The position numbers and the translations under genes are program-made. The notes below the pieces were generated by a model that saw only the letters and a list, made by a program, of their open reading frames with translations, was not told where the DNA came from and searched no databases. Below, one piece after another: positions 1 to 64,000 of a stretch of 64,000 bases of DNA. Every line of letters begins with the position of its first letter. Position 1 is the first letter of the stretch. The DNA is from Bacteroidota bacterium. Lineage in GTDB: Bacteria; Bacteroidota; Bacteroidia; Chitinophagales; Chitinophagaceae. Location: positions 62,001 to 126,000 of the forward strand of contig CANHGS010000007.1 in NCBI GenBank assembly GCA_947460595.1, given 5' to 3'.

Positions 1-2
1 AA

Positions 3-1148
3 ATGCTGTCTTATATGAATGCAAGAACTTTATTTTTGCCCATCGCCCTTGTGGCCTTCACTTTTTCACTGAATCTTTCCGCTCAAAAAATACCTGCCAA
101 AAAACAAGTATTGGCTTCTATGAACTTGGCCAACCAATATTTTATGGACAAGTGGCCCGATGTACTTAAACCCATTGTGACCAATAGAGAAAGACCTAGT
201 AATATTTGGACCAGGGCTGTCTATTATGAAGGTTTAATGGCTATGAATGCGGTGAATCCACAACCAGCCTATTTAGATTATGCCATTCGTTGGGGACAAG
301 CGCATAAATGGGGTTTGCGTAATGGCATCAAAACTAGAAATGGAGATGACCAAGCCTGTGGTCAAACTTATATTGATTTGTATTTGATAGATAGGCAGCC
401 AGAGCGCATTCAACAAATCAAAGCCAGTATTGATAGCATGAAACAGTCTTCCAAAATTGATGATTGGACTTGGGTTGATGCCATTCAAATGTCCATGCCC
501 GTTTTTGCAAGATTGGGAGTGATTTATCAGGATACCAGTTATTTTAATCGCATGTACCAGATGTATGCGCACACCAAGTACAAACAGGGTGGTGGTTTAT
601 TTGATGCTGCTGCTGGTTTGTGGTTTAGAGACAAAGATTTTGTTCCTCCATACAAAGAACCCAATGGTGGCAATTGTTATTGGAGCAGGGGTAATGGTTG
701 GGTTGTTGCCGCACTAGTTAGGGTCTTGTCTATTCTGCCTAAATCGGATCCGCATTATCAGGAATATTTAAGCGATTATAAAGCAATGGTTCAAGCATTG
801 ATTCCCTTGCAGCGAGAAGACGGATTTTGGAACGTGAGTTTGAAGGATCCCAGCAATTTTGGAGGTAAGGAATTAACGGGCTCTGCCCTTTTTGTCTATG
901 GCATGGCCTGGGGGATTAATCAAGGCATTTTGAATAAAAAGCAATATTTACCCATCATTATCAAATCTTGGAATGCTTTTGAAAAGGATTGTTTGCACCC
1001 CAATGGCTTTTTGGGTTGGGTACAAGGCACTGGAAAAGAACCCAAAGAAGCACAACCGCTTAGTTTTACCAAACAGCCTGATTTTGAAGATTTTGGCCTA
1101 GGCTGCTATCTATTAGCGGGTTCTGAAATAGTTAAATTAAAGAAATAA
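3..1148 (+). CDS. GH105 unsaturated rhamnogalacturonyl hydrolase
   Basis: Secreted enzyme of the GH105 (YteR/RhiN) family, which removes the 4,5-unsaturated galacturonyl residue that lyases leave at the non-reducing end of rhamnogalacturonan oligosaccharides. The protein has a hydrophobic signal peptide ending near SLNLSAQ, the family hallmark YWSRGNGW around residue 230, and WTWVDAIQM, whose Asp (about residue 159) matches the YteR catalytic Asp. Its length of about 380 residues is normal. The gene begins at the window edge: ATG at 3 and ATG at 15 are both possible, and the second gives a cleaner signal peptide (MNARTLFLPIA). What lies upstream is not visible. Two further GH105 genes lie in the window (7198-8550 and 47108-48214). 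Confidence 0.88.
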   Translation: MLSYMNARTLFLPIALVAFTFSLNLSAQKIPAKKQVLASMNLANQYFMDKWPDVLKPIVTNRERPSNIWTRAVYYEGLMAMNAVNPQPAYLDYAIRWGQAHKWGLRNGIKTRNGDDQACGQTYIDLYLIDRQPERIQQIKASIDSMKQSSKIDDWTWVDAIQMSMPVFARLGVIYQDTSYFNRMYQMYAHTKYKQGGGLFDAAAGLWFRDKDFVPPYKEPNGGNCYWSRGNGWVVAALVRVLSILPKSDPHYQEYLSDYKAMVQALIPLQREDGFWNVSLKDPSNFGGKELTGSALFVYGMAWGINQGILNKKQYLPIIIKSWNAFEKDCLHPNGFLGWVQGTGKEPKEAQPLSFTKQPDFEDFGLGCYLLAGSEIVKLKK

Positions 1149-1453
1149 GTACATTTTTAGGGGCTTCTTGACAATTGGGGAAAGCCATTTTAAATAGTCT
1201 ACCAACTAGATAGGAATATTTTTTAGACAAGAGACTTGTTGTTGTATATTTGTGCACTGTTTGAGTAGACTAATGCAACTATGAAACGCATTTAAAGTTT
1301 GATTGCCAGGTTCCAAATAGGCCTCAAACTGGAGCTTTTGCGCCTCAAATTGCAATCATACACTTAACAGATGATGTGGATCTAAGTAGTGGAGGCCTAA
1401 TTGAGCTTTACAATAAGGCAACTCAGGTACTTGCATGATTCAAAAATTCCCCT
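1149..1453 (+). other. Intergenic region with likely structured cysE leader
   Basis: This stretch of about 305 bases holds no credible gene. TATATTTG at 1245-1252 fits the Bacteroidota -7 consensus TAnnTTTG, although no good -33 TTG is seen. Downstream, TGATTGC (1300-1306) can pair with GCAATCA (1352-1358), and inside that stem AGGC (1319-1322) can pair with GCCT (1342-1345). An AGGCCT...GAGCTTT pattern occurs twice, near 1319 and near 1393. If transcription starts near 1259, cysE has an untranslated leader of about 195 bases. It does not match the SAM-I or SAM-II consensus as I know them. Confidence 0.4.
1245..1252 (+). promoter_or_regulatory. Candidate -7 promoter element for cysE-cysK
   Basis: TATATTTG matches the Bacteroidota sigma-A -7 consensus TAnnTTTG exactly. 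The expected -33 element is not clear, so this is a consensus match only. Confidence 0.35.
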
Positions 1454-2287
1454 ATGACTCAAGCAGCGTTTATTTCAAAATTATTTCAGCATAACAGCAA
1501 ACAGTTTTCTTTTTTTCCAAACAAAGAGTCTGCAGAAGATTTTATTGATACATTATTTGAATTTCTCTTTCTTCCCATAACAGTCAAACACAAGAAGGTA
1601 CTGGATCTTGAAAAAGAATTTCAACAATTAAAAGACCATTTTAGTGTCTTGGTGTTTGATGTGCTACCTGAATCTGGAAAAGTAGAACTTGTTACAGCGG
1701 AATTCTTTGCATCAATCCCCGAATTGCATGAGCAACTCATTAAAGACGCAAATGCTATTTTACAATTTGATCCAGCGGCGGTATCGGTAGAAGAAGTATT
1801 GGTGGCCTATCCAGGATTTTTTGCTACTGCTATTTATCGTATTTCCAATCTACTTTGGAAATTGGGAGTGAATATATTGCCAAGGATTTTTACAGAATAT
1901 GCCCATGGAAAAACGGGGATTGATATTCATCCAGGAGCAAGTATTGGTAGTTCTTTTTTTATAGATCATGGAACTGGAATAGTCATTGGAGAAACTACTA
2001 TTATAGGAAACAATGTAAAGATCTACCAAGGTGTTACCCTTGGGGCCTTAAATGTTAGTAAGGATAAAGCTAGTACCAAGCGTCATCCAACTATTGAAGA
2101 CAATGTGATTATTTATTCAGGTGCAACCATTTTGGGTGGTGATACCATTGTTGGTCATGATTCGGTTATAGGAGGTAATGTGTGGCTCACGTATAGCGTG
2201 TTGCCCCAGTCTATTGTTTACCACAAAAGTGAAGTGGCTGTTAGGGACAAGCATCCAGTGATAGAAGCGTTGAATTTTGTAATCTAA
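1454..2287 (+). CDS. cysE: Serine O-acetyltransferase
   Basis: Acetylates L-serine with acetyl-CoA to give O-acetylserine, the first committed step of cysteine synthesis in the cytosol. The C-terminal third is a left-handed beta-helix of hexapeptide repeats with the serine acetyltransferase signature (GIDIHPGASIGSSFFIDHGT, then GIVIGETTIIGNNVKIYQGV and TLGAL). The N-terminal 150 or so residues form the helical domain seen in the longer SAT/EpsC-type enzymes. At 277 residues the size is normal for Bacteroidota. The cysteine synthase gene begins 32 bases downstream, so the two probably share a transcript and the enzymes may form the cysteine synthase complex. A long leader precedes the gene. 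Confidence 0.92.
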   Translation: MTQAAFISKLFQHNSKQFSFFPNKESAEDFIDTLFEFLFLPITVKHKKVLDLEKEFQQLKDHFSVLVFDVLPESGKVELVTAEFFASIPELHEQLIKDANAILQFDPAAVSVEEVLVAYPGFFATAIYRISNLLWKLGVNILPRIFTEYAHGKTGIDIHPGASIGSSFFIDHGTGIVIGETTIIGNNVKIYQGVTLGALNVSKDKASTKRHPTIEDNVIIYSGATILGGDTIVGHDSVIGGNVWLTYSVLPQSIVYHKSEVAVRDKHPVIEALNFVI

Positions 2288-2319
2288 ATGCTTAAAAAGC
2301 TGTATACAGCAATAATTAC

Positions 2320-3231
2320 ATGAATGCAATTAATATCTTAGAAACTATTGGTAATACACCCCATGTTCGTTTGAATAAAATTTTTGGATCTAACCATGAG
2401 GTTTGGATTAAATTAGAAAAAACCAATCCAGGTTCTAGTATCAAAGATCGGATTGCACTTGCCATGATTGAAGACGCCGAACAGAAAGGGTTACTAAATG
2501 AAGACAGCGTAATCATTGAACCAACTTCTGGTAATACTGGAATTGGGTTAGCATTGGTGGCTGCGGTAAAAGGCTACAAGATTATTTTAGTAATGCCTGA
2601 AAGTATGAGTATTGAGCGCAGAAGGTTGATGTCTTTGTATGGTGCTGAATTTGTACTAACACCTAGAGAAAAGGGGATGAAAGGCGCTATTGAAAGGGCC
2701 AAAGAATTATTGGCAGAAACACCCAATGGATGGATGCCGCAACAGTTTGATAATGCGGCTAATACAGAAATTCATAGAAAAACAACCGCCCAAGAAATCC
2801 TAAAAGATTTTCCAGATGGGTTAGATTATCTTATTACTGGTGTTGGAACTGGAGGGCATATCACTGGTGTGGCCGAAGTCTTAAAAGCTGCTTTTCCTAA
2901 CTTGAAAGTATTTGCGGTAGAACCCGAATTGTCTCCCGTATTAAGTGGAGGAGCCCCAGGTCCGCATCCCCTTCAAGGTATTGGTGCAGGGTTTGTACCT
3001 TCTATTTTGAATAGGGCTATTTTAGACGGCATTATTGCAGTGAGTAAAGAAAATGCTTTTAAATACACACAGGAATTGGCTAAGCAAGAAGGTATTTTGG
3101 TGGGTATTTCAACTGGAGCTTCTCTTGCAGCGGTTGCTCAGAAACTAACTGAAATTCCAGCTGGTTCCAAAGTGCTCACTTTCAACTACGATACCGGAGA
3201 ACGCTATTTGTCTATTGAAGGATTGTTTTAA
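2320..3231 (+). CDS. cysK: Cysteine synthase (O-acetylserine sulfhydrylase)
   Basis: PLP-dependent fold-type II enzyme that replaces the acetyl group of O-acetylserine with sulfide to give cysteine. The PLP lysine lies in [11 protein letters not shown] (about residue 42). [16 protein letters not shown] is the substrate/cofactor asparagine loop, and [16 protein letters not shown] is the phosphate-binding glycine loop. The protein is 303 residues, full length. It follows cysE directly and completes the two-step pathway. CysK-type is favoured over CysM because of the EPTSGNTG and GGHITGV loops, but a cystathionine-beta-synthase-like role cannot be excluded from sequence alone. Confidence 0.9.
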
Positions 3232-3366
3232 AAAAATCCGCTATTGCGCGTCTTGCCCAAAGCCTTGGGTGGATTATAATACTTTTTACAGGCTGCTACA
3301 GGATGGCTATTCCCTATGAATGGTTAGTTTGCAAAAGCTGTCTATAAAGGATGGTCTAAAAATTCT

Positions 3367-5832
3367 ATGCAACCATTAAAGCCATTTCTATTTTGTATTG
3401 CAATGCTATTTAGCACTAGTTTTTTGATTGCCGCAACCAATCCGGATCAATATCAAGGATCATTGAATAGAAAGGGCAATACCATTTCCTTTTCAACCAA
3501 AAATGGAAAATACCAGATTGAAGCTTGTAAGTCAGACTTGTTCAGAATCCGTTTTAGAAAGGAAGGTGCTTATGAAAAACCAGAACAATGGATGGTCATT
3601 AATTACCAATGGGATCTTGTGACTATGAGCATCTCTGAAACGGGAACAGCTATACAGGTTAAGACATCCAAGTTGCAAGTTCAAATTAATAAACAACCCT
3701 TTCAAATCAAGATTTTAGATGCCACAGGAAAATTACTTTCTGCTGATGCTAGCTCGATGAATCTTCCTGCCGTTGAAATCAAGGCTGACAGCATTGGCAT
3801 GCAAAAAGTTTTGCAAGCTGGCGAGCACGTTTTTGGTTTTGGAGAGCGCATGGATTTTCTAGATCAAAGAGCCAAGCAATTGCAACTCAATGTGGGTAGG
3901 GGAAAGGGGTTACCTCATATCATTGGTGCCTACAATATTTTGGAAGCCAATTATAGTCCCATTCCATTTTTTATGAGCACGGTAGGATATGGGATTTTTT
4001 TACATACTGCTTCTGCTACACAATGGGATATGGGAGCAACCAATCCCAATACTTATACTGTAAAAGCAGTTGGAGAGGAATTGGATTATTATTTTATGTA
4101 TGGTCCTGACTTTCCACACTTGTTAGACCTCTATTCTTCCATCACTGGAAAGTCTCCCATGATGCCAGATTTTGCACTTGGCTTGCAAGTGGGTACTTAT
4201 GCTGGGGGAACTTGGGGATACGAACAAATGAGCTCTGATGCCTATGTGTTGGCATTGGCCAAAAAGTTAAGAGAAATGGGAGTGCCGGTAGACATTTTAC
4301 ACATTGATTCTATCTGGCGGATATTTGGCAAGATAGGAGGCAAGGGGGCTACCAGTTTTGAATGGAGAGAAACCTTTCAAAATCCCAAAGCCATGTTTGA
4401 TAGTTTGTATGCCATGAATTTTAAAATGGTTGGGCTACACGTAAGACCAAGATTTGATAATGGTAACAAACTACAATTATTGGATACGGCAAGAGCAATG
4501 GGTTATACCTATCCAGAGAATGGACAGCCTGGTGAGTTTGTCAATTTCTTTGATACCACAGCTGTTAATTGGTGGTGGAAGCACGGAGTAAAACGCATAG
4601 CAGATCTAGGAGCTAAGTTTTTGAAAACAGATGAGGGTAGTGCATTTGGCGCACTAGCCAATGAGTCTGATAAACTGGGACCTACTGGAAAAGAAGTAAC
4701 CAAATTGCATAATTTATTTCCTATTGCTTATGCTAAAGCAGCGTATGAGCAGTTTCAACAATACAATGGTATCAGAGGCATGAACCTCACTAGAGAAGGT
4801 TATGCAGGCGTTCAGCGATATCCTTATTTGTTTGCAGGAGACTGGCCAAGTGAGTGGCAATATTTTGCACCGGTAATCAAAGCGGGTTTAAATATTGGTA
4901 TTTCTGGAGTGAGTAACTGGGCGCATTGTATGGGTGGATTTGAACACGTAGCTGATCCAGAACTCTATGTGCGTTGGACACAATTTGGCATGCTCAGCCC
5001 TGTTGCGCATTTGTTTGGAATGGATCATCCAACGTACAAAGAGCCATGGAATTATGGACCTGAAGCATTGGCTATTTTCAAGAAATTTGATTCACTCCGT
5101 TATCGACTATTCCCTTATCTCTATCAGGCTTCTTATCAAGCGCATAAAACTGGGATGCCCATGATGCGGGCACTGGTATTGCAATACCAAGATGACGAGA
5201 ATGTATATGGGATTGCAGACCAATATTTACTGGGGAATGACCTGATGGTTTGTCCTGTTACAACAAAGGGTGCAGTAACAAGGTCTGTTTATTTGCCCAA
5301 GGGCGATTGGTATGATTACTGGTCTGGCAAATTATGGAAGGGGCAACAATATATTCATGTGTTAACTCCCTTAGACCAGGTGCCTTTATTTATAAAAGCA
5401 GGGTCTATGATTCCCATGCAACCCGGCATGAAATTTTTTGGAGAAAAACCAGTAGACAAGATGCATTTGCAAGTCTATCCAGGAAATGGTAAAGGTCATC
5501 TTTTGTATCAGGACGATGGATTGAGTTTGGCTTACCAACAAGGAAAGTCTAGCACAACTGATTATGAAATATCTGCAACTGCTTCTGAGACAAAGATCTT
5601 GATCAAAAAAATCAGCAATGAGTTTGCTGTTAAACCATTTCAATATCTAGCAACCCTACACCATGTAGTGGCCCCAAAATTGGTATTGGTGAATGGGAAA
5701 AAATTATCAGAAAACAATGCCAATCAAACAATCACAGCTGGTTGGAACTATGATGTAGCCAACCAAGAATTGCTGATTCATACTGGCTTAAACAACCAAG
5801 AAAGCCAAATTCAAATTCAGGTTCAGTATTAA
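3367..5832 (+). CDS. GH31 alpha-glycosidase (alpha-xylosidase-like), secreted
   Basis: Family GH31 retaining alpha-glycosidase with an N-terminal signal peptide (about residues 1-23). The N-terminal beta-sandwich contains GEHVFGFGERMDFLDQRA. The TIM barrel carries the nucleophile Asp422 in FLKTDEGSAFG and the acid/base Asp492 in FAGDWPSEWQ, spaced as in the YicI alpha-xylosidase. HIDSIW is another GH31 barrel strand motif. A C-terminal beta domain and a short DUF5110-like tail follow. Substrate could be alpha-xylosides, alpha-glucosides or alpha-galactosides; the pectin neighbourhood suggests a side chain of plant polysaccharide, but this is inference. The gene converges on the esterase gene and their ends overlap by 4 bases (5829-5832). 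Confidence 0.88.
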   Translation: MQPLKPFLFCIAMLFSTSFLIAATNPDQYQGSLNRKGNTISFSTKNGKYQIEACKSDLFRIRFRKEGAYEKPEQWMVINYQWDLVTMSISETGTAIQVKTSKLQVQINKQPFQIKILDATGKLLSADASSMNLPAVEIKADSIGMQKVLQAGEHVFGFGERMDFLDQRAKQLQLNVGRGKGLPHIIGAYNILEANYSPIPFFMSTVGYGIFLHTASATQWDMGATNPNTYTVKAVGEELDYYFMYGPDFPHLLDLYSSITGKSPMMPDFALGLQVGTYAGGTWGYEQMSSDAYVLALAKKLREMGVPVDILHIDSIWRIFGKIGGKGATSFEWRETFQNPKAMFDSLYAMNFKMVGLHVRPRFDNGNKLQLLDTARAMGYTYPENGQPGEFVNFFDTTAVNWWWKHGVKRIADLGAKFLKTDEGSAFGALANESDKLGPTGKEVTKLHNLFPIAYAKAAYEQFQQYNGIRGMNLTREGYAGVQRYPYLFAGDWPSEWQYFAPVIKAGLNIGISGVSNWAHCMGGFEHVADPELYVRWTQFGMLSPVAHLFGMDHPTYKEPWNYGPEALAIFKKFDSLRYRLFPYLYQASYQAHKTGMPMMRALVLQYQDDENVYGIADQYLLGNDLMVCPVTTKGAVTRSVYLPKGDWYDYWSGKLWKGQQYIHVLTPLDQVPLFIKAGSMIPMQPGMKFFGEKPVDKMHLQVYPGNGKGHLLYQDDGLSLAYQQGKSSTTDYEISATASETKILIKKISNEFAVKPFQYLATLHHVVAPKLVLVNGKKLSENNANQTITAGWNYDVANQELLIHTGLNNQESQIQIQVQY

Positions 5833-7193
5833 TTACCGTCTGGTTTTGTGCCGGTTACTTTTGTACTCATGGGCCAATAAAACTGCTCAGGTAAATCTGG
5901 TTTGGCGGGGTTAAAATTGGGTAAGCCTGGCAATAGCATTTTTGATAATGGATGGTTCTGATCTTTTAGTGATTGAACAATGCATTTGGCTAGTTCGTAT
6001 GCTCCAAAAGTATTGTAGTGTGTATCATCACTCAAAGCTGTTGTTTGACCAGGAAAACTATTGGCAGGATAATGCACAAATGCTTTCTTAGACAATACGG
6101 GTCCCCATGCTTCATACAAAATTTTGCTCACTGCATTCATATCAATCATGGCTAGTTGTTCTTCTGCAGCCATTTGACGCATGGCTTCTGGATAATCGCC
6201 TAGGGTGTTTTTAACTTGACCAGCAGAATCAAAGCTTCTTCTATTCATGGAAGTCACTAAAAAAGGAATGCCACCCTTAGCCCTTGTAGCCACTATAAAT
6301 TTCCGAATCATGTCTTTGTAACTGGTGAATGCACCAATACCAGGGCCTTTTAATTTTTGGTCATTGTGTGCAAACTCAATAAAGAGATAGTCTCCTTTTT
6401 TCATCAAACTTAAAATCTTCTCTAACCTTCTTTCTCCCCAAAAACTATTCAGCGTCTCACCAGATTCAGCATAATTAGCAACTGACACAAGACCTGGTTG
6501 AAAAAATCTGGGAATCATTTGGCCCCAACTAGCCCAGGGCTCTTTGTCCTGATCAACAACCGTGGAATTACCCGCTAAGAAAAGGGTAGTAGCGTTGGTA
6601 TTGGGTTTAATTTCAATAGCACAAACTTTGGCTGCTTTGTTATTGAATTCCAGCGTTAGTAAATTGTCCCAGTGCAGGTAGTCTGATTCAGATGCCCCAA
6701 CCCTTGATTTGAGTTTTACTTTTGAAATAGAATCGCCAGAGGCATTTCTAATAATGCTATCCCTAATATGCACTGTTATTTGCACCGTTTGAAATTGGCC
6801 TTTATCTGTATGAATATTTTCCGCCATCAAACGCCTACTTTCTGTTCTAACCGTAGTTAAACTAGTATCATTTTTGTCACCCAATATCAGCGTCACGTCA
6901 TAATTTCCTTCTGGTAATTTTACCGAAAAATAAAAAGGCTTTTCGCTGGTACAATAATCTGCGCGCAACAGGTCCTTTCCACCTCTATCAACAGCTTGAA
7001 TAGGTGCTACACTCGTAAATCCATAACCGGTTTGATAATTAAATACATCACTGGTACCTACCTTGGTATATCCTTTGGCAGTCTTTCCACTACCAAAATC
7101 AAAGAGCATGGCTTTGTTGGTATTGGATTGTGAGAAAACCATACTAGAAAGACCCATCAGTAAAACCGAAAGAAAGCTTTTTCTAATTTTCAT
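5829..7193 (-). CDS. SGNH/GDSL rhamnogalacturonan acetylesterase-like (CE12)
   Basis: Secreted esterase that probably removes acetyl groups from galacturonic acid of rhamnogalacturonan I. A signal peptide (MKIRKSFLSVLLMGLSSM...) precedes a beta-rich domain of about 180 residues of carbohydrate-binding type, then the SGNH hydrolase domain. Block I is FLAGNSTVVDQD (Ser nucleophile), block III is FIEFAHNDQ (oxyanion Asn), and block V is DDTHYNTFGA (Asp-His). The family assignment rests on the GNSTV and DxTHYN pattern typical of RGAE/YxiM-type enzymes. Its start codon lies 4 bases after the stop of the GH105 gene at 7198-8550, so the two form an operon: esterase and hydrolase acting on the same polymer. 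Confidence 0.85.
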   Translation of the reverse strand: MKIRKSFLSVLLMGLSSMVFSQSNTNKAMLFDFGSGKTAKGYTKVGTSDVFNYQTGYGFTSVAPIQAVDRGGKDLLRADYCTSEKPFYFSVKLPEGNYDVTLILGDKNDTSLTTVRTESRRLMAENIHTDKGQFQTVQITVHIRDSIIRNASGDSISKVKLKSRVGASESDYLHWDNLLTLEFNNKAAKVCAIEIKPNTNATTLFLAGNSTVVDQDKEPWASWGQMIPRFFQPGLVSVANYAESGETLNSFWGERRLEKILSLMKKGDYLFIEFAHNDQKLKGPGIGAFTSYKDMIRKFIVATRAKGGIPFLVTSMNRRSFDSAGQVKNTLGDYPEAMRQMAAEEQLAMIDMNAVSKILYEAWGPVLSKKAFVHYPANSFPGQTTALSDDTHYNTFGAYELAKCIVQSLKDQNHPLSKMLLPGLPNFNPAKPDLPEQFYWPMSTKVTGTKPDGN

Positions 7194-7197
7194 GTAT

Positions 7198-8550
7198 TTA
7201 TTTTTCTAGTAATTGAGAGGCACTATCGTTTATACCAAATGCATGTTTCTTGAGCATTTGAATTAATTCTGATCCAGCCAAAATAGTTGGGCCATAACCA
7301 TGTGCCGCAAAATTATTGATGGGTCTATGATAATAAAACGCAGGATCAAAAGCCATGCCTGTACCTACACAAGTGCCTTCTACTTGTCCTTGTGCATTTA
7401 CTTTGGTGGCAACCGCATTCCATGCTAGAATGGCTGCAGGTCCATAGGTTTTTGCGTCTATCCATCCCTGATTAATGGCGTGTGAAATACCATAGGAATA
7501 AATGGCAGTGGCCGATGTTTCTAAATAGCTATCAGTTCTATCTAATAATTGGTGCCAAAATCCGGTTCCAGATTGATAACTGGTGAGCCCCTTAATATGT
7601 TTTTTGAGTAGGTCTAAGATCTGTGGCCTTTGGGGATGGTTAACGGGAAGAACGTCTAATAATTCTTCGGTGGCTAACAAAGCCCAACCATTGGCCCTTG
7701 CCCAATGAAATTCTGGATGTTCTTCCATACTTTCTACCCAGCCATGCATATATACATTTAATTGGGGATTAAACATTCTCTTAGAAAACTGTAGGAACTG
7801 TTTTACGGCGTCATCTGTATAAGCATTATTACCAGTGAGTTTACCCATTTGCGCAAGTGCTGGAATACCCATAAACATATCGTCTAGCCAAAGCGTATTT
7901 TTTAAGGGTCTGTTTCTAGCTAGCGTGCCATCTTTCAACCTGAATTCTTCTTTGCTGATGAATGTCATATAATGATCAATCAAGGGTCTTAAATCAGCGT
8001 CTTTACACAAGGGTAGGGCCTTGATCATAGCTGCACAAACAGCACCACCATCGTCCAAGGCTTTGGGGGTCAACACTTGTTTTAAAGGATTGACTGTTGT
8101 TGGAAATGCTGTTAGATTTTGTCTAAACCCAGGCGTTACTTTGGCTAAGAATTGCAAGCGCTCTTTGGTATAGTTGGCATATTGCGCATCGCCCGTGGCA
8201 AGACTTGCGTTTAACATGGCGGCATAAGTTACACCCCACTCATAACTGGTTAATCTAAACTGACCAGGCTTGAGTATGATATTGCTATCAGGGAAGGGCA
8301 TGCCTTGAATAATTTCTCCCGTTTTTTTATTGACTATTGCCGCAGGTGTGTTAGTGTCTAAATAATGGAATACCCTATCTAGAACGGTTTTGATTTGTGT
8401 GTTTGTGGGTGCCCCATAAGGTGTAGGATAATCTGGTTGTAACATATGAAGCGGTGTTGTTACATCATTGCTGGATGTTTGTTTTTGTTGTGCACCAGCG
8501 CTTAGGAATAATCCTGAAAATAATAATAGGGAGAGAATTTGTTTCTTCAT
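7198..8550 (-). CDS. GH105/GH88-type unsaturated glycuronyl hydrolase
   Basis: Secreted (alpha/alpha)6-barrel hydrolase of the GH88/GH105 clan, 450 residues with signal peptide MKKQILSLLLFSGLFLSAGA. The likely catalytic Asp is in LWLDDMFMGIPALAQMG (near residue 225). WARANGWALLA replaces the SRGNGW seen in the two other GH105 proteins here, and GTGFWHQLLDR and ETSATAIYSYGI are further family segments. It probably removes unsaturated galacturonate from lyase products of rhamnogalacturonan. First gene of a two-gene minus-strand operon with the acetylesterase. A 13-base inverted repeat sits about 38 bases upstream of the start (8588-8600). Confidence 0.85.
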   Translation of the reverse strand: MKKQILSLLLFSGLFLSAGAQQKQTSSNDVTTPLHMLQPDYPTPYGAPTNTQIKTVLDRVFHYLDTNTPAAIVNKKTGEIIQGMPFPDSNIILKPGQFRLTSYEWGVTYAAMLNASLATGDAQYANYTKERLQFLAKVTPGFRQNLTAFPTTVNPLKQVLTPKALDDGGAVCAAMIKALPLCKDADLRPLIDHYMTFISKEEFRLKDGTLARNRPLKNTLWLDDMFMGIPALAQMGKLTGNNAYTDDAVKQFLQFSKRMFNPQLNVYMHGWVESMEEHPEFHWARANGWALLATEELLDVLPVNHPQRPQILDLLKKHIKGLTSYQSGTGFWHQLLDRTDSYLETSATAIYSYGISHAINQGWIDAKTYGPAAILAWNAVATKVNAQGQVEGTCVGTGMAFDPAFYYHRPINNFAAHGYGPTILAGSELIQMLKKHAFGINDSASQLLEK

Positions 8551-8587
8551 ATGAAAATAAATAATAATAGGAATAATCTGTCTTAAA

Positions 8588-8600
8588 ATGCTTGAAGCAT
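8588..8600. promoter_or_regulatory. Inverted repeat upstream of the GH105-esterase operon
   Basis: ATGCTT-G-AAGCAT, with perfect 6-base arms around one central base, lies between the end of the GntR regulator gene and the start of the GH105 gene. Its position suggests an operator, but no second copy was found in front of the rhamnose operon, so the regulator that binds it is unknown. Confidence 0.3.
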
Positions 8601-8669
8601 CCTACCCTTAAAAAAACAACAAAACGGGGCTAGAACCATCCTGTTCCATCTTGAATATTGTATTGCATC

Positions 8670-9701
8670 CTAGAGAGAAGCCCTGAGTGTTAGATAAAAT
8701 GGAATTTCCATTTGTGTGGCAATATCATCTAGTACCATATTGGCTGCAGTGGTGCCCATCATTTGAAAATCGGTAGAGATGGTGGTAATGCCGTTTAAGA
8801 TGAGTTTTTTGAGTGGCGTTTCATTATAAGAGATGAGCCCTACATTCTTACCAACTTTCAATTTAGTAGAAAGTATTTTTTCAATCAAAATGACCAAGTC
8901 ATTTTCCATGAGGTTAATATAAACCTCTCCATCCTTGATGGGTTCATTGGCAATATTGTGCACCACACGATAACTAAAAGCATATTCGTGACAGAAATGC
9001 TTAAAGCCTTTTAAGATCTCTTGAGGAAAATAAGTGTTCTCTGGAAAAATGATTTTCAACGTATGGTATTTGCTCAAGCGCTCCAATGCCAATTCCAGTG
9101 CATGGTACAAGTCTCCTTCAAAATTTTCATAAACCGCTCTATATTCACCTACCACACCTGGCACCAATTTATCCATCAGAATCAATTTCTCTTTTGGAAT
9201 AGTATTAATGATTTCATGTGCATTCTCTCCACCTTCCATAAAATGGGGAATAATCACATAATGGGTATAGTCTTGGTTGGCATTGGACAACAATTTCTTA
9301 AAAAATGCGAAATCGTTATTGTAGATATAAAAGTCAATAGTGGCCAGTTCTCCCAATACACTCACAAATGCATCATAGATAATCTTCTTATGCGCACTCA
9401 ATTTGTTGAACAAAAGGAAGATCTTCAGGTGTTGATTCACCTCCGCGTTTTTGACAAAATAGCCCTTACCTGGAACAGAGCCCAAAACCCCTATTTTTTT
9501 GAGGTGTTTATAGCCTTTTTCAGCGGTATCCCGGGAGATTTCAAATTCAAAACTGAGCTCATTGATGGAAGGTAAAATATCGTCTTTTCTGAGTTTACCC
9601 TCGTTGATGGCTTTGACTATAGAATTAGACAATTGCAGGTACTTGGGCGTAGCCGAGTAAAAATCAATAAATAGATGTTTAAAAATGGCTGCTTTTCTCA
9701 T
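8670..9701 (-). CDS. GntR-family regulator with sugar-binding C-terminal domain
   Basis: Transcription factor of 343 residues. Residues 1-80 form a GntR winged helix (SINELSFEFEISRDTAEKGY, then GVLGSVPGKGYFVKN). The rest resembles the LacI/periplasmic-binding-protein effector domain, as in AraR-type hybrids. The start was set at 9701 (MRKAAIFKHLFIDF...). A longer reading from 9776 adds 25 residues of poor quality and would bury palindromic promoter DNA. The gene is divergent from the rhamnose operon and next to pectin enzymes, so rhamnose or a rhamnose derivative is the likely effector (inference). A palindrome at 9740-9753 is a candidate operator. Confidence 0.85.
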   Translation of the reverse strand: MRKAAIFKHLFIDFYSATPKYLQLSNSIVKAINEGKLRKDDILPSINELSFEFEISRDTAEKGYKHLKKIGVLGSVPGKGYFVKNAEVNQHLKIFLLFNKLSAHKKIIYDAFVSVLGELATIDFYIYNNDFAFFKKLLSNANQDYTHYVIIPHFMEGGENAHEIINTIPKEKLILMDKLVPGVVGEYRAVYENFEGDLYHALELALERLSKYHTLKIIFPENTYFPQEILKGFKHFCHEYAFSYRVVHNIANEPIKDGEVYINLMENDLVILIEKILSTKLKVGKNVGLISYNETPLKKLILNGITTISTDFQMMGTTAANMVLDDIATQMEIPFYLTLRASL

Positions 9702-9739
9702 GGAAGGCCTGCTTTTTTGGTACTTTCGGCTCAAACCTA

Positions 9740-9753
9740 CAAAATATATTTTG
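9740..9753. promoter_or_regulatory. Perfect 14-bp palindrome between GntR regulator and rhaT
   Basis: CAAAATATATTTTG is a perfect 14-base palindrome. A second palindrome, CAAATTTG, lies at 9754-9761. Both sit 39-60 bases upstream of the regulator start and about 100 bases upstream of rhaT, where an operator controlling both directions is expected. A direct repeat CATGAT (9774-9779 and 9784-9789, 10 bases apart) is also present. All are AT-rich, so chance is possible. Confidence 0.4.
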
Positions 9754-9855
9754 CAAATTTGAATAGACAGAAGCATGATAGTACATGATGGAAAAAATGG
9801 CTCTTACAGGTAAATTCACACGTTATTCATTGCCATAAAGAAAAACTAAACGCTC

Positions 9856-10932
9856 ATGGGTGCTATTCTTGGTATACTATTTCATTTTGTTGGAGGCTTC
9901 GCATCAGGATCCTTCTATCTGCCTTATAAAAAAGTAAAAGGGTGGTCCTGGGAGTCCTATTGGATTGTTGGAGGACTCTTTTCTTGGTTAATAGTTCCCC
10001 CCATTGCAGCTTATTTGACCATTCCCAATTTCATGCAAATTATTACGGAAGCACCAAGTACTGTAATAGCTACCACTTTTGGAATGGGATTACTCTGGGG
10101 TATTGGTGGTTTAACTTATGGATTGGGTGTACGTTATTTAGGAGTATCTCTAGGTAGTTCTATCATTCTTGGTCTTTGCTCCATATTTGGTTCATTGATT
10201 CCTTCTGTGTTTTATTATTTTAATCCTACCAAGGACAAGGATACCATTGTTGATTTATTAACCAAACCATGGGGACAGTTTGTACTTCTTGGATTGTTAG
10301 TTTGTGTGGTGGGTATTGTGATTAGTGGTAAGGCCGGTGGTATGAAGGACAAGGACTTGGGCGATAGTCATACGGATGCTTCAGGTAGTGAATTCCTATT
10401 GGTTAAAGGTTTAATTCTTTCTGTGGTATCTGGTGTATTAAGTGCTTGCTTTAGTTTTGGAATTGAAGCGGGCAGTAGTTTAGGTGCTGTGGCAAATGAC
10501 CTTTGGAAAGCTGCCAATCCAGACCAAGGAGAATTCTTGTTCCGTAACAATGTGATTTTTGTAGTGATTCTTTGGGGTGGGTTGACAACCAATTTAATTT
10601 GGTGTTTGATCCTGAACTTTAAGAATAAGTCCTTTGGAGATTATGGAAATGCTTCTACGCCATTGTTAAAGAATTACTTGCTTTGTGCATTGGGTGGAAC
10701 CACTTGGTTTTTACAATTTTTCTTCTACGGCATGGGAGAGAGCAAAATGGGAAATGGCGCCAGTTCTTGGATCTTACACATGTCATTCATTATTTTAATT
10801 GCCAACCTTTGGGGTTTGGTTTTAAAAGAGTGGAAAGGGGTGAAACCCAAAACCATTCGTACCATTGTCATTGGTATTGCTACGATTATCCTCTCAGTAT
10901 TGATTGTGGGTTATGGTAATAGTATAAAATAG
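9856..10932 (+). CDS. rhaT: L-rhamnose/proton symporter RhaT
   Basis: Inner-membrane L-rhamnose:H+ symporter of the drug/metabolite transporter superfamily, 358 residues with about ten hydrophobic segments. The N-terminus (GILFHFVGGFASGSFYLPYK, then KVKGWSWESYW) is characteristic of RhaT, and the C-terminal half contains WFLQFFFYGMG followed by SSWILHMSFIILIANLWGL. First gene of the rhamnose operon; rhaEW follows after 21 bases. A diverged paralogue lies at 56330-57373 in a different metabolic context. Confidence 0.92.
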   Translation: MGAILGILFHFVGGFASGSFYLPYKKVKGWSWESYWIVGGLFSWLIVPPIAAYLTIPNFMQIITEAPSTVIATTFGMGLLWGIGGLTYGLGVRYLGVSLGSSIILGLCSIFGSLIPSVFYYFNPTKDKDTIVDLLTKPWGQFVLLGLLVCVVGIVISGKAGGMKDKDLGDSHTDASGSEFLLVKGLILSVVSGVLSACFSFGIEAGSSLGAVANDLWKAANPDQGEFLFRNNVIFVVILWGGLTTNLIWCLILNFKNKSFGDYGNASTPLLKNYLLCALGGTTWFLQFFFYGMGESKMGNGASSWILHMSFIILIANLWGLVLKEWKGVKPKTIRTIVIGIATIILSVLIVGYGNSIK

Positions 10933-10953
10933 TTCAATCGTAAAGTTTTAGAT

Positions 10954-13074
10954 ATGGATGCGTTAGCAACAAAGTTTAAGCAAGTAAGTTATTTATGGGA
11001 CCATGCAAAGGCTGAGAGCATGTCTGGTGATGAAGTAGCCCTATTGGTGTACCGCTCCAATTTATTGGGAGCTGATTTGAGACTGACTAATTATGGTGGT
11101 GGCAACACATCCTGCAAACAAATGGCTAAAGACCCGTTAACGGGATTAGATACAGAAGTGATGTGGGTAAAAGGCAGCGGTGGTGATTTGGGAACCATGA
11201 AAAGAAATGGGTTGGCGGCTTTATACGTAGATCGTTTGAATTCCTTAAAATCAAGATACCGCGGACTGGCCCATGAAGATGAAATGGTGGAACTGTTCAA
11301 CCATTGCATTTATGACCTTGCATCCAAAGCACCTTCTATTGATACACCCTTGCATGGGTTTTTACCATTCAAACATATTGACCACTTGCACCCCGATGCG
11401 GCCATTGCCATTGCGGCAGCAAAAGATGGAAAAAAAATTACCCAAGAATTATTCAATGGATCCATTGGTTGGGTAGAATGGCAAAAACCTGGTTTTGATT
11501 TGGGTTTACAATTGCGTCAATGCCTTGATGAAAATCCTGGGATCAGGGGTATCATGTTGGGTTCACACGGATTATTTACTTGGGGCGATACCGCTTATGA
11601 GTGTTATATCAATACCTTGGAAGTAATTGAGCGCTGCGCCGATTTTATCCAAGACGCTCAAGCAAAATTGCCCGCCAATTTTGGTGGGGCCAAAATGGAA
11701 TCATTACCAGAAGAACAGCGTTTAGAAAGGGCTGCTGATTTGGCACCCATCTTGCGTGGGTTCTGCTCTAGCAATGTCCAGATGATTGGTCATTTTACGG
11801 ATGATGCTAGGGTATTAGAATTTATCAACAGCCATGATTTGGATAGGTTGGCCCCAATGGGTACCAGTTGTCCTGACCATTTCTTACGTACCAAGATCAG
11901 TCCCCTAGTTTTGGATATTGCAACAGATGAAGACCTTTCTAATGTAGCTGCCGTTAAATTAAAACTAGCACCTCAGTTTGAAGCATACCGTAAGATGTAT
12001 GCGGAATACTATGATAGTTGCAAGCACCCGAATAGTCCTGCTATGCGCGATGCTAATCCGGTGATTATTCTGTATAGGGGAGTAGGTATGTTTAGTTTTG
12101 CAAAAGACAAACAAACAACTAGGGTAGCTTCTGAATTTTATTTGAATGCCATTAACGTGATGCGTGGTGCTGAAGCCATTTCTTCTTATACGGCGCTTCC
12201 AAGACAAGAAGCGTTTAATATTGAATACTGGTTATTAGAAGAAGCCAAATTGCAAAGAATGCCAAAGCCCAAAGCTTTAACGGGTAGGATTGCATTGGTA
12301 ACGGGTAGTGCTGGTGGCATTGGTAAAGCTATTGCCAAAAAATTTGCTAACGAAGGCGCTTGTGTGATCATCAATGACAATGATAGTGGCCGTTTAGAAA
12401 ATGCCAGTGCAGAGTTCAGCGCCCAATATGGTAAAGACACATTTTCAGCAGTTTTATTAGACGTAACTAGTTTAACAGGTATCCAAAATGCATTCAAAGC
12501 AGGAGCACTTGCTTTTGGTGGTGTTGATATTGTAGTAAACTGTGCTGGTTTGTCTATTTCTAAACCCATTGAAGAACATACCGAGAAAGACTGGGATATC
12601 TTATATGATGTACTTGTAAAAGGTCAATTCTTTGTTACGCAGTCTGCCGTAAACATTATGCGCAAACAAGCGCTGGGTGGCGATATTGTGAATATTGTGA
12701 GTAAGAACGCATTGGTGTCTGGCCCAAATAACGCAGGATATGGTTCTGCCAAAGCCGCTCAAATTCACTTGAACAGGTTGAATGCAGCCGAGCTTGGCAA
12801 AGACCATATTCGTGTAAACGTGGTAAATCCTGATGCAGTGATATCTGATAGTAAAATCTGGGCTGGTGCTTGGGCAGAAGGCCGTGCAAAAGCTTATGGT
12901 ATTACGGTAGCAGAATTACCAGAATATTATGCCAAACGTACTTTATTGAATGAAATTATTTTGCCTGAAGATATTGCCAACGCTTGTTTTGCTATCACTG
13001 GTGGATTGCTGAACAAGTCAACTGGTAATGTGATTAATGTGGATGGTGGTGTTGCAGCAGCATTTTTAAGATAA
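10954..13074 (+). CDS. rhaEW: Bifunctional rhamnulose-1-phosphate aldolase / lactaldehyde dehydrogenase
   Basis: A fusion of 706 residues. The N-terminal part (to about residue 430) is a class II aldolase/adducin-type domain with GGNTSCKQ and the metal-binding HIDHLHPDA. It should cleave L-rhamnulose 1-phosphate to dihydroxyacetone phosphate and L-lactaldehyde. From about residue 442 follows a short-chain dehydrogenase: Rossmann motif TGSAGGIG, NCAGLS, and the active-site pair Tyr596/Lys600 in YGSAKAA. In known RhaEW enzymes this half oxidises lactaldehyde to L-lactate. The lactate genes lutABC at the end of the same operon support that product. Sits between rhaT and rhaM (2-base gap). Confidence 0.92.
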   Translation: MDALATKFKQVSYLWDHAKAESMSGDEVALLVYRSNLLGADLRLTNYGGGNTSCKQMAKDPLTGLDTEVMWVKGSGGDLGTMKRNGLAALYVDRLNSLKSRYRGLAHEDEMVELFNHCIYDLASKAPSIDTPLHGFLPFKHIDHLHPDAAIAIAAAKDGKKITQELFNGSIGWVEWQKPGFDLGLQLRQCLDENPGIRGIMLGSHGLFTWGDTAYECYINTLEVIERCADFIQDAQAKLPANFGGAKMESLPEEQRLERAADLAPILRGFCSSNVQMIGHFTDDARVLEFINSHDLDRLAPMGTSCPDHFLRTKISPLVLDIATDEDLSNVAAVKLKLAPQFEAYRKMYAEYYDSCKHPNSPAMRDANPVIILYRGVGMFSFAKDKQTTRVASEFYLNAINVMRGAEAISSYTALPRQEAFNIEYWLLEEAKLQRMPKPKALTGRIALVTGSAGGIGKAIAKKFANEGACVIINDNDSGRLENASAEFSAQYGKDTFSAVLLDVTSLTGIQNAFKAGALAFGGVDIVVNCAGLSISKPIEEHTEKDWDILYDVLVKGQFFVTQSAVNIMRKQALGGDIVNIVSKNALVSGPNNAGYGSAKAAQIHLNRLNAAELGKDHIRVNVVNPDAVISDSKIWAGAWAEGRAKAYGITVAELPEYYAKRTLLNEIILPEDIANACFAITGGLLNKSTGNVINVDGGVAAAFLR

Positions 13075-13076
13075 CC

Positions 13077-13391
13077 ATGGAAAGAGTAGCATTCAAAATG
13101 AAATTGTTTCCGGGTTTCCAAGAGGAATACCTGAAACGCCATGATGAGATCTGGCCTGAGCTAGTGAGTCTGTTAAAAGAAACGGGCATTAGTGAATACA
13201 GTATTTTCCTTGACAAGGAAACCCTTTCCTTGTTTGGAGTACTCAAGATTTCATCAGCCATGAAATTGGATGATCTTCCCAAAGACCCAGTGATGCAACG
13301 CTGGTGGAAATACATGGGTGATATCATGGAATCTAATCCAGACAATTCTCCCGTAAGCATACCTTTAACCGAAGTTTTTTATTTGCCATAA
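13077..13391 (+). CDS. rhaM: L-rhamnose mutarotase
   Basis: Interconverts alpha- and beta-anomers of L-rhamnose so that the isomerase gets its preferred form. The 104-residue protein is a ferredoxin-like dimer-type fold. The expected catalytic His22 is present in KRHDEIWPEL, as in E. coli RhaM, and SIFLDKETLSLFGVLK and the C-terminal SIPLTEVFYLP follow the family pattern. The start lies 2 bases after the rhaEW stop and rhaI follows after 12 bases, so it is part of the operon. Confidence 0.93.
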   Translation: MERVAFKMKLFPGFQEEYLKRHDEIWPELVSLLKETGISEYSIFLDKETLSLFGVLKISSAMKLDDLPKDPVMQRWWKYMGDIMESNPDNSPVSIPLTEVFYLP

Positions 13392-13403
13392 ACCAATTGC
13401 ATC

Positions 13404-14678
13404 ATGCAAATTGCTCAAGAACAAATTCAGGCGCATAACCAAGCCCAACAGGCAGCGCACCAAAGAAAGATCAATTTTATTGCAGCAGAGACTGCCAATA
13501 TAGAAAGCATTATAGAGAAGCTAGTAGCTTTTCAAGTAGCTATTCCAAGTTGGGCCTTGGGCACTGGTGGTACAAGGTTTGGACGTTTTTCTGGTGGTGG
13601 AGAACCCCGCAACTTGGAAGAAAAAATTGAAGATATTGGAGTCTTGCACCAATTGAACCAATCCAGTGGTGCCATCTCTTTGCATATTCCTTGGGATATA
13701 CCTGAAAATCCGGAAGCTATTAAAGCATTGGCTGCTCAAAAGGGCTTACGTTTTGACGCCATGAATAGCAATACTTTTCAGGATCAAAAAAATCAGGAAC
13801 ACTCTTATAAATTCGGGTCTCTTCAACACGTGAATAAAGCGGTGAGGCAACAAGCCATTGACCATAACCTAGAAGTGATTAAACAGGGGATTGCCCTTGG
13901 CTCTGATTCTTTAACCGTTTGGCTGAGTGATGGTTCTTGCTTTCCTGGTCAATTGAATTTTAGAGAAGCATTCCAAAATACGTTAGAGAGTTTGAAAGTG
14001 ATTTATGCCGCATTACCAGCCAACTGGAAAATGTATATTGAGTACAAAGCTTTTGAACCCAATTTTTACAGCATGACCGTGGGTGATTGGGGTCAGAGTT
14101 ATTTGTATGCTAGCAAACTTGGACCACAGGCATATACCTTGGTTGACTTGGGTCATCACTTGCCCAATGCCAATATTGAGCAGATTGTAGCACTCTTGTT
14201 AATGGAAGAAAAACTGGCTGGTTTTCATTTTAATGATTCTAAATACGGTGACGATGATTTGACCGTGGGTAGCATTAATCCTTACCAATTGTTCTTAATC
14301 TTTAATGAACTGGTAGAAGGGATGGATGCCCGTGGTATGAACCACGCCAAAGACCTTGGTTGGATGATTGATGCATCGCACAATGTAAAGGATCCTTTAG
14401 AAGATCTGTTACAGTCTGTGGAAGCCATCATGAATGCTTATGCACAAGCCTTATTGGTTGATAAAGCTGCCTTGGTAGCTGCTCAACAATCTAATGACGT
14501 GGCAAAAGCACAGGAAATATTACAACAGGCTTATCGTACCGATACCCGCGCCATTGTTGCAGAAGCAAGGCTTAGAAGTGGCGGTGCTTTAAAACCATTG
14601 GAACTATATCGTAACTTAGCAATAAGGGAACAATTGATCAAAGAAAGAGGAGCACAAAGCGTTGCAACAGGACTCTAA
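13404..14678 (+). CDS. rhaI: L-rhamnose isomerase (RhaI type)
   Basis: TIM-barrel isomerase converting L-rhamnose to L-rhamnulose, of the RhaI type known from Pseudomonas stutzeri and not the E. coli RhaA type. Metal and substrate residues are visible in YIEYKAFEPNFYS, LVDLGHHLPN and HFNDSKYGDDD, with WMIDASHNVKDPLEDLL near residue 320. The protein is 424 residues, full length. The kinase gene starts inside its 3' end. Confidence 0.92.
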   Translation: MQIAQEQIQAHNQAQQAAHQRKINFIAAETANIESIIEKLVAFQVAIPSWALGTGGTRFGRFSGGGEPRNLEEKIEDIGVLHQLNQSSGAISLHIPWDIPENPEAIKALAAQKGLRFDAMNSNTFQDQKNQEHSYKFGSLQHVNKAVRQQAIDHNLEVIKQGIALGSDSLTVWLSDGSCFPGQLNFREAFQNTLESLKVIYAALPANWKMYIEYKAFEPNFYSMTVGDWGQSYLYASKLGPQAYTLVDLGHHLPNANIEQIVALLLMEEKLAGFHFNDSKYGDDDLTVGSINPYQLFLIFNELVEGMDARGMNHAKDLGWMIDASHNVKDPLEDLLQSVEAIMNAYAQALLVDKAALVAAQQSNDVAKAQEILQQAYRTDTRAIVAEARLRSGGALKPLELYRNLAIREQLIKERGAQSVATGL

Positions 14679-16062
14679 TATAGCAGCTACACCGGTTATT
14701 GCCATTTTTGACATTGGCAAGACCAACAAGAAATTGTTGTTGTTTAACAGACAATACCAAATTGTGTTGGAAGAGTCATCCCAGTTTCCTGAAATCAGTG
14801 ATGAAGATGGATATCCCTGTGATGATTTAAAAGCGCTGACTGATTGGGTCTTGAATAGATTTTCCCAATTACAATCAGACAAAAGCTTTGATGTTAAGGC
14901 AGTCAATTTCTCAGCCTATGGCGCCAGTTTTGTGTATTTGAACAAAGCGCATCAACCTGTTTTGCCCTTATACAATTACCTCAAACCCTTGGACGAGAAC
15001 TTATTAATTGCCTTTCAGGAAAAATATGGGGGCGCTGCAAGACTGGCTTTGCAAACAGCATCGCCCAATTTGGGCAACCTGAATTCGGGTATTCAATTGT
15101 ATAGGATTAAACAAGAAAAACCAGCCCTGTTTCCAACTATTGAGCAAGCACTTCATTTACCCCAATACCTAAGTTTTATGTTGGGTGGTGGATGCCACTC
15201 AGATATTACCAGTATTGGTTGTCATACCCAGTTATGGGATTTTGCACAGAATGCTTATCACCCTTGGGTAGCAGCAGAAGGGATTGATAGATTATTAGCA
15301 CCCATTGCTCCTTATGATTCCATTTCCACAAATAAGGATGGGGCAGTCATTGGCATTGGTTTGCACGATAGTTCGGCTGCATTAATTCCATACTTAGTAG
15401 CATTTACAGAACCCTTTGTATTACTTTCTACAGGAACCTGGTGTATTAGTTTGCATCCCTTTAATAAGCAACCCTTAACCAGTGCAGAACTGGATCAGGA
15501 TTGTCTTTGTTATTTGAGTTTTCAGGGCAATCCCGTAAAAGCATCCAGACTATTTGCGGGTAATGAACACGAACAGCAGATTAAAAAATTAGCCCAACAT
15601 TTTGGTGTTGACCAAGACTATTATAAGACCGTTTACTGTAATCCCAAATTATTACCAGAAGTCATTGAATACATAGAGCCAGTTGATTCCGAAGCGTCTT
15701 CTGCCATGTTGCACCAATCAGCATTTGGTCAACGCAATTTGAATGGTTTTGAAAGCTATGAAGCGGCTTATCACCAATTGATTGCTGATATTATTACCCA
15801 ACAAGTATTTAGTACGAATCTGGTTTTAAAAGGCTCAGAAGTAAAACGTATTTTTGTTGACGGAGGTTTTAGTAAGAATCCTATTTATATGTTTTTATTA
15901 GCCAGAGCGTATCCTGATTTAGAAGTCTATGCGGCTTCTGTTCCACAAGCTTCTTCTATTGGAGCAGCCATGGCTTTGCACCATCATTGGAATCCACAAG
16001 CTTTGCCCGCTGATATGATTGACCTACGTTTGTATTCCATTCACCAAGGATTTAGTTTATGA
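14662..16062 (+). CDS. rhaB: Rhamnulokinase-like FGGY carbohydrate kinase
   Basis: Phosphorylates L-rhamnulose at C1 with ATP (inferred from the operon). It has the FGGY kinase layout: the phosphate-binding loop IFDIGKTNKKLLLF at the N-terminus, LLSTGTWCISLHPF near the domain junction, and the adenosine-binding IFVDGGFSKNPIYMFLLARA near residue 395. At 466 residues it is slightly shorter than classical RhaB. The start codon is TTG, inside the rhaI coding end (17-base overlap), with AGAGGAG about 9 bases upstream, an unusually good ribosome-binding site for this genome. Its stop overlaps the lutA start as ATGA. Confidence 0.87.
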   Translation: MQQDSNIAATPVIAIFDIGKTNKKLLLFNRQYQIVLEESSQFPEISDEDGYPCDDLKALTDWVLNRFSQLQSDKSFDVKAVNFSAYGASFVYLNKAHQPVLPLYNYLKPLDENLLIAFQEKYGGAARLALQTASPNLGNLNSGIQLYRIKQEKPALFPTIEQALHLPQYLSFMLGGGCHSDITSIGCHTQLWDFAQNAYHPWVAAEGIDRLLAPIAPYDSISTNKDGAVIGIGLHDSSAALIPYLVAFTEPFVLLSTGTWCISLHPFNKQPLTSAELDQDCLCYLSFQGNPVKASRLFAGNEHEQQIKKLAQHFGVDQDYYKTVYCNPKLLPEVIEYIEPVDSEASSAMLHQSAFGQRNLNGFESYEAAYHQLIADIITQQVFSTNLVLKGSEVKRIFVDGGFSKNPIYMFLLARAYPDLEVYAASVPQASSIGAAMALHHHWNPQALPADMIDLRLYSIHQGFSL

Positions 16063-16796
16063 AAATTGGCCTATTTATTCCCTGTTATATTGATCAGTTT
16101 TATCCTGGGGTAGGTGTTGCAAGTTTGGAGTTATTAGAAAAGTTGGGTTGTGAAGTAAGCTTTCCATTAAACCAGACCTGTTGTGGTCAACCCATGGCCA
16201 ATAGTGGTTTTGAAGCCATGAGCAAGGGATGCGATAAGAACTTTGTCAAGAATTTTAAGGGCTTTGATTATATAGTGGCCCCATCGGGTAGTTGTGTTTT
16301 GCATATTAAGGAACACTTGCATGATGAAGAAGATCCAAGGGCTGCTGAGCAGATTCGCGCTTGCGTTTATGAGCTCACAGAATTTTTGGTAGATGTTTTA
16401 AAAGTTGGATCGCTGCAAGCCAGCTTTCCTTTTAAAGTGGGTTTGCATACCAGCTGTCATGGACAAAGAGGTTTGCATTTGGCAAGCATGAGTGAGTTGG
16501 TGGCACCAGCATTTTCTAAACCCGGAACATTGCTAAATATGGTCAAGGGCATTGAAGTAAGCAGACCAAAAAGGGTAGATGAATGCTGTGGTTTTGGTGG
16601 AACCTTCTGTGTGTTTGAAGAAGCCGTGAGTGTAAAGATGGGTAAGGACAGAATTGGAGAACACCAGGACAATGAAGTGGAATATATTACCGGTGTTGAT
16701 ACCAGTTGCCTAATGCATTTAGAAGGTATTCTAAGAAGACAAGGCAGCAAGATCAAGACCATCCATATTGCTGAGATTTTAAATAGTCGGTTATGA
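16059..16796 (+). CDS. lutA: L-lactate oxidation complex subunit LutA (LldE)
   Basis: Subunit of the LutABC L-lactate dehydrogenase system, which oxidises L-lactate to pyruvate. The 245-residue protein has the two cysteine-rich CCG domains that hold an iron-sulfur cluster: NQTCCGQPMANSG in the first half and DECCGFGGTFCVF in the second. The start ATG overlaps the rhaB stop (ATGA, 16059-16062), and its stop overlaps lutB in the same way. This coupling ties lactate oxidation directly to rhamnose breakdown, where RhaEW makes L-lactate. Confidence 0.92.
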   Translation: MKIGLFIPCYIDQFYPGVGVASLELLEKLGCEVSFPLNQTCCGQPMANSGFEAMSKGCDKNFVKNFKGFDYIVAPSGSCVLHIKEHLHDEEDPRAAEQIRACVYELTEFLVDVLKVGSLQASFPFKVGLHTSCHGQRGLHLASMSELVAPAFSKPGTLLNMVKGIEVSRPKRVDECCGFGGTFCVFEEAVSVKMGKDRIGEHQDNEVEYITGVDTSCLMHLEGILRRQGSKIKTIHIAEILNSRL

Positions 16797-18172
16797 GTAG
16801 CCTAGCCAAATTGACCCACGCAGAAGCGGCTGAACAATTCATAGCCGATGAACCCAGAACAGACTGGCATGACGATACTTTGTGGTTTGTGAGAGAGAAA
16901 AGAGACAAAGCTGTTAATAGCATTCCTGAATGGGAACAATTAAGGCAATGGGCGTCTGATATCAAATACCATGGCTTGAGTAATATGCACCAATTATTGG
17001 TGGACTTTGAAAAAAACGCCATCGCCAACTGCATAGAAGTGCATTGGGCAGTAGACGCAAAAGAACACAATGAGCTTATTTATAAAATTATCCAAGACAA
17101 TCAAATAGAAAGAATTGTCAAGAGCAAGAGTATGCTCACAGAAGAATGTCATTTAAATGAATTCTTGACGGAGAAAGGCGTAGAAGTTGTAGACACAGAC
17201 TTGGGCGAAAGAATTGTACAGTTTAGAAAAGAAGCACCTAGTCATATTGTACTTCCCGCCATCCACCTAAAAAAACAAGACGTGAGTGAAACCTTTCACG
17301 AGCATCTTGGAACTGAGAAGGGCAACAATGATCCGCAGTATTTAACAGAAGCGGCAAGGGGTCATTTAAGAGATAAATTTATAGCATCGGAACTGGCTAT
17401 TACAGGTGTGAATTTTGCCATAGCAGAGACCGGTGGTTTTGTGGTCTGCACCAATGAAGGTAATGCAGATATGGGTGCACACGCGGCCAAGATTCATATT
17501 GCTTGTATGGGTTTTGAAAAAATCATTCCCAAGGCAGAACATTTGGCCGTATTCTTAAGACTGTTGGCCAGATCTGCCACCGGTCAACCCATTACAACGT
17601 ATAGCAGTCATTTTAGCAAACCAAGGGCTGGTCAGCAAATGCATCTTGTGATTGTTGACAATGGAAGGAGCAGACAATTGGGTAGGGAAGAATTTAGAAA
17701 CTCGCTCAAGTGTATCCGTTGTGCGGCCTGTTTTAATACTTGCCCTGTGTATAGAAGAAGTGGTGGTCATAGCTATCATACAGCGGTGGCGGGGCCGATA
17801 GGTTCTATCTTGAATCCCAATCTAGACATGCAGGCCAACAAGGATCTTCCCTTTGCTAGTACCCTCTGTGGTAGTTGTAGCAATGTTTGTCCGGTAAAGA
17901 TTAATATTCACGAGCAATTATATCTCTGGCGTCAAACCATTACCAAAGAAGGATTGGCCCCCAAAACCAAGACCATTGCTATGTGGGGTATGTCTGAAGT
18001 ATTGGCCCATCCAGCTATTTATCGCTTGGCGGGTAAGATGGGCAGATGGGTAGTAAAATACTTACCCTTCTTAACAAACAACGCCATGAATCCATGGTTC
18101 AAACAGCGTGAAATGCCCCAGGCTCCCAAAGAGAGTTTTAGGGATTGGTACCTAAACAACAAACAAAAATGA
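16793..18172 (+). CDS. lutB: L-lactate oxidation iron-sulfur protein LutB (LldF)
   Basis: 459-residue iron-sulfur subunit of LutABC. The first 290 residues form a LUD-type domain (AETGGFVVCTNEGNADMGAH is typical). Two ferredoxin-type 4Fe-4S motifs follow, CIRCAACFNTCPVY from Cys307 and CGSCSNVCPVKI, then a C-terminal region shared with LutB homologues. Both cluster motifs are complete. Overlaps lutA and lutC by 4 bases each (ATGA). Confidence 0.92.
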   Translation: MSSLAKLTHAEAAEQFIADEPRTDWHDDTLWFVREKRDKAVNSIPEWEQLRQWASDIKYHGLSNMHQLLVDFEKNAIANCIEVHWAVDAKEHNELIYKIIQDNQIERIVKSKSMLTEECHLNEFLTEKGVEVVDTDLGERIVQFRKEAPSHIVLPAIHLKKQDVSETFHEHLGTEKGNNDPQYLTEAARGHLRDKFIASELAITGVNFAIAETGGFVVCTNEGNADMGAHAAKIHIACMGFEKIIPKAEHLAVFLRLLARSATGQPITTYSSHFSKPRAGQQMHLVIVDNGRSRQLGREEFRNSLKCIRCAACFNTCPVYRRSGGHSYHTAVAGPIGSILNPNLDMQANKDLPFASTLCGSCSNVCPVKINIHEQLYLWRQTITKEGLAPKTKTIAMWGMSEVLAHPAIYRLAGKMGRWVVKYLPFLTNNAMNPWFKQREMPQAPKESFRDWYLNNKQK

Positions 18173-18756
18173 GTGCAAGAGAAACCATATTAGCCAATAT
18201 TATGGCCAATCAACCGGTGAGTCAGGACTTGCCACAAATAGATTTGCAGGCTGTGATCCATTATGACAATGTCTTGCAGCAATTCAAGACGGTGCTAGAA
18301 AGCATTGGCGGAAAAACCTTGGAAATAAAGGATTGGCAAGAATTGCAAGCCATGATGGAATCAGACCAGGCGGCGGGAAAACGGATTATCAATGCAATTT
18401 CAGAACTTGGAAATATTGATGAAACGCTTTCAACTATGAAAGCGGAGGAATTGGCAATGGTTCAAAGGGCTTATATAAAAGCTGGTATTGCAGTAGCTGA
18501 AAATGGATCCGTTTGGGTAGACGAAGCAGCCATGGTGAATCGTTTGCTTCCCTTTATTGCCGAGCACTTGGTATTGGTGATTGAGCAAAAAAATATTGTT
18601 GCCAACATGCATCATGCCTACCAACAGGTAGCAAGTTTTGAAACAGGTTTTGGCATGTTTCTAGCAGGTCCGTCTAAGACCGCAGACATAGAACAGAGTT
18701 TGGTCATTGGTGCGCACGGCGCCAGAAGTCTCCTAGTTTGTATACTTCCATCATGA
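18169..18756 (+). CDS. lutC: L-lactate oxidation subunit LutC (LldG)
   Basis: Third subunit of the LutABC lactate-oxidising complex, a LUD-domain protein of 195 residues ending in the typical glycine-rich segment (SLVIGAHGARSLLVCILPS). The start was set at 18169 because the ATG there overlaps the lutB stop as ATGA, the pattern of the whole operon. A reading from 18145 would add eight unrelated residues. Last gene of the rha-lut operon; a weak hairpin with a T-run follows at 18759. Confidence 0.9.
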   Translation: MSARETILANIMANQPVSQDLPQIDLQAVIHYDNVLQQFKTVLESIGGKTLEIKDWQELQAMMESDQAAGKRIINAISELGNIDETLSTMKAEELAMVQRAYIKAGIAVAENGSVWVDEAAMVNRLLPFIAEHLVLVIEQKNIVANMHHAYQQVASFETGFGMFLAGPSKTADIEQSLVIGAHGARSLLVCILPS

Positions 18757-18758
18757 TT

Positions 18759-18792
18759 CCAATCTTAAATGATTGGTCCGTATGTTTTTTTT
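18759..18792 (+). terminator. Possible weak terminator after lutC
   Basis: CCAATC (18759-18764) and GATTGG (18771-18776) form a 6-base stem with a 6-base loop. A run of eight T starts about nine bases after the stem. The stem is short and the T-run is offset, so this is a weak candidate. Confidence 0.4.
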
Positions 18793-18819
18793 GAGTAATT
18801 TTCAAGTATAATTTTTTTT

Positions 18820-19248
18820 ATGAAATCAATGATTCTTTCTTTATTGTTTTGCTTGGTAGTCAGTCTTGCAATGGCGCAATCCAAAGACAGTGCTCAAGTA
18901 GCAAAAGCGGTGAATAAGCTAGCAGCTTTAATGGTAGACCCCAACAAAGCAGCTTTGGAAGCCTTAGTTTCTGATCAAATAAGTTATGGTCATTCCAGTG
19001 GAAAGTTAGAAGGAAAAGCTTCTTTTATTGAATCATTGATCAGTGGTAGTTCTGATTTTGTAAAGATTAATCTTACCGATCAAAGCATACAATTATTTGG
19101 TAAAACGGCTATTGTCAGAAACAAGTTGTTTGCAACCACCAATGATGGTGGAAAACCAGGAGAAGTAAAACTGGCGTTGATACTGGTTTGGCAAAAACAC
19201 CAAAAAGCCTGGCAATTAATTGCGCGTCAAGCGGTGAAACTGCCTTAA
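18820..19248 (+). CDS. Secreted NTF2-like (DUF4440-type) protein
   Basis: Small 142-residue protein with a clear signal peptide (MKSMILSLLFCLVVSLAMAQ). The rest looks like an NTF2-like alpha+beta barrel of the DUF4440 group: a helical start (VNKLAALMVDPNKAALEALV), then SYGHSSGKLEGKASFIESL and the strands TAIVRNKLFATT and LALILVWQKHQKAWQLIARQ. Such proteins bind small ligands or act as minor enzymes; no function can be given. It converges on the D-lactate dehydrogenase gene with a 4-base overlap at the stops. Its expression may depend on read-through from the rha-lut operon. Confidence 0.7.
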   Translation: MKSMILSLLFCLVVSLAMAQSKDSAQVAKAVNKLAALMVDPNKAALEALVSDQISYGHSSGKLEGKASFIESLISGSSDFVKINLTDQSIQLFGKTAIVRNKLFATTNDGGKPGEVKLALILVWQKHQKAWQLIARQAVKLP

Positions 19249-22055
19249 GCGCTTACTTCATCAACTAAGTATAAGATAGATTGATAGTCTTTGGCAACGG
19301 AGGCTGACAAAGACATTTCACAGGTCTTTCCTGTGGAATAATACCCATCATATTCTATTTGATTTACTTCTAGGGCTTCTGTTCTTGAGGCAGCAGCGGT
19401 AAGTCCAGGATAATAGAATCCTCTATCGCCCGCCATACCACAGCATCCAGCACTAACTGGTATATCTGCTTTTGTAGCACAGACATTTCCAATTACCCTC
19501 ATTTTTTCTACCAGATTCATTTTATAAGTGCTACAAACTGGATGAAAAACAATCTTGTTTTTGGGATGGCTAATTGTCAATTTTGGGATAACGGAATCTG
19601 CTAGAAATTCAACAATGTCCACGATTTTGATGGCATCAAATTTTTGCTGATTGGCTGCATTTAAATAAGGTCTGCTATGCTGCATGGAATGCGTACAAGA
19701 AGTGGTATCCATCACTACTGGAATTTGTCCCTGCTTGGTCCATTTCCATAATTTCTCAATGGTTTGGTTGGCCGTAAATGCAGATGCTTCCTGAAATCCT
19801 TTGGATGAAAATGCTTGGCCACAACAAGTGCCTCCTAGATCATTGGGAACCAATAATTCCAAGCCCGCTTTTTGGCAAATGCGCAAGGCCAAGTCAACAG
19901 TGGATTCCTTAGCATTCTTGTCAGCACCCATCATTCGGCTAATGCAGGAATTAAACCAAACCGCAGCTGCTTGGGCGGGTTCATGGGTTCTAGTAGCAAT
20001 TGGTCCGGTCATTTCATTGGACCATAAAGGGAAAGAAGGCATGATAACCCGTATGCCTTTGGTGAGATTGGGCATGGTTTGTTTGCCCAATAGTCTATTG
20101 GCAAATTGACCCGTTTTTACAGCAGTTTTTACCAGTGTTTCTACGGTGCCAAAATACTTGGCTACCATTAGTGCCATAGCATTGGCATTAGGCGAATGAT
20201 TTTCTCTTCTTAGTCTTTTTACCAAATCCCCCGTATTGATATCTACCGGGCATTCCAATGCACAAAGCCCATCCACGGCACAGGTATCCAAACCATCAAA
20301 TTGGTATTCTTTGAGTAATTGGTTATAAGTAACTGTATCTTTTTCTTTGGCTAGTCTTTGCAAAGCCCTTCTGACAACAATTCTCCTTCTGGGCGTCATG
20401 GTGAATTCTCGGCTTGGGCATCTGTGTTCACAATAACCACATTCAATGCATTTGTCCACTTCTTCTTCCACCACCGGAAGGGTCTTCAAATTTTTAATAT
20501 GACAATCCTTGTCTTCATTGATGATTACGCCAGGATTCAAGAGTTGGTAAGGGTCTAACAAAGCTTTCAAATCTTTCATGATAGCAAAAGCTTCTTGCCC
20601 CCATTCGTCAGCAATAAAGGGTGCAATCTGTCTGCCTGTTCCGTGTTCTGCTTTTAGGGAACCCTTGTATTTGTCTAGCACCAATACAGCCAAATCCTTT
20701 GCCAATTGTTCATAACCTTCAACGTCTGAGGGTTGATTAAAGGATTGAGAAATGACAAAATGCAAATTGCCTTCCTTGGCATGACCAAAAATAATCCCAT
20801 TCTGAAATCCGTGTTTGATCATGAGCTCCTGCACTTCTAATACGGCAGGCCCCAAGACCTCAACGGGGAAGGCAATGTCTTCTAATAAAACAGTACTGCC
20901 TTTTTCTCTGGCTGCAGCAACAGAAGGATACATGCCTTTGCGCAGCTTCCAATATTTGGCTTGCTGCACCGGGTCTGTACTAAACTCATATGGTAAAACG
21001 GTAGTCAAATTTTCTAGTACTGGTTGTGCATTTGCTAAAATGGTAGCAAGTACTTCACTAGAATCTGCATGGTATTCACAAAGTATAGCCGTAGCATTTT
21101 CAGGAAGATCTTTTAAAGCAGCTGGTGCATAAGGGTTCTGTTCAATAGAACGTAAAGCCGCACGGTCCATTAATTCTAGTGCAGCAGCACCGCTTTGTTT
21201 TAAGCCAGCAATAGCATTACATGCCATTAAAGGATTCTCAAAGTACAACATGGCCGTTGCCTTGAAAGCCAAGTCTGGCAAGGTCTCCAAAACAGCTTCT
21301 GCAATAAATGCCAGTGTTCCTTCTGCGCCTATTAACAAATGAACTAAGATATCTAGTGGGTGTTCAAAATCCAAAAAGGCGTTCAAACCATAACCCACTG
21401 TATTTTTTAATTGGTATTTTCTGCGAATACTAGTAACTAACGCAGGATTGCTTTTTAGTCTTGATTGCAAATCAAGAATGCCTTGGTATAAGGCAGTTTT
21501 TTCTGTTTGAAATTTGATATAATCAGTTGGTTCCGCAGAATTAAAATAGCTTCCATCGGGTAACATAAAGGCCATACTCTTGATGGTGTGGTAAGCATTT
21601 TGTACCACGCCGCAACACATGCCACTGGAATTGTTTGACAAAATGCCACCCATCATAGCGGCATTAATAGATGCAGGATCAGGTCCTATTTTTCTACCAT
21701 AAGTTTTGAGTAATTGATTTACTTGACCTCCAATAATGCCTGGTTGAACTTGAACATAATTCCCTTGATCCAATACTTTTGCTCCCTGCCAGTACCTGCT
21801 TAGGTCTACCAATAGGCCATCAGTAATAGCTTGTCCGGACAAACTGGTTCCGCCGGTTCTAAAAACAATAGGAATACCCTTGGCCTGAGAGAATTGAAAA
21901 ATGGCTTTGACATCATCTAGATTTGCTGGTTGTACCACGGCTTGTGGTACCAGATAATAAAAACTAGCATCACTGGCATAGCTATACCTATCACTGATGC
22001 TGGCTTTTATTTTTTCTTTAGGAAGAATTTCTAATAAGGCTTCTTGAATATTCAT
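19245..22055 (-). CDS. FAD/Fe-S D-lactate dehydrogenase-type oxidoreductase
   Basis: 936-residue fusion of the D-lactate dehydrogenase/YdiJ type. The order is an FAD-binding domain (FRTGGTSLSGQAITDGLLVD), an FAD-oxidase C-terminal domain (LKAEHGTGRQIAPFIADEWG), a ferredoxin part with CIECGYCEHRCPSR and CAVDGLCALECPVD, and two CCG domains (GGTCCGQAFSSKGF, AGCCGMAGDRGFYYPG). It probably passes electrons from D-lactate or a related 2-hydroxy acid to the quinone pool. The second ferredoxin motif has the C-x5-C-x3-C spacing usual in this family. Its place beside lutABC supports lactate as substrate, but glycolate or 2-hydroxyglutarate cannot be excluded. Confidence 0.83.
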   Translation of the reverse strand: MNIQEALLEILPKEKIKASISDRYSYASDASFYYLVPQAVVQPANLDDVKAIFQFSQAKGIPIVFRTGGTSLSGQAITDGLLVDLSRYWQGAKVLDQGNYVQVQPGIIGGQVNQLLKTYGRKIGPDPASINAAMMGGILSNNSSGMCCGVVQNAYHTIKSMAFMLPDGSYFNSAEPTDYIKFQTEKTALYQGILDLQSRLKSNPALVTSIRRKYQLKNTVGYGLNAFLDFEHPLDILVHLLIGAEGTLAFIAEAVLETLPDLAFKATAMLYFENPLMACNAIAGLKQSGAAALELMDRAALRSIEQNPYAPAALKDLPENATAILCEYHADSSEVLATILANAQPVLENLTTVLPYEFSTDPVQQAKYWKLRKGMYPSVAAAREKGSTVLLEDIAFPVEVLGPAVLEVQELMIKHGFQNGIIFGHAKEGNLHFVISQSFNQPSDVEGYEQLAKDLAVLVLDKYKGSLKAEHGTGRQIAPFIADEWGQEAFAIMKDLKALLDPYQLLNPGVIINEDKDCHIKNLKTLPVVEEEVDKCIECGYCEHRCPSREFTMTPRRRIVVRRALQRLAKEKDTVTYNQLLKEYQFDGLDTCAVDGLCALECPVDINTGDLVKRLRRENHSPNANAMALMVAKYFGTVETLVKTAVKTGQFANRLLGKQTMPNLTKGIRVIMPSFPLWSNEMTGPIATRTHEPAQAAAVWFNSCISRMMGADKNAKESTVDLALRICQKAGLELLVPNDLGGTCCGQAFSSKGFQEASAFTANQTIEKLWKWTKQGQIPVVMDTTSCTHSMQHSRPYLNAANQQKFDAIKIVDIVEFLADSVIPKLTISHPKNKIVFHPVCSTYKMNLVEKMRVIGNVCATKADIPVSAGCCGMAGDRGFYYPGLTAAASRTEALEVNQIEYDGYYSTGKTCEMSLSASVAKDYQSILYLVDEVSA

Positions 22056-22079
22056 CGGAATAGTAACAATATTTTTAAA

Positions 22080-22095
22080 ATCAATTTAGATTGAT
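22080..22095. promoter_or_regulatory. Inverted repeat upstream of the D-lactate dehydrogenase gene
   Basis: ATCAAT-TTAG-ATTGAT has perfect 6-base arms and lies 25-40 bases before the start codon at 22055, between that start and the candidate -7 element at 22105-22112. This position would suit a repressor operator. No lactate regulator gene is seen nearby. Confidence 0.35.
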
Positions 22096-22104
22096 TGGCT
22101 GGCT

Positions 22105-22112
22105 CAAAGTTA
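22105..22112 (-). promoter_or_regulatory. Candidate -7 element for the D-lactate dehydrogenase gene
   Basis: On the minus strand this reads TAACTTTG, an exact match to TAnnTTTG, about 50 bases before the start codon at 22055. The -33 element is not clear. Confidence 0.38.
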
Positions 22113-22186
22113 CCAAAACTGCTCTTGATTCTAAGGGTATTTCTAAAGCGGCAGCCATTTTTGTAACTTCATTTCAAATAATGATT

Positions 22187-22924
22187 ATGTCAAAGGAAGT
22201 TTTAATAGAAGTCTGCGCCTTTAACTTAGAGAGCTGTTTAAATGCCCAGATTGGTGGGGCTGGGAGGGTAGAGCTTTGTGGTAATCCTACCGAAGGTGGT
22301 ACTACACCTGCACCAGGTGTTTTAATTCAGGCAAGAAAACTATTAGACATTAAACTCTATCCCATTATTCGGCCAAGGGGTGGTTATTACTATTATAGCC
22401 AGGATGAAATTGAAAGTATGCAACAAGACATTCTGTTTTGCAAACAAATTGGATGCGATGGTATTTCTATTGGCGCCCAACAATTAGATGGAAGTCTTGA
22501 CGCGGATTTATGTAAACAATTTGTTGAATGGGCTTATCCCATGAAAGCTACGCTGAATAAGGCTTTTGACCTATCGCCCAATTTAGAAGAGTCCTTGGAA
22601 GTAGCTATTCAGGCTGGCTTTGAGCGGATTTTAAGCAGTGGGGGTAAAAGAGCAGCAATTGATGCATTGGATATTTTAAAAGCCCTCATGCATCAAGCTG
22701 GAGATAGGATCATTATCATGCCCGGTTGTGGACTCAGAAGTCATAATGTAGGGATCATTGCGCAAGCAACACAGGCTCTGGAATACCATAGTGCTGCAAG
22801 GGTTGATAAAGTCAATCCATTAAGTTTTCAGAATCCTTTGGTGCATGACCTTGGCAATGTATTTAATGCTTCTGCTGAAGAAGTAAGTTTGATCAAGGCC
22901 AATGCATTGGCCGCATTGAGATAA
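22187..22924 (+). CDS. cutC: CutC family protein
   Basis: TIM-barrel protein of the CutC family, about 245 residues. The N-terminus EVLIEVCAFNLESCLNAQ, followed by GAGRVELCGNPTEGGTTPAPG, and the later RPRGGYYYYSQDE, ILSSGGKRAAIDALDIL and IIMPGCGLRSHNV are diagnostic. The family was named for copper homeostasis in E. coli, but its enzymatic role is unsettled. The start was set at 22187 (ATG, MSKEVL); an ATG at 22181 adds two residues. A reading from 22091 would add 32 residues without homology. It stands alone and converges with the LysR gene, whose stop is 2 bases away. Confidence 0.88.
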   Translation: MSKEVLIEVCAFNLESCLNAQIGGAGRVELCGNPTEGGTTPAPGVLIQARKLLDIKLYPIIRPRGGYYYYSQDEIESMQQDILFCKQIGCDGISIGAQQLDGSLDADLCKQFVEWAYPMKATLNKAFDLSPNLEESLEVAIQAGFERILSSGGKRAAIDALDILKALMHQAGDRIIIMPGCGLRSHNVGIIAQATQALEYHSAARVDKVNPLSFQNPLVHDLGNVFNASAEEVSLIKANALAALR

Positions 22925-22925
22925 T

Positions 22926-23798
22926 TTATTGTAATAGAAATTGTATGGCTTCTCTGGCTATTTCTGAATCACTATCCTTGGGTGTGGCCAATAAAATATC
23001 GGTATACAAATTGGGCTTCTTGAGTTCTAAAAAACCAAGCTCTGAATAGTTATAGCTTTTAACAATATTGGTGGGTACAATAGAAATGCCTAACCCATTT
23101 TTGACCAACTGTATAATGGAAGAAATATTATTGGACTCGTGTACAATTTTTGGGGCAAACCCATATTTGGCGCAAATTTCAATCAAGCTATTGTAATAGA
23201 AGGGGGCATATTCTTTGTTGAAGAATACAAAGGTTTCATCTTTTAGTTTGGCAATCTCTTTTTCTGATTTGATGTTCACGTTGGCCCGATTAAAAACCAG
23301 TGAGTAGCTGTCTCTAAACCATAGATTGGTTTCTATTTGATGAGAAAATAAAGGAGCGCGAATAATCCCCAAATCAATTTTTCCCTGTTCAAGACCAATG
23401 ACCTGTTCTACCGTGGGAACTTCGTATAACCTAAAATTCACAAAGGGATATTTGGAAGAAAGAAATTTAACCAACTCGGTGATATCCCCAGAAAAAGTAG
23501 AACTGATATAGGCAATCCTAAATTCACCACTAATATGTTGACCCATTTTCTGAGTCTTAAGATTAATCCTGTCAAGCTGTTGAAGTAGGAGACTGATTTC
23601 TTTTTGATAAAATTTACCCGCTTCTGTGAGTGTGACTTTTTTATTGTTTCTAGTAAAGAGGGGGGTACCCAATTCTAGTTCTAATTCCTTGATCTGTCTA
23701 CTCAATGGGGGCTGGGCTATAAAGAGCTTTTCTGAAGCCTTGGTAAAGCTTAATTCTTTGGCTAGGGTCAGAAAATATCTCAGATGTCTGATTTCCAT
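22926..23798 (-). CDS. LysR-family transcriptional regulator
   Basis: 290-residue LysR regulator with the standard N-terminal helix-turn-helix (EIRHLRYFLTLAKELSFTKA, then SEKLFIAQPPLSRQIKELEL) and a two-lobed effector domain. It is divergent from leuC with 117 bases between them. The gap contains a 16-base inverted repeat with the T-N11-A form of LysR sites (23813-23828). It is therefore the likely regulator of the leuCD-cimA-leuB operon, by analogy with LeuO/IlvY-type arrangements. The effector is unknown; a pathway intermediate is a reasonable guess. Confidence 0.88.
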   Translation of the reverse strand: MEIRHLRYFLTLAKELSFTKASEKLFIAQPPLSRQIKELELELGTPLFTRNNKKVTLTEAGKFYQKEISLLLQQLDRINLKTQKMGQHISGEFRIAYISSTFSGDITELVKFLSSKYPFVNFRLYEVPTVEQVIGLEQGKIDLGIIRAPLFSHQIETNLWFRDSYSLVFNRANVNIKSEKEIAKLKDETFVFFNKEYAPFYYNSLIEICAKYGFAPKIVHESNNISSIIQLVKNGLGISIVPTNIVKSYNYSELGFLELKKPNLYTDILLATPKDSDSEIAREAIQFLLQ

Positions 23799-23812
23799 TA
23801 TACTTTAAAGGT

Positions 23813-23828
23813 ATTGATTATAGTCAAT
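23813..23828. promoter_or_regulatory. Candidate LysR operator between lysR gene and leuC
   Basis: ATTGATTATAGTCAAT has perfect 5-base arms, a TATA centre and only one mismatched pair. It fits the LysR-type T-N11-A pattern (T23815, A23827). It is centred about 54 bases upstream of the transcription start expected from the -7 element at 23860-23867, and lies 15 bases before the LysR start codon, so it could serve both activation of leuC and autoregulation. Confidence 0.55.
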
Positions 23829-23859
23829 ATAAGTATAAATAAGTCATAATAAATCTAAT

Positions 23860-23867
23860 TAAATTTG
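23860..23867 (+). promoter_or_regulatory. Candidate -7 element of the leuCD-cimA-leuB promoter
   Basis: TAAATTTG matches TAnnTTTG exactly, 49 bases before the leuC start. No -33 TTG at the usual distance is seen, which is consistent with a promoter needing an activator. Confidence 0.45.
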
Positions 23868-23915
23868 ACGTTACAGTAGCCTATCCATTTTAGACAATCA
23901 TCAAATTCATAGCAT

Positions 23916-25319
23916 ATGAGCCATCAACCAACCACCCTTTTTGACAAAGTATGGGACGCGCACGTGATCCGGAAAATTGAAGACGGACCAGATGTGTTAT
24001 TCATTGACCGCCATTTTATTCATGAAGTAACCAGCCCTGTTGCTTTTTTGGGTTTGAAAACACGTGGAATAGACGTAATGTTTCCTGACCAAACATTTGC
24101 TACTGCTGATCACAATACCCCTACTATTAACCAACACTTACCTGTTGCAGACCCACTTTCTGCCAATCAATTATTGGCATTGGAAACCAATTCTGCCAAA
24201 TATGGTATCTCCCATTGGGGATTGGGTAATCCAAAGAACGGAATTGTACACGTGGTAGGTCCAGAAAACGGTATTACCCAACCAGGTATGACCATTGTTT
24301 GTGGCGATTCACATACTTCTACCCATGGTGCATTTGGAGCCATTGCTTTTGGGATTGGTACTTCAGAAGTTGAAATGGTCTTATCATCTCAGTGTATTAT
24401 GCAACCCAAGCCAAAGAAAATGCGCATCAATGTAAATGGTGTGTTGGGTAAAGCGGTTACGCCCAAAGACGTGACTTTGTTCATTATTGCACAATTAACT
24501 GCTGCAGGTGCTACGGGTTATTTTGTAGAGTATGCAGGAGATGTGTTTGAAAATATGAGTATGGAAGGCCGTATGACGGTTTGTAATATGAGTATTGAAA
24601 TGGGTGCTAGGGGTGGTATGATTGCCCCTGACGAAACCACTTTCAATTATATTAAGGGTAAGGAAAAAGCACCCAAGGGCGATGCTTGGGACAAGGCATT
24701 GGCTTATTGGAAAACCTTGCAAACAGACGCTGCAGCTCAGTTTGACAAAGAATATAGTTTTGACGCTGCCGATATTGAACCCATGATTACTTATGGTACC
24801 AACCCTGGTATGGGTATGGGGATTTCTAAGAGTATTCCCAAAGCAACTGATTTGGAAGGTGGTATAGCTACTTATGCCAAATCACTCAAATACATGGGCT
24901 TTGAAGAAAGTGAACCCATGATTGGTAAGAAAGTAGATTTTGTATTTATTGGTAGTTGTACCAATGGACGCATTGAAGACTTTAGGGCATTTGCCAGCAT
25001 AGTTAAGGGACGCAAAAAAGCAGACCATGTAACCGCTTGGATTGTACCAGGTTCCCATATTGTAGAAGCACAGATTAGAGAAGAAGGTATTTATGATATA
25101 CTTACTGAAGCTGGATTTCTTCTAAGACAACCAGGTTGTTCCGCTTGTTTGGCCATGAATGACGATAAAATTCCTGCTGGTAAATATGCAGTTAGTACCA
25201 GCAACAGAAATTTTGAAGGTAGACAAGGTCCAGGAAGCCGCACTTTATTGGCAAGTCCATTAGTAGCGGCTGCTGCAGCTGTTACAGGGGTAGTTACTGA
25301 CCCAAGAGAATTGTTATAA
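23916..25319 (+). CDS. leuC: 3-isopropylmalate dehydratase large subunit
   Basis: Large subunit of isopropylmalate isomerase (467 residues, full length), an aconitase-family 4Fe-4S enzyme. Cluster cysteines are in [13 protein letters not shown] (about residue 350) and [12 protein letters not shown] (about residue 410). [20 protein letters not shown] is the active-site segment. With LeuD it isomerises 2-isopropylmalate and, in the citramalate route, also citramalate to 3-methylmalate. First gene of the operon. Confidence 0.95.
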
Positions 25320-25350
25320 TCCAACCTTTTAAACTTTAGAATCAATTATT

Positions 25351-25947
25351 ATGGCATACGATAAATTTACCAAATTAACCAGTTCTGCAGTGCCTTTGCC
25401 CATTGAGAACGTGGATACCGATCAGATTATTCCTGCACGTTTTTTAAAGGCAACAGAGCGTAAGGGTTTTGGCGATAATCTTTTTAGAGATTGGAGATAC
25501 AATAATGACGAAACTCCTAAGCAGGATTTTGTTTTAAACAATCCCATCTATGCTGGAAAGATCTTGGTAGGTGGTAAAAATTTTGGTAGTGGTTCTAGCC
25601 GTGAACACGCAGCCTGGGCCATTTATGATTATGGTTTTCGTTGTGTGGTGTCTAGTTTTTTTGCCGATATTTTTAAGGGAAATTCCATTAACATAGGTAT
25701 TTTACCCGTTCAGGTTTCTGAACCATTTTTGGAACAAATTTTCCAAGCTATGGAAGCAGATCCAAAAGCGGAATTAACCGTTGACTTGGAAGCTCAAACC
25801 ATTACCATTAACGCTACTGGTGCAGTTGAGTCTTTTGACATCAATGGATACAAGAAACACAATTTGCTAAATGGGTTTGATGATATTGATTACCTACAAG
25901 CAATGAAAGAAGAGATCAAGACATTTGCAACAGCAAGTGCTTATTAA
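25351..25947 (+). CDS. leuD: 3-isopropylmalate dehydratase small subunit
   Basis: Small (swivel) subunit of isopropylmalate isomerase, 198 residues. It carries NVDTDQIIPARFLK near the N-terminus and the substrate-binding loop NFGSGSSREHAAWAI. It follows leuC by 31 bases and precedes the synthase gene by 19 bases. Confidence 0.95.
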   Translation: MAYDKFTKLTSSAVPLPIENVDTDQIIPARFLKATERKGFGDNLFRDWRYNNDETPKQDFVLNNPIYAGKILVGGKNFGSGSSREHAAWAIYDYGFRCVVSSFFADIFKGNSINIGILPVQVSEPFLEQIFQAMEADPKAELTVDLEAQTITINATGAVESFDINGYKKHNLLNGFDDIDYLQAMKEEIKTFATASAY

Positions 25948-25966
25948 TAGCCTATAAACGCTAACT

Positions 25967-27487
25967 GTGGAACAGCAACATATAGAAATCATGGATACCA
26001 CACTGCGCGATGGTGAACAAACCAGCGGGGTGTCGTTTTCAGCATCTGAAAAATTAACCATTGCCAAATTGCTGTTAACGGATTTAAAAGTTGACCGAAT
26101 TGAAATTGCCTCAGCTAGGGTTTCAGAGGGTGAATTTCAGGCAGTCAAGAAAATAACACAATGGGCTAAAGAGCATGGTTATTTAGATAGGGTAGAAGTG
26201 CTCACATTTGTAGACGGCGAAGTGTCCGTTAACTGGATGCTAGCAGCAGGAGCCACTGTCATGAATCTCTTAACAAAGGGTTCATTAAATCATTTAACCC
26301 ATCAACTCAAGAAAACAGCAGATCAGCATTTTGCTGAAATTGCAGCAGTGTTGAAATTGGCTAAAGAAAAAGGATTGAAGAGTAATGTGTATTTAGAAGA
26401 TTGGAGCAATGGTATGCGTCATTCCAAAGAATATGTATTGCAGTACTTAGACTTTTTGCAAGACCAACCTATTGAGCGCGTATTATTGCCTGATACCCTT
26501 GGCGTCTTGATTCCGTCAGAAGTAACGGCGTTTGTGGGTGAGTTGGTGGTACGCTACCCAAAATTGCATTTTGACTTTCACGCACACAATGACTATGACT
26601 TGGGCACAGCCAATGTATTAGAAGCAGTAAAAGCAGGTGCCAAAGGCATACACTTAACCATTAATGGTATGGGTGAGCGTGCCGGAAATGCAGCACTAGC
26701 CAGTGCGGTAGCCGTTTTGCACGATAACCTAAAGTCTGTAAAAACATCGGTGAATGAACAGGCATTATATTCAGTAAGCAAGTTGGTAGAAACTTTTTCT
26801 GGTATTCGAATTCCATCCAATAAACCCGTTGTTGGGGAGCATGTATTTACACAAACAGCTGGTATACATGCAGACGGGGACAAGAAAAACAATTTGTATT
26901 TCAATGACCTAATGCCAGAAAGGTTTGGCCGTCAAAGAAAATATGCTTTGGGTAAAACCAGTGGTAAAGCCAATATTGAAAATAACCTGAACGAATTGGG
27001 GATTCAATTGTCCGATGAGGATCTAAAGAAAGTAACTCAAAGAATCATTGAGTTGGGTGATTTAAAAGAAATGATTACCCAGGCAGACCTACCTTATATT
27101 ATTTCTGACGTGTTGGATAGCAGTACTATTGAAGAAAAAGTACTGGTTGAAAATTATGTACTTACTCATTCTAAAAACCTTCGCCCTTCTGTAACAATAA
27201 GCATAGTTATTGAAGGAGAATCTTTTGAAGAAAGTGCACAGGGCGATGGTCAATACGATGCTTTCATGAATGCACTCAAAAAAGTCTATGCCATTAAGCA
27301 AGTGGCGCTTCCCCAATTAACTGATTATTCAGTGCATATTCCTCCCGGTGGCAAATCCGATGCCCTCTGTGAAACCATTATCACTTGGATGAATCATGGT
27401 AAGGAATTTAAGACCAGGGGCTTGGACAGTGACCAAACGGTATCAGCCATTAAGGCCACTACCAAGATGTTAAACATGATGTATTAA
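25967..27487 (+). CDS. cimA: (R)-citramalate synthase, LeuA family
   Basis: Condenses an oxoacid with acetyl-CoA. The 506-residue protein has a DRE-TIM barrel (MDTTLRDGEQTSGVSF) and a C-terminal LeuA-type regulatory domain from about residue 370. The sequence follows the Leptospira CimA pattern closely (FVDG, NLLTKGSL, VYLEDWSNG, AGIHADGDKKNNLY). The hydrophobic residues that define its pyruvate pocket are kept: Leu79, Leu102 and Tyr142 here, equal to Leu81, Leu104 and Tyr144 there. Pyruvate is therefore favoured over 2-ketoisovalerate, which would make the operon serve isoleucine as well as leucine. The start is GTG at 25967. Most automatic annotations would call this 2-isopropylmalate synthase. 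Confidence 0.78.
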   Translation: MEQQHIEIMDTTLRDGEQTSGVSFSASEKLTIAKLLLTDLKVDRIEIASARVSEGEFQAVKKITQWAKEHGYLDRVEVLTFVDGEVSVNWMLAAGATVMNLLTKGSLNHLTHQLKKTADQHFAEIAAVLKLAKEKGLKSNVYLEDWSNGMRHSKEYVLQYLDFLQDQPIERVLLPDTLGVLIPSEVTAFVGELVVRYPKLHFDFHAHNDYDLGTANVLEAVKAGAKGIHLTINGMGERAGNAALASAVAVLHDNLKSVKTSVNEQALYSVSKLVETFSGIRIPSNKPVVGEHVFTQTAGIHADGDKKNNLYFNDLMPERFGRQRKYALGKTSGKANIENNLNELGIQLSDEDLKKVTQRIIELGDLKEMITQADLPYIISDVLDSSTIEEKVLVENYVLTHSKNLRPSVTISIVIEGESFEESAQGDGQYDAFMNALKKVYAIKQVALPQLTDYSVHIPPGGKSDALCETIITWMNHGKEFKTRGLDSDQTVSAIKATTKMLNMMY

Positions 27488-27512
27488 TTCATTTTTTTAA
27501 ACCATAAAGAAC

Positions 27513-28586
27513 ATGGCAAACAAACATATTTTAATTGTACCCGGAGACGGAATTGGACAAGAAGTAACAGCTGTTGGTAAATTAGTCCTTGATAAGATTG
27601 CGGAAAAATTTGACCACTATTTTACGTATGATACGGCTTTGATTGGACACGTGGCCATTGAAGCTACTGGTAATCCTTTGCCAGATGAGTCTTTGGAGAA
27701 AATGCGTCAGTCAGACGCAGTACTTTTTGGTGCCGTTGGTCATCCCAAGTATGACAATGATCCTTCAGCCAAAGTAAGACCAGAACAAGGTTTGTTGAAA
27801 ATGCGCAAAGAATTGGGTCTATATGCCAATCTGCGGCCCATCAAATTATTTGACGAATTATTAAGTGCTTCCAGCATCAAACCCGAAATCTTAAAAGGTG
27901 CAGATATCTTATTTTTTAGAGAATTAACCGGTGATATCTATTTTGGTGAAAAAGGAAGGACTAATAATGGAGATACTGCCTATGACCATGCTGTCTATAG
28001 CCGCTTTGAAGTAGAAAGAATTGGTAGAAAAGCTTTTGAAGCTGCTAGAACGCGCAGAAAAAAATTATGCTCTGTAGACAAGGCCAATGTGTTAGAGACC
28101 AGCCGTCTTTGGAGAGAAGAAATTCAGAAATTGGCATTGGAATATCCTGACGTGGAAGTTGAACACCAATTTGTAGATAGTACCGCCATGCTGCTGATCA
28201 AAGACCCCACCAGGTTTGACGTAGTAGTTACAGCCAACCTATTTGGAGATATTCTTACTGATGAAGCATCTCAAATTGCCGGATCAATGGGTATGTTAGC
28301 TTCTGCCTCCATTGGAGATGGAACTGGTGTTTACGAACCCATCCATGGATCAGCCCATGATATTACTGGTAAGGGAGTAGCCAATCCTTTGGCTTCTATT
28401 TTATCCGTTGCCCTTTTATTGGATATCTCTTTTGGTATGAAAGCTGAATCCGAATTAGTGATTAGCGCGGTAGACAAAGTGTTAAAACAAGGGTTTAGAA
28501 CTAGGGATATTGCTGATGCCAATACCAGTCCTGAAAATATATTAGGAACTGCTGCCATGGGCGATGCGGTATTGAAATTCATTTAA
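27513..28586 (+). CDS. leuB: 3-isopropylmalate dehydrogenase
   Basis: NAD-dependent beta-decarboxylating dehydrogenase, 357 residues. It converts 3-isopropylmalate to 2-ketoisocaproate and, in the citramalate route, 3-methylmalate to 2-ketobutyrate. GDGIGQEV is the N-terminal motif. TANLFGDILTDEASQIAGS and GDGTGVYEPIHGSAHDI form the metal/substrate and NAD sites. Last gene of the operon, followed by a strong terminator. Confidence 0.93.
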   Translation: MANKHILIVPGDGIGQEVTAVGKLVLDKIAEKFDHYFTYDTALIGHVAIEATGNPLPDESLEKMRQSDAVLFGAVGHPKYDNDPSAKVRPEQGLLKMRKELGLYANLRPIKLFDELLSASSIKPEILKGADILFFRELTGDIYFGEKGRTNNGDTAYDHAVYSRFEVERIGRKAFEAARTRRKKLCSVDKANVLETSRLWREEIQKLALEYPDVEVEHQFVDSTAMLLIKDPTRFDVVVTANLFGDILTDEASQIAGSMGMLASASIGDGTGVYEPIHGSAHDITGKGVANPLASILSVALLLDISFGMKAESELVISAVDKVLKQGFRTRDIADANTSPENILGTAAMGDAVLKFI

Positions 28587-28609
28587 GCATTATCTAAAAA
28601 TAGATTGGT

Positions 28610-28642
28610 AAGAGGCTGTCTCAAAAGGGCAGCCTCTTTTTT
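28610..28642 (+). terminator. Rho-independent terminator after leuB
   Basis: AAGAGGCTG (28610-28618) pairs with CAGCCTCTT (28630-28638), extended inward by wobble pairs, and is followed directly by a run of T. This closes the leu operon. Confidence 0.85.
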
Positions 28643-28948
28643 GCTGTATTTTGTACAGCAGACAGGTTCTATTAACCGATATTTTGCCAGTTGTCCCTTG
28701 GTTGCACACCGGTCTTACATTTTATCATTTTTGTTACAAGGATTAGCAAATTGTTAAGAAATCAGCTCCTTTTCAATCCTGTATTGTGTTTCAGCCAAAT
28801 TTTAACCTGCATTAACCTTTGATTTATTACCACTTGTACCATCTTTTCTTTCTCTCCCTTCATTGCTCACAATCCAGTTTAATGGGCTTTGTACCTGTTT
28901 TACTTTTGTCTTGTTGCTTTGAAATTAAAAACCTTTAAAAATAAACAC
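28643..28948 (+). other. Intergenic region upstream of a small secreted protein gene
   Basis: About 300 bases, AT- and pyrimidine-rich, without a convincing gene. The only feature I can support is TACTTTTG at 28901-28908, an exact TAnnTTTG element. An in-frame upstream ATG at 28889 lies 5' of this element and is not a likely start. Confidence 0.5.
28901..28908 (+). promoter_or_regulatory. Candidate -7 promoter element
   Basis: TACTTTTG matches the Bacteroidota -7 consensus TAnnTTTG, 40 bases before the ATG at 28949. It supports the shorter reading of the downstream gene. Confidence 0.5.
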
Positions 28949-29386
28949 ATGAAAAATTTAGTTATTGCCACAATGATGCTGCTATTTATTGGAACCAGTG
29001 CTTTTGCAGCCACCAAGGATGCGCCCTTCAGATCTATCAATGCCCTGAAAAAAGCGTATGAGCAGTCCAATCAAATTACTTGGTCTAAGTATGATGCATA
29101 TCAGAAAGCAAGTTTAGTTGAGGCTGGAATGACTACTGAAATGTTTTATACCCTTGACGGAGATTTAATTGGTACCAGCAAGGTCTTTGCTTATGATAAG
29201 CTTCCTAAAAATGCCCTTAGTCAAATGGCAGTTAAATATGCTTATCCAGGGTTTGAATTAGTAAAATGTATTGAATTTGTAAACGCGGACAATGAAATCA
29301 ATTACTATCTGTCTTTGAGCGCTCTAAATGAAGACCTCTATTTGCAAGTAAATGAGGAAGGCCAGATTACAGAAATGAACAATTAA
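28949..29386 (+). CDS. Small secreted protein, PepSY-like fold possible
   Basis: 145-residue exported protein with signal peptide MKNLVIATMMLLFIGTSAFA. The mature part starts with INALKKAYEQSNQITWSKYD and continues as alternating strands (EMFYTLDGDLIGTSKVFAYD, EINYYLSLSALNEDLYLQVN). The layout resembles the small PepSY-like/BLIP-like periplasmic proteins common in Bacteroidota, but the match is only by pattern and no function can be given. The start at 28949 was chosen because it begins the signal peptide and lies downstream of the candidate promoter at 28901. It has its own terminator and is a single-gene unit. Confidence 0.7.
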   Translation: MKNLVIATMMLLFIGTSAFAATKDAPFRSINALKKAYEQSNQITWSKYDAYQKASLVEAGMTTEMFYTLDGDLIGTSKVFAYDKLPKNALSQMAVKYAYPGFELVKCIEFVNADNEINYYLSLSALNEDLYLQVNEEGQITEMNN

Positions 29387-29408
29387 TTGCCCTTAAATTT
29401 CAATATCC

Positions 29409-29438
29409 AAGCCAGCACCTAATTAGTGCTGGCTTTTT
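29409..29438 (+). terminator. Rho-independent terminator
   Basis: AAGCCAGCAC (29409-29418) pairs perfectly with GTGCTGGCTT (29426-29435) across a 7-base loop and runs into a T-tract. It ends the small secreted protein gene and isolates the molybdenum-cofactor operon downstream. Confidence 0.88.
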
Positions 29439-29569
29439 ATTTAATTTACTGTTGTCAGTAGTTTTAACCCTATATAACTTTTTAACCCTATTCTCTGAAT
29501 TCCTTTGGCAAACGAATTCGTAGATTGCCAATGTTATACGTAAAATTGTAGTCTAAATTTAGAAATGGC

Positions 29570-29992
29570 ATGAAGAAAAAATATCAGGTAATGCTTGTTT
29601 TGGCATTGTTTTTATTGGGAGCAAGCTCATTTGTTCAAACATTCAATCTTGCCAAAAGTATTGCTAGGGGTAAAGAAGTATATACTGCCAATTGCCAGAA
29701 CTGTCATATGGTTGATGGGAAAGGACTTACCGGCGCTTTTCCGCCCCTTGCTAAATCAGAATATCTGGCTAAACCTGCAGGTGAATTAATTGCTTATGTA
29801 CTCAAAGGGCAAACAGGAGAAATAAAAGTAAATGGAACGGTGTATAATGCAGTAATGCCTGCGCTAGATTATTTGACCGATGAACAAATTGCAGACATTT
29901 ATAATTATGTACGCAATAGTTGGGGGAATAAATCAGCCGTAGCCATTACCCCAGTCATGGTAGCTAAAAAAAGAACTGAATTAACTAATTAA
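29570..29992 (+). CDS. Secreted mono-haem cytochrome c (class I)
   Basis: 140-residue periplasmic c-type cytochrome with a signal peptide (MKKKYQVMLVLALFLLGASS). The haem site is NCQNCHMVDG, and the distal Met ligand is probably in NAVMPALDYL. DEQIADIYNYVRNSWGN is the usual C-terminal helix. The next gene, an XdhC-type factor, begins directly after its stop. This suggests the cytochrome takes electrons from a periplasmic molybdenum hydroxylase of the isoquinoline-oxidoreductase kind, whose genes are not in the window (inference). Confidence 0.87.
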   Translation: MKKKYQVMLVLALFLLGASSFVQTFNLAKSIARGKEVYTANCQNCHMVDGKGLTGAFPPLAKSEYLAKPAGELIAYVLKGQTGEIKVNGTVYNAVMPALDYLTDEQIADIYNYVRNSWGNKSAVAITPVMVAKKRTELTN

Positions 29993-31087
29993 ATGCAAGA
30001 ATCTAGCGCCATAGTTCAAGCGTATGATGCAGCAATTGCTGCTGGAGAAGCTTGCGCACTAGCCACCGTAGTATATGTAGAAGGCTCTTCCTATAGAAGG
30101 CCTGGAGCAAGAATGCTGGTAACCCATACCGGTCAAATGACAGGCGCAATTAGTGGCGGTTGCTTAGAAGGAGACGCGCTTAGAAAGGCAGTTTTAGCTA
30201 TTAATCAGGGGAAAAATAAGCTGGTTGTCTATGACACTACCGATGAGGAAGACGCAATTATTGGTATTCAATTGGGTTGTAATGGAATTGTCAGTATTCT
30301 ATTTGAACCTCTATTAGTAAATGATGCCAAACCCATTGAGGCCCTTAGGAAAACGTTACTAACAAGAACACCGCAATGGATTTGTACGGTTTATTCTATG
30401 AATCATGGGCAACATTTGGGAACCATGGATTTGGATGCTTTATCTGCCTCTTTGCAGGATCAAATGCTAGCCAATCAGATTCAACAGCAGGTAACATCTC
30501 AAGGTTCTACTCATTTTGAATTTCAGGTTGGGGAGAACCGGCAAATGTGTTTTTTAAATTTCTGTTTACCTCCCATTGCCTTATTTCTAGTAGGTGCTGG
30601 TAATGATGCAATTCCGGTTTTGAAAATGGCGCAACTCTTGGGTTGGAATACCACCCTGATTGACGGAAGGGTCACGCATGCAAACGTTCAGCGATTTCCT
30701 GAAGCTTCTGAAATTATGGTTGGTAAGCCAAAAGAAATTTTGGAAAAACTCATGGTGGATGACCGAACTGCCATTGTATTAATGACGCATAATTACCAGT
30801 ATGATTTAGCCCTGTTAGAAGGCCTACTTAGCTTGAATCTGCCCTATATTGGATTGTTGGGTCCATCAGGTAAACGAATCAGAATATTGTCAGAGATACA
30901 AGATAGAGGGTTAGATTTGTCTGGGCTAGATTTGGATAAGTTATATGGACCAACTGGATTGGATCTTGGTGCAGAAACGGCTAATCAAATTGCGCTTTCT
31001 ATTTGTGCAGAAATCATGTCTGTTATACATGGAACGCAGCCCATTCATTTGAAATTGAAAGATTCACCCATACATAATAGTCAATGA
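29993..31087 (+). CDS. XdhC/CoxI family molybdoenzyme maturation factor
   Basis: 364-residue member of the XdhC/CoxI family, which loads sulfurated molybdenum cofactor into xanthine-dehydrogenase-type enzymes. The N-terminal XdhC domain has ATVVYVEGSSYRRPGARMLV and GAISGGCLEGDALRKAV. The C-terminal Rossmann domain has FLVGAGNDAIPVLKMAQLLG and LMTHNYQYDLALLEGLL. The ATG follows the cytochrome stop without a gap and its own stop overlaps the next gene (ATGA at 31084). It implies that the cell has a molybdenum hydroxylase, but none is encoded here. Confidence 0.88.
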   Translation: MQESSAIVQAYDAAIAAGEACALATVVYVEGSSYRRPGARMLVTHTGQMTGAISGGCLEGDALRKAVLAINQGKNKLVVYDTTDEEDAIIGIQLGCNGIVSILFEPLLVNDAKPIEALRKTLLTRTPQWICTVYSMNHGQHLGTMDLDALSASLQDQMLANQIQQQVTSQGSTHFEFQVGENRQMCFLNFCLPPIALFLVGAGNDAIPVLKMAQLLGWNTTLIDGRVTHANVQRFPEASEIMVGKPKEILEKLMVDDRTAIVLMTHNYQYDLALLEGLLSLNLPYIGLLGPSGKRIRILSEIQDRGLDLSGLDLDKLYGPTGLDLGAETANQIALSICAEIMSVIHGTQPIHLKLKDSPIHNSQ

Positions 31088-31692
31088 AATTAGGTGTGGT
31101 CATATTGGCAGCTGGTGCGGCCTCTAGAATAGGCATGGCAAAAATGTTATTGCCTTATGCAGGTCAGACCATCTTGGGGCATATTGTTCAAGAAGTTCAA
31201 GCCCTGGACCCCGCAACTATTTGTTTGGTAACAGGCAAATATTCCAATGAAATACAAATGGCTTTAGGCGCTACTTCAGTAGATATAAGGCCATTTTCAA
31301 ATTGGCAAGCAGGAATGGCCGCCTCTATTAAATTTGGAATGGCGTGTATACTGGAAAAAGAGCCCAATATTGATGCTATTTTGTTTGTTGTGAGTGATCA
31401 ACCCTTTTTAGAAAGGCAATTATTGTTTAGAATGGTCAAAGCATTTCAAGAGACAGGTAAGGGAATAGTGGCAGCACAATATCAAGAACAATTTGGGACC
31501 CCTGTTTTGTTTCACGCAAGGTATATACCTCAAATTAGTAATTTGGAAGGTGACAGAGGCGCCAAGAAATTAGTAGAACATCAATTAGACAACTTAGCTT
31601 TGGTTGATTTTCCATTAGGGGCGTTTGATATTGATACGGTGGAGGATTATGCACAATTTCAACTACTACTAAAACAACAAGATGCTCATTGA
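31084..31692 (+). CDS. mocA: MocA-like molybdenum cofactor nucleotidyltransferase
   Basis: 202-residue MobA/MocA-type nucleotidyltransferase with the NTP-binding signature ILAAGAASRIGMAKMLLPY at the N-terminus, FVVSDQPFLERQLLFRMV in the middle and VDFPLGAFDIDTVEDY at the end. Members next to XdhC usually act as molybdopterin cytidylyltransferases, giving the cytosine dinucleotide cofactor of xanthine-oxidase-family enzymes. Cytidyl specificity is inferred from this pairing. It overlaps xdhC by 4 bases and moaA by 11. Confidence 0.8.
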   Translation: MKLGVVILAAGAASRIGMAKMLLPYAGQTILGHIVQEVQALDPATICLVTGKYSNEIQMALGATSVDIRPFSNWQAGMAASIKFGMACILEKEPNIDAILFVVSDQPFLERQLLFRMVKAFQETGKGIVAAQYQEQFGTPVLFHARYIPQISNLEGDRGAKKLVEHQLDNLALVDFPLGAFDIDTVEDYAQFQLLLKQQDAH

Positions 31693-32662
31693 TCAGCACC
31701 ACCGTATACATGATTATTTGCGAATTTCCTTAACGGATAATTGCAATCTGAGGTGTTTTTATTGTATGCCCAATGAAGACTATCATTTCATGCCCCATCA
31801 ACAATTGATGCAGCCAGATGAAATTTTCAAGATTGCCAAGACCTTTGTGAATCTTGGGGTAAAGAAAATTAGATTAACGGGGGGAGAACCCTTGGTTAGA
31901 AAAGACGCAGCAGCAATCATTGAATCCTTGGGTAGTCTTGGAGTAGATTTATCCATAACTACCAATGGAACTAGGGTAGATTTATTTTTAGATCAATTGC
32001 AAGCAGCAGCCATCAGGTCTGTCAATATTAGTCTTGATAGTTTGCAAAGAGAAAAGTTTCAATTGATTACAGGAAGAGACTTATTTCTAAAAGTGCAAGA
32101 AAATATAGCGGCCTTAATGCAAAGAGGATTTAAGATTAAGCTAAATGTGGTGGTGGTAAAAGGCTTAAATGATCAGGAAATAATGGACTTTGTAAAACTG
32201 ACCAAGGACCAACCTATTACAGTTCGCTTTATTGAGTTTATGCCCTTTGATGGGAATAAATGGAATAGTGATAAATTAGTTACTTGGCAAGAAATGCTAC
32301 AACTAATAGGGAGTCAATATTTGTTATCGCCCATTGCCACTGCAGCTAACGATACCAGCAAATATTATGCAGTGGACGGTCATCAAGGAAATTTGGCATT
32401 TATCACAACTATGAGTGCGCCTTTTTGTAGTACTTGTAATAGAATTAGGCTTACAGCCGATGGTAAGATTAAGAATTGTCTTTTTTCTGAGTCTGAATCA
32501 GACTTATTAGGAACGCTAAGGGCTGGTGGGGATTTGACCCAATTAATTCAATCTTCCATCTGGGATAAGCACGCAGCATTGGGTGGACAATTTTCAAAGG
32601 ATTTTGAGAAAATAGATGCCAATAGTCTTCATAATAGAAGTATGATTGCCATTGGTGGATAA
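31682..32662 (+). CDS. moaA: GTP 3',8-cyclase MoaA
   Basis: Radical SAM enzyme for the first step of molybdopterin synthesis. The N-terminal cluster is in DNCNLRCFYCMPNEDY. The C-terminal cluster is CSTCNRIRLTADGKIKNCLF. The chain ends in the double glycine (SMIAIGG) that family members need for activity. At 326 residues it is full length. The start at 31682 lies inside the mocA end, an 11-base overlap. Confidence 0.94.
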   Translation: MLIDQHHRIHDYLRISLTDNCNLRCFYCMPNEDYHFMPHQQLMQPDEIFKIAKTFVNLGVKKIRLTGGEPLVRKDAAAIIESLGSLGVDLSITTNGTRVDLFLDQLQAAAIRSVNISLDSLQREKFQLITGRDLFLKVQENIAALMQRGFKIKLNVVVVKGLNDQEIMDFVKLTKDQPITVRFIEFMPFDGNKWNSDKLVTWQEMLQLIGSQYLLSPIATAANDTSKYYAVDGHQGNLAFITTMSAPFCSTCNRIRLTADGKIKNCLFSESESDLLGTLRAGGDLTQLIQSSIWDKHAALGGQFSKDFEKIDANSLHNRSMIAIGG

Positions 32663-32671
32663 AACAATAAC

Positions 32672-33844
32672 ATGATTTCAGTAGCAGAAGCTAGAAATAG
32701 GATCCAAGCCCATAGTCATACCTTAGGCCCCATTGTATTGCCAATAACGCAAGCTGTAGGTCATGTTTTAGTGGATGATTTACTTAGTCAAACAGACATA
32801 CCCTCTTTTAAGCAGTCTTCTATGGATGGTTATGCCATTAGGTGGGAAGAGCGTGATCAAACTTTGTGCATACAAGATGAATTACCTGCCGGCAGTCTAC
32901 GAGTTTTGAAATTGGATCTTGGTGCAACTATTAAAGTATTTACAGGTGGCCCCATTCCAGAATTTGCCGATACTGTTGTGCAAAAAGAATGGGTAGAACA
33001 AAAAGAGGGAAAAATTAAAATTCAGTTAGAAAAATTGGAGTTTGGCATGCATATTCGTATGCCAGGGTCAGAAATAACCCAACAAGCTTTGGCCTTGCCA
33101 GCTGGAAAAGTTATTACAGCAAGTATGGTGGGGTTTATTGCCAGTATGGGTTTTGATGCGCTTAAAGTCTATCCTAAGCCAAGTATAGCCATTGTCATTA
33201 CCGGAAATGAATTAGTGGCTCCAGGTAATCCCTTATTACCTGGTCAAGTATATGAATCCAATTCTTACGCATTAACAGCGTTGCTAAAAGAACAGGGAAT
33301 TAATCATATTAATGTTTTTCATGCAAAAGACCATTTGGAAGAAACCGCCTTTACGCTAGCATTAGCCTTGGTTAATCATGATTTGGTTTTACTAACTGGT
33401 GGTGTAAGTGTGGGGGATTATGATTTTGTGGTGCAGGCATGTTTGCAAGTAGGGGTAGAACAGGTATTCCATCGCGTTGCGCAAAAACCGGGAAAGCCCA
33501 TTTTCTTTGGACTTCAAGGCGAAAAATTGATTTTTGGCTTACCGGGTAATCCGGCATCTGTTATGAGTTGCTTTAGGCAATATGTAATACCAGCTATGCA
33601 ATTGATGTCTGGAAAATCATTGGAAGAACCTGTTATGGGAAAACTAAAACATAGTTATGAAAAGCAGTCCAATCTTTGTTTTTTTCTAAAGGGGAGGGTG
33701 GATAACGGAATTGTATCCATACTTGGAGGGCAAGCTTCTTACCAACAACATAGTTTTGTGCAAGCCAATTGTTGGATAGAATTAGACGCACATCAGCAAA
33801 TATTTGAACAATCCTGCATGGTTAAATTGCATCCTTTCCATTAA
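32672..33844 (+). CDS. moeA: Molybdopterin molybdenumtransferase MoeA
   Basis: 390-residue enzyme that inserts molybdate into adenylated molybdopterin. Typical segments are PSFKQSSMDGYAIRW near the N-terminus, VFTGGPIPEFADTVVQKEW, LTGGVSVGDYDFVVQA and FGLPGNPASVMSCF. The four-domain length is normal. It follows moaA by 9 bases and precedes the TauE-like gene by 9. Confidence 0.93.
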   Translation: MISVAEARNRIQAHSHTLGPIVLPITQAVGHVLVDDLLSQTDIPSFKQSSMDGYAIRWEERDQTLCIQDELPAGSLRVLKLDLGATIKVFTGGPIPEFADTVVQKEWVEQKEGKIKIQLEKLEFGMHIRMPGSEITQQALALPAGKVITASMVGFIASMGFDALKVYPKPSIAIVITGNELVAPGNPLLPGQVYESNSYALTALLKEQGINHINVFHAKDHLEETAFTLALALVNHDLVLLTGGVSVGDYDFVVQACLQVGVEQVFHRVAQKPGKPIFFGLQGEKLIFGLPGNPASVMSCFRQYVIPAMQLMSGKSLEEPVMGKLKHSYEKQSNLCFFLKGRVDNGIVSILGGQASYQQHSFVQANCWIELDAHQQIFEQSCMVKLHPFH

Positions 33845-33853
33845 ATTTAGACC

Positions 33854-34585
33854 ATGGATCAATTACTCATCATCTATGCCAGTTGCTTCTTTTTAGTAGC
33901 CATGCTCTATGCCTCAGTAGGACATGGTGGTGCAAGTGGTTATTTGGCCTTGATGGCATTATTTGGATTTGCTCCTTTGGTCATGAAGCCCACTGCGCTA
34001 GTCTTAAATTTGCTTGTTTCTTTTGTAGCATTTCTTTCCTTTTACAAAGCCCAATATTTTAGACCAAAATTATTATGGCCTCTTATTCTAGGCTCTATTC
34101 CATCTGCTTATTTAGGTGCCATAATTCCTTTGCCAGATGCTTGGTACAAGAAAATATTGGCATTGATTTTATTATTATCGGTACTAAGGTTGTTGACAAA
34201 TGCATCTCAAGCAATTAGCAAGTCAACTCCACGTTTCTGGATGCTATTTTTAATTGGTGCTGGTATTGGATTATTGTCAGGTATGATTGGCATGGGTGGC
34301 GGAATCTTGTTGTCTCCCATTTTGATTCTTGCTGGATGGGCCAATCAAAAAGAAACGGCAGCCATCAGTGCTGTTTTCATATTTTTAAACTCCTTAGCAG
34401 GCTTGGGTGGTCAATTTCAAAAAGGATTTGATCTTGCTCCGGACATGCTTTGGATAGCTGCAACCGTTCTGGCAGGGGGATGGTTAGGGTCCAGTATTGG
34501 AGCCAAAAAAGTACCCATTGGACAAATGAAATGGTTATTGGCAACCGTATTAATTATGGCAGTTGGAAAACTGTTTTTTACCTAA
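33854..34585 (+). CDS. TauE/SafE-family membrane transporter
   Basis: 243-residue membrane protein of the TauE/SafE (DUF81) family with about eight hydrophobic segments. The two internally repeated glycine motifs are VGHGGASGYLALMALFG and GMIGMGGGILLSPILI. Family members move small sulfur-containing anions such as sulfite or sulfoacetate, but the substrate here is unknown. Its place inside a molybdenum-cofactor operon lacking any molybdate transporter raises the possibility of an oxyanion or sulfur role tied to cofactor synthesis (inference). Confidence 0.85.
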   Translation: MDQLLIIYASCFFLVAMLYASVGHGGASGYLALMALFGFAPLVMKPTALVLNLLVSFVAFLSFYKAQYFRPKLLWPLILGSIPSAYLGAIIPLPDAWYKKILALILLLSVLRLLTNASQAISKSTPRFWMLFLIGAGIGLLSGMIGMGGGILLSPILILAGWANQKETAAISAVFIFLNSLAGLGGQFQKGFDLAPDMLWIAATVLAGGWLGSSIGAKKVPIGQMKWLLATVLIMAVGKLFFT

Positions 34586-34604
34586 ATAGTAATCAACAAT
34601 TAAA

Positions 34605-34832
34605 ATGGAACTTTTGATTTTTGGGTCTTTAACAGATATCATTGGAACAGATAAACTTGTGCTGGAAAATCCGCTAGACACTGAGTTGCTGAAAGCTAGT
34701 CTGCTAAAAAAATATCCAAGTTTAGAGCAAACGAATTATTTTTTAGCCCTTAATAAAATCATGGTTCAAGAAAAAAAACCTTTACAGGAGGGTGATGTGG
34801 TGGCATTGATGCCAGCATTTTCAGGAGGATAA
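34605..34832 (+). CDS. moaD: Molybdopterin synthase sulfur-carrier subunit MoaD
   Basis: 75-residue ubiquitin-like sulfur carrier ending in the required Gly-Gly (MPAFSGG), which is adenylated and then thiocarboxylated. The body has the beta-grasp pattern (MELLIFGSLTDIIGTDKLVL, LALNKIMVQEKKPLQEGDVV). The codons for the final Ser-Gly-Gly form the AGGAGG ribosome-binding site of the next gene, moeB, which encodes its activating enzyme. Confidence 0.92.
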   Translation: MELLIFGSLTDIIGTDKLVLENPLDTELLKASLLKKYPSLEQTNYFLALNKIMVQEKKPLQEGDVVALMPAFSGG

Positions 34833-34835
34833 AAT

Positions 34836-35927
34836 TTGAAGCATCAGCAAAAATATATTAGACAAATGATCCTTCCTGGTTTTGGGCTAGCAGCACAAGA
34901 AAAATTGGATAGAGCAAAGGTGTTGATAGTGGGCATGGGAGCTTTGGGATGCCCAGCCTTACAATATTTGGTAGGTGCTGGGGTGGGCCAGATTGGAATA
35001 GTAGACCCAGATACCATTAGTGAAAGCAATTTACATAGGCAGTTATTGTATGGGCAAGCAGATATTAGAAAAAGCAAAGTGGCTATAGCTGCTGACGCTA
35101 TGCGTTTGCAAAACCCAACAATACAAATAACCACCTATCCTATAGCGCTTGAAAGAAAGAATGCATTGGAATTAATGGAAGGCTATGATTTGGTGATTGA
35201 TGCAACAGATAATTTTCAAGCAAAATATATACTCAATGACGCGGCAGCTATCTTAAAAATTCCTTTGATCTATGGTGCCGTTTCGCGTTATCAAGGACAA
35301 GTATCTGTTTTCCATTTTCCAGACAAGGAGGGTATCTGTTTTAGCTATAGAGATTTATTTCCCATTGAGCCTTCTGATACTATTGCTGGAAGCTGCGAAA
35401 GCTTGGGTGTGATTGGCGTATTGCCTGGTATCATTGGTTGTTTACAAGCGGCTGAAGCTATTAAAATCATTACAGGAATTGGAAGGTCTTTGGCAGGACG
35501 ACTGTATACCCATGACTTTTTGGAAACCAGTAATTATGAAATTGCCATTTTGAAAAATAAAAATGTACAACCATTAACTAGGGACGCGTTTTTGATTGCT
35601 GAAAATCAGATTACCGAGGATTGGGAGGAAATAGACGTAGATGAAATTTCGGTAGAAGCATTTTTAGATCTTCAAAAAAATAGTCAAGTATATGTATTGG
35701 ATGTAAGAGAAAGAGAAGAGTATCCGCCTATTGATTTTTCAGACGCACAGATTCCCATGTCTGAACTCTTGCAGCATATAGACAGATTACCCAATAAAGA
35801 CATTTATATTATTTGTCATCAAGGAATCAGAAGTGTTTATGCCGCACAATTGATTCAAGCAAATAAAGGCCTTAAAACATATAGTATAAAAGGAGGGATT
35901 ACCGCCTACTTTAATAAATTATCATGA
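34836..35927 (+). CDS. moeB: MoeB/ThiF-type adenylyltransferase with C-terminal rhodanese
   Basis: 363-residue fusion. Residues 1-255 form the E1-like adenylating domain (VLIVGMGALGCPALQYLVGA, then DATDNFQAKYILND). Residues about 270-363 form a rhodanese domain with the catalytic Cys327 in IICHQGIRSVYAAQL. It should adenylate the MoaD C-terminus and supply sulfur. The zinc-binding CxxC pairs usual in MoeB are absent: where CYRCLFP is typical this protein has SYRDLFP, and no second CxxC is seen before the rhodanese domain. The start is TTG with AGGAGG just upstream; the stop overlaps moaE (ATGA). Confidence 0.88.
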   Translation: MKHQQKYIRQMILPGFGLAAQEKLDRAKVLIVGMGALGCPALQYLVGAGVGQIGIVDPDTISESNLHRQLLYGQADIRKSKVAIAADAMRLQNPTIQITTYPIALERKNALELMEGYDLVIDATDNFQAKYILNDAAAILKIPLIYGAVSRYQGQVSVFHFPDKEGICFSYRDLFPIEPSDTIAGSCESLGVIGVLPGIIGCLQAAEAIKIITGIGRSLAGRLYTHDFLETSNYEIAILKNKNVQPLTRDAFLIAENQITEDWEEIDVDEISVEAFLDLQKNSQVYVLDVREREEYPPIDFSDAQIPMSELLQHIDRLPNKDIYIICHQGIRSVYAAQLIQANKGLKTYSIKGGITAYFNKLS

Positions 35928-36367
35928 TGGAAAAAACACCCAAAAATATATTCTTTGAAGGCCCTATTCCTGCTCAGAAAATTGCCGATGATATTCAAAA
36001 ACATGCTTCCAAAAAAGACATTGGTGCCCATAGTATCTTTTTGGGACAGGTAAGAGAAGACCAAATAGGTGATGGTCAGGTAGCAGCTATTGATTATACC
36101 TGTTATCAGGAAATGGCATTAGAGAAAATGCATCAAATTAGGGAATCCCTTTTTTCCAAATATGCACTAACCTGTATGCATGTGCATCATAGTTTGGGTA
36201 GGGTGGCAGTGGGAGAAATTTGTTTGTTTGTTTTTGTATCTTCCAAACATCGCCAAGCGGCAATAGAAGCTTGTACGGAATTGGTGGAATCCATCAAAAA
36301 AGAATTGCCAATCTGGGGTAAAGAAATATTGAATAATCAGGCAAGCGTCTGGAAACAAAATCAGTAA
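35924..36367 (+). CDS. moaE: Molybdopterin synthase catalytic subunit MoaE
   Basis: 147-residue catalytic subunit that transfers sulfur from MoaD thiocarboxylate to precursor Z. Typical segments are GAHSIFLGQVREDQIGDGQV, HHSLGRVAVGEICLFVFVSS and VESIKKELPIWGKEIL, with the active-site lysines in the last. It overlaps moeB by 4 bases and precedes the moaCB gene by one base. Confidence 0.92.
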   Translation: MMEKTPKNIFFEGPIPAQKIADDIQKHASKKDIGAHSIFLGQVREDQIGDGQVAAIDYTCYQEMALEKMHQIRESLFSKYALTCMHVHHSLGRVAVGEICLFVFVSSKHRQAAIEACTELVESIKKELPIWGKEILNNQASVWKQNQ

Positions 36368-36368
36368 T

Positions 36369-37277
36369 ATGGTAAACATTACGCATAAGTCAGATACGCT
36401 CAGAAAAGCTACAGCATCAGCCATTGTTCAATTATCAAATCTAGCAACCGTTGAAGCTATCAAGAACAACCAAGTGCCCAAGGGCGATGTGTTTTCTTTT
36501 GCAAAAGTGGCCGCATTTTTTGCTATTAAGAAAACCAGTGACATGATTCCAGATTGTCACCCATTACCTGTAGAGTATTCCGATGTTCGATTTAGGATCA
36601 ATGATTTGCAAATACAGATTGAAGTTGAAGTGCATACCATCTATAAAACAGGCGTAGAAGTAGAAGCCATGCACGGTGCTAGTATTGCTGCATTAACGCT
36701 ATATGATATGCTCAAGCCCTTGGATAAGGGCATTGAAATATTGCAAGTAAAACTCTTAGAAAAAACAGGGGGTAAGTCAGACAAAAAATGGCTACCCACA
36801 AAGGCATTAAGTGCTGCTGTAATTGTTTGTTCTGATTCTGTTTTCAATCAATCAGCTTTGGATAAAGCAGGATTGGCTTTAATTGAAAAATTGAAAATGC
36901 ATCAGCTGGAAACTACTCATTATGAAATTGTGCCAGATGAGTCTGTTGTTATTGAACAGGTCTTCCATAAATTGATTCAGGAAAAGATTAGCCTACTCAT
37001 TTTTGTGGGTGGTACAGGAGTTTCACCTAGAGATATTAGTGTAGAAACCATACGTCCTTTATTAGAAAAAGAATTACCGGGTGTTATGGAAACCGCAAGG
37101 GCCTATGGTCAGGAAAGAATGCCTTTTGCCATGCTATCAAGAAGTATTGCTGGAACCGTTGGAGAAAGCTTGGTGCTTTGTTTGCCAGGATCTACCAAAG
37201 CGACAATAGAATATGCGGATGCTTTGTTCCCACAGGTTTTGCACGTGTTCAACATGCTGGATGCTGCAGGACACTGA
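36369..37277 (+). CDS. moaCB: MoaC-MoaB fusion (cyclic pyranopterin monophosphate synthase + MogA/MoaB domain)
   Basis: 302-residue fusion of two steps. Residues 1-145 are MoaC (MVNITHKSDTLRKATASAIV, SDMIPDCHPLPVEYSDVRF, GVEVEAMHGASIAALTLYDM), which with MoaA makes cyclic pyranopterin monophosphate. Residues about 150-302 are a MoaB/MogA adenylyltransferase domain (AAVIVCSDSVFNQSALDKAG, FVGGTGVSPRDISVETIRPL, CLPGSTKATIEYADALFPQV), which adenylates molybdopterin for MoeA. The fusion is known in Bacteroidota. It is the last gene of the operon. Confidence 0.92.
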   Translation: MVNITHKSDTLRKATASAIVQLSNLATVEAIKNNQVPKGDVFSFAKVAAFFAIKKTSDMIPDCHPLPVEYSDVRFRINDLQIQIEVEVHTIYKTGVEVEAMHGASIAALTLYDMLKPLDKGIEILQVKLLEKTGGKSDKKWLPTKALSAAVIVCSDSVFNQSALDKAGLALIEKLKMHQLETTHYEIVPDESVVIEQVFHKLIQEKISLLIFVGGTGVSPRDISVETIRPLLEKELPGVMETARAYGQERMPFAMLSRSIAGTVGESLVLCLPGSTKATIEYADALFPQVLHVFNMLDAAGH

Positions 37278-37525
37278 GCCTTTTTGTGAAGGGTGTTACA
37301 AGACAATCATTGGTTGAAAAATTTCAGTAGAGTTCTTCAGCAACTCTTCCTAAGTTAACTATCTTGTACCTGTTTGTATCCCTCGCTTATTTATCCCAAT
37401 CCCTCGGTTTGTAACCAACGCTTATTGCTGTTTTGATGTAGGTAATCATTCCATTAATGGTCTGTGCTATTCAGTCAACGCATGCAGTGATTAAAGTTTT
37501 TTAAACTTAAAGTTGGATACGTTAT

Positions 37526-40500
37526 ATGAAACTTGGACCATTAAAAGCAGCTATCATCAGAGCAGGACTATTCCTGCTTGTTGTCATCCTAGCCTTCACT
37601 TTGGGTAGGGCTCAGGTGCCCTTGTCTGAGTCTATAGAATTACATACAGAACCAAATTTTGGAACAGCATCTCTTCCGGTTTATGCTATGGCTCCCTGCG
37701 TTCCTGGAACGGTGAATAGGTTTACAGGTTCTTATCATAGTAATTTATATATCGGCAATGCCAATGGCGTGAATATATTATTGGCTTGGGGGCAGAATAT
37801 GAAAACATATACCACCGGTGCTGGGGGCGATTATACGGCTCCATTCTTTGTGAATACAGGTAGTTATGAAGGTATTCCCTATGAAGTAAGGTCAGCTAGT
37901 ACTGGTGGTGCTACTGGTCCTAGCGTTATGGCTTTGCGAACTTCTACAAAGTTTTATGTTTTTGGAAACACTACTAATATTACTAGTATTACCACAATGA
38001 CAAATTTTGGAGCATCGGCATTGACAAATGCCAATGCCGATGTGACTAATAAATTACCTACAGGTGTGGGTATTGCTGATATAGCACAATTTGCCTTATC
38101 GCCAACGGCAATAGGGCTTGTTACCACAGCTGGTAACGTTTATATGCTAACCCAGGTGCAAACCTTACAAGGTGATAATGCTGCAGCAGGTCCTGCTATC
38201 TGGCACCAAGTAAAATTATCCAATGGTACACCCTTATCAGACGTGGTTAAATTCTCTTTGTCGGCATATGGCGCTTTTGCTCTGACTGCATCTGGTAAGA
38301 TTTATTATTGGGGTAGACCTGCCAACGTAAATGGTACGGTGAATACTGCAACCAGTTATAATTATGCATACGATATGTCTGCCCAGATACCTGCTGGTAC
38401 CAATGTGGTTGAATTGGTAGTTCTGGGTAAAAGCACGGGTGCCAATATGCTGTTTCTTTTGTGTAATAATTTAAAAGTCTATAGTTGTGGATCAAATGAA
38501 AATGGAGTGCTTGGTGTAGGAAATACAAGCACTACATTTAATCAGCCAACTTTTCAGCAAGTCATTGGGCTTAGCAATATTGTGCATATTGATGGTAATA
38601 CAGAAGCCAGTTTGTCTACCATGGGAGCCATGACTAGTTCGGGTAGAATTTATGGCTGGGGCGATGGTGTGGCCGCTATGTTGGGTGTTGAAGCCCAATC
38701 TAGTTTTACTACTACCTATACCAATAGTTTGCCTGTTGATATTTTTGGGGTGGATGGATTTATGGATTTTAGTATTTCTGGTCACTTTACCATTGCCTTT
38801 TTTACTAATCCTACTACTGCGGTTGATCAATATTGTTATGTGGGACACAATACCGGTGGTTCCATTGGTTTGCCATCAATTACTGCATCCGTAATCAGCA
38901 AGTCTGCCATTGCTAGATTGGACGCGCCACCGCCCATTAGTTTTAACTGCTCCAATACACAGCCTACTATTGATATCGCCGAATCGCTCTCGGCATTTAG
39001 TTCCTGTATTGAAGCCACCTCTGCTAGTCAAATGCTGGTGGTATCGGGTTCTAATATGACCAATAATTTAACCATAACCGCCCCCGTTGGTTTTGAAATT
39101 TCAGTATCGGTAGGAACGGGTTATGCTGCAACCGCTACATTAACACATAGTGGGGGAACCATTGCGGCTACCAATATTTATATTAGAATAAGTGCAGGTA
39201 GTACGGGAACCGTTTCAGGAAATCTAGTATTTAGTTCAACTGGTGCTACTACCCAGAATTTGGCCGTTACTGGAACCGTGAATAATTTGCCTGTGATTGC
39301 TACCGTGATGGGTGCCGCTAGAACTGGACCAGGCACTGTTACCATTTCAGGGACTATTACGCCAGTTATGGGAACTACTATTGATTGGTTTGCTACATCA
39401 ACAGGAGGGTCAGCAATTAGTACTGGAACACTTGCGTATACAACAGGCATCCTTAATGCTACTACCACTTTTTTTGCCGAAGCTAGAAATACTAGTACTG
39501 GTTGTGTGTCAACGCTAAGGGTTCCCGTCATTGCAACGGTGAATGGTATTTTTTCTGCAGGTGTTATTGGGGTTCAGCAATCCATTTGTTTGGGTGCAAC
39601 AGCCGCATCACTCAGTTCTATCATGCCTGCATCAGGCGGAACAGGCTCAATTAGTTATCAATGGCAATCTTCTTTAGATAACACCAGTTTTGCCAATATA
39701 ACTGGTGCAACACTGTTGACCTTTGCTCCTGTTGGCTTAACACAGACTATTTATTATAAAAGACTTGCAATTACAGTTGCTGATGGAAGTATTGCTTCTA
39801 ATACCATTACCATTACTGTGAATCCTTTACCAATAGTTAGTTTACCCATTGATAATGCTAGAACTGGTGCTGGCTCTGTTGTATTGAGTGCTACTGCATC
39901 CGCCGGCGCAACATTGGACTGGTATGCAGCAAGCAGTGCTGGATCTATCTTGGCAGGTGGTAATGCAGTTACCAATTATACAACAGCTACTATTTCAATA
40001 ACAACTACCTATTATGTTGAAGCAAGAAATAGCACCACGGGTTGCGTGTCTTTCAGTAGAATTCCAGTAGTAGCTACCATTAATGGTTCTTTTTCACCTG
40101 GATCCATTTCTGCAGATCAAAATCTTTGCATGGGTCTTACAGCTGCTCCACTTAGTTCTGTAACTGACGCCTCAGGTGGAACAGGCGCCATTAGTTATCA
40201 GTGGCAGGTTTCTACTACTTCAAATACAACAGGATTCACTGATATCCCATCTGCCAATGCAAGTAATTATTCTGCTGGTACGCTTTCACAAACAAGCTAT
40301 TTTAGAAGAGTAGCAAGTACTTTGTTGGATGGCAATATTTATAGTAATGTGGTAAGTATTGTGATGAATCCATTACCCATAGCCGCAACTGCCATTAACG
40401 GATCAAGAACTGGCGCTGGAATTGTGAATATTGGTGCCGTAGTAGCTGCTGGCGAAACTATAGATTGGTATGCATTGTCATCAGGAGGGTCTATTCTTTC

Positions 40501-43500
40501 AGGTGGTACAGGAACCACTAGTTTTAATACGCCTAGCATTGCCAGTTCAACTAATTATTTTGCGCTAGCAAGAAAAATCAATACTGGATGTGCAGCCCCA
40601 ACAAGAACCCAGGTTGAAGCTAGCATAGTCATCCCAACCCCTGTCATAAATGTTTTGGGTACACTCAATGCATTTAATGCCTGTATTGGTTCAGCTTCTA
40701 CCGAACAAAGCTTTAGTGTTATGGCTTCTAATTTAGTTGCAAATCTCCTGATCAGTGCACCAACAGGTTATGAATTGAGTACCACAACTGCCACTGGTTT
40801 TACTAATAGTATTTCCATTAGCCCAGTTGCAGGAACAATCACTAGCACAACTATTTTTGTTCGTCTTGCCACTACTGCTATTAATGCTGCTGCTGGAAAT
40901 ATTCAATTAACTAGTACCAATGCTTCCTTGGTTAATATCGCCACAGGCATAGCTATAGTTAGTGCTTTATCAAATGCAGGAACTATTAGTGGTGCTAATA
41001 CGGTTTGTGCAGGGGTAAATAGTTCTACACTTTCCTTAAGTGGCAACCTGGGTACTATTCTTAAATGGCAATCAGCTACTGATACAGGATTTAGTGTTGT
41101 TGCAGACATTGCTAATACAAGTAATACACAATTGGCGTCCAATCTTTTGACCAATACCTACTATAGGGCAATAGTACAGAATGGATTTTGTACTATTTCA
41201 ATTTCTGCACCAGTAATGGTGCGTGTGAATCCCATTCCTGTTTTCATACCTGGTATTATTGCTAGTATTAGTACCATTGCTACCAGCTTTAGTATTCCAT
41301 TTACTGCTACTAATGCCAACCAATACAGCATCACTGCAGGTGCAAGGTCCTTGCCTGGTTTTAATGCATTTTCCAATCAGTCAATTTCAGGAACTAATCT
41401 AAGTATTCCTGTTCCAGTCAGTTTGCCAGGACAATATGATTTTAATATATTAGTTCGTAATGCTGTTACAGGTTGTGTATCGGTAGTAATTCCGATTGTA
41501 TTAAGTATAGTCAAACAGAATGCTAGCATTAGCTTGGCCAATATTAGTAAGATCTTTGGTAATCCTGATTTTACCATCGCTGCAAGCAGTAATAGTACAG
41601 GGGCCATTAGTTATAGCATTGACAATCCTAGCATTGCAATTATTAGTGGAAGCACAGTACACTTACTTGCTTCAGGTTCTGCTACTATCACTGCTACACA
41701 AGTTGCAGACGGTAACTATCATGCTGCAAGCACTTCAGCTTTGTTAATGGTATCTGATTTGATTCCAAGTGATCTGAGTTATCCAAGCCCCAATTTCTTT
41801 ACCATTGATGCTACCATTAGTCCCTTATTTCCAACCGTGGTAGGTTCACCTACAGCCTATACCATTAGTCCTGCGTTGCCAGCTGGTCTTACTATTCATC
41901 CAACCACTGGAATTATTAGTGGTAAACCTGCTGTGTATAGTGCTACTAAAAATTATACTGTAACTGCTTCTATTGCTTCGGGATCAACTACTGCCATTGT
42001 TAGTATTACTGTGAATAAAATCAGTAACACACTGGCTCTTACCAACATTACCAAAAGCTATGGTGATCCTAGTTTTACCCTTGCGGCTACCACCAATAGT
42101 ACTGCTGCCATTAGTTATAGTATTGTCAATGCTTCAGTTGCAACAATTGCAGCAAATAATATAACAATTGTAGGAGCGGGTACCAGTAAGATCACAGCAA
42201 CTCAACTAGAAGATGATAAACACGTTGCTGGGTCAATTACTGCAACACTTATAGTTAATAAAATCCCATCTAGTTTAAGTCTTTCGGATATTACAAAAAA
42301 TTATGGGGATCCTGCTTTTGCCTTAAATGCTTCTAGTAATAGTACTGGTGCTATTAGTTATAGTATAGACAATTCTGCAGTAGCAACAAACACAGGTAAT
42401 ACGGTGACTATTCAAGGTGCTGGTTCTGCCATCATAACCATAACTCAAGTAGCAGATGCCAATCATTCTGCAGCTAGTGTAACTGCTGTTTTGAATGTGA
42501 ACAAAATAGCCCCTGTTTTATCGCTTGCCAATATTGTAAAAACTTATGGAGATCCCAGTTTTGTATTAAATGCTACTAGTACTGGCATTGGAGCCATAAG
42601 TTATAGTCTTGATAATCCTGCTATTGCTAGCATATCTGGTAATCAAGTAACAATTATTGGAGCTGGAACTGCAACCATAACTGTTTCTCAAGCAGCAAGT
42701 GCCAATCATTTGGCTGCTATTATCTCTGCTACTTTATTAGTCAATAAAAAAGCTACCACAATAATTTTAGCTGATATAATAAAAACTTTTGGAGATCCTG
42801 ATTTTACTATGAATGCTGTTTCTGATAGGGCTGGGATTATCGGCTATAGTATTTCCAACAATAGCCTTGCTAGCCTTAATGTAAATGCTGTTCATATATT
42901 AGCTGCTGGAACAACCACTATTACAGCCACTCAATTAGAAGACGCAAACTATTTGGCTGGAACGGTAAGTTCCAATCTTGTCATCAATAAAGCAGCCACT
43001 GTTTTAAGTCTTGCTGATATTGTTAAAACTTATGGAGATCCTTCATTTAGCGTTAGTGCTAGCAGTAATAGCAATGGTTTGATTACATATAGTATTGCTG
43101 ATCCTAGTAAAGCTACTGTTAGTGGAAATCAGATTAGTATTGTGGCAGCAGGCGTTACCAATATTTTGGTAAATCAGGCAGCTGATAACAACTATTTACC
43201 TGCTTCTATTTCTGTGAAGTTGACCATCAATAAAATGGCTGCTACACTTAGTCTGGGAGATATAGTTAAAAATTATGGAGATCCTGCTTTTAGTGTGAAT
43301 GCATTGACTAATAGTACTGGTGCTATTTCCTATACTATTGCCAATACAGCTATTGCATCCGTTCAAGGAAATACCATCAATATTGTTTCCGCAGGTATTA
43401 CTACCATCATTGCAAATTTGTTGGCAGATGCCAATCACAATGCTCTGTCTATTACTGCTAATCTAACTGTCAACAAGGTTAAGCCCAACTTATTATTGAA

Positions 43501-46105
43501 TGATATTAGTAAGTCTTTTGGAGATCTTGATTTTTTTGTCAATGCCATTAGTAATGCCCCTGGAGCATTTAGCTATATCATTTCTAATCCTACTGTTGCA
43601 ACAATTACTGGAAATGCCATTCAATTGCATGCAGCTGGAGTTACTAGCATTACGGTGCAACAAGCGGCTAGCCTGAATTATTTGGCAGCAACTGATACCG
43701 CTAATTTATATGTCAACAAAATTAGCCCAACCATACAGTTGGCTGATATCAATAAAAAATTGAATGATCCTGATTTTGTTCTAAACGCAATTAGTAATAG
43801 CACTGGAAATATTACCTATAGTATTGATAGTATATCTATTGCAAATGTTAGTGGAAATCAGGTAACCATAAAAGCGGTTGGTATTGCAATAATTACTGCA
43901 AGTCAAGAACCGGATGGCAATTATTTAAGCGGCAATGCTACTGCTACCTTAACAGTAGGAGATGTTGCCCCATCAGGCTTGAGTTATCCTGGTCCGAATG
44001 TCTATCCAGTATTGACTGCAATAGCTGCATTAACACCAACGGTGAGTGGAACGGTTACGGGTTATAGCATTAGCCCTGCACTGCCAACAGGGTTGAGTTT
44101 CAACGCAAGTACGGGTGTCATTAGTGGCACCCCCACTCAAGCCACTGCAGCTATTTTGTATACGGTTATGGCAAGTAATACCGCAGGCAGCATTAGTGTA
44201 ACGGTGAGTATTGAGGTGAATAAATTGAAGCCTACTATTAGCATGAATAATATCATAAAAACTTATGGTGATCCCGATTTTATTATTACTGCTATTAGTA
44301 ATAGTCTTGGTAAAATCAACTATACTATCAATATTGCTAGTATTGCTACTGTTATTGGAAATATGATTACCCTTAAATCAGGGGGTATTGCTACCATTAC
44401 TGCATCACAAGAAGCAACTGAACTGTATGAAGCGGATAGTGTAAAAGCACAGTTATTGGTTAATACGCTTCCTAAAAATGGATTTGAATATCCTCAAATA
44501 AATATTCTTACCATCAATAAAACCATTCAACCCATTAAACCTATGGTACAAGGTGTGTTGGCTGGATTTAGTATTAGCCCCGCATTACCTTCTGGTTTAT
44601 CAATTGATCAAAATACAGGATATATTATTGGAACGCCTACTGTTTTGTCAAAGCTTACTGAATATACCGTAATTGCATCTGATGGAATGCTGAGTTTGGA
44701 GGCAAAATTGAATATTCAAGTAAATGATTTACCGCCGGTATTTGTGTATCAGCCAGACGGTGATATTGCCAATCCTAGGTTGCCCGTAAAAAATGCTATT
44801 CCATTATCCACTGGTGGTAAAGTGGTTAATTATAGCATTAGCCCTACATTACCTATTGGAATCAAGCTAGACAATCAAACAGGGATGATTTCTGGTAAAA
44901 TAGCAGCTGTGAAAAATGGTTTGCAGGAATACCTAGTAACAGGTGCTAATTCTGGTGGTTTGGTTACCGCTAAATATACCTTGGTATTTAATTCGGCACC
45001 TTCTGATATTGTTTTGACTAACCAAGAAATTCTAGAGAATTTACCTATTGGAACACAGGTTGGTTTATTAAATACTGCCGACATTGATGAGGGCGATACT
45101 CATAGCTATCAACTAGTTGCTGGAATTGGGTCAAATGATAATGTCAATTTTGAAATTAGAAACAATGTATTGGTCAGTAAGAGCAGTTTCAATTTTGAGC
45201 AAAAAAATGATTATCAAGTAAGGATTAAAGTTACAGATGAAGGAGGTTTGGTATTTGAGAAGTCATTCCATATTTTAATCATTGATGTCAATGAAGTGCC
45301 AACCCTTGCTGCTATGGGTGATATTCGGGTATACAATCTTACAACGGAACAGGTCATTGGTCTTTCCAATATGAGTGCAGGAAATGATTTGAATCAAAGG
45401 CTTGAAGTGCAATTGTCTAGTAATAAAACCAATTTGTTCGAATCAATAAAAGTAGTAGGAAATCAAATATTATTCACCCTAAAACCGGATGTTTTTGGAA
45501 ATGATGTTCTGATGAAAGTACTAGTTAAAGATAATGGTGGGATTTCAAATGGAGGGGTAGATACGGTTGTTAGAACTTTTATTTTAGGGATTGATCCACT
45601 TCCAAAAGTTACTGCATTCCCAGACCAAGTTAGCCTTGGGAAAACTATTCAATTGCAAGTTGAAGCTACTCATGCCATTGAATACAGATGGAAAAATACA
45701 ACTGCAATAGTAGGGAGTGCTGTTGTCAAAAATCCAGTGGTAAGACCTATTCAAGATGATCAGTTTGAGGTGACAGTTAAAAACAAATGGGGTTATACGG
45801 CAGATGGTAGCGTTAGGGTGCGTGTAATAATGGATTATCTTTTGGAATCCAATAATATTCTTACGCCAAATGGCGACGGGCATAATGATCAATGGACGAT
45901 AGCTAATATAGACATGTATCCAGACAGTGAAGTTGCCGTCTATAATAAGGTTGGTAAGTTGGTTTACAAGCAAAAAGGATATAGAAATCAATGGGATGGC
46001 AAGCTCAATGGAGTTCCATTAAAGGACGATGCCTATTTCTATATTATTCAGTTTAACAAACCCAATGTGAAGCCAATCAAAGGTTATCTAACCATAGTTC
46101 ATTGA
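37526..46105 (+). CDS. Giant repeat surface protein with type B T9SS sorting domain
   Basis: 2,859-residue exported protein with signal sequence near residues 12-29. Residues about 40-470 contain RCC1-like propeller repeats (KIYYWGRPANVNG, SGRIYGWGDGVAAMLG). Next come Ig-like units in three related copies (ARTGPGTVTISG..., ARTGAGSVVLS..., SRTGAGIVNIG...). From about residue 1330 there are ten copies of an 80-residue MBG-like repeat (consensus SLxDIxKxYGDPxF), interspersed with putative Ig domains (SYPGPN...SPALPTGLS), then a cadherin-like domain. The C-terminus (ILTPNGDGHNDQWTIANIDM, YFYIIQFN) is the CHU_C/gliding-motility-type sorting domain, so it should leave the cell by type IX secretion and stay on the surface. 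A PorP/SprF-like gene follows 13 bases later. Likely an adhesin. Confidence 0.88.
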   Translation: MKLGPLKAAIIRAGLFLLVVILAFTLGRAQVPLSESIELHTEPNFGTASLPVYAMAPCVPGTVNRFTGSYHSNLYIGNANGVNILLAWGQNMKTYTTGAGGDYTAPFFVNTGSYEGIPYEVRSASTGGATGPSVMALRTSTKFYVFGNTTNITSITTMTNFGASALTNANADVTNKLPTGVGIADIAQFALSPTAIGLVTTAGNVYMLTQVQTLQGDNAAAGPAIWHQVKLSNGTPLSDVVKFSLSAYGAFALTASGKIYYWGRPANVNGTVNTATSYNYAYDMSAQIPAGTNVVELVVLGKSTGANMLFLLCNNLKVYSCGSNENGVLGVGNTSTTFNQPTFQQVIGLSNIVHIDGNTEASLSTMGAMTSSGRIYGWGDGVAAMLGVEAQSSFTTTYTNSLPVDIFGVDGFMDFSISGHFTIAFFTNPTTAVDQYCYVGHNTGGSIGLPSITASVISKSAIARLDAPPPISFNCSNTQPTIDIAESLSAFSSCIEATSASQMLVVSGSNMTNNLTITAPVGFEISVSVGTGYAATATLTHSGGTIAATNIYIRISAGSTGTVSGNLVFSSTGATTQNLAVTGTVNNLPVIATVMGAARTGPGTVTISGTITPVMGTTIDWFATSTGGSAISTGTLAYTTGILNATTTFFAEARNTSTGCVSTLRVPVIATVNGIFSAGVIGVQQSICLGATAASLSSIMPASGGTGSISYQWQSSLDNTSFANITGATLLTFAPVGLTQTIYYKRLAITVADGSIASNTITITVNPLPIVSLPIDNARTGAGSVVLSATASAGATLDWYAASSAGSILAGGNAVTNYTTATISITTTYYVEARNSTTGCVSFSRIPVVATINGSFSPGSISADQNLCMGLTAAPLSSVTDASGGTGAISYQWQVSTTSNTTGFTDIPSANASNYSAGTLSQTSYFRRVASTLLDGNIYSNVVSIVMNPLPIAATAINGSRTGAGIVNIGAVVAAGETIDWYALSSGGSILSGGTGTTSFNTPSIASSTNYFALARKINTGCAAPTRTQVEASIVIPTPVINVLGTLNAFNACIGSASTEQSFSVMASNLVANLLISAPTGYELSTTTATGFTNSISISPVAGTITSTTIFVRLATTAINAAAGNIQLTSTNASLVNIATGIAIVSALSNAGTISGANTVCAGVNSSTLSLSGNLGTILKWQSATDTGFSVVADIANTSNTQLASNLLTNTYYRAIVQNGFCTISISAPVMVRVNPIPVFIPGIIASISTIATSFSIPFTATNANQYSITAGARSLPGFNAFSNQSISGTNLSIPVPVSLPGQYDFNILVRNAVTGCVSVVIPIVLSIVKQNASISLANISKIFGNPDFTIAASSNSTGAISYSIDNPSIAIISGSTVHLLASGSATITATQVADGNYHAASTSALLMVSDLIPSDLSYPSPNFFTIDATISPLFPTVVGSPTAYTISPALPAGLTIHPTTGIISGKPAVYSATKNYTVTASIASGSTTAIVSITVNKISNTLALTNITKSYGDPSFTLAATTNSTAAISYSIVNASVATIAANNITIVGAGTSKITATQLEDDKHVAGSITATLIVNKIPSSLSLSDITKNYGDPAFALNASSNSTGAISYSIDNSAVATNTGNTVTIQGAGSAIITITQVADANHSAASVTAVLNVNKIAPVLSLANIVKTYGDPSFVLNATSTGIGAISYSLDNPAIASISGNQVTIIGAGTATITVSQAASANHLAAIISATLLVNKKATTIILADIIKTFGDPDFTMNAVSDRAGIIGYSISNNSLASLNVNAVHILAAGTTTITATQLEDANYLAGTVSSNLVINKAATVLSLADIVKTYGDPSFSVSASSNSNGLITYSIADPSKATVSGNQISIVAAGVTNILVNQAADNNYLPASISVKLTINKMAATLSLGDIVKNYGDPAFSVNALTNSTGAISYTIANTAIASVQGNTINIVSAGITTIIANLLADANHNALSITANLTVNKVKPNLLLNDISKSFGDLDFFVNAISNAPGAFSYIISNPTVATITGNAIQLHAAGVTSITVQQAASLNYLAATDTANLYVNKISPTIQLADINKKLNDPDFVLNAISNSTGNITYSIDSISIANVSGNQVTIKAVGIAIITASQEPDGNYLSGNATATLTVGDVAPSGLSYPGPNVYPVLTAIAALTPTVSGTVTGYSISPALPTGLSFNASTGVISGTPTQATAAILYTVMASNTAGSISVTVSIEVNKLKPTISMNNIIKTYGDPDFIITAISNSLGKINYTINIASIATVIGNMITLKSGGIATITASQEATELYEADSVKAQLLVNTLPKNGFEYPQINILTINKTIQPIKPMVQGVLAGFSISPALPSGLSIDQNTGYIIGTPTVLSKLTEYTVIASDGMLSLEAKLNIQVNDLPPVFVYQPDGDIANPRLPVKNAIPLSTGGKVVNYSISPTLPIGIKLDNQTGMISGKIAAVKNGLQEYLVTGANSGGLVTAKYTLVFNSAPSDIVLTNQEILENLPIGTQVGLLNTADIDEGDTHSYQLVAGIGSNDNVNFEIRNNVLVSKSSFNFEQKNDYQVRIKVTDEGGLVFEKSFHILIIDVNEVPTLAAMGDIRVYNLTTEQVIGLSNMSAGNDLNQRLEVQLSSNKTNLFESIKVVGNQILFTLKPDVFGNDVLMKVLVKDNGGISNGGVDTVVRTFILGIDPLPKVTAFPDQVSLGKTIQLQVEATHAIEYRWKNTTAIVGSAVVKNPVVRPIQDDQFEVTVKNKWGYTADGSVRVRVIMDYLLESNNILTPNGDGHNDQWTIANIDMYPDSEVAVYNKVGKLVYKQKGYRNQWDGKLNGVPLKDDAYFYIIQFNKPNVKPIKGYLTIVH
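41519..44467 (+). repeat. Ten MBG-like 80-residue coding repeats
   Basis: In-frame repeats of about 240 bases within the giant surface protein gene. Each unit encodes the pattern SLxDIxKxYGDPxF, then SNSTGAISYSI, then a GxxTITxxQxADxNYxA segment and an xVNK linker. Copies 1, 9 and 10 are followed by putative Ig domains; copies 2-9 are head to tail. DNA identity between some copies is high in the SNSTGAISYSI segment, which could allow unequal recombination and misassembly. Confidence 0.85.
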
Positions 46106-46118
46106 TTAACTGATTATA

Positions 46119-47021
46119 ATGAGTAACCTTTTTAAAATAGTAGTCTTAATAATTGGAATAATCTTGTTGCATGCAAATGCTATGTCTCAACAACTCAATC
46201 CTTCCGAAACTCAATTTTTTATCAACCCCTATTTATCAAATCCAGCATTGGCCGGAATGGAGCATCAGGAGTTGGTGTTGAATACAGCATTTAGAAGTCA
46301 ATGGGACAAAGTTCTTGCATCTCCCAAAACCATTGCCTTTACTGCGGATTATCGCTCACCAAATAATGTTGGCCTTGGGTTGAATTTCAATAGTCAAAAA
46401 GCGGGGTTGTTAACTCAAACTAATTTTTTATTGAGCTATGCCTATCATATTCCATTATCTGAACAGGAGGATGATTACTTACATATGGGCTTTTCTACTG
46501 GGTTTAGTAATGATGTCTTAGATTATAGTAGTTTGATTGGAGACGCCTCGGATCCAGTTGCGATTGGATATAATGGGAGGGTAGTTAACTGGACTGTTGA
46601 TGCTGGATTGGCTTATTCAAAGAATGGCTTTTTTGTACAATTGGCCGCGCCAAACCTAAATAGAACCATGAACAAGAAAAACGATTTTATGGCTGATTAC
46701 CCAATTTTTTATGCAGCTATCAATTATGAAATGCAGGTAAGTGATCAAATCATGCTGAATCCCAAATTGGTATACCGTGGCATTCAGAATTATAATAATA
46801 TTATTGATATAGGAGTTCAGGTGCAATTCAAAGAACCTTTTAGTATTTCTGCTTTATACCATAGTAACCAATCTTATAGTTTAGGAGTATCTTATGCGCA
46901 TCTAAATCAATGGCAGTTGGTTTGCCTGTACAATACACCCACCAAATCTTTAAAAGAGTTTTCTAATGGGATTTTTGAAATGGGTTTAAGGTTTCGTTTT
47001 GCCAATCTAGGAGTAAACTAA
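46119..47021 (+). CDS. PorP/SprF family type IX secretion membrane protein
   Basis: 300-residue outer-membrane protein of the PorP/SprF family, with signal peptide and the family start QQLNPSETQFFINPYLSNPA followed by LAGMEH. Repeated amphipathic strands (VGLGLNFNSQKAGLLTQTNF, LHMGFSTGFSNDVLDYSS) and a C-terminal strand ending MGLRFRFANLG fit a beta-barrel. SprF-like proteins are needed for export or attachment of partners with type B C-terminal domains, such as SprB in Flavobacterium. The giant protein 13 bases upstream has that domain, so the pair probably works together. Confidence 0.9.
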   Translation: MSNLFKIVVLIIGIILLHANAMSQQLNPSETQFFINPYLSNPALAGMEHQELVLNTAFRSQWDKVLASPKTIAFTADYRSPNNVGLGLNFNSQKAGLLTQTNFLLSYAYHIPLSEQEDDYLHMGFSTGFSNDVLDYSSLIGDASDPVAIGYNGRVVNWTVDAGLAYSKNGFFVQLAAPNLNRTMNKKNDFMADYPIFYAAINYEMQVSDQIMLNPKLVYRGIQNYNNIIDIGVQVQFKEPFSISALYHSNQSYSLGVSYAHLNQWQLVCLYNTPTKSLKEFSNGIFEMGLRFRFANLGVN

Positions 47022-47107
47022 TAGTATCAAATTACAGCTACATCGTTTTCGTTCAATTTTAATTGATTTTCAATCAGTTTATCAGATATTGAATCAAATT
47101 ATCCAAA

Positions 47108-48214
47108 ATGCAGCCAAGATTATTCTTATTGCTACTATTGTTGCTGGGGTCAATCGTATCTATCGGTCAATATAGTAACAATACTGATCCGGTTGCCATT
47201 AAAACTAGGATGTTTAATGTTGCACTTTGGCAATTACAGCATTCAAATGGAAAACCATTGAATACCTGGACAAATGCTGCATTTTATACAGGGGTTTTTG
47301 CTACCTATCAGTCAACTAAAAATATAGAAATTTTAGACTCACTTTTTGCTATGGGAGAAAGAACAAAATGGCTTCCGGGAAGAAGATATGACCATGCTGA
47401 TGACTATGCTATTGGTCAATTATATCTGGATTTATTCCAAATAAAGCAAGATGATAAAATGCTTCAGCCAACCTATGATTCTTTAAAGAAAATGCAATTA
47501 ACACCAGGAAATGAAATTAAAAAACATGGGATTAATTGGTGGTGGTGCGATGCTTTATTTATGGCTCCTCCTACCATGGCCAAAATGGCAAAAGTAAAAC
47601 AAGATGAATCACTGTTGATTTTGAGCGATACCCTTTTTAGACAGGCTTATCAGTTATTGTATCATCAAGATGACCATTTATTTGCTAGAGATGCGGTGTA
47701 TTTATGGAGTAGTGAAGGAGAAGGAAGAAAAGAATCAAATGGTAAAAGAATATTTTGGTCTAGGGGAAACGGCTGGGTACTAGCCGGTTTGGCTAGGTAT
47801 TTAGATGCAATGCCCAAAAATTATGCGGGTAGGCAGTTTTATTTGAATTTATATCAATCCATCTGTTTAAGGATAATTGAATTACAACAACCCGATGGAC
47901 TATGGAGAACTAGCCTATTAGATCCAGAAGCCTATCTAGGAGGTGAAGCCTCAGGTACTGGATTTATTTGTTATGCGCTTGCATGGGGTGTCAATCAAAA
48001 AATAATTGATCGTAAAACTTTTCTTCCAATGATAAAGAAAGCTTGGGATGGCTTAAACTTAATGGTTACTCCTGAAAATAAGGTAGGGTGGGTGCAACCT
48101 ATTGGAGCAGATCCTAGGAAAAATTTTAATTCAGAAAGTTGGGAATCTTTTGGCACAGGTGCCTATTTGCTTGCTGCTTCTGAAATTTTAAAAATCAAAC
48201 AAATTGTAAAATGA
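47108..48214 (+). CDS. GH105 unsaturated rhamnogalacturonyl hydrolase (third copy)
   Basis: 368-residue secreted GH105 enzyme with signal peptide MQPRLFLLLLLLLGSIVSIG. It has the catalytic Asp148 in WWWCDALFMAPP, and FWSRGNGWVLAGLARYLD as the second hallmark. It acts on unsaturated uronic-acid ends of pectin fragments. Its stop overlaps the start of the DUF1080 gene (ATGA, 48211-48214), so both proteins are made from one message. It is closer in pattern to the copy at 3-1148 than to the one at 7198-8550. Confidence 0.87.
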   Translation: MQPRLFLLLLLLLGSIVSIGQYSNNTDPVAIKTRMFNVALWQLQHSNGKPLNTWTNAAFYTGVFATYQSTKNIEILDSLFAMGERTKWLPGRRYDHADDYAIGQLYLDLFQIKQDDKMLQPTYDSLKKMQLTPGNEIKKHGINWWWCDALFMAPPTMAKMAKVKQDESLLILSDTLFRQAYQLLYHQDDHLFARDAVYLWSSEGEGRKESNGKRIFWSRGNGWVLAGLARYLDAMPKNYAGRQFYLNLYQSICLRIIELQQPDGLWRTSLLDPEAYLGGEASGTGFICYALAWGVNQKIIDRKTFLPMIKKAWDGLNLMVTPENKVGWVQPIGADPRKNFNSESWESFGTGAYLLAASEILKIKQIVK

Positions 48215-49572
48215 GAAAAATGCTATTTAAGCAAGTTGTAATTGTTTTTGTTGCTTTTATGTTGACACAGCAAATTCAAGCTCAGTCTACCGGTTGGAAA
48301 AACTTATTTGATGGTAAAACCCTCAAAGGTTGGCACCAATTAAATGGAAAAGCCAAGTATGAAATTGTCAACGGAACTATAGTAGGGACAACTGTTCCGG
48401 GTGAACCAAACTCCTTTTTGGCAACTGATGAAACCTATGGTGATTTTATTTTGGAAGTAGAATTAAAAGTAGGAGAGATGAATTCTGGCATTCAAATCAG
48501 AAGTCTTTCTTTGCCTGAATACAACAATGGTCGCGTACATGGCTATCAAGTAGAAATTGATCCTTCTGCCCGAGCATGGTCTGGCGGTATTTATGACGAA
48601 GCTCGTAGGGGTTGGATGTACCAAACAGAAATGAACCCTGCCGCTAAAAAGGCATTTAACAAAACAGGATGGAACAAATATCGTGTTGAAGCTATTGGGC
48701 CTTTGTTCCGAACTTGGGTGAATGATGTTCCCGTTACTTGTATGTTGGATGACCTTACCTTAAAAGGGTTTATTGCTTTGCAGGTTCATGCCATTAAACA
48801 AGGGGAAGGTGGCCAACAAATCCAGTGGAAAAATATTCGTATTCAAACTGGCGCAGCTATGAAACCAAGACCCATGGATGCTAGTACACCGGTAGCTAAT
48901 TATTTAGTGAACAATTTGTCTGATCAAGAAAAAGCCCAAGGTTTCCAACTAATCTTTAATGGTAAAGATTTAACCGGATGGAGGTCTGCAGGGCAAATTA
49001 CTACTCCAATAAAAGGTTGGGAGGTTGAAAATGGCAACCTGCATGTTCAAGATAGTGCGCATTCCAACCACCCTGGAGATTTGGTTACGGTGCAACAATA
49101 CAAAGCCTTTGAATTAGTATTTGATTTTAAATTAACGCCTGGAGCCAATTCAGGGGTTAAATATTTTGTAAAGGAAACTCCAGGAAGCAGGGCTGGTCTA
49201 GGTTTGGAATACCAAGTATTGGATGATGCCTTGCATCCCGATGCTAAAATGGGCGTAGAAGGAAACAGAACTTTGGCTAGTTTATATGACCTCATTCCAT
49301 CTGTAAAAATGGAAGCCCGCTTTCAGAAAAAAATTGGTGAATGGAATCAAGGAAAAATCATTGTTTATCCAAATAACCATGTGGAACATTGGTTAAATGG
49401 TTTTAAAGTGGTGGAATATGAAAAAGGAGGTCCTATTTACAAGGTTTTGTTAGCGCATAGTAAGTATGCTAAGAGTAAGGATTTTGGCAATGTAAGTCAA
49501 TCACCCATTCTATTGCAAGAGCATGGAGATAACGTATATTACAGAAGCATTAAAATCAGGGAATTTAAATAA
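48211..49572 (+). CDS. Secreted protein with two DUF1080 (3-keto-disaccharide hydrolase) domains
   Basis: 453-residue exported protein with signal peptide ending LTQQIQAQS. It contains two copies of the DUF1080/3-keto-disaccharide hydrolase jelly roll, residues about 27-212 and 245-452. Each begins with a similar strand (GWKNLFDGKTLKGWHQL; FQLIFNGKDLTGWRS) and contains a GxQIR or GVKYF core (NSGIQIRSLSLPEYNNG; NSGVKYFVKETPG). Family members cleave glycosides previously oxidised at C3. The Tat-exported Gfo/Idh oxidoreductase downstream could supply that oxidation. Single-domain proteins are more common than the double form. Confidence 0.85.
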   Translation: MRKMLFKQVVIVFVAFMLTQQIQAQSTGWKNLFDGKTLKGWHQLNGKAKYEIVNGTIVGTTVPGEPNSFLATDETYGDFILEVELKVGEMNSGIQIRSLSLPEYNNGRVHGYQVEIDPSARAWSGGIYDEARRGWMYQTEMNPAAKKAFNKTGWNKYRVEAIGPLFRTWVNDVPVTCMLDDLTLKGFIALQVHAIKQGEGGQQIQWKNIRIQTGAAMKPRPMDASTPVANYLVNNLSDQEKAQGFQLIFNGKDLTGWRSAGQITTPIKGWEVENGNLHVQDSAHSNHPGDLVTVQQYKAFELVFDFKLTPGANSGVKYFVKETPGSRAGLGLEYQVLDDALHPDAKMGVEGNRTLASLYDLIPSVKMEARFQKKIGEWNQGKIIVYPNNHVEHWLNGFKVVEYEKGGPIYKVLLAHSKYAKSKDFGNVSQSPILLQEHGDNVYYRSIKIREFK

Positions 49573-49912
49573 ACCTGATTAGCAAGATTTTGGCAGTTTG
49601 GTATAAGTCGGTGGGTGAGAACCTGCTGACTTTATTTTTCAATTCCCTATTCCAATTGGCTTGAATAAGTATGTCAAAAGCTTATATGTGAAATTCAGAC
49701 GGATACTCCTTTTCTTATTAACAGTAACTAATGTAAGTCCAAAATATTCCATTGCCGGAATACCCAGACCGGATTTTGAAATAGGCAATTGGATGAACTT
49801 CATTTTGGAATTTACGATGTTCTTAAACCCCAATTTTAAACCTGGAATATCTCAAAAATTCGTACCTTATCCCTTCTCAAAATAATCAACAAACCAAAAT
49901 ACAAACACCGCC
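49573..49912 (+). other. Intergenic region without a supported gene
   Basis: A 340-base AT-rich gap between the DUF1080 gene and the Tat Gfo/Idh gene. Short open frames exist on both strands (for example 49661-49885 on the plus strand, TTG start), but neither resembles a protein. I see no terminator and no TAnnTTTG promoter element. It may hold the promoter of the oxidoreductase gene. Confidence 0.4.
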
Positions 49913-51238
49913 ATGAAAGAACAAAAACCTAAGTCAGTTTCCAGAAGAGACTTTATGGGTAATTCTGCTAAAGTTTTGGCTGGATTCATGATATTACCCA
50001 GACATGTCTTGGGTGGAACCAGCTTATCCGGAATCAAATACACCGCACCCAGCGATATCATTTCCTTGGGATTGATTGGTGCAGGAAAACAAGGGGGCAT
50101 TCTCTCTAATTATTTCTTGAAAACAGAACAAATTAGATTTACGGCTATCAGTGAAGTTTATCAAGCAAAAGCTAAAAAAACCTTGGATGGTATCAAGGCT
50201 AATTATGCTAAAAATACCCAACTTGGTGCTTATAATGAGATTCCTGTGTACAACGATTTTAGAGAATTGTTAGCACTCAAATCTGTGGACGCTGTTGTAA
50301 TTGCATTGCCAGACCATTGGCATGCTGCTGCTGCAGTTAGGGCCGCTCAAGCTGGTAAAGATATTTATTGTGAAAAACCTTTGGCCTTGACTGTGAAAGA
50401 AGGTAGGGCCATGGTCAATGCTACTAGGAAATATGATCGGGTTTTTCAAACAGGAAGTATGCAACGTTCTTGGAAAGAATTTAGACAGGCAGCTGAATTA
50501 ATTCGTAATGGATATATTGGTCAAATTAAAGAGATCAAAGTGAATGTTGGCCCACCACCAACGCCTTACAATCTTCCAGCAGAAGCTATTCCAGAAGGAT
50601 TGGATTGGACCAAATGGTTAGGACCCAATGCACCCGTAAACTTTAATTCAGAGCTAGCGCCACCCATTACCAAAGACGTTTATCCTAACTGGCGCAACTA
50701 CAAAGAATTTGGAGGTGGAATGGTTACTGATTGGGGTGCCCATATGTTTGATATTGTACAATGGGCCTTAGATATGGATTCCAGCGGTCCAGTAGAAGTA
50801 ATAGCACCTGATGGCAAAGAATTTCCTTTCTTGACTTATAAATATGATAATGGGATTGTCATGACCCACGAAAAATGGGCTTGGGGCAACGCTATTCATT
50901 TTATTGGATCAGAAGGGGAGATCAAAGTGGCTAGGGGTAAATTAGAAACCACCCCAGCTTCACTAAAAGACAAACTGATTGGAGAATCTGAAAAGCATGT
51001 CTACAAAAGTGAAGACCATTACAAAGACTTTTTAAATGCTATGCGCACCAGATCCAAACCTATTTGTGATGTAGAAACAGGACATCGTACGTCTAGTGTA
51101 TGCAATATTGGTAATATTGCATACCAGTTAAATAGAAAATTGGAATGGAATTCCAAGAAAGAACAGTTTAAAAATGACCCTGAAGCCAATGCGCTCTTGG
51201 GTAGGCCAATGTTGAATGAATGGGCCATTAAGTTGTAA
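49913..51238 (+). CDS. Tat-exported Gfo/Idh/MocA family oxidoreductase
   Basis: 441-residue NAD(P)-type dehydrogenase with an N-terminal twin-arginine signal (SVSRRDFMGNSAKVLAGFMI), so it is folded with its cofactor before export to the periplasm. The Rossmann motif is LGLIGAGKQGG, and the family active-site segment is CEKPLALTVKEGRAMVNA with the catalytic Lys. A Gfo/Idh C-terminal domain follows (GGGMVTDWGAHMFDIVQWAL). Proteins of this type oxidise glycosides at C3, which fits the double DUF1080 protein upstream. The substrate is unknown. A clear terminator follows. Confidence 0.86.
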   Translation: MKEQKPKSVSRRDFMGNSAKVLAGFMILPRHVLGGTSLSGIKYTAPSDIISLGLIGAGKQGGILSNYFLKTEQIRFTAISEVYQAKAKKTLDGIKANYAKNTQLGAYNEIPVYNDFRELLALKSVDAVVIALPDHWHAAAAVRAAQAGKDIYCEKPLALTVKEGRAMVNATRKYDRVFQTGSMQRSWKEFRQAAELIRNGYIGQIKEIKVNVGPPPTPYNLPAEAIPEGLDWTKWLGPNAPVNFNSELAPPITKDVYPNWRNYKEFGGGMVTDWGAHMFDIVQWALDMDSSGPVEVIAPDGKEFPFLTYKYDNGIVMTHEKWAWGNAIHFIGSEGEIKVARGKLETTPASLKDKLIGESEKHVYKSEDHYKDFLNAMRTRSKPICDVETGHRTSSVCNIGNIAYQLNRKLEWNSKKEQFKNDPEANALLGRPMLNEWAIKL

Positions 51239-51256
51239 CAAACCCATCTAAATAGG

Positions 51257-51284
51257 AAGACCACTCATTTGGGTGGTCTTTTTT
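51257..51284 (+). terminator. Rho-independent terminator after the Tat Gfo/Idh gene
   Basis: AAGACCACTC (51257-51266) pairs with GGGTGGTCTT (51271-51280), with one wobble pair and a 4-base loop, followed by TTTT. It separates the 3-keto-glycoside genes from the CoA-transferase operon. Confidence 0.88.
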
Positions 51285-51520
51285 ATTGGGTAAGCAGTAA
51301 AATATTCCATCATTATAGTCAAACCTTACATTTTACTCCTTGTCAGTTTCAATTACTTTCGAACAATATTAGTTTATTGCTATTACAACGAATTGCTGGC
51401 CGCCCTGAATAACATTCGCCCTAGATGTTTGTGGAGTACCCTCCCTACACTTTCCCGATTTGTTCAAAACAAGGTTTCCCTCTCGTTAGCATAGTGGTTT
51501 AATCACTTATCTGCTTTTGT

Positions 51521-51973
51521 ATGGAACATACCATGTACTACGAGGATTTTGAACTGAACGCTATTCGTTATACCAATGGGAGAACCATTACTGAAACTGA
51601 TATTGTGATTCACGCAGGTCAATCTGGTGATTTCTTTCCCCACCATATGGATGAAGAATGGTGTAAGACCCAGCCTTTTAAAAGAAGAATGGCACATGGG
51701 ACCTTGGTATTCACCGTTGCAGTAGGGTTAACAGCTGGTTCCATTAATCCCGTTTCCATGACTTATGGCTATGAAAAAATTAGGTTTACCAAACCAGTGT
51801 TTATAGGTGATACCATTCGCGTTAAAGTACAGATCAATCAATTGAAAGAGCATAAAAAACCAGGCTTTGGTTTGGTCTCAGAATTATTAGAAGTAACCAA
51901 CCAGCACCAAGAATTGGTGATGATTTGTGAGCACATATTACTGGTACAAAAAAAGCAAATAGCCAATGGCTAG
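51521..51973 (+). CDS. MaoC-like (R)-specific enoyl-CoA hydratase/dehydratase
   Basis: 150-residue hot-dog-fold protein of the MaoC dehydratase family, acting on acyl-CoA in the cytosol. The catalytic dyad is Asp37 and His42 in [11 protein letters not shown], the same spacing as Asp31/His36 of Pha[21 protein letters not shown] is the other conserved segment. It should hydrate or dehydrate a short hydroxyacyl-CoA. First gene of a tight operon with two CoA-transferases that could make its substrate. Overlaps the next gene by 8 bases. Confidence 0.87.
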
Positions 51974-53132
51974 TGTTACACTCAAAGGGATTACTTGGGG
52001 GCATAGTAGGGGATTAACGCCTTTATTGGCCATGTCTCAACGCTATTCGGAATTGCATCCCGAAGTAACTATTCAATGGGATATAAGAAGCCTACAAGCA
52101 TTTGCTGATTTTCCTATTGAAAAACTCACAGAATCTTATGATTTACTCATTATTGACCATCCATGGGTAGGATGTGCAGCAGCCACTAATTGTGTGTTGC
52201 CGCTGGATCAATACCTTGATGCAGCTTATCTAGAAAATCAATTAGAAAATTCTGTAGGAAATTCCCACTTGAGTTATCATTATCAGGGTCACCAGTGGGC
52301 ATTGGCCATTGATGCTGCAACACCTGCCGCTAGTTACCGCCCAGACTTATTTGCAAATGAAAATCAAACAGTTCCCAATCATTGGGATGCTTTATTGGAT
52401 TTGGCAAGAGCAGGTAAAGTAGCCATACCAGGCATTCCTATTGACTGTCTTATGAATTTTTATAGTTTTTGTATTATTCATGGCAAATACCCTTTTACAA
52501 ATCAATTATCCTTCATTGAAAATGAAATAGCTTTAAAAGCGTTGGAAACTATGAAGGATTTATATTCCTTGATAGATGCTCGTTTTTTTCAATGTAATCC
52601 CATTGCTGTGGCAGAATTAATGAGCAGTACCAATGACTATTGGTATTGTCCCTTTGCATACGGATATTCTAACTATGCAAGAGATGGTTATGCCAAATAC
52701 CCTCTTAGGTATACGGGAACTGTTAGTGTTCTGGGGCATCAATTGAGAACTACTATTGGTGGAACTGGCTTGTCTGTTTCTGCGCATAGTAAACATCCAG
52801 AACAGGCATTGTCATTTGCTCAAATGGCCGTTTCTGAAGTTTGGCAATCTAGTATCTATGTGCAGCATGGGGGGCAGCCTGGCCACTTATCCGCATGGAA
52901 GAATGACTTAGCAAATTCCCTCACCAATGATTATTTCAAACAGGTTCTGCCATTGATGGAAAGGGGATACACAAGACCAAGATACAATGGTTACTTATAT
53001 TTTCAAGATCATGCAGGGGCTCCTGTACAGGCCTATTTAATGGGTAAGATCAGTGCTTTGGATGCGTTAGAACAAATGAATGAATTATACCAAATCAGTT
53101 TAACAATGGACCACTCAATTGCACTAGTATGA
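51966..53132 (+). CDS. Solute-binding-protein-fold protein without signal peptide
   Basis: 388-residue protein of the ABC sugar-binding (COG1653, family 1) type. The first lobe starts directly with strand beta-1 ([20 protein letters not shown]) and [38 protein letters not shown] and [20 protein letters not shown] are typical inner-cleft segments, as is [16 protein letters not shown]. No signal peptide or lipobox is present, no ABC permease is nearby, and the start overlaps the MaoC stop, so it is made as a cytosolic protein. Its task is unknown: substrate sequestration, sensing, or an enzyme on this fold are all possible. Confidence 0.75.
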
Positions 53133-54274
53133 TGCAGCTTCCTTTAAAAGGTTTATTGGTATTGGAGTTTAGCCAATATCTCTCTGGTCCCTCTGCAGGA
53201 TTGAGGTTGGCAGACTTTGGCGCAAGGGTCATAAAAATTGAGCGTCCACAAACTGGTGATCCATGTAGAAAACTCTCTATCAAGAATCTCTGGGCTGATG
53301 AAAACAATTCCTTGTTGTTTCATACCATTAACAGAAACAAAGAAAGTTTTACGGCTAATTTGAAAGATCCCCAAGATTTGAAATTGGTTTTAAAACTAAT
53401 TGCCAAAGCAGATGTAATGACGCATAATTTTAGACCAGGGGTCATGGAAAAAACAGGGCTTGGTTATGCCGATATAATCAAGATCAATCCCAAACTGATA
53501 TATGCAGAAATCTCCGGATATGGCAAAAAAGGCCCTTGGAAAAATAAACCCGGGCAAGACCTGCTACTGCAAGCCATGACCGGATTGGCATATACTACAG
53601 GAAATGCCAAAGACGCACCCATGCCATTTGGTTTATCCATTGCGGACTATATGGCGGGAGGGCAATTGGTACAAGGAATTCTTGCTGGATTAATTCGTAG
53701 ACAAAAAACTGGCAAAGGAGCTTTGATAGAAATTAGCTTGATGGAATCCTTGTTAGATTTTCAATTTGAATTATTGACTACGTATTATAGCAGTAGAAAA
53801 GGGCTGAATAGAAGTCAAGTAAGTAATGGAAATCCACTTTTAGGTGCGCCTTATGGTATTTATCAAACTGCTACTGGATATATTGCCATAGCCATGATGG
53901 ATATACAGGTCTTAGCAACTGTTATTGGCTCAAAGCCATTGGAACAATTTTCTCAGTCAGATACATTTATAAAAAGAGATGAGATTAAACGGCTTTTAGG
54001 AATCCATTTGTTGCAAGCTTCTTCTACCCATTGGTTAGAAATGTTACAACATCATGGGTTATGGGCCATGGAAGTAAATGATTGGCAAGAAATGATACAA
54101 AAAGAGGCTTATCAAATTTTACAAATGGAACAAACCTTGCAAGTAAATGGCAAGTCTTTTACCACAACAAGATGCCCTATTAGAATTGATGGAAAAAAAA
54201 TATTTTCTTCCAAACCCGCGCCAGAACTAGGAGAACACCAACAACAAATTCAAAGAGATTTGATAAACCAATAA
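53129..54274 (+). CDS. CaiB/BaiF family III CoA-transferase (first paralogue)
   Basis: 381-residue family III CoA-transferase, which moves CoA between carboxylic acids through an aspartyl anhydride. The N-terminal LVLEFSQYLSGPSAGLRLAD, the segment NPKLIYAEISGYGKKGPW and the likely catalytic Asp144 in KPGQDLLLQAMTGL are intact, as is SLMESLLDFQFELLTTYY. The gene overlaps the preceding stop (ATGA). The next gene is a paralogue that also keeps its Asp, so the two may form a heteromer or act on different acids. Substrates are not readable from sequence. Confidence 0.88.
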   Translation: MMQLPLKGLLVLEFSQYLSGPSAGLRLADFGARVIKIERPQTGDPCRKLSIKNLWADENNSLLFHTINRNKESFTANLKDPQDLKLVLKLIAKADVMTHNFRPGVMEKTGLGYADIIKINPKLIYAEISGYGKKGPWKNKPGQDLLLQAMTGLAYTTGNAKDAPMPFGLSIADYMAGGQLVQGILAGLIRRQKTGKGALIEISLMESLLDFQFELLTTYYSSRKGLNRSQVSNGNPLLGAPYGIYQTATGYIAIAMMDIQVLATVIGSKPLEQFSQSDTFIKRDEIKRLLGIHLLQASSTHWLEMLQHHGLWAMEVNDWQEMIQKEAYQILQMEQTLQVNGKSFTTTRCPIRIDGKKIFSSKPAPELGEHQQQIQRDLINQ

Positions 54275-54275
54275 G

Positions 54276-55457
54276 ATGGTCAAATTATTAGAAGATATTA
54301 TTATTGTTGACCTGAGTCAGTTTTTATCTGGCCCATCTGCTGCCTTGCGCTTGGCCGATATGGGAGCTCAGGTAATTAAAATTGAGCGGCCAGACACAGG
54401 CGATATCTGTAGACACCTTTATGTATCAGATGTAATTATTGAAGGAGAGTCTAGTATTTTTCATGCCATCAACAGAAATAAACAGAGTTATGCAGCTGAT
54501 TTAAAAAAGGAATCAGATTTACAAAAAGTAAAACAGATTTTACAAAGAGCAGACGTATTACTCCATAATTTCAGGCCAGGTGTTATGGACAGATTGGGTT
54601 TGGACTATGAAACGGTCAAAACCTTGAATCCACAAATTGTTTATGCAGAAATTACTGGATTTGGATCAGAAGGTCCCTGGAAAGACTTGCCTGGTCAGGA
54701 CTTGTTGTTGCAAGCTGCTTCTGGATTAACCTGGTTAAGTAATAGTCAGTCTGAAAACCCCACACCCATGGGTGTAGCCGTGGTAGATATTTTAGCTGGC
54801 ACTCATATTGCGCAAGGAATACTGGCTTGTTTATACAGACGAGCGATTACAGGAGAAGGGGGATTGGTACAAGTGAGTATGTTAGAAAGTATACTAGATT
54901 TTCAATTTGAAGTGCTCACCTGTTTTTATAATGATGGTGGAGCGCTCCCAATTCGCAGTGCCGTAAATGGTGGGCATGCTTATATTGCAGCCCCTTATGG
55001 TATTTATGCTACTCAAGACGGTCATTTGGCATTGGCCATGGGCGATATTTTAATCCTTGGAACCTTATTAACTTGTCCTGAATTGTTGATTTTTGAAGAG
55101 AGTGCCCAGTGGTTTAGTAGAAGGGATGAGATCAAACAAATTTTAGCCAATCATTTGGTCAGTAAAACAACTACTGAATGGTTAGATATTTTAGAGCCAG
55201 CAGATATTTGGTGTGCCAAGGTCTTGGACTATCAATTGCTGATGCAAGAAACAGGCTATCAAGAATTGAATATGGAATTAGTTGTGAAAACATCCAAAGG
55301 AGTTGCAGTAACCACTACCCGTTGTCCAATAAAAGTAGACGGAGAAATTTTGGGTTCTGAAAAAGGAGCACCTTTGTTGGGAGAACATAATACTGATATT
55401 GACCAACAATTCAATATTATTGATACCAAGGAATTACAATCGATAGCCAGTTTTTAA
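54276..55457 (+). CDS. CaiB/BaiF family III CoA-transferase (second paralogue)
   Basis: 393-residue paralogue of the preceding gene, starting one base after its stop. It keeps IIVDLSQFLSGPSAALRLAD, NPQIVYAEITGFGSEGPW and the catalytic Asp142 in LPGQDLLLQAASGL, so both copies should be active, unlike BbsEF-type pairs in which one subunit has lost it. The C-terminal VTTTRCPIKVDGEILGSEKG resembles the matching part of the first copy. It probably arose by tandem duplication. Confidence 0.88.
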   Translation: MVKLLEDIIIVDLSQFLSGPSAALRLADMGAQVIKIERPDTGDICRHLYVSDVIIEGESSIFHAINRNKQSYAADLKKESDLQKVKQILQRADVLLHNFRPGVMDRLGLDYETVKTLNPQIVYAEITGFGSEGPWKDLPGQDLLLQAASGLTWLSNSQSENPTPMGVAVVDILAGTHIAQGILACLYRRAITGEGGLVQVSMLESILDFQFEVLTCFYNDGGALPIRSAVNGGHAYIAAPYGIYATQDGHLALAMGDILILGTLLTCPELLIFEESAQWFSRRDEIKQILANHLVSKTTTEWLDILEPADIWCAKVLDYQLLMQETGYQELNMELVVKTSKGVAVTTTRCPIKVDGEILGSEKGAPLLGEHNTDIDQQFNIIDTKELQSIASF

Positions 55458-55466
55458 GCCATTGCC

Positions 55467-56330
55467 ATGCCATTTGAATTGATAGATACACATGTTCATA
55501 TATGGGATTTAGAGAAAGTAGATTATCCTTGGTTAAAGGGTAATCCGTCTATTTTAAATCGTACCTATCAGATCAATGAATTATCACCTCAATTGACTAT
55601 TGCAGGAGTGTCAAAAGGCATTTTGGTGCAAGCATCCAATAATGCGGAAGACACAGTTGCCATGTTACAAGTGGCTCAACAAGAAGATTGGATTGAGGGA
55701 GTTGTGGGTTGGTTGCCTCTAGTGGATCCAATTGCTTCTGGTCAAGCTTTAACACAATATCAGCAGCATCCTTATTTTAAAGGGGTAAGACATTTAATTC
55801 ATGATGAACCAGATACGGCCTGGCTATTACAAGCAACGGTGGTGGAGAGCTTAACCAACTTGGCCAATCAAGGTTTGTCTTATGACTTAGTGGGAATTAC
55901 CAACGCACATATTGAAACTGCTATGGCGGTAGCCGAAAAAATTCCACACTTGAAAATGGTATTTGATCATTTGAATCAACCTCCTATTCAGCAAGCTGAA
56001 AAATTTGGTGTATGGGGTGCACTGATGTCTAGTGCGGCTAGCAATCCCCATTTTTATGCAAAAATTTCTGGACTAGGAACTACTTGTGGAACCGTAGATT
56101 TTACAAAAGATACTATCAAACCCTATTTGGAATTCATCATTCAGCAATTTGGTGTTGACCGATGTTTTTGTGGCGGAGACTGGCCCGTATCGCTATTAGC
56201 AAAAGACTATACCAGTACATGGCATATTTATCAAACAGCCATCCTTGAATTAGTAGGAGAACAAGATGCTCAAAAAATCTTTGCTACTAATGCCAAAGCA
56301 TTCTATCAATTGAACCCCACCAAACAATAA
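55467..56330 (+). CDS. COG3618 amidohydrolase (sugar lactonase-like)
   Basis: 287-residue TIM-barrel metal-dependent hydrolase of the COG3618 group, which includes L-fuconolactonase, L-rhamnono-lactonase and 2-pyrone-dicarboxylate lactonase. The metal motif is LIDTHVHIWDLEKVDYPWL at the N-terminus. Further segments are KMVFDHLNQPP, YAKISGLGT and CFCGGDWPVSLLAKDY with the late Asp. It probably opens a sugar-acid lactone made by the Gfo/Idh enzyme in the same operon (inference). Its stop overlaps the transporter start (TAATG). Confidence 0.86.
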   Translation: MPFELIDTHVHIWDLEKVDYPWLKGNPSILNRTYQINELSPQLTIAGVSKGILVQASNNAEDTVAMLQVAQQEDWIEGVVGWLPLVDPIASGQALTQYQQHPYFKGVRHLIHDEPDTAWLLQATVVESLTNLANQGLSYDLVGITNAHIETAMAVAEKIPHLKMVFDHLNQPPIQQAEKFGVWGALMSSAASNPHFYAKISGLGTTCGTVDFTKDTIKPYLEFIIQQFGVDRCFCGGDWPVSLLAKDYTSTWHIYQTAILELVGEQDAQKIFATNAKAFYQLNPTKQ

Positions 56331-57373
56331 TGCAATTAGCCAACGGAATTTTATTTCATGCAGTAGGTGCTTCCAGCGCGTCACTTTGTTATACGCCACA
56401 AAAACAAGTTAAAGGATGGTCATGGCAAACTTATTGGTTGGCTCAAGCGGTAGTTTGCTGGATACTGATGCCCTTATTGGTAGCATGGTTAACCATTCCA
56501 AATCTTGGTCAGGTATTGCAATTGGCTCCTTCAACTGCCATCTGGCATTCTTTTTTATTGGGTGTTTGTTATGGCATTGGTGGCACCGCATTTGGAATGG
56601 CTATCAAACATGTTGGTATTTCGCTTACTTATGCAGTAGCAGTAGGTATTTCTTGTATTCTTGGAACATTGGTGCCTCCTGTATTGAGTGGTACCATGCA
56701 AGTGTTATTAGAAAGTAAAGGCATTGCGCTGATTTTGACAGGGGTATTTTTAGGGGCTGTTGGTATTGCTGTTTGTGGCATTGCTGGGAGAAAAAAAGAA
56801 TTGGATTTAGCCAAGGATCAAAGTTTATCAGGATTTTCTTTGGCAAAAGGTTTGCCGCTTTGTTTTTTAGCTGGAGTGCTTTCTGCTTTTTATGGGTTTT
56901 CTTTAGATGCAGGTAAACCCATTGCTGACATTGCAGAACAATATGGCGCTGCTGATTATAGACAAAATGTCATTTATCTATTTTCCAATTCGGGAGCATT
57001 TTTGAGTACGGCAATTTACTGTATCTACCTGCATGTCAAAGAAGGAAGTTTTGGTGAATACGGTCATCAATTTAAGGGAGGAAGCATGGTGTTGTCTAAG
57101 AATTTTTTATTGGCCATTATCACGGGTGTGCTTTGGTATGGTCAGTTTTTCTTTTATGGACTAGGTCATGTGCGTTTGGGTGAATACCAATTTTCAAGTT
57201 GGGCTATTCACATGATTATGTTGGTTTTGTTTAGCAGTATTGCTGGATTAATCTTAAAGGAATGGGCTGGCTGTACCCATAAAACAAAAGGAATACTTGC
57301 CATAGCATTGGGGATTCTAATAGCCGCCGTATTAATCTTAACTTACGGAAATTATTTGGGTGGAGTCAATTAA
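56330..57373 (+). CDS. RhaT-like sugar/proton symporter (second paralogue)
   Basis: 347-residue membrane protein with about ten hydrophobic segments, clearly homologous to RhaT at 9856 (GILFHAVGASSASLCYTPQK, then QVKGWSWQTYWL; later LWYGQFFFYGLGHVRLGEYQ). The conserved KGWSW motif and the loop APSTAIWHSFLLGVCYGIGG are present, but many residues in the helices differ. In this operon it probably imports a different substrate, such as another deoxysugar or a pectin-derived sugar acid (inference). Confidence 0.85.
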   Translation: MQLANGILFHAVGASSASLCYTPQKQVKGWSWQTYWLAQAVVCWILMPLLVAWLTIPNLGQVLQLAPSTAIWHSFLLGVCYGIGGTAFGMAIKHVGISLTYAVAVGISCILGTLVPPVLSGTMQVLLESKGIALILTGVFLGAVGIAVCGIAGRKKELDLAKDQSLSGFSLAKGLPLCFLAGVLSAFYGFSLDAGKPIADIAEQYGAADYRQNVIYLFSNSGAFLSTAIYCIYLHVKEGSFGEYGHQFKGGSMVLSKNFLLAIITGVLWYGQFFFYGLGHVRLGEYQFSSWAIHMIMLVLFSSIAGLILKEWAGCTHKTKGILAIALGILIAAVLILTYGNYLGGVN

Positions 57374-57386
57374 ACCAGGTTCATTC

Positions 57387-58439
57387 ATGCTTATTCCAAA
57401 CAGAAATAGTACTATTTGCATTATTGGCGCAGGAGGTATTGTAAACGATGCCCATTTACCCGCTTATGCCATAGCTGGATTTAAAGTAGCAGGAATATTT
57501 GATAGAGATGTTGAAAAAGCTAAGAACCTGGCTGACAAGTTTGCAATACCTACAGCTTATGAAAGTTTAGATCAAATGGTGGCTGCACATCCAAATGCAA
57601 TTTTTGATATGGCGTTACCTGCATCAGAAATCATACCCATCTTAGAACAGTTGCCCCATGGTGCTGCGGTATTGATACAGAAACCTTTGGGTACCAATTA
57701 CCAAGAAGCATTAGCTATTAAAGCATGTACGGAGAGGAAATCTATGAAAGCTGGGGTGAATTTTCAATTGCGATATGCACCGTTTATTCAAGCGGCAAAA
57801 GAGATGGTTACAAGGGGCGATATTGGGGAATTATATGATATTGAAGTGCACGTTAATGTTTTTACACCTTGGCATTTGTGGACCTTTTTATATGGTAAGC
57901 CAAGGCTAGAAATATTGTATCATAGTATTCACTACTTAGATCTGGTTCGTTCTTTTTTGGGAGACCCAGTAGGTATCTATGCCAAAACGGTGAAGCATCC
58001 ATCCTTGCAAAATCTGGCTTCGGTAAGAACCAATATGATTATGGATTATGGAGAAACCGTTAGGGCCAATATTCTTACCAATCATTGTCATGAATTTGGG
58101 TACCATAACCAACAATCCTATATCAAGTTTGAAGGTACCGAGGGGGCCATTAAAATTAATATGGGCGTTTTAATAGATTACCCAAGAGGAGTGCCTGACA
58201 AATTTGAGTTTGTCATCATGGAGCAAGGAAAACAACCTGAATGGCAGGAATTGACCATTGAAGGTGGTTGGTTTCCACATGCTTTTATTGGTACCATGCA
58301 ACAAGTGATGCTTTGTGCAGAAGGAAAGATTGCAACACCAGGCAATAGTGTGGATGATGCTTTAAAAACCATGGCCTGTGTAGAAGCAGCTTATTTGAGT
58401 AGTGAAAAAGGAAGCATTCCTATTTCAACCATCCAATAG
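57387..58439 (+). CDS. Cytosolic Gfo/Idh/MocA family dehydrogenase
   Basis: 350-residue NAD(P)-dependent dehydrogenase without an export signal. The Rossmann motif is ICIIGAGGIVNDAHLPAY, and the catalytic lysine segment is LIQKPLGTNYQEALAIKA. A Gfo/Idh C-terminal domain with ILYHSIHYLDLVRSFLGDP follows. It could oxidise an imported sugar to a lactone for the amidohydrolase upstream. The start was put at ATG 57387; a GTG at 57360, inside the transporter gene, would add nine residues before the Rossmann strand. Last gene of the CoA-transferase operon. Confidence 0.86.
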   Translation: MLIPNRNSTICIIGAGGIVNDAHLPAYAIAGFKVAGIFDRDVEKAKNLADKFAIPTAYESLDQMVAAHPNAIFDMALPASEIIPILEQLPHGAAVLIQKPLGTNYQEALAIKACTERKSMKAGVNFQLRYAPFIQAAKEMVTRGDIGELYDIEVHVNVFTPWHLWTFLYGKPRLEILYHSIHYLDLVRSFLGDPVGIYAKTVKHPSLQNLASVRTNMIMDYGETVRANILTNHCHEFGYHNQQSYIKFEGTEGAIKINMGVLIDYPRGVPDKFEFVIMEQGKQPEWQELTIEGGWFPHAFIGTMQQVMLCAEGKIATPGNSVDDALKTMACVEAAYLSSEKGSIPISTIQ

Positions 58440-58478
58440 ATTTTTCAATTCCATGAATGCAAATAAGCACCAGCAGTT

Positions 58479-61175
58479 ATGAAACTATCTCGTATTTTTC
58501 AAATGGTCCTGTTAGGAATGCTTTGTCTTCCATTGACAGTGTTGGCGCAAATCCCCAAAAAACAAATTAGGATTCTACACCAAGATCAATCTCCTAGAAC
58601 CTTATTTGCCATTGAACAACTCCAAGAAACTTTAGAAAATAATGGCTGGCAGGTTTTAGTTCCTAGTCAACAAACCGAAAAAAAAACTAGGAGCATTGAA
58701 CTTGTATTAGATGGAACAAAGGGAATTAAAAAAGAAGGATTTCAGATTAATGGGACTAATGCAAATGGCTTTCAGATAACAGCAGCAGACGCTTCAGGAT
58801 TATTATATGGTTGTTTAGAAATGGCATCCCTAGTTGAAAAAGATGCAGGGCTTGAACAGTCAATTAATCTCTCAGATGCTCCAGAAATGGTACTTCGTGG
58901 CACTTGCATTGGTATGCAAAAAACAGATTATTTGCCAGGTAGAGAAGTCTATGAATATCCGTATACGCCCGAAACCTTTCCTTGGTTCTATGATAAAAAA
59001 CTTTGGTTACAATACTTAGACAGTATGGTGGCAAATAGATTGAATTCACTCTATCTCTGGAATGGACATCCCTTTGCATCACTAGTACGATTAAAAGAAT
59101 ATCCCTATGCGGTTGAAGTGGATTCAGCCACTTTTCAAAAAAATGAAACCATTTACAAATTCATTACTGAAGAAGCGGATAAGCGCGGTATTTGGGTCAT
59201 CCAGATGTTCTATAATATTATTGTTTCAAAACCATTTGCTGAATACCATCATATTAAAACCCAGGATCGGAATAGACCCATCATTCCACTGATTGCAGAC
59301 TATACCAGAAAATCCATTGCAGCTTTTGTAGAAAAATATCCCAATGTTGGTTTAATGGTAGCTTTGGGAGAGGCCATGGAAGGGGTGGGTAATGATGATA
59401 TAGAATGGTTTACCAAAACCATTATTCCCGGTGTAAAAGATGGATTGCGCGCGCTGGGAAAAACCGAAGAGCCACCCATTGTTCTGCGCGCGCATGATAC
59501 GGATGCGCCAACAGTAATCAAAGCCGCCAAACCCTTGTATAGTAATCTTTACACGGAAGCCAAATTCAATGGAGAAGCACTCACTACTTATGAACCAAGA
59601 GGTAAATGGGCTGAATTACATAGAACCCTTAGTAGGTCTGGTTCTGTGCAAATTGAGAACGTGCATATACTGGCTAATCTAGAACCTTTCCGTTATGGCT
59701 CCGCCAATTTTATTCAAAAATCAGTGAAGTCAATGCATAGTATAATGGAAGCAAATGGATTGCATTTATATCCACAGGCTTCTTATTGGGATTGGCCTTA
59801 TACAGCAGATAAAACCAGCCCAAGATTATTGCAGGTAGAAAGAGACTGGCTTTGGTATAAGACCTGGAGTCGTTATGCTTGGAAGGCTGGTAGGGATTCT
59901 GTGGAAGAAGCCAAATATTGGGCAGGTAGTTTGGCTAGCAAGTTTGGAACAGATCTAAAGTCTGGCGCTGCCATCATGGAAGCTTATAATCAGTCAGGTG
60001 AGATTGCCCCCAAACTCCTAAGACGTTTTGGTATTACGGATGGGAATAGACAGACACTTAGTCTTGGGATGCTCATGACCCAACTGATCAATCCATATAG
60101 ATATAGTTTATTGGATTTATTGTATGATGCAGAAAGCCCTGTTGGTGAAAAATTGATTGAATACGCTGAACGCGATTGGAAAAAACAAGCGCATGTGGGT
60201 GAAACGCCTGTAATGATCATTAACCAAGTAGAATCACATGCCAAAGCCGCAGTAGCCGCAATTAAAAAAGCAGCACCCCATATTCAAAAAGAGCAAGCTG
60301 AATTTAAAAGAATTAGCAATGACATGATTTGCTATCAGTTATTGGCCAATCACTATGCTCAAAAAGCAAGGGCTGCCATTTGGATATTGCGTTATAAATA
60401 TTCTAAATCTGTAGTTGATTTAGATAGTGCTTATCCGCATTTGGAAAAAAGCCTTAATTTCTATCGCCAACTGGCAAAAATCACTGCTAATAATTATTTG
60501 TATGCCAATAGTATGCAAACCAAGCAAAGGAAAATCCCTATTAGGGGTGTAGACGGAACATTCAAAACCTGGACCGAAGTCTTGGTGCCATTTGAACAAG
60601 AATTCCAACATTTTAAACATGCATTAGATTCTCTGAAACATTCACCAGCTAATCATCTCAAAACAAGAATCTCTTTGATAAATGCTGCTGTTACAACTAC
60701 TGCTAATTGGGTTCACTTAAAAGAAAATGCCCTTCCATTTTCTGATAGTGTTTGGCAGGTACAGGATCTTGCAGATGAGTTAAGAGGATTAAAATCCATA
60801 CAAGTTTCATTTCAACAACAGCAAATGCAGGGAACCAGATTGCGTTTTAGCAATGCGGTACCCGTAAAAGTCTTAGTAGGGTTCTTTAATAAAAAATCAC
60901 CTGAATATTTAAAAGCGCCTGAATTGGAAACAGATGCTTCTGCCAATGATCTGGGTCAGGCAGAAACCAAGATTGCCAATGCTATTCAGTTAAAAGGGCT
61001 ACCATCAGTGAATGTACATAGCTATGATTTTAAGGCTGGTAATAATGAGTTGATACTTCCCAAAGGAGCTTGTATGATCCTTGGCTTTATTAGCGGAAAT
61101 CAACCAATTAAACCCTATGATGCGGGGATTACGGAAAAGGGTAGAAAATTAGAAATTGATTGGTTATTTGAATAA
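58479..61175 (+). CDS. Secreted glycoside hydrolase with GH67/GH20-like architecture
   Basis: 898-residue exported protein with signal peptide MKLSRIFQMVLLGMLCLPLT. Residues about 30-135 look like the alpha/beta GH67-N/GH20b domain (TLFAIEQLQETLENNGWQVL, FQITAADASGLLYGCLEMAS). The next part is a TIM barrel (MVANRLNSLYLWNGHPFASL, EEADKRGIWVIQMFYNIIVS, VGLMVALGEAMEGVGNDDIE). Glu298 and Glu301 in ALGEAMEG are candidate acids. The helical C-terminal half resembles the alpha-glucuronidase tail. A uronidase acting on pectin or glucuronoxylan is plausible, but I cannot assign it firmly to a CAZy family. The GH28 gene starts directly after its stop. Confidence 0.7.
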   Translation: MKLSRIFQMVLLGMLCLPLTVLAQIPKKQIRILHQDQSPRTLFAIEQLQETLENNGWQVLVPSQQTEKKTRSIELVLDGTKGIKKEGFQINGTNANGFQITAADASGLLYGCLEMASLVEKDAGLEQSINLSDAPEMVLRGTCIGMQKTDYLPGREVYEYPYTPETFPWFYDKKLWLQYLDSMVANRLNSLYLWNGHPFASLVRLKEYPYAVEVDSATFQKNETIYKFITEEADKRGIWVIQMFYNIIVSKPFAEYHHIKTQDRNRPIIPLIADYTRKSIAAFVEKYPNVGLMVALGEAMEGVGNDDIEWFTKTIIPGVKDGLRALGKTEEPPIVLRAHDTDAPTVIKAAKPLYSNLYTEAKFNGEALTTYEPRGKWAELHRTLSRSGSVQIENVHILANLEPFRYGSANFIQKSVKSMHSIMEANGLHLYPQASYWDWPYTADKTSPRLLQVERDWLWYKTWSRYAWKAGRDSVEEAKYWAGSLASKFGTDLKSGAAIMEAYNQSGEIAPKLLRRFGITDGNRQTLSLGMLMTQLINPYRYSLLDLLYDAESPVGEKLIEYAERDWKKQAHVGETPVMIINQVESHAKAAVAAIKKAAPHIQKEQAEFKRISNDMICYQLLANHYAQKARAAIWILRYKYSKSVVDLDSAYPHLEKSLNFYRQLAKITANNYLYANSMQTKQRKIPIRGVDGTFKTWTEVLVPFEQEFQHFKHALDSLKHSPANHLKTRISLINAAVTTTANWVHLKENALPFSDSVWQVQDLADELRGLKSIQVSFQQQQMQGTRLRFSNAVPVKVLVGFFNKKSPEYLKAPELETDASANDLGQAETKIANAIQLKGLPSVNVHSYDFKAGNNELILPKGACMILGFISGNQPIKPYDAGITEKGRKLEIDWLFE

Positions 61176-62753
61176 ATGAAATGTATGAACATGAGATTGA
61201 CCTATCTATTAACAACTTGCTTAGTCTTGGTTACAAATTTTGTAACAGCACAAAGCTTTTATAATGTGATTAGTTATGGTGCCAAGAATGATAGTTCTAT
61301 TATAGCCACCAAAGCTATTGCCAAAGCCATTGCAGCCGCATCAAAAGCCGGAGGTGGAACCATCTATTTTCCTGCGGGCAAATACCTGACTGGTCCCATT
61401 CATTTAAAAAGCAATATCACCATATTCATTGATGCGGGCGCGGAACTTCATTTTAGTGACAATTTTGACAACTATTTGCCCATGGTTCCTTCTAGATATG
61501 AAGGGGTTGATGTTACCAGTTTCTCACCCTTATTTTATGCATATGGGGCAGAGAATATTAGTATTACTGGAAGAGGTATCATTGACGGACACGGAAAAAA
61601 ATGGTGGGACTTTGTTGAGGGTTATAAAAAAGACCAACCAAGGTCTAAATGGCAATTCCAATTTGATTCACTAAATAAAAATATTTTGTTGCCTGATGAT
61701 CCCGCACAAATGAAAAGAGGTTTTTTAAGACCACCCTTTATTCAAACCATGTATTGTAAGAATGTGTTGATTGAAGGAATCAGTATAAGAAACTCTCCAT
61801 TTTGGACAGTGAATCCTGAATTCTGCGAGAATGTTACGGTACAAGCAGTGACTATTAATAATCCGCATTCTCCCAATACAGATGGCATTAATCCAGAGTC
61901 TTGTAAATACGTGCATATTTCTAATTGCCATATTTCTGTTGGGGATGATTGTATTACCATCAAATCTGGAAAAGATATACCAGGCCGCACCAAACAAATG
62001 CCTGCAGAAGATTATACTATTACCAATTGTACCATGTTGTCTGGACATGGAGGCGTTGTAATAGGATCTGAGATGAGTGGAGACGTGAGAAGAATTGCCA
62101 TTTCTAATTGCATTTTTGATGGTACCGATAAAGGCATCAGAATAAAAACAACAAGAGGAAGAGGTGGTGTAGTTGAAGATATTCGGGTAAGCAATATTGT
62201 GATGAATAATATCAAAGACATTGCATTTGTCATGGACATGCAGTATAGCAAAACCAAGGAAGAACCATTATCAGAAAGAACGCCCAGATTTAGAAATATA
62301 CATATCAGTAATGTTTCGGGTAATGCCAAACAGGCCGCCTACATCAATGGGCTGGAAGAAATGCCCGTAAGCCAGATAAGTTTTCACGATATTAACCTTG
62401 TAACAGAAGAAGGATTCGTGCTAAAAAATGCCAAGGATATATCGTTTCATCAGGTAGAACTTGTTTCTAAAAATAGCCCACCCATCAGTGCTTTTGCTGT
62501 GACCAATTTGGAATTAGACGGCATTAAAGCTAACCTAAACAACCAGCATTTACCCGTACTCCGATTAGAAAAAACAACTGATGTGTTTATTCATGGATCC
62601 AATATTAGGGGAACAGGAAATTTTCTAGATTTAAAAGGAGCAGATAACAAAGACATGCTCATTAAAGGAAATTATCTAAGTAAAACAGTTATAGCCATTA
62701 AAACGGATACGGAAATTCTCAACAATATTATCTTGGAGGAATCAAACCACTAA
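61176..62753 (+). CDS. GH28 polygalacturonase-type hydrolase
   Basis: 525-residue secreted right-handed beta-helix hydrolase of family GH28. All four family motifs are present: NTDG with Asp236, GDDC with Asp257 and Asp258, GHG with His291, and RIK from Arg322. The N-terminus FYNVISYGAKNDSSIIATKA is typical of the family. It cleaves galacturonic-acid linkages of homogalacturonan or the galacturonate-rhamnose linkage of rhamnogalacturonan; endo/exo action cannot be decided. Signal peptide at residues 6-26. ATG at 61176 touches the previous stop; ATG at 61191 (MRLTYLL) is also possible. Confidence 0.92.
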   Translation: MKCMNMRLTYLLTTCLVLVTNFVTAQSFYNVISYGAKNDSSIIATKAIAKAIAAASKAGGGTIYFPAGKYLTGPIHLKSNITIFIDAGAELHFSDNFDNYLPMVPSRYEGVDVTSFSPLFYAYGAENISITGRGIIDGHGKKWWDFVEGYKKDQPRSKWQFQFDSLNKNILLPDDPAQMKRGFLRPPFIQTMYCKNVLIEGISIRNSPFWTVNPEFCENVTVQAVTINNPHSPNTDGINPESCKYVHISNCHISVGDDCITIKSGKDIPGRTKQMPAEDYTITNCTMLSGHGGVVIGSEMSGDVRRIAISNCIFDGTDKGIRIKTTRGRGGVVEDIRVSNIVMNNIKDIAFVMDMQYSKTKEEPLSERTPRFRNIHISNVSGNAKQAAYINGLEEMPVSQISFHDINLVTEEGFVLKNAKDISFHQVELVSKNSPPISAFAVTNLELDGIKANLNNQHLPVLRLEKTTDVFIHGSNIRGTGNFLDLKGADNKDMLIKGNYLSKTVIAIKTDTEILNNIILEESNH

Positions 62754-62762
62754 ACCTGCACC

Positions 62763-64000
62763 ATGAAATTTAAATGGATTTTTTGTTTGTTCTTTTTACC
62801 AACCTTAATTAAGGCACAGGATGCTTTTAAACTTTGGTACCAACAACCTGCAGAAAAATGGACAGAAGCCCTACCCATTGGCAATGGTAGAATGGGAGCC
62901 ATGATTTATGGAGGGGTACAAGAAGATCATTTGCAATTTAATGAATCCAGTTTCTGGACCGGCATGCCTAGGGCATATGCCAGGAAAGGAGCTTCTGAAT
63001 ATTTAGGAGCTATTCGTAAAGCCTTGTTAGATGGAAAACAAAAGCAAGCAGATTCCATAGCTGAAAAACATTTCATGGGCTTAAAAACCAAGGATGATTT
63101 GCTGTATGCGCAGGAAAAAGAACAATGGGTAGCATCTGTTCGGAAAGACCTATCTTATAGAAGTACCAGTTTTAATGACGCTTCATGGAAAACCATGACT
63201 GTACCTACCATCAATGGTTGGGAAACAGCTGGTAGGGAATCTTTAGATGGTTCAGTTTGGTTTAGGCTAAAATTTCAGTTGCCCAAAAATTGGGTAGGCA
63301 AAACCATAAAATTAGACCTAGGTAGAATAAGGGATGTAGACTTTACTTATGTGAATGGGAAATTGGTGGGTTCAACAGAAAGTACTACTAATAAAAGATC
63401 CTATACCATTGAACCTACATTATTGCAAGCGGGTGAAAATACCCTGGCCATACAAGTATTGAATTTTTATGACAAAGGTGGTATTATTGGCATCAAAGAA
63501 GATAGAAAAATCTTTGTTGTCTATCCAATTGATCAAAGTCCAGATCAGGGCATTGAACTGCCACTGGTATGGAAATATTTTGTGCAAAATCAGGCGCCAC
63601 CTACAGTGCCCCAGTACCAAGCAGCTTATCAGCCATTTGGTGATTTGTATTTTACTATGAAAGGCACAGAACCCATTAACAATTACAAAAGGTCATTAGA
63701 TATTAACACGGCAATTGCCCACACGGAATATGAATCAAATGGCGTATTATACCAACGAGACTATATTGCTTCTTCACCCAAAGATGCCATCCTTACAAGG
63801 TTTACTGCCAATCAAGCTGGAAAAATTAGCCTGATTGCAAAACTGGGCACAGTGCACCCTCAATACCAATTGAAAAAGGTTGGCCCATCCACCATTGGCA
63901 TTTTTATTCAACAAAATTATGGGGTTTTAAAAGGGGTAGCTTATTTACGCGTGAAGGCTTTGCATGGGAAATTGCAAGTATTTGATAACCGAATAGAATT
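62763..64000 (+). CDS. GH95 glycosidase with inserted jelly-roll domain (partial, runs off the window)
   Basis: Open from ATG 62763 to the window end (412 codons, no stop). A signal peptide (MKFKWIFCLFFLPTLIKA) is followed by the GH95 N-terminal domain (LWYQQPAEKWTEALPIGNGR, then MGAMIYGG and LQFNESSFWTG). At about residue 106 this is interrupted by some 180 residues resembling the sugar-binding jelly roll of sialate O-acetylesterases and beta-galactosidases (DASWKTMTVP, DGSVWFRLKFQLPKNW, LGRIRDVDFTYVNGKLVGST). The GH95 domain resumes at YQPFGDLYFTM (residue 290 on). GH95 enzymes act on alpha-L-fucosides, alpha-L-galactosides or related sugars, which occur in pectin and xyloglucan. It starts 9 bases after the GH28 gene. 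The catalytic domain lies beyond the window. Confidence 0.85.
   Translation, partial: MKFKWIFCLFFLPTLIKAQDAFKLWYQQPAEKWTEALPIGNGRMGAMIYGGVQEDHLQFNESSFWTGMPRAYARKGASEYLGAIRKALLDGKQKQADSIAEKHFMGLKTKDDLLYAQEKEQWVASVRKDLSYRSTSFNDASWKTMTVPTINGWETAGRESLDGSVWFRLKFQLPKNWVGKTIKLDLGRIRDVDFTYVNGKLVGSTESTTNKRSYTIEPTLLQAGENTLAIQVLNFYDKGGIIGIKEDRKIFVVYPIDQSPDQGIELPLVWKYFVQNQAPPTVPQYQAAYQPFGDLYFTMKGTEPINNYKRSLDINTAIAHTEYESNGVLYQRDYIASSPKDAILTRFTANQAGKISLIAKLGTVHPQYQLKKVGPSTIGIFIQQNYGVLKGVAYLRVKALHGKLQVFDNRIE

Follow-up and report, generated by a model that had tools for sequence, protein, structure and literature searches.

A predicted CoA-dependent sugar-acid gene module at the head of a putative rhamnogalacturonan-II locus in a Chitinophagaceae genome

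Organization of the gene run and its pectin setting

The window, a 64,000-nt stretch of a contig from a Bacteroidota bacterium (Chitinophagaceae), contains a tight run of genes on the plus strand, the first of which encodes a MaoC-type hydratase/dehydratase (51521..51973; PF01575, 77.9 bits against a cut-off of 27). It is followed by genes for a protein with an ABC-type sugar-binding fold (SBP-fold protein; 51966..53132; PF01547 [SBP_bac_1], 39.1 bits), two CaiB/BaiF family III CoA-transferases, CaiB1 (53129..54274; PF02515 [CoA_transf_3], 320.8 bits) and CaiB2 (54276..55457; PF02515, 310.9 bits), an amidohydrolase proposed to be a sugar lactonase (55467..56330; PF04909 [Amidohydro_2], 104.1 bits), a RhaT-like sugar/H+ symporter (56330..57373; PF06379 [RhaT], 195.2 bits), and a Gfo/Idh/MocA oxidoreductase proposed to be a sugar 1-dehydrogenase (57360..58439; PF01408 [GFO_IDH_MocA], 50.1 bits). 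The successive intergenic distances are -8, -4, +1, +9, -1, and -14 nt. All seven open reading frames reported in the first-pass annotation were confirmed in position and strand, and their families were confirmed by Pfam.

The same annotation had treated the seven genes as a single operon. The tight spacing bears this out, but the proposed end at position 58439 does not hold, as the run continues after 39 nt into a gene for an exported alpha-D-galacturonidase (58479..61175, plus strand; NF049878, 1431.3 bits against a cut-off of 1300) and, with a gap of 0 nt, into one for an exported GH28 pectinase family protein (61176..62753, plus strand; PF00295, 163.3 bits). Because of this spacing, we infer that the seven genes share a transcript with the galacturonidase and GH28 genes. 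Upstream, and regarded here as setting, lie genes on the plus strand for a GH88 family protein (47108..48214; PF07470, 230.2 bits), whose membership of the run is unproven, and for a 3-keto-disaccharide hydrolase with two PF06439 stretches plus a Gfo/Idh protein (48211..51238). The latter shows a glycoside 3-dehydrogenase-like match of 153 bits against a cut-off of 750, and the gene pair is separated from the MaoC gene by 282 nt.

Beyond the GH28 gene, a GH95 gene runs past the window end as an open frame (62763..63998, plus strand). The stretch L134 shows this gene (PF22124, 546.9 bits) followed by genes for a GH78-type rhamnosidase, a GH137-like protein, GH2, SusC, and SusD. The GH137-like protein (374 aa) matched positions 3-362 of the 1400-position profile NF049877 with 526.1 bits and missed the whole-protein cut-off of 1800. 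We take NF049878 to correspond to GH138, and the galacturonidase, GH28, GH95, GH78, GH137-like, and GH2 proteins to be enzymes of rhamnogalacturonan-II (RG-II) breakdown. Since the run continues into the galacturonidase and GH28 genes and the other glycoside hydrolase and SusCD genes come after them, the module appears to stand at the head of a predicted RG-II utilization locus; the pectin setting suggested earlier is thus borne out and narrowed to RG-II. Few plant polysaccharides are as complex as RG-II, and to our knowledge little has been described of what happens to its rare sugars once they are set free. The RG-II loci of Bacteroides thetaiotaomicron carry GH138, GH137-type, GH95, GH78, and GH2 genes with SusCD, as this locus does; we know of no sugar-acid CoA module in them.

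Features of the encoded proteins

Judged by its sequence, the SBP-fold protein is probably cytosolic and is the most telling part of the module. An in-frame stop lies two codons upstream of its ATG, so the N-terminus cannot extend further, and in an AF2 model (pLDDT 90.1) the first strand of the fold begins at the first residues. No export signal or hydrophobic start was found in the protein; its maximum 12-residue hydropathy was 0.70, whereas the galacturonidase, GH28, and GH88 proteins, which are exported, reached 2.42, 2.21, and 3.07, respectively. The whole fold resembles that of the ABC-importer sugar-binding proteins MalE3 and SmoF (VIA Z 37.7, 367 residues). Unlike these proteins, it lacks a signal peptide, no ABC permease or ATPase gene lies between 51521 and 62753, and its gene overlaps that of a CoA-transferase. 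An alignment of 21 diverse sequences contained 40 invariant columns, and many of the invariant residues are polar. We infer that the protein is a sugar-acid-recognizing partner of the CaiB pair. Automatic annotation often labels such proteins extracellular.

Both CoA-transferases matched the full PF02515 profile (1-366 of 366; curated cut-off, 23.3 bits). D173 of CaiB1, presumably equivalent to the catalytic Asp of formyl-CoA transferase, was invariant in 19/19 aligned sequences. Models of the characterized succinate-glutarate, oxalate, mesaconate, and carnitine CoA-transferases gave at best 205.4 bits against an NCBIfam cut-off of 750. A tree of CaiB sequences from 38 Bacteroidota loci, which included the 95%-identical relative L001 in place of the window's own copy, resolved two groups whose splits mirror each other, the CaiB1 orthologues forming the first clade and the CaiB2 orthologues the second group, the latter on a weak branch of its own (91/50). 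The pair looks like one old duplication retained in a fixed order.

In the MaoC protein, D37, which we take to be the catalytic Asp by comparison with (R)-specific hydratases, was invariant in 15/15 aligned relatives; the closest solved chain was 4ffu (profile E 2.9e-77). The amidohydrolase, presumably of the COG3618 type, reached 157 bits with the L-fucono-1,5-lactonase model, under the equivalog cut-off of 400. K108-P109, H191, and D194 of the Gfo enzyme were invariant in 17/17 aligned sequences, and its closest solved chain was a distant match (52.7 bits) to 5uhw, a series that we assume to be D-apiose dehydrogenase. The best RhaT equivalog score of the symporter was 303.7 bits, under the cut-off of 468. 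A paralogue in the window (9856-10932) exceeded that cut-off with 525.7 bits and belongs to a phosphorylative L-rhamnose operon with RhaEW, RhaI, and an FGGY kinase. A separate L-fucose locus (L066) lies elsewhere in the genome. Since L-rhamnose and L-fucose each have their own genes, neither is an obvious substrate of the module.

Conservation of the module in other genomes

A search for the gene set in other Bacteroidota and for its co-occurrence with pectin loci, proposed alongside the first-pass annotation, found conserved clusters and a tie to RG-II. Among 27 similar stretches (L001-L023 and L051-L054, of which L001 and L051 are one contig and some are cut by contig ends), 19 carried the SBP gene, a CaiB gene within 100 nt of it, and MaoC, amidohydrolase, RhaT, and Gfo genes, all inside 10 kb, a recurrence that goes beyond chance. 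Across 296 Bacteroidota genomes, the NF049878 galacturonidase was present in 11/16 genomes with the SBP and in 3/280 without it (11/5/3/277; p=5e-14). The two genes shared a contig in 11/11 genomes, 6.6-87 kb apart; of the 14 genomes that passed the galacturonidase cut-off, G166, G206, and G238 lacked the SBP.

Both Bacteroidota and Alphaproteobacteria repeatedly show a core of SBP, CaiB, and a hydratase (MaoC or crotonase), usually with Gfo. The SBP and CaiB genes lay on the same strand at most 100 nt apart in 50 of 56 stretches, overlapping by 1-8 nt in 39; a MaoC or crotonase gene was found within 10 kb of the SBP gene in 53 and a Gfo gene in 45. The two hydratase families alternate as partners of SBP/CaiB: crotonase, the family of CaiD, was present and a MaoC match absent in L024, L025, L055, L059, L124, L126, and L128, and both occurred in L049 and L056. 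L024 also carries a UxuA-type gene. Many genomes, Sinorhizobium megaplasmids among them, hold such genes under misleading names.

The core genes often adjoin oxidative deoxysugar genes, and the sister clades have an L-fucose-like rather than an RG-II setting. SBP and FAH hydrolase genes co-occurred among the genomes (13/3/37/243; p=8e-9), in the same stretch in L052, L058, L061, L064, and L065. L124 combines a transporter, Gfo, SDR, CaiB, SBP, crotonase, and an FAH-family protein, and none of the customary dehydratase families is annotated there. The earlier statement that the combination matches no nameable pathway held in the searches made. Conserved clusters, which the first-pass annotation had named as a possible refutation, go halfway: they link the genes to oxidative L-fucose-type loci, but the CoA genes are additions there that the route does not explain.

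Proposed route, alternatives, and relation to known systems

We tentatively propose, at somewhat less than an even chance, that the module is the cytosolic arm of the RG-II locus, in which CoA cycling in the style of CaiB/CaiD dehydrates a sugar acid outside the reach of ordinary aldonate dehydratases. The data show the order of the genes, their joint inheritance, the tie to RG-II, the invariant residues, the lack of a signal peptide, and the pairing of the CaiB genes, whereas each reaction, the role of the SBP-fold protein, and the substrate are predicted. A sugar freed from RG-II, deoxy or unusual in some other way, would enter the cell through the RhaT-like symporter, be oxidized at C1 to a lactone by the Gfo enzyme, and be opened to the sugar acid by the amidohydrolase. 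The CaiB pair, with the SBP-fold protein, would place CoA recovered from the product onto this acid, and MaoC would take water off the acyl-CoA (C2-H, C3-OH). The freed 2-keto-3-deoxy-type acid would pass to an SDR and FAH-hydrolase trunk, a pair absent from the window's run and located on another contig of the genome. The order from uptake to MaoC is that of the first-pass annotation and was judged plausible. The nine genes of the run include no enolase-, UxaA-, or IlvD-type aldonate dehydratase. Against the proposal, they also include no CoA ligase for priming the CoA cycle, and MaoC proteins are known for acting on 3-hydroxyacyl-CoAs that carry no 2-hydroxyl group. The placement of the SDR/FAH pair on another contig, the UxuA-type gene of L024, the L-fucose-like setting of the sister clades, and the dehydratase findings given below for the fucose or rhamnose route weigh against it too. 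As substrate, we favour a rare sugar of the RG-II type. A wider claim, which we regard as doubtful, is that the cytosolic SBP fold has left its ABC transporter behind and now serves the CoA-transferases as an indispensable subunit or co-catalyst. Bacteria would thereby have a general means of handling sugar acids as CoA thioesters, spread over Bacteroidota and Alphaproteobacteria and used by RG-II eaters for one rare sugar of the polymer.

It is improbable that the module directly replaces a non-orthologous L-fuconate/L-rhamnonate dehydratase in the plain fucose or rhamnose route of the lineage. The Flavobacteriia-type stretches L058, L061, L064, and L065 combine the module with L-fucose dehydrogenase (NF052481, 350 against a cut-off of 300, tested on L064), lactonase, FAH, and FucP (365 against 280, tested on L058). 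None of the four stretches holds an MR/MLE, UxaA-, or IlvD-type gene, and L064 and L065 have an SDR as well. However, this genome has the separate L-rhamnose operon and L-fucose locus, together with UxaA-type dehydratases (C7:1648 and C1:409555). FAH loci without a local dehydratase were no more frequent among the loci of module genomes (9/16) than among those of other genomes (18/37, p=0.77; 17/37, p=0.56, when recounted after a UxuA-type gene was found in L112). The CoA genes of Ensifer, Roseibium, Labrenzia, and Shinella have as neighbours an annotated L-fuconate dehydratase and another enzyme of the enolase type, so CoA is not needed for fuconate dehydration in those bacteria; a record labelled Roseateles has the same arrangement. 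That coexistence of FucD with the module in Alphaproteobacteria would be accounted for if the CaiB-type and MaoC enzymes instead dehydrated and rehydrated (or racemized) the acyl-CoA, turning an unsuitable 6-deoxyaldonate into an isomer for an ordinary dehydratase of the FucD or UxaA type. The two MaoC genes of L050+L116, L052, L122, L127, and L130 would fit, and alpha-methylacyl-CoA racemases are family III members found among the PDB matches of CaiB2. Such a stereochemical correction is quite unlikely, given that most Bacteroidota stretches have a single MaoC gene, that the best matches of CaiB2 are transferases (formyl-CoA transferase, 178.6 bits) with racemases at 90.7 bits and below, and that L124 has no ordinary dehydratase annotated downstream in the route.

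The substrate might also be an RG-II sugar barred from the ordinary dehydratase route: aceric acid, whose carboxyl on C3 would make dehydration yield a beta-keto acid that loses CO2; a 2-O-methyl sugar, which would form an enol ether and lose methanol; or apiose. The RG-II link, the 5uhw relationship of the Gfo enzyme, and a carrier that would fit a deoxy sugar speak for this, but the 5uhw match is distant and sister systems in marine and rhizobial bacteria adjoin fucose genes, where aceric acid is unexpected; we consider it unlikely. That the CoA genes handle a by-product or some short acid such as lactate, with the SBP-fold protein as a non-catalytic sensor or sponge, is very improbable: SBP, CaiB, and crotonase genes do occur close to TRAP transporters where this Gfo is missing (L049 and L126), and a D-lactate dehydrogenase lies nearby in L123, but most stretches couple the SBP tightly to CaiB and a hydratase, and the SBP has many invariant polar residues.

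The module offers a defined set of genes on which the fate of what is probably one of the rare sugars of RG-II can be tested. If the preferred reading of CoA cycling is true, dehydration of sugar acids as CoA esters would take its place next to that by the enolase, UxaA, and IlvD enzymes, and a cytosolic 'ABC binding protein' that occurs widely would gain a role. We found no CoA-based sugar-acid gene cluster or route of this kind in the open-access literature searched. The closest precedent for CoA cycling between product and substrate is L-carnitine dehydration by CaiB and CaiD in Escherichia coli and Proteus, which shares with the module a family III CoA-transferase and an enoyl-CoA hydratase (PMC2131755). 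Some sister systems share its crotonase family; the module differs in having two CaiB paralogues, MaoC in place of crotonase, the cytosolic SBP-fold protein, genes for sugar uptake, oxidation, and lactone opening, and its RG-II setting. A CoA-bound sugar acid has been proposed in deoxyribonate oxidation by Klebsiella michiganensis, whose cluster also contains a CoA-transferase; the cited portion of that description assigns the work to a CoA synthetase, a 3-hydroxyacyl-CoA dehydrogenase, and a thiolase, and names no MaoC, SBP, Gfo, or amidohydrolase (PMC6365646). The non-phosphorylative L-rhamnose and L-fucose pathways (LRA/Fuc type) share a sugar dehydrogenase and a COG3618-type lactonase with the module, to which several relatives add an SDR and a 2,4-diketo-3-deoxy-acid hydrolase. 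These routes work without CoA, as the first-pass annotation had held, but their dehydratase is not always of the enolase type, as UxaA (altronate-dehydratase) and IlvD types also occur; to this standard route the module adds a CoA-transferase/hydratase set.

Gene run and its surroundings

The first-pass annotation had described seven tightly packed genes at 51521-58439, encoding MaoC, an SBP-fold protein (SBP, 51966-53132), two CaiB-type CoA-transferases, a lactonase-like hydrolase, a RhaT-like carrier, and a Gfo/Idh enzyme (Gfo). Our analysis confirmed the ORFs, all on the forward strand, and their families (the hydrolase is an amidohydrolase and Gfo a Gfo/Idh/MocA protein), and adjacent genes were found to overlap or to lie at most 9 nt apart. 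A 282-nt gap separates MaoC from the upstream genes, which encode a Gfo/Idh protein whose start is twin-arginine-like, along with a 3-keto-disaccharide hydrolase and a GH88 protein. A sigma-70 promoter scan was uninformative (42 found versus 47.2 expected), and no TAnnTTTG motif was present in 51239-51520. The hydrolase, which has two PF06439 stretches, and the Gfo/Idh protein (SRRDF at its start) occupy 48211-51238; next to the pectin genes, they perhaps catalyse a 3-keto-glycoside step in the periplasm.

An exported alpha-D-galacturonidase, whose family (NF049878; 1431.3 versus an equivalog cut-off of 1300) we take to be GH138, is encoded 39 nt 3' of the Gfo gene. An exported GH28 gene follows directly, and a GH95 gene begins 9 nt past it and extends beyond the window end. 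The window covers 62001-126000 of its contig (G000:C7), and further 3' on that contig are genes for a GH78-type rhamnosidase, a 374-aa NF049877-like protein, GH2, DUF3826, SusC, and SusD. The match of the 374-aa protein covers the N-terminal portion of the NF049877 model (beta-d-glucuronidase/beta-L-arabinofuranosidase), presumably its GH137 part. GH138 and GH137 are enzymes of rhamnogalacturonan-II (RG-II) degradation. Elsewhere in the window, a 2859-aa frame precedes a gene for a PorP/SprF type IX secretion protein (PF11751) at 37526-47021, and XdhC, MobA-like, MoaA-like, and MoeA-like genes (molybdenum cofactor) form one run at 29993-33844.

Conservation of the module and its SBP-fold protein

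The gene set was compared across 56 stretches (25 loci from one scan of a species-genome collection, with Bacteroidota genomes and plasmids added), gene presence being scored as the best blastp match at E 1e-10. Among the 56, L001 and L051 come from one contig, the plasmids of L122, L127, and L130 are near-identical, and some stretches are incomplete. A CaiB gene lay within 100 nt of SBP on the same strand in 50 of the 56, with an overlap of 1-8 nt in 39; the first-start ORFs of L046 and L123, which overlap by 37 and 798 nt as a first-start artefact, were scored as adjacent. CaiB was more than 100 nt away in L021, L025, and L049, and none was found close to SBP in L024, L063, and L126. MaoC or crotonase was encoded within 10 kb of SBP in 53 stretches (no hydratase was found in this range in L048, L063, and L119). 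Gfo was present in 45 stretches; 36 encoded a lactonase-type amidohydrolase, 35 a carrier of the RhaT or FucP type, and 22 the galacturonidase, including 20 of the 25 species-collection loci. The module is a real, conserved gene unit.

A tree was built from 90 CaiB sequences. For 38 Bacteroidota loci, the first CaiB genes clustered as a single clade (support 100/99), and the 38 second genes formed a separate, less well supported group (91/50); the two groups showed matching 12 + 26 splits. Both CaiB genes of L123 (Croceibacterium) fell outside these groups, and 12 loci, mostly alphaproteobacterial, had a single CaiB. We take the pair to be the probable product of one old duplication, retained in fixed order, which suggests that the two proteins may form a heteromer.

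Relatives of SBP are annotated as extracellular or as ABC binding proteins. The window protein has an in-frame stop two codons 5' of its ATG and an N-terminal start that is not hydrophobic, and 21 aligned SBP sequences all start at, or close to, this first strand of the fold. Its AlphaFold2 model (pLDDT 90.1) fits the ABC sugar-binding proteins MalE3 and SmoF along the whole chain (Z 37.7, 2.8 A over 367 and 366 residues). The matches listed by Foldseek and VIA were mainly ABC sugar-binding proteins and maltose-binding protein fusions and therefore gave no hint of an enzyme. Among relatives from two phyla, 29-65% identical to the window protein, the alignment has 40 invariant columns, with many polar residues among them, including W11, H13, R15, D64, H65, Y104, D116, Y234, Y237, Q304, R337, and R339. 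We read SBP as a cytosolic partner of CaiB that binds the sugar acid, although SBP might itself be catalytic. A second SBP-fold protein is encoded 3' of the second CaiB in L046, L047, L056, L057, L058, L060, L061, L062, L064, and L065, as if there were one SBP per CaiB; those whose starts were inspected had no hydrophobic leader.

Genomic setting and candidate substrates

Among 296 Bacteroidota genomes, 16 had a strong SBP match and 14 a galacturonidase over the cut-off; 11 had both, five SBP only, three galacturonidase only, and 277 neither (p=5e-14), the 11 falling in five genera and hence not being independent. Five of 21 SBP matches were weak (partial, E 1e-4 to 9e-4) and were scored absent in the 2x2 tables. 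The two genes shared a contig in all 11 genomes, 6.6-87 kb apart. The remaining five SBP genomes (G107, G154, G182, G214, G286) all lack a galacturonidase over the cut-off, and a GH29 fucosidase is present at the G154 locus (L056). The pectin setting suggested earlier therefore holds, as an RG-II setting, for the lineages of those 11 genomes but not for the module as a whole. In genome G206, L080 has a fucose/GH141/GH28 setting with Gfo and FucP; SBP, CaiB, and MaoC are absent from the stretch, the genome has no SBP match, and this is perhaps a natural loss of the module.

Several other loci adjoin deoxysugar genes. In L057, L058, L061, and L064, the module adjoins L-fucose dehydrogenase, lactonase, FucP, and GH141, and a 2,4-diketo-3-deoxy-acid hydrolase (FAH) is also encoded at the module in L058, L061, L064, and L065; L052 is flanked by rhamnose mutarotase (PF05336), SDR, and FAH. 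The GH141 protein at L061:6-2438 has a C-terminal L-rhamnose mutarotase domain (PF05336). Clusters from Ensifer, Roseibium, and Labrenzia are arranged as MaoC-CaiB-SBP, amidohydrolase, IclR, sugar ABC importer, MR/MLE, L-rhamnose mutarotase, Gfo, MaoC, SDR, L-fuconate dehydratase, and FAH, with the last two reversed in Ensifer; the first MaoC, amidohydrolase, and FAH were not annotated in the stretches from Shinella and a record labelled Roseateles (UNVERIFIED_ORG). In a second type, on Sinorhizobium medicae pSymA and in Pseudosulfitobacter, Gfo, a sugar-phosphate-isomerase-like protein, an aldose-1-epimerase family protein, SDR, CaiB, SBP, and crotonase occur together, with an FAH-family protein also in Pseudosulfitobacter and none of the usual dehydratases annotated. 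This crotonase sister system of rhizobial and marine plasmids (L128:6670-13921, L124:4706-13033) had no description in the open-access literature searched. Genes for sugar uptake, sugar oxidation, and CoA transfer thus repeatedly accompany a hydratase gene in two phyla.

Neither L-rhamnose nor L-fucose was retained as the only substrate, because the source genome has separate genes for both. RhaT, RhaEW, RhaI, and an FGGY kinase are encoded at 9856-16062 of the window, and an L-fucose locus on contig C2 encodes FucP, SDR, GH29, FAH, lactonase, fucose dehydrogenase, and Zn-ADH; UxaA-type dehydratases are encoded at C7:1648 (Pfam-confirmed) and C1:409555. The phosphorylative L-rhamnose operon is followed, within 9856-18172, by two genes matching LutA/LutB-like lactate-oxidation models. 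RhaI was found in 15 of 19 genomes, FucI (PF02952) in five, and E. coli-type RhaA (PF06134) in none of the 19.

SBP and FAH co-occur (FAH in 13/16 SBP genomes versus 37/280 others, p=8e-9; the NF053535 cut-off of 500 was reached by none of 296 genomes, and 300 bits, a natural gap between 300.7 and 247.6, was used). A further reading was that the module stands in for a missing fuconate/rhamnonate dehydratase. FAH loci above 300 bits from 50 genomes were searched for nearby matches to MR/MLE, UxaA, and IlvD seeds (UxaA and IlvD identities confirmed by Pfam), and the numbers with and without a dehydratase were 7/9 in module-bearing genomes versus 19/18 elsewhere (p=0.77). Unmatched neighbours were inspected in four further stretches, others being only glanced at: L112 has a UxuA-type gene, giving 20 with and 17 without elsewhere (p=0.56), and the neighbours are another Gfo/Idh protein in L099 and L109 and a response regulator in L107. 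L052 and L070 of G214 share one FAH, counted once as with dehydratase; L077 (G286) was omitted because its FAH scores below 300 bits, the L057 stretch lacks an FAH gene, and L093 and L108 were kept though blastp missed the FAH frame. A missing dehydratase was not associated with the module, and the simple replacement form was therefore rejected. Per-genome MR/MLE counts were uninformative, the family model also matching in 14/14 control genomes.

This negative result, the L-fuconate dehydratase retained beside the module in several Alphaproteobacteria, and the separate rhamnose and fucose genes make use of a third sugar, or a side branch, the most likely role of the module. The sugar could be one of those in RG-II, for example aceric acid, a 2-O-methyl sugar, L-galactose, or apiose. 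The closest solved relatives of Gfo, the 5uhw series (which we take to be D-apiose dehydrogenase), are too distant to decide the substrate.

Ten L-fucose-type loci (L066, at G000:C2:137500-157400, L067, L057, L058, L061, L064, L065, L080, L089, and L100) encode a Zn-dependent alcohol dehydrogenase sharing at least 52% identity with the L064 enzyme. No MR/MLE, UxaA, or IlvD homologue was found in these stretches, and seven of the ten loci are in SBP-bearing genomes. Two oxidations and FAH cleavage could conceivably yield hydroxypyruvate and lactate without a dehydratase.

Proposed reaction and comparison with known systems

Overall, we regard the seven genes as a module for CoA-dependent handling of a sugar acid, with SBP as its cytosolic partner, at the head of an RG-II locus. 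The remark that the combination matched no nameable pathway held: no description of such a cluster was found in the open-access literature searched, to which our claim of novelty is limited. From the protein families, we infer that the aldonyl-CoA would lose C2-H and C3-OH to give an enol and then 2-keto-3-deoxyacyl-CoA. CoA would then be moved to the next aldonate, releasing the free 2-keto-3-deoxy acid, which SDR and FAH, encoded elsewhere in the genome, would split. We propose this CoA-cycling dehydration tentatively, giving it slightly less than an even chance. Klebsiella deoxyribonate use offers a proposed precedent for CoA-bound sugar acids (PMC6365646). Carnitine is dehydrated by CaiB and CaiD with CoA cycling between product and substrate (PMC2131755), and the module has the same make-up, CaiB plus MaoC or crotonase.
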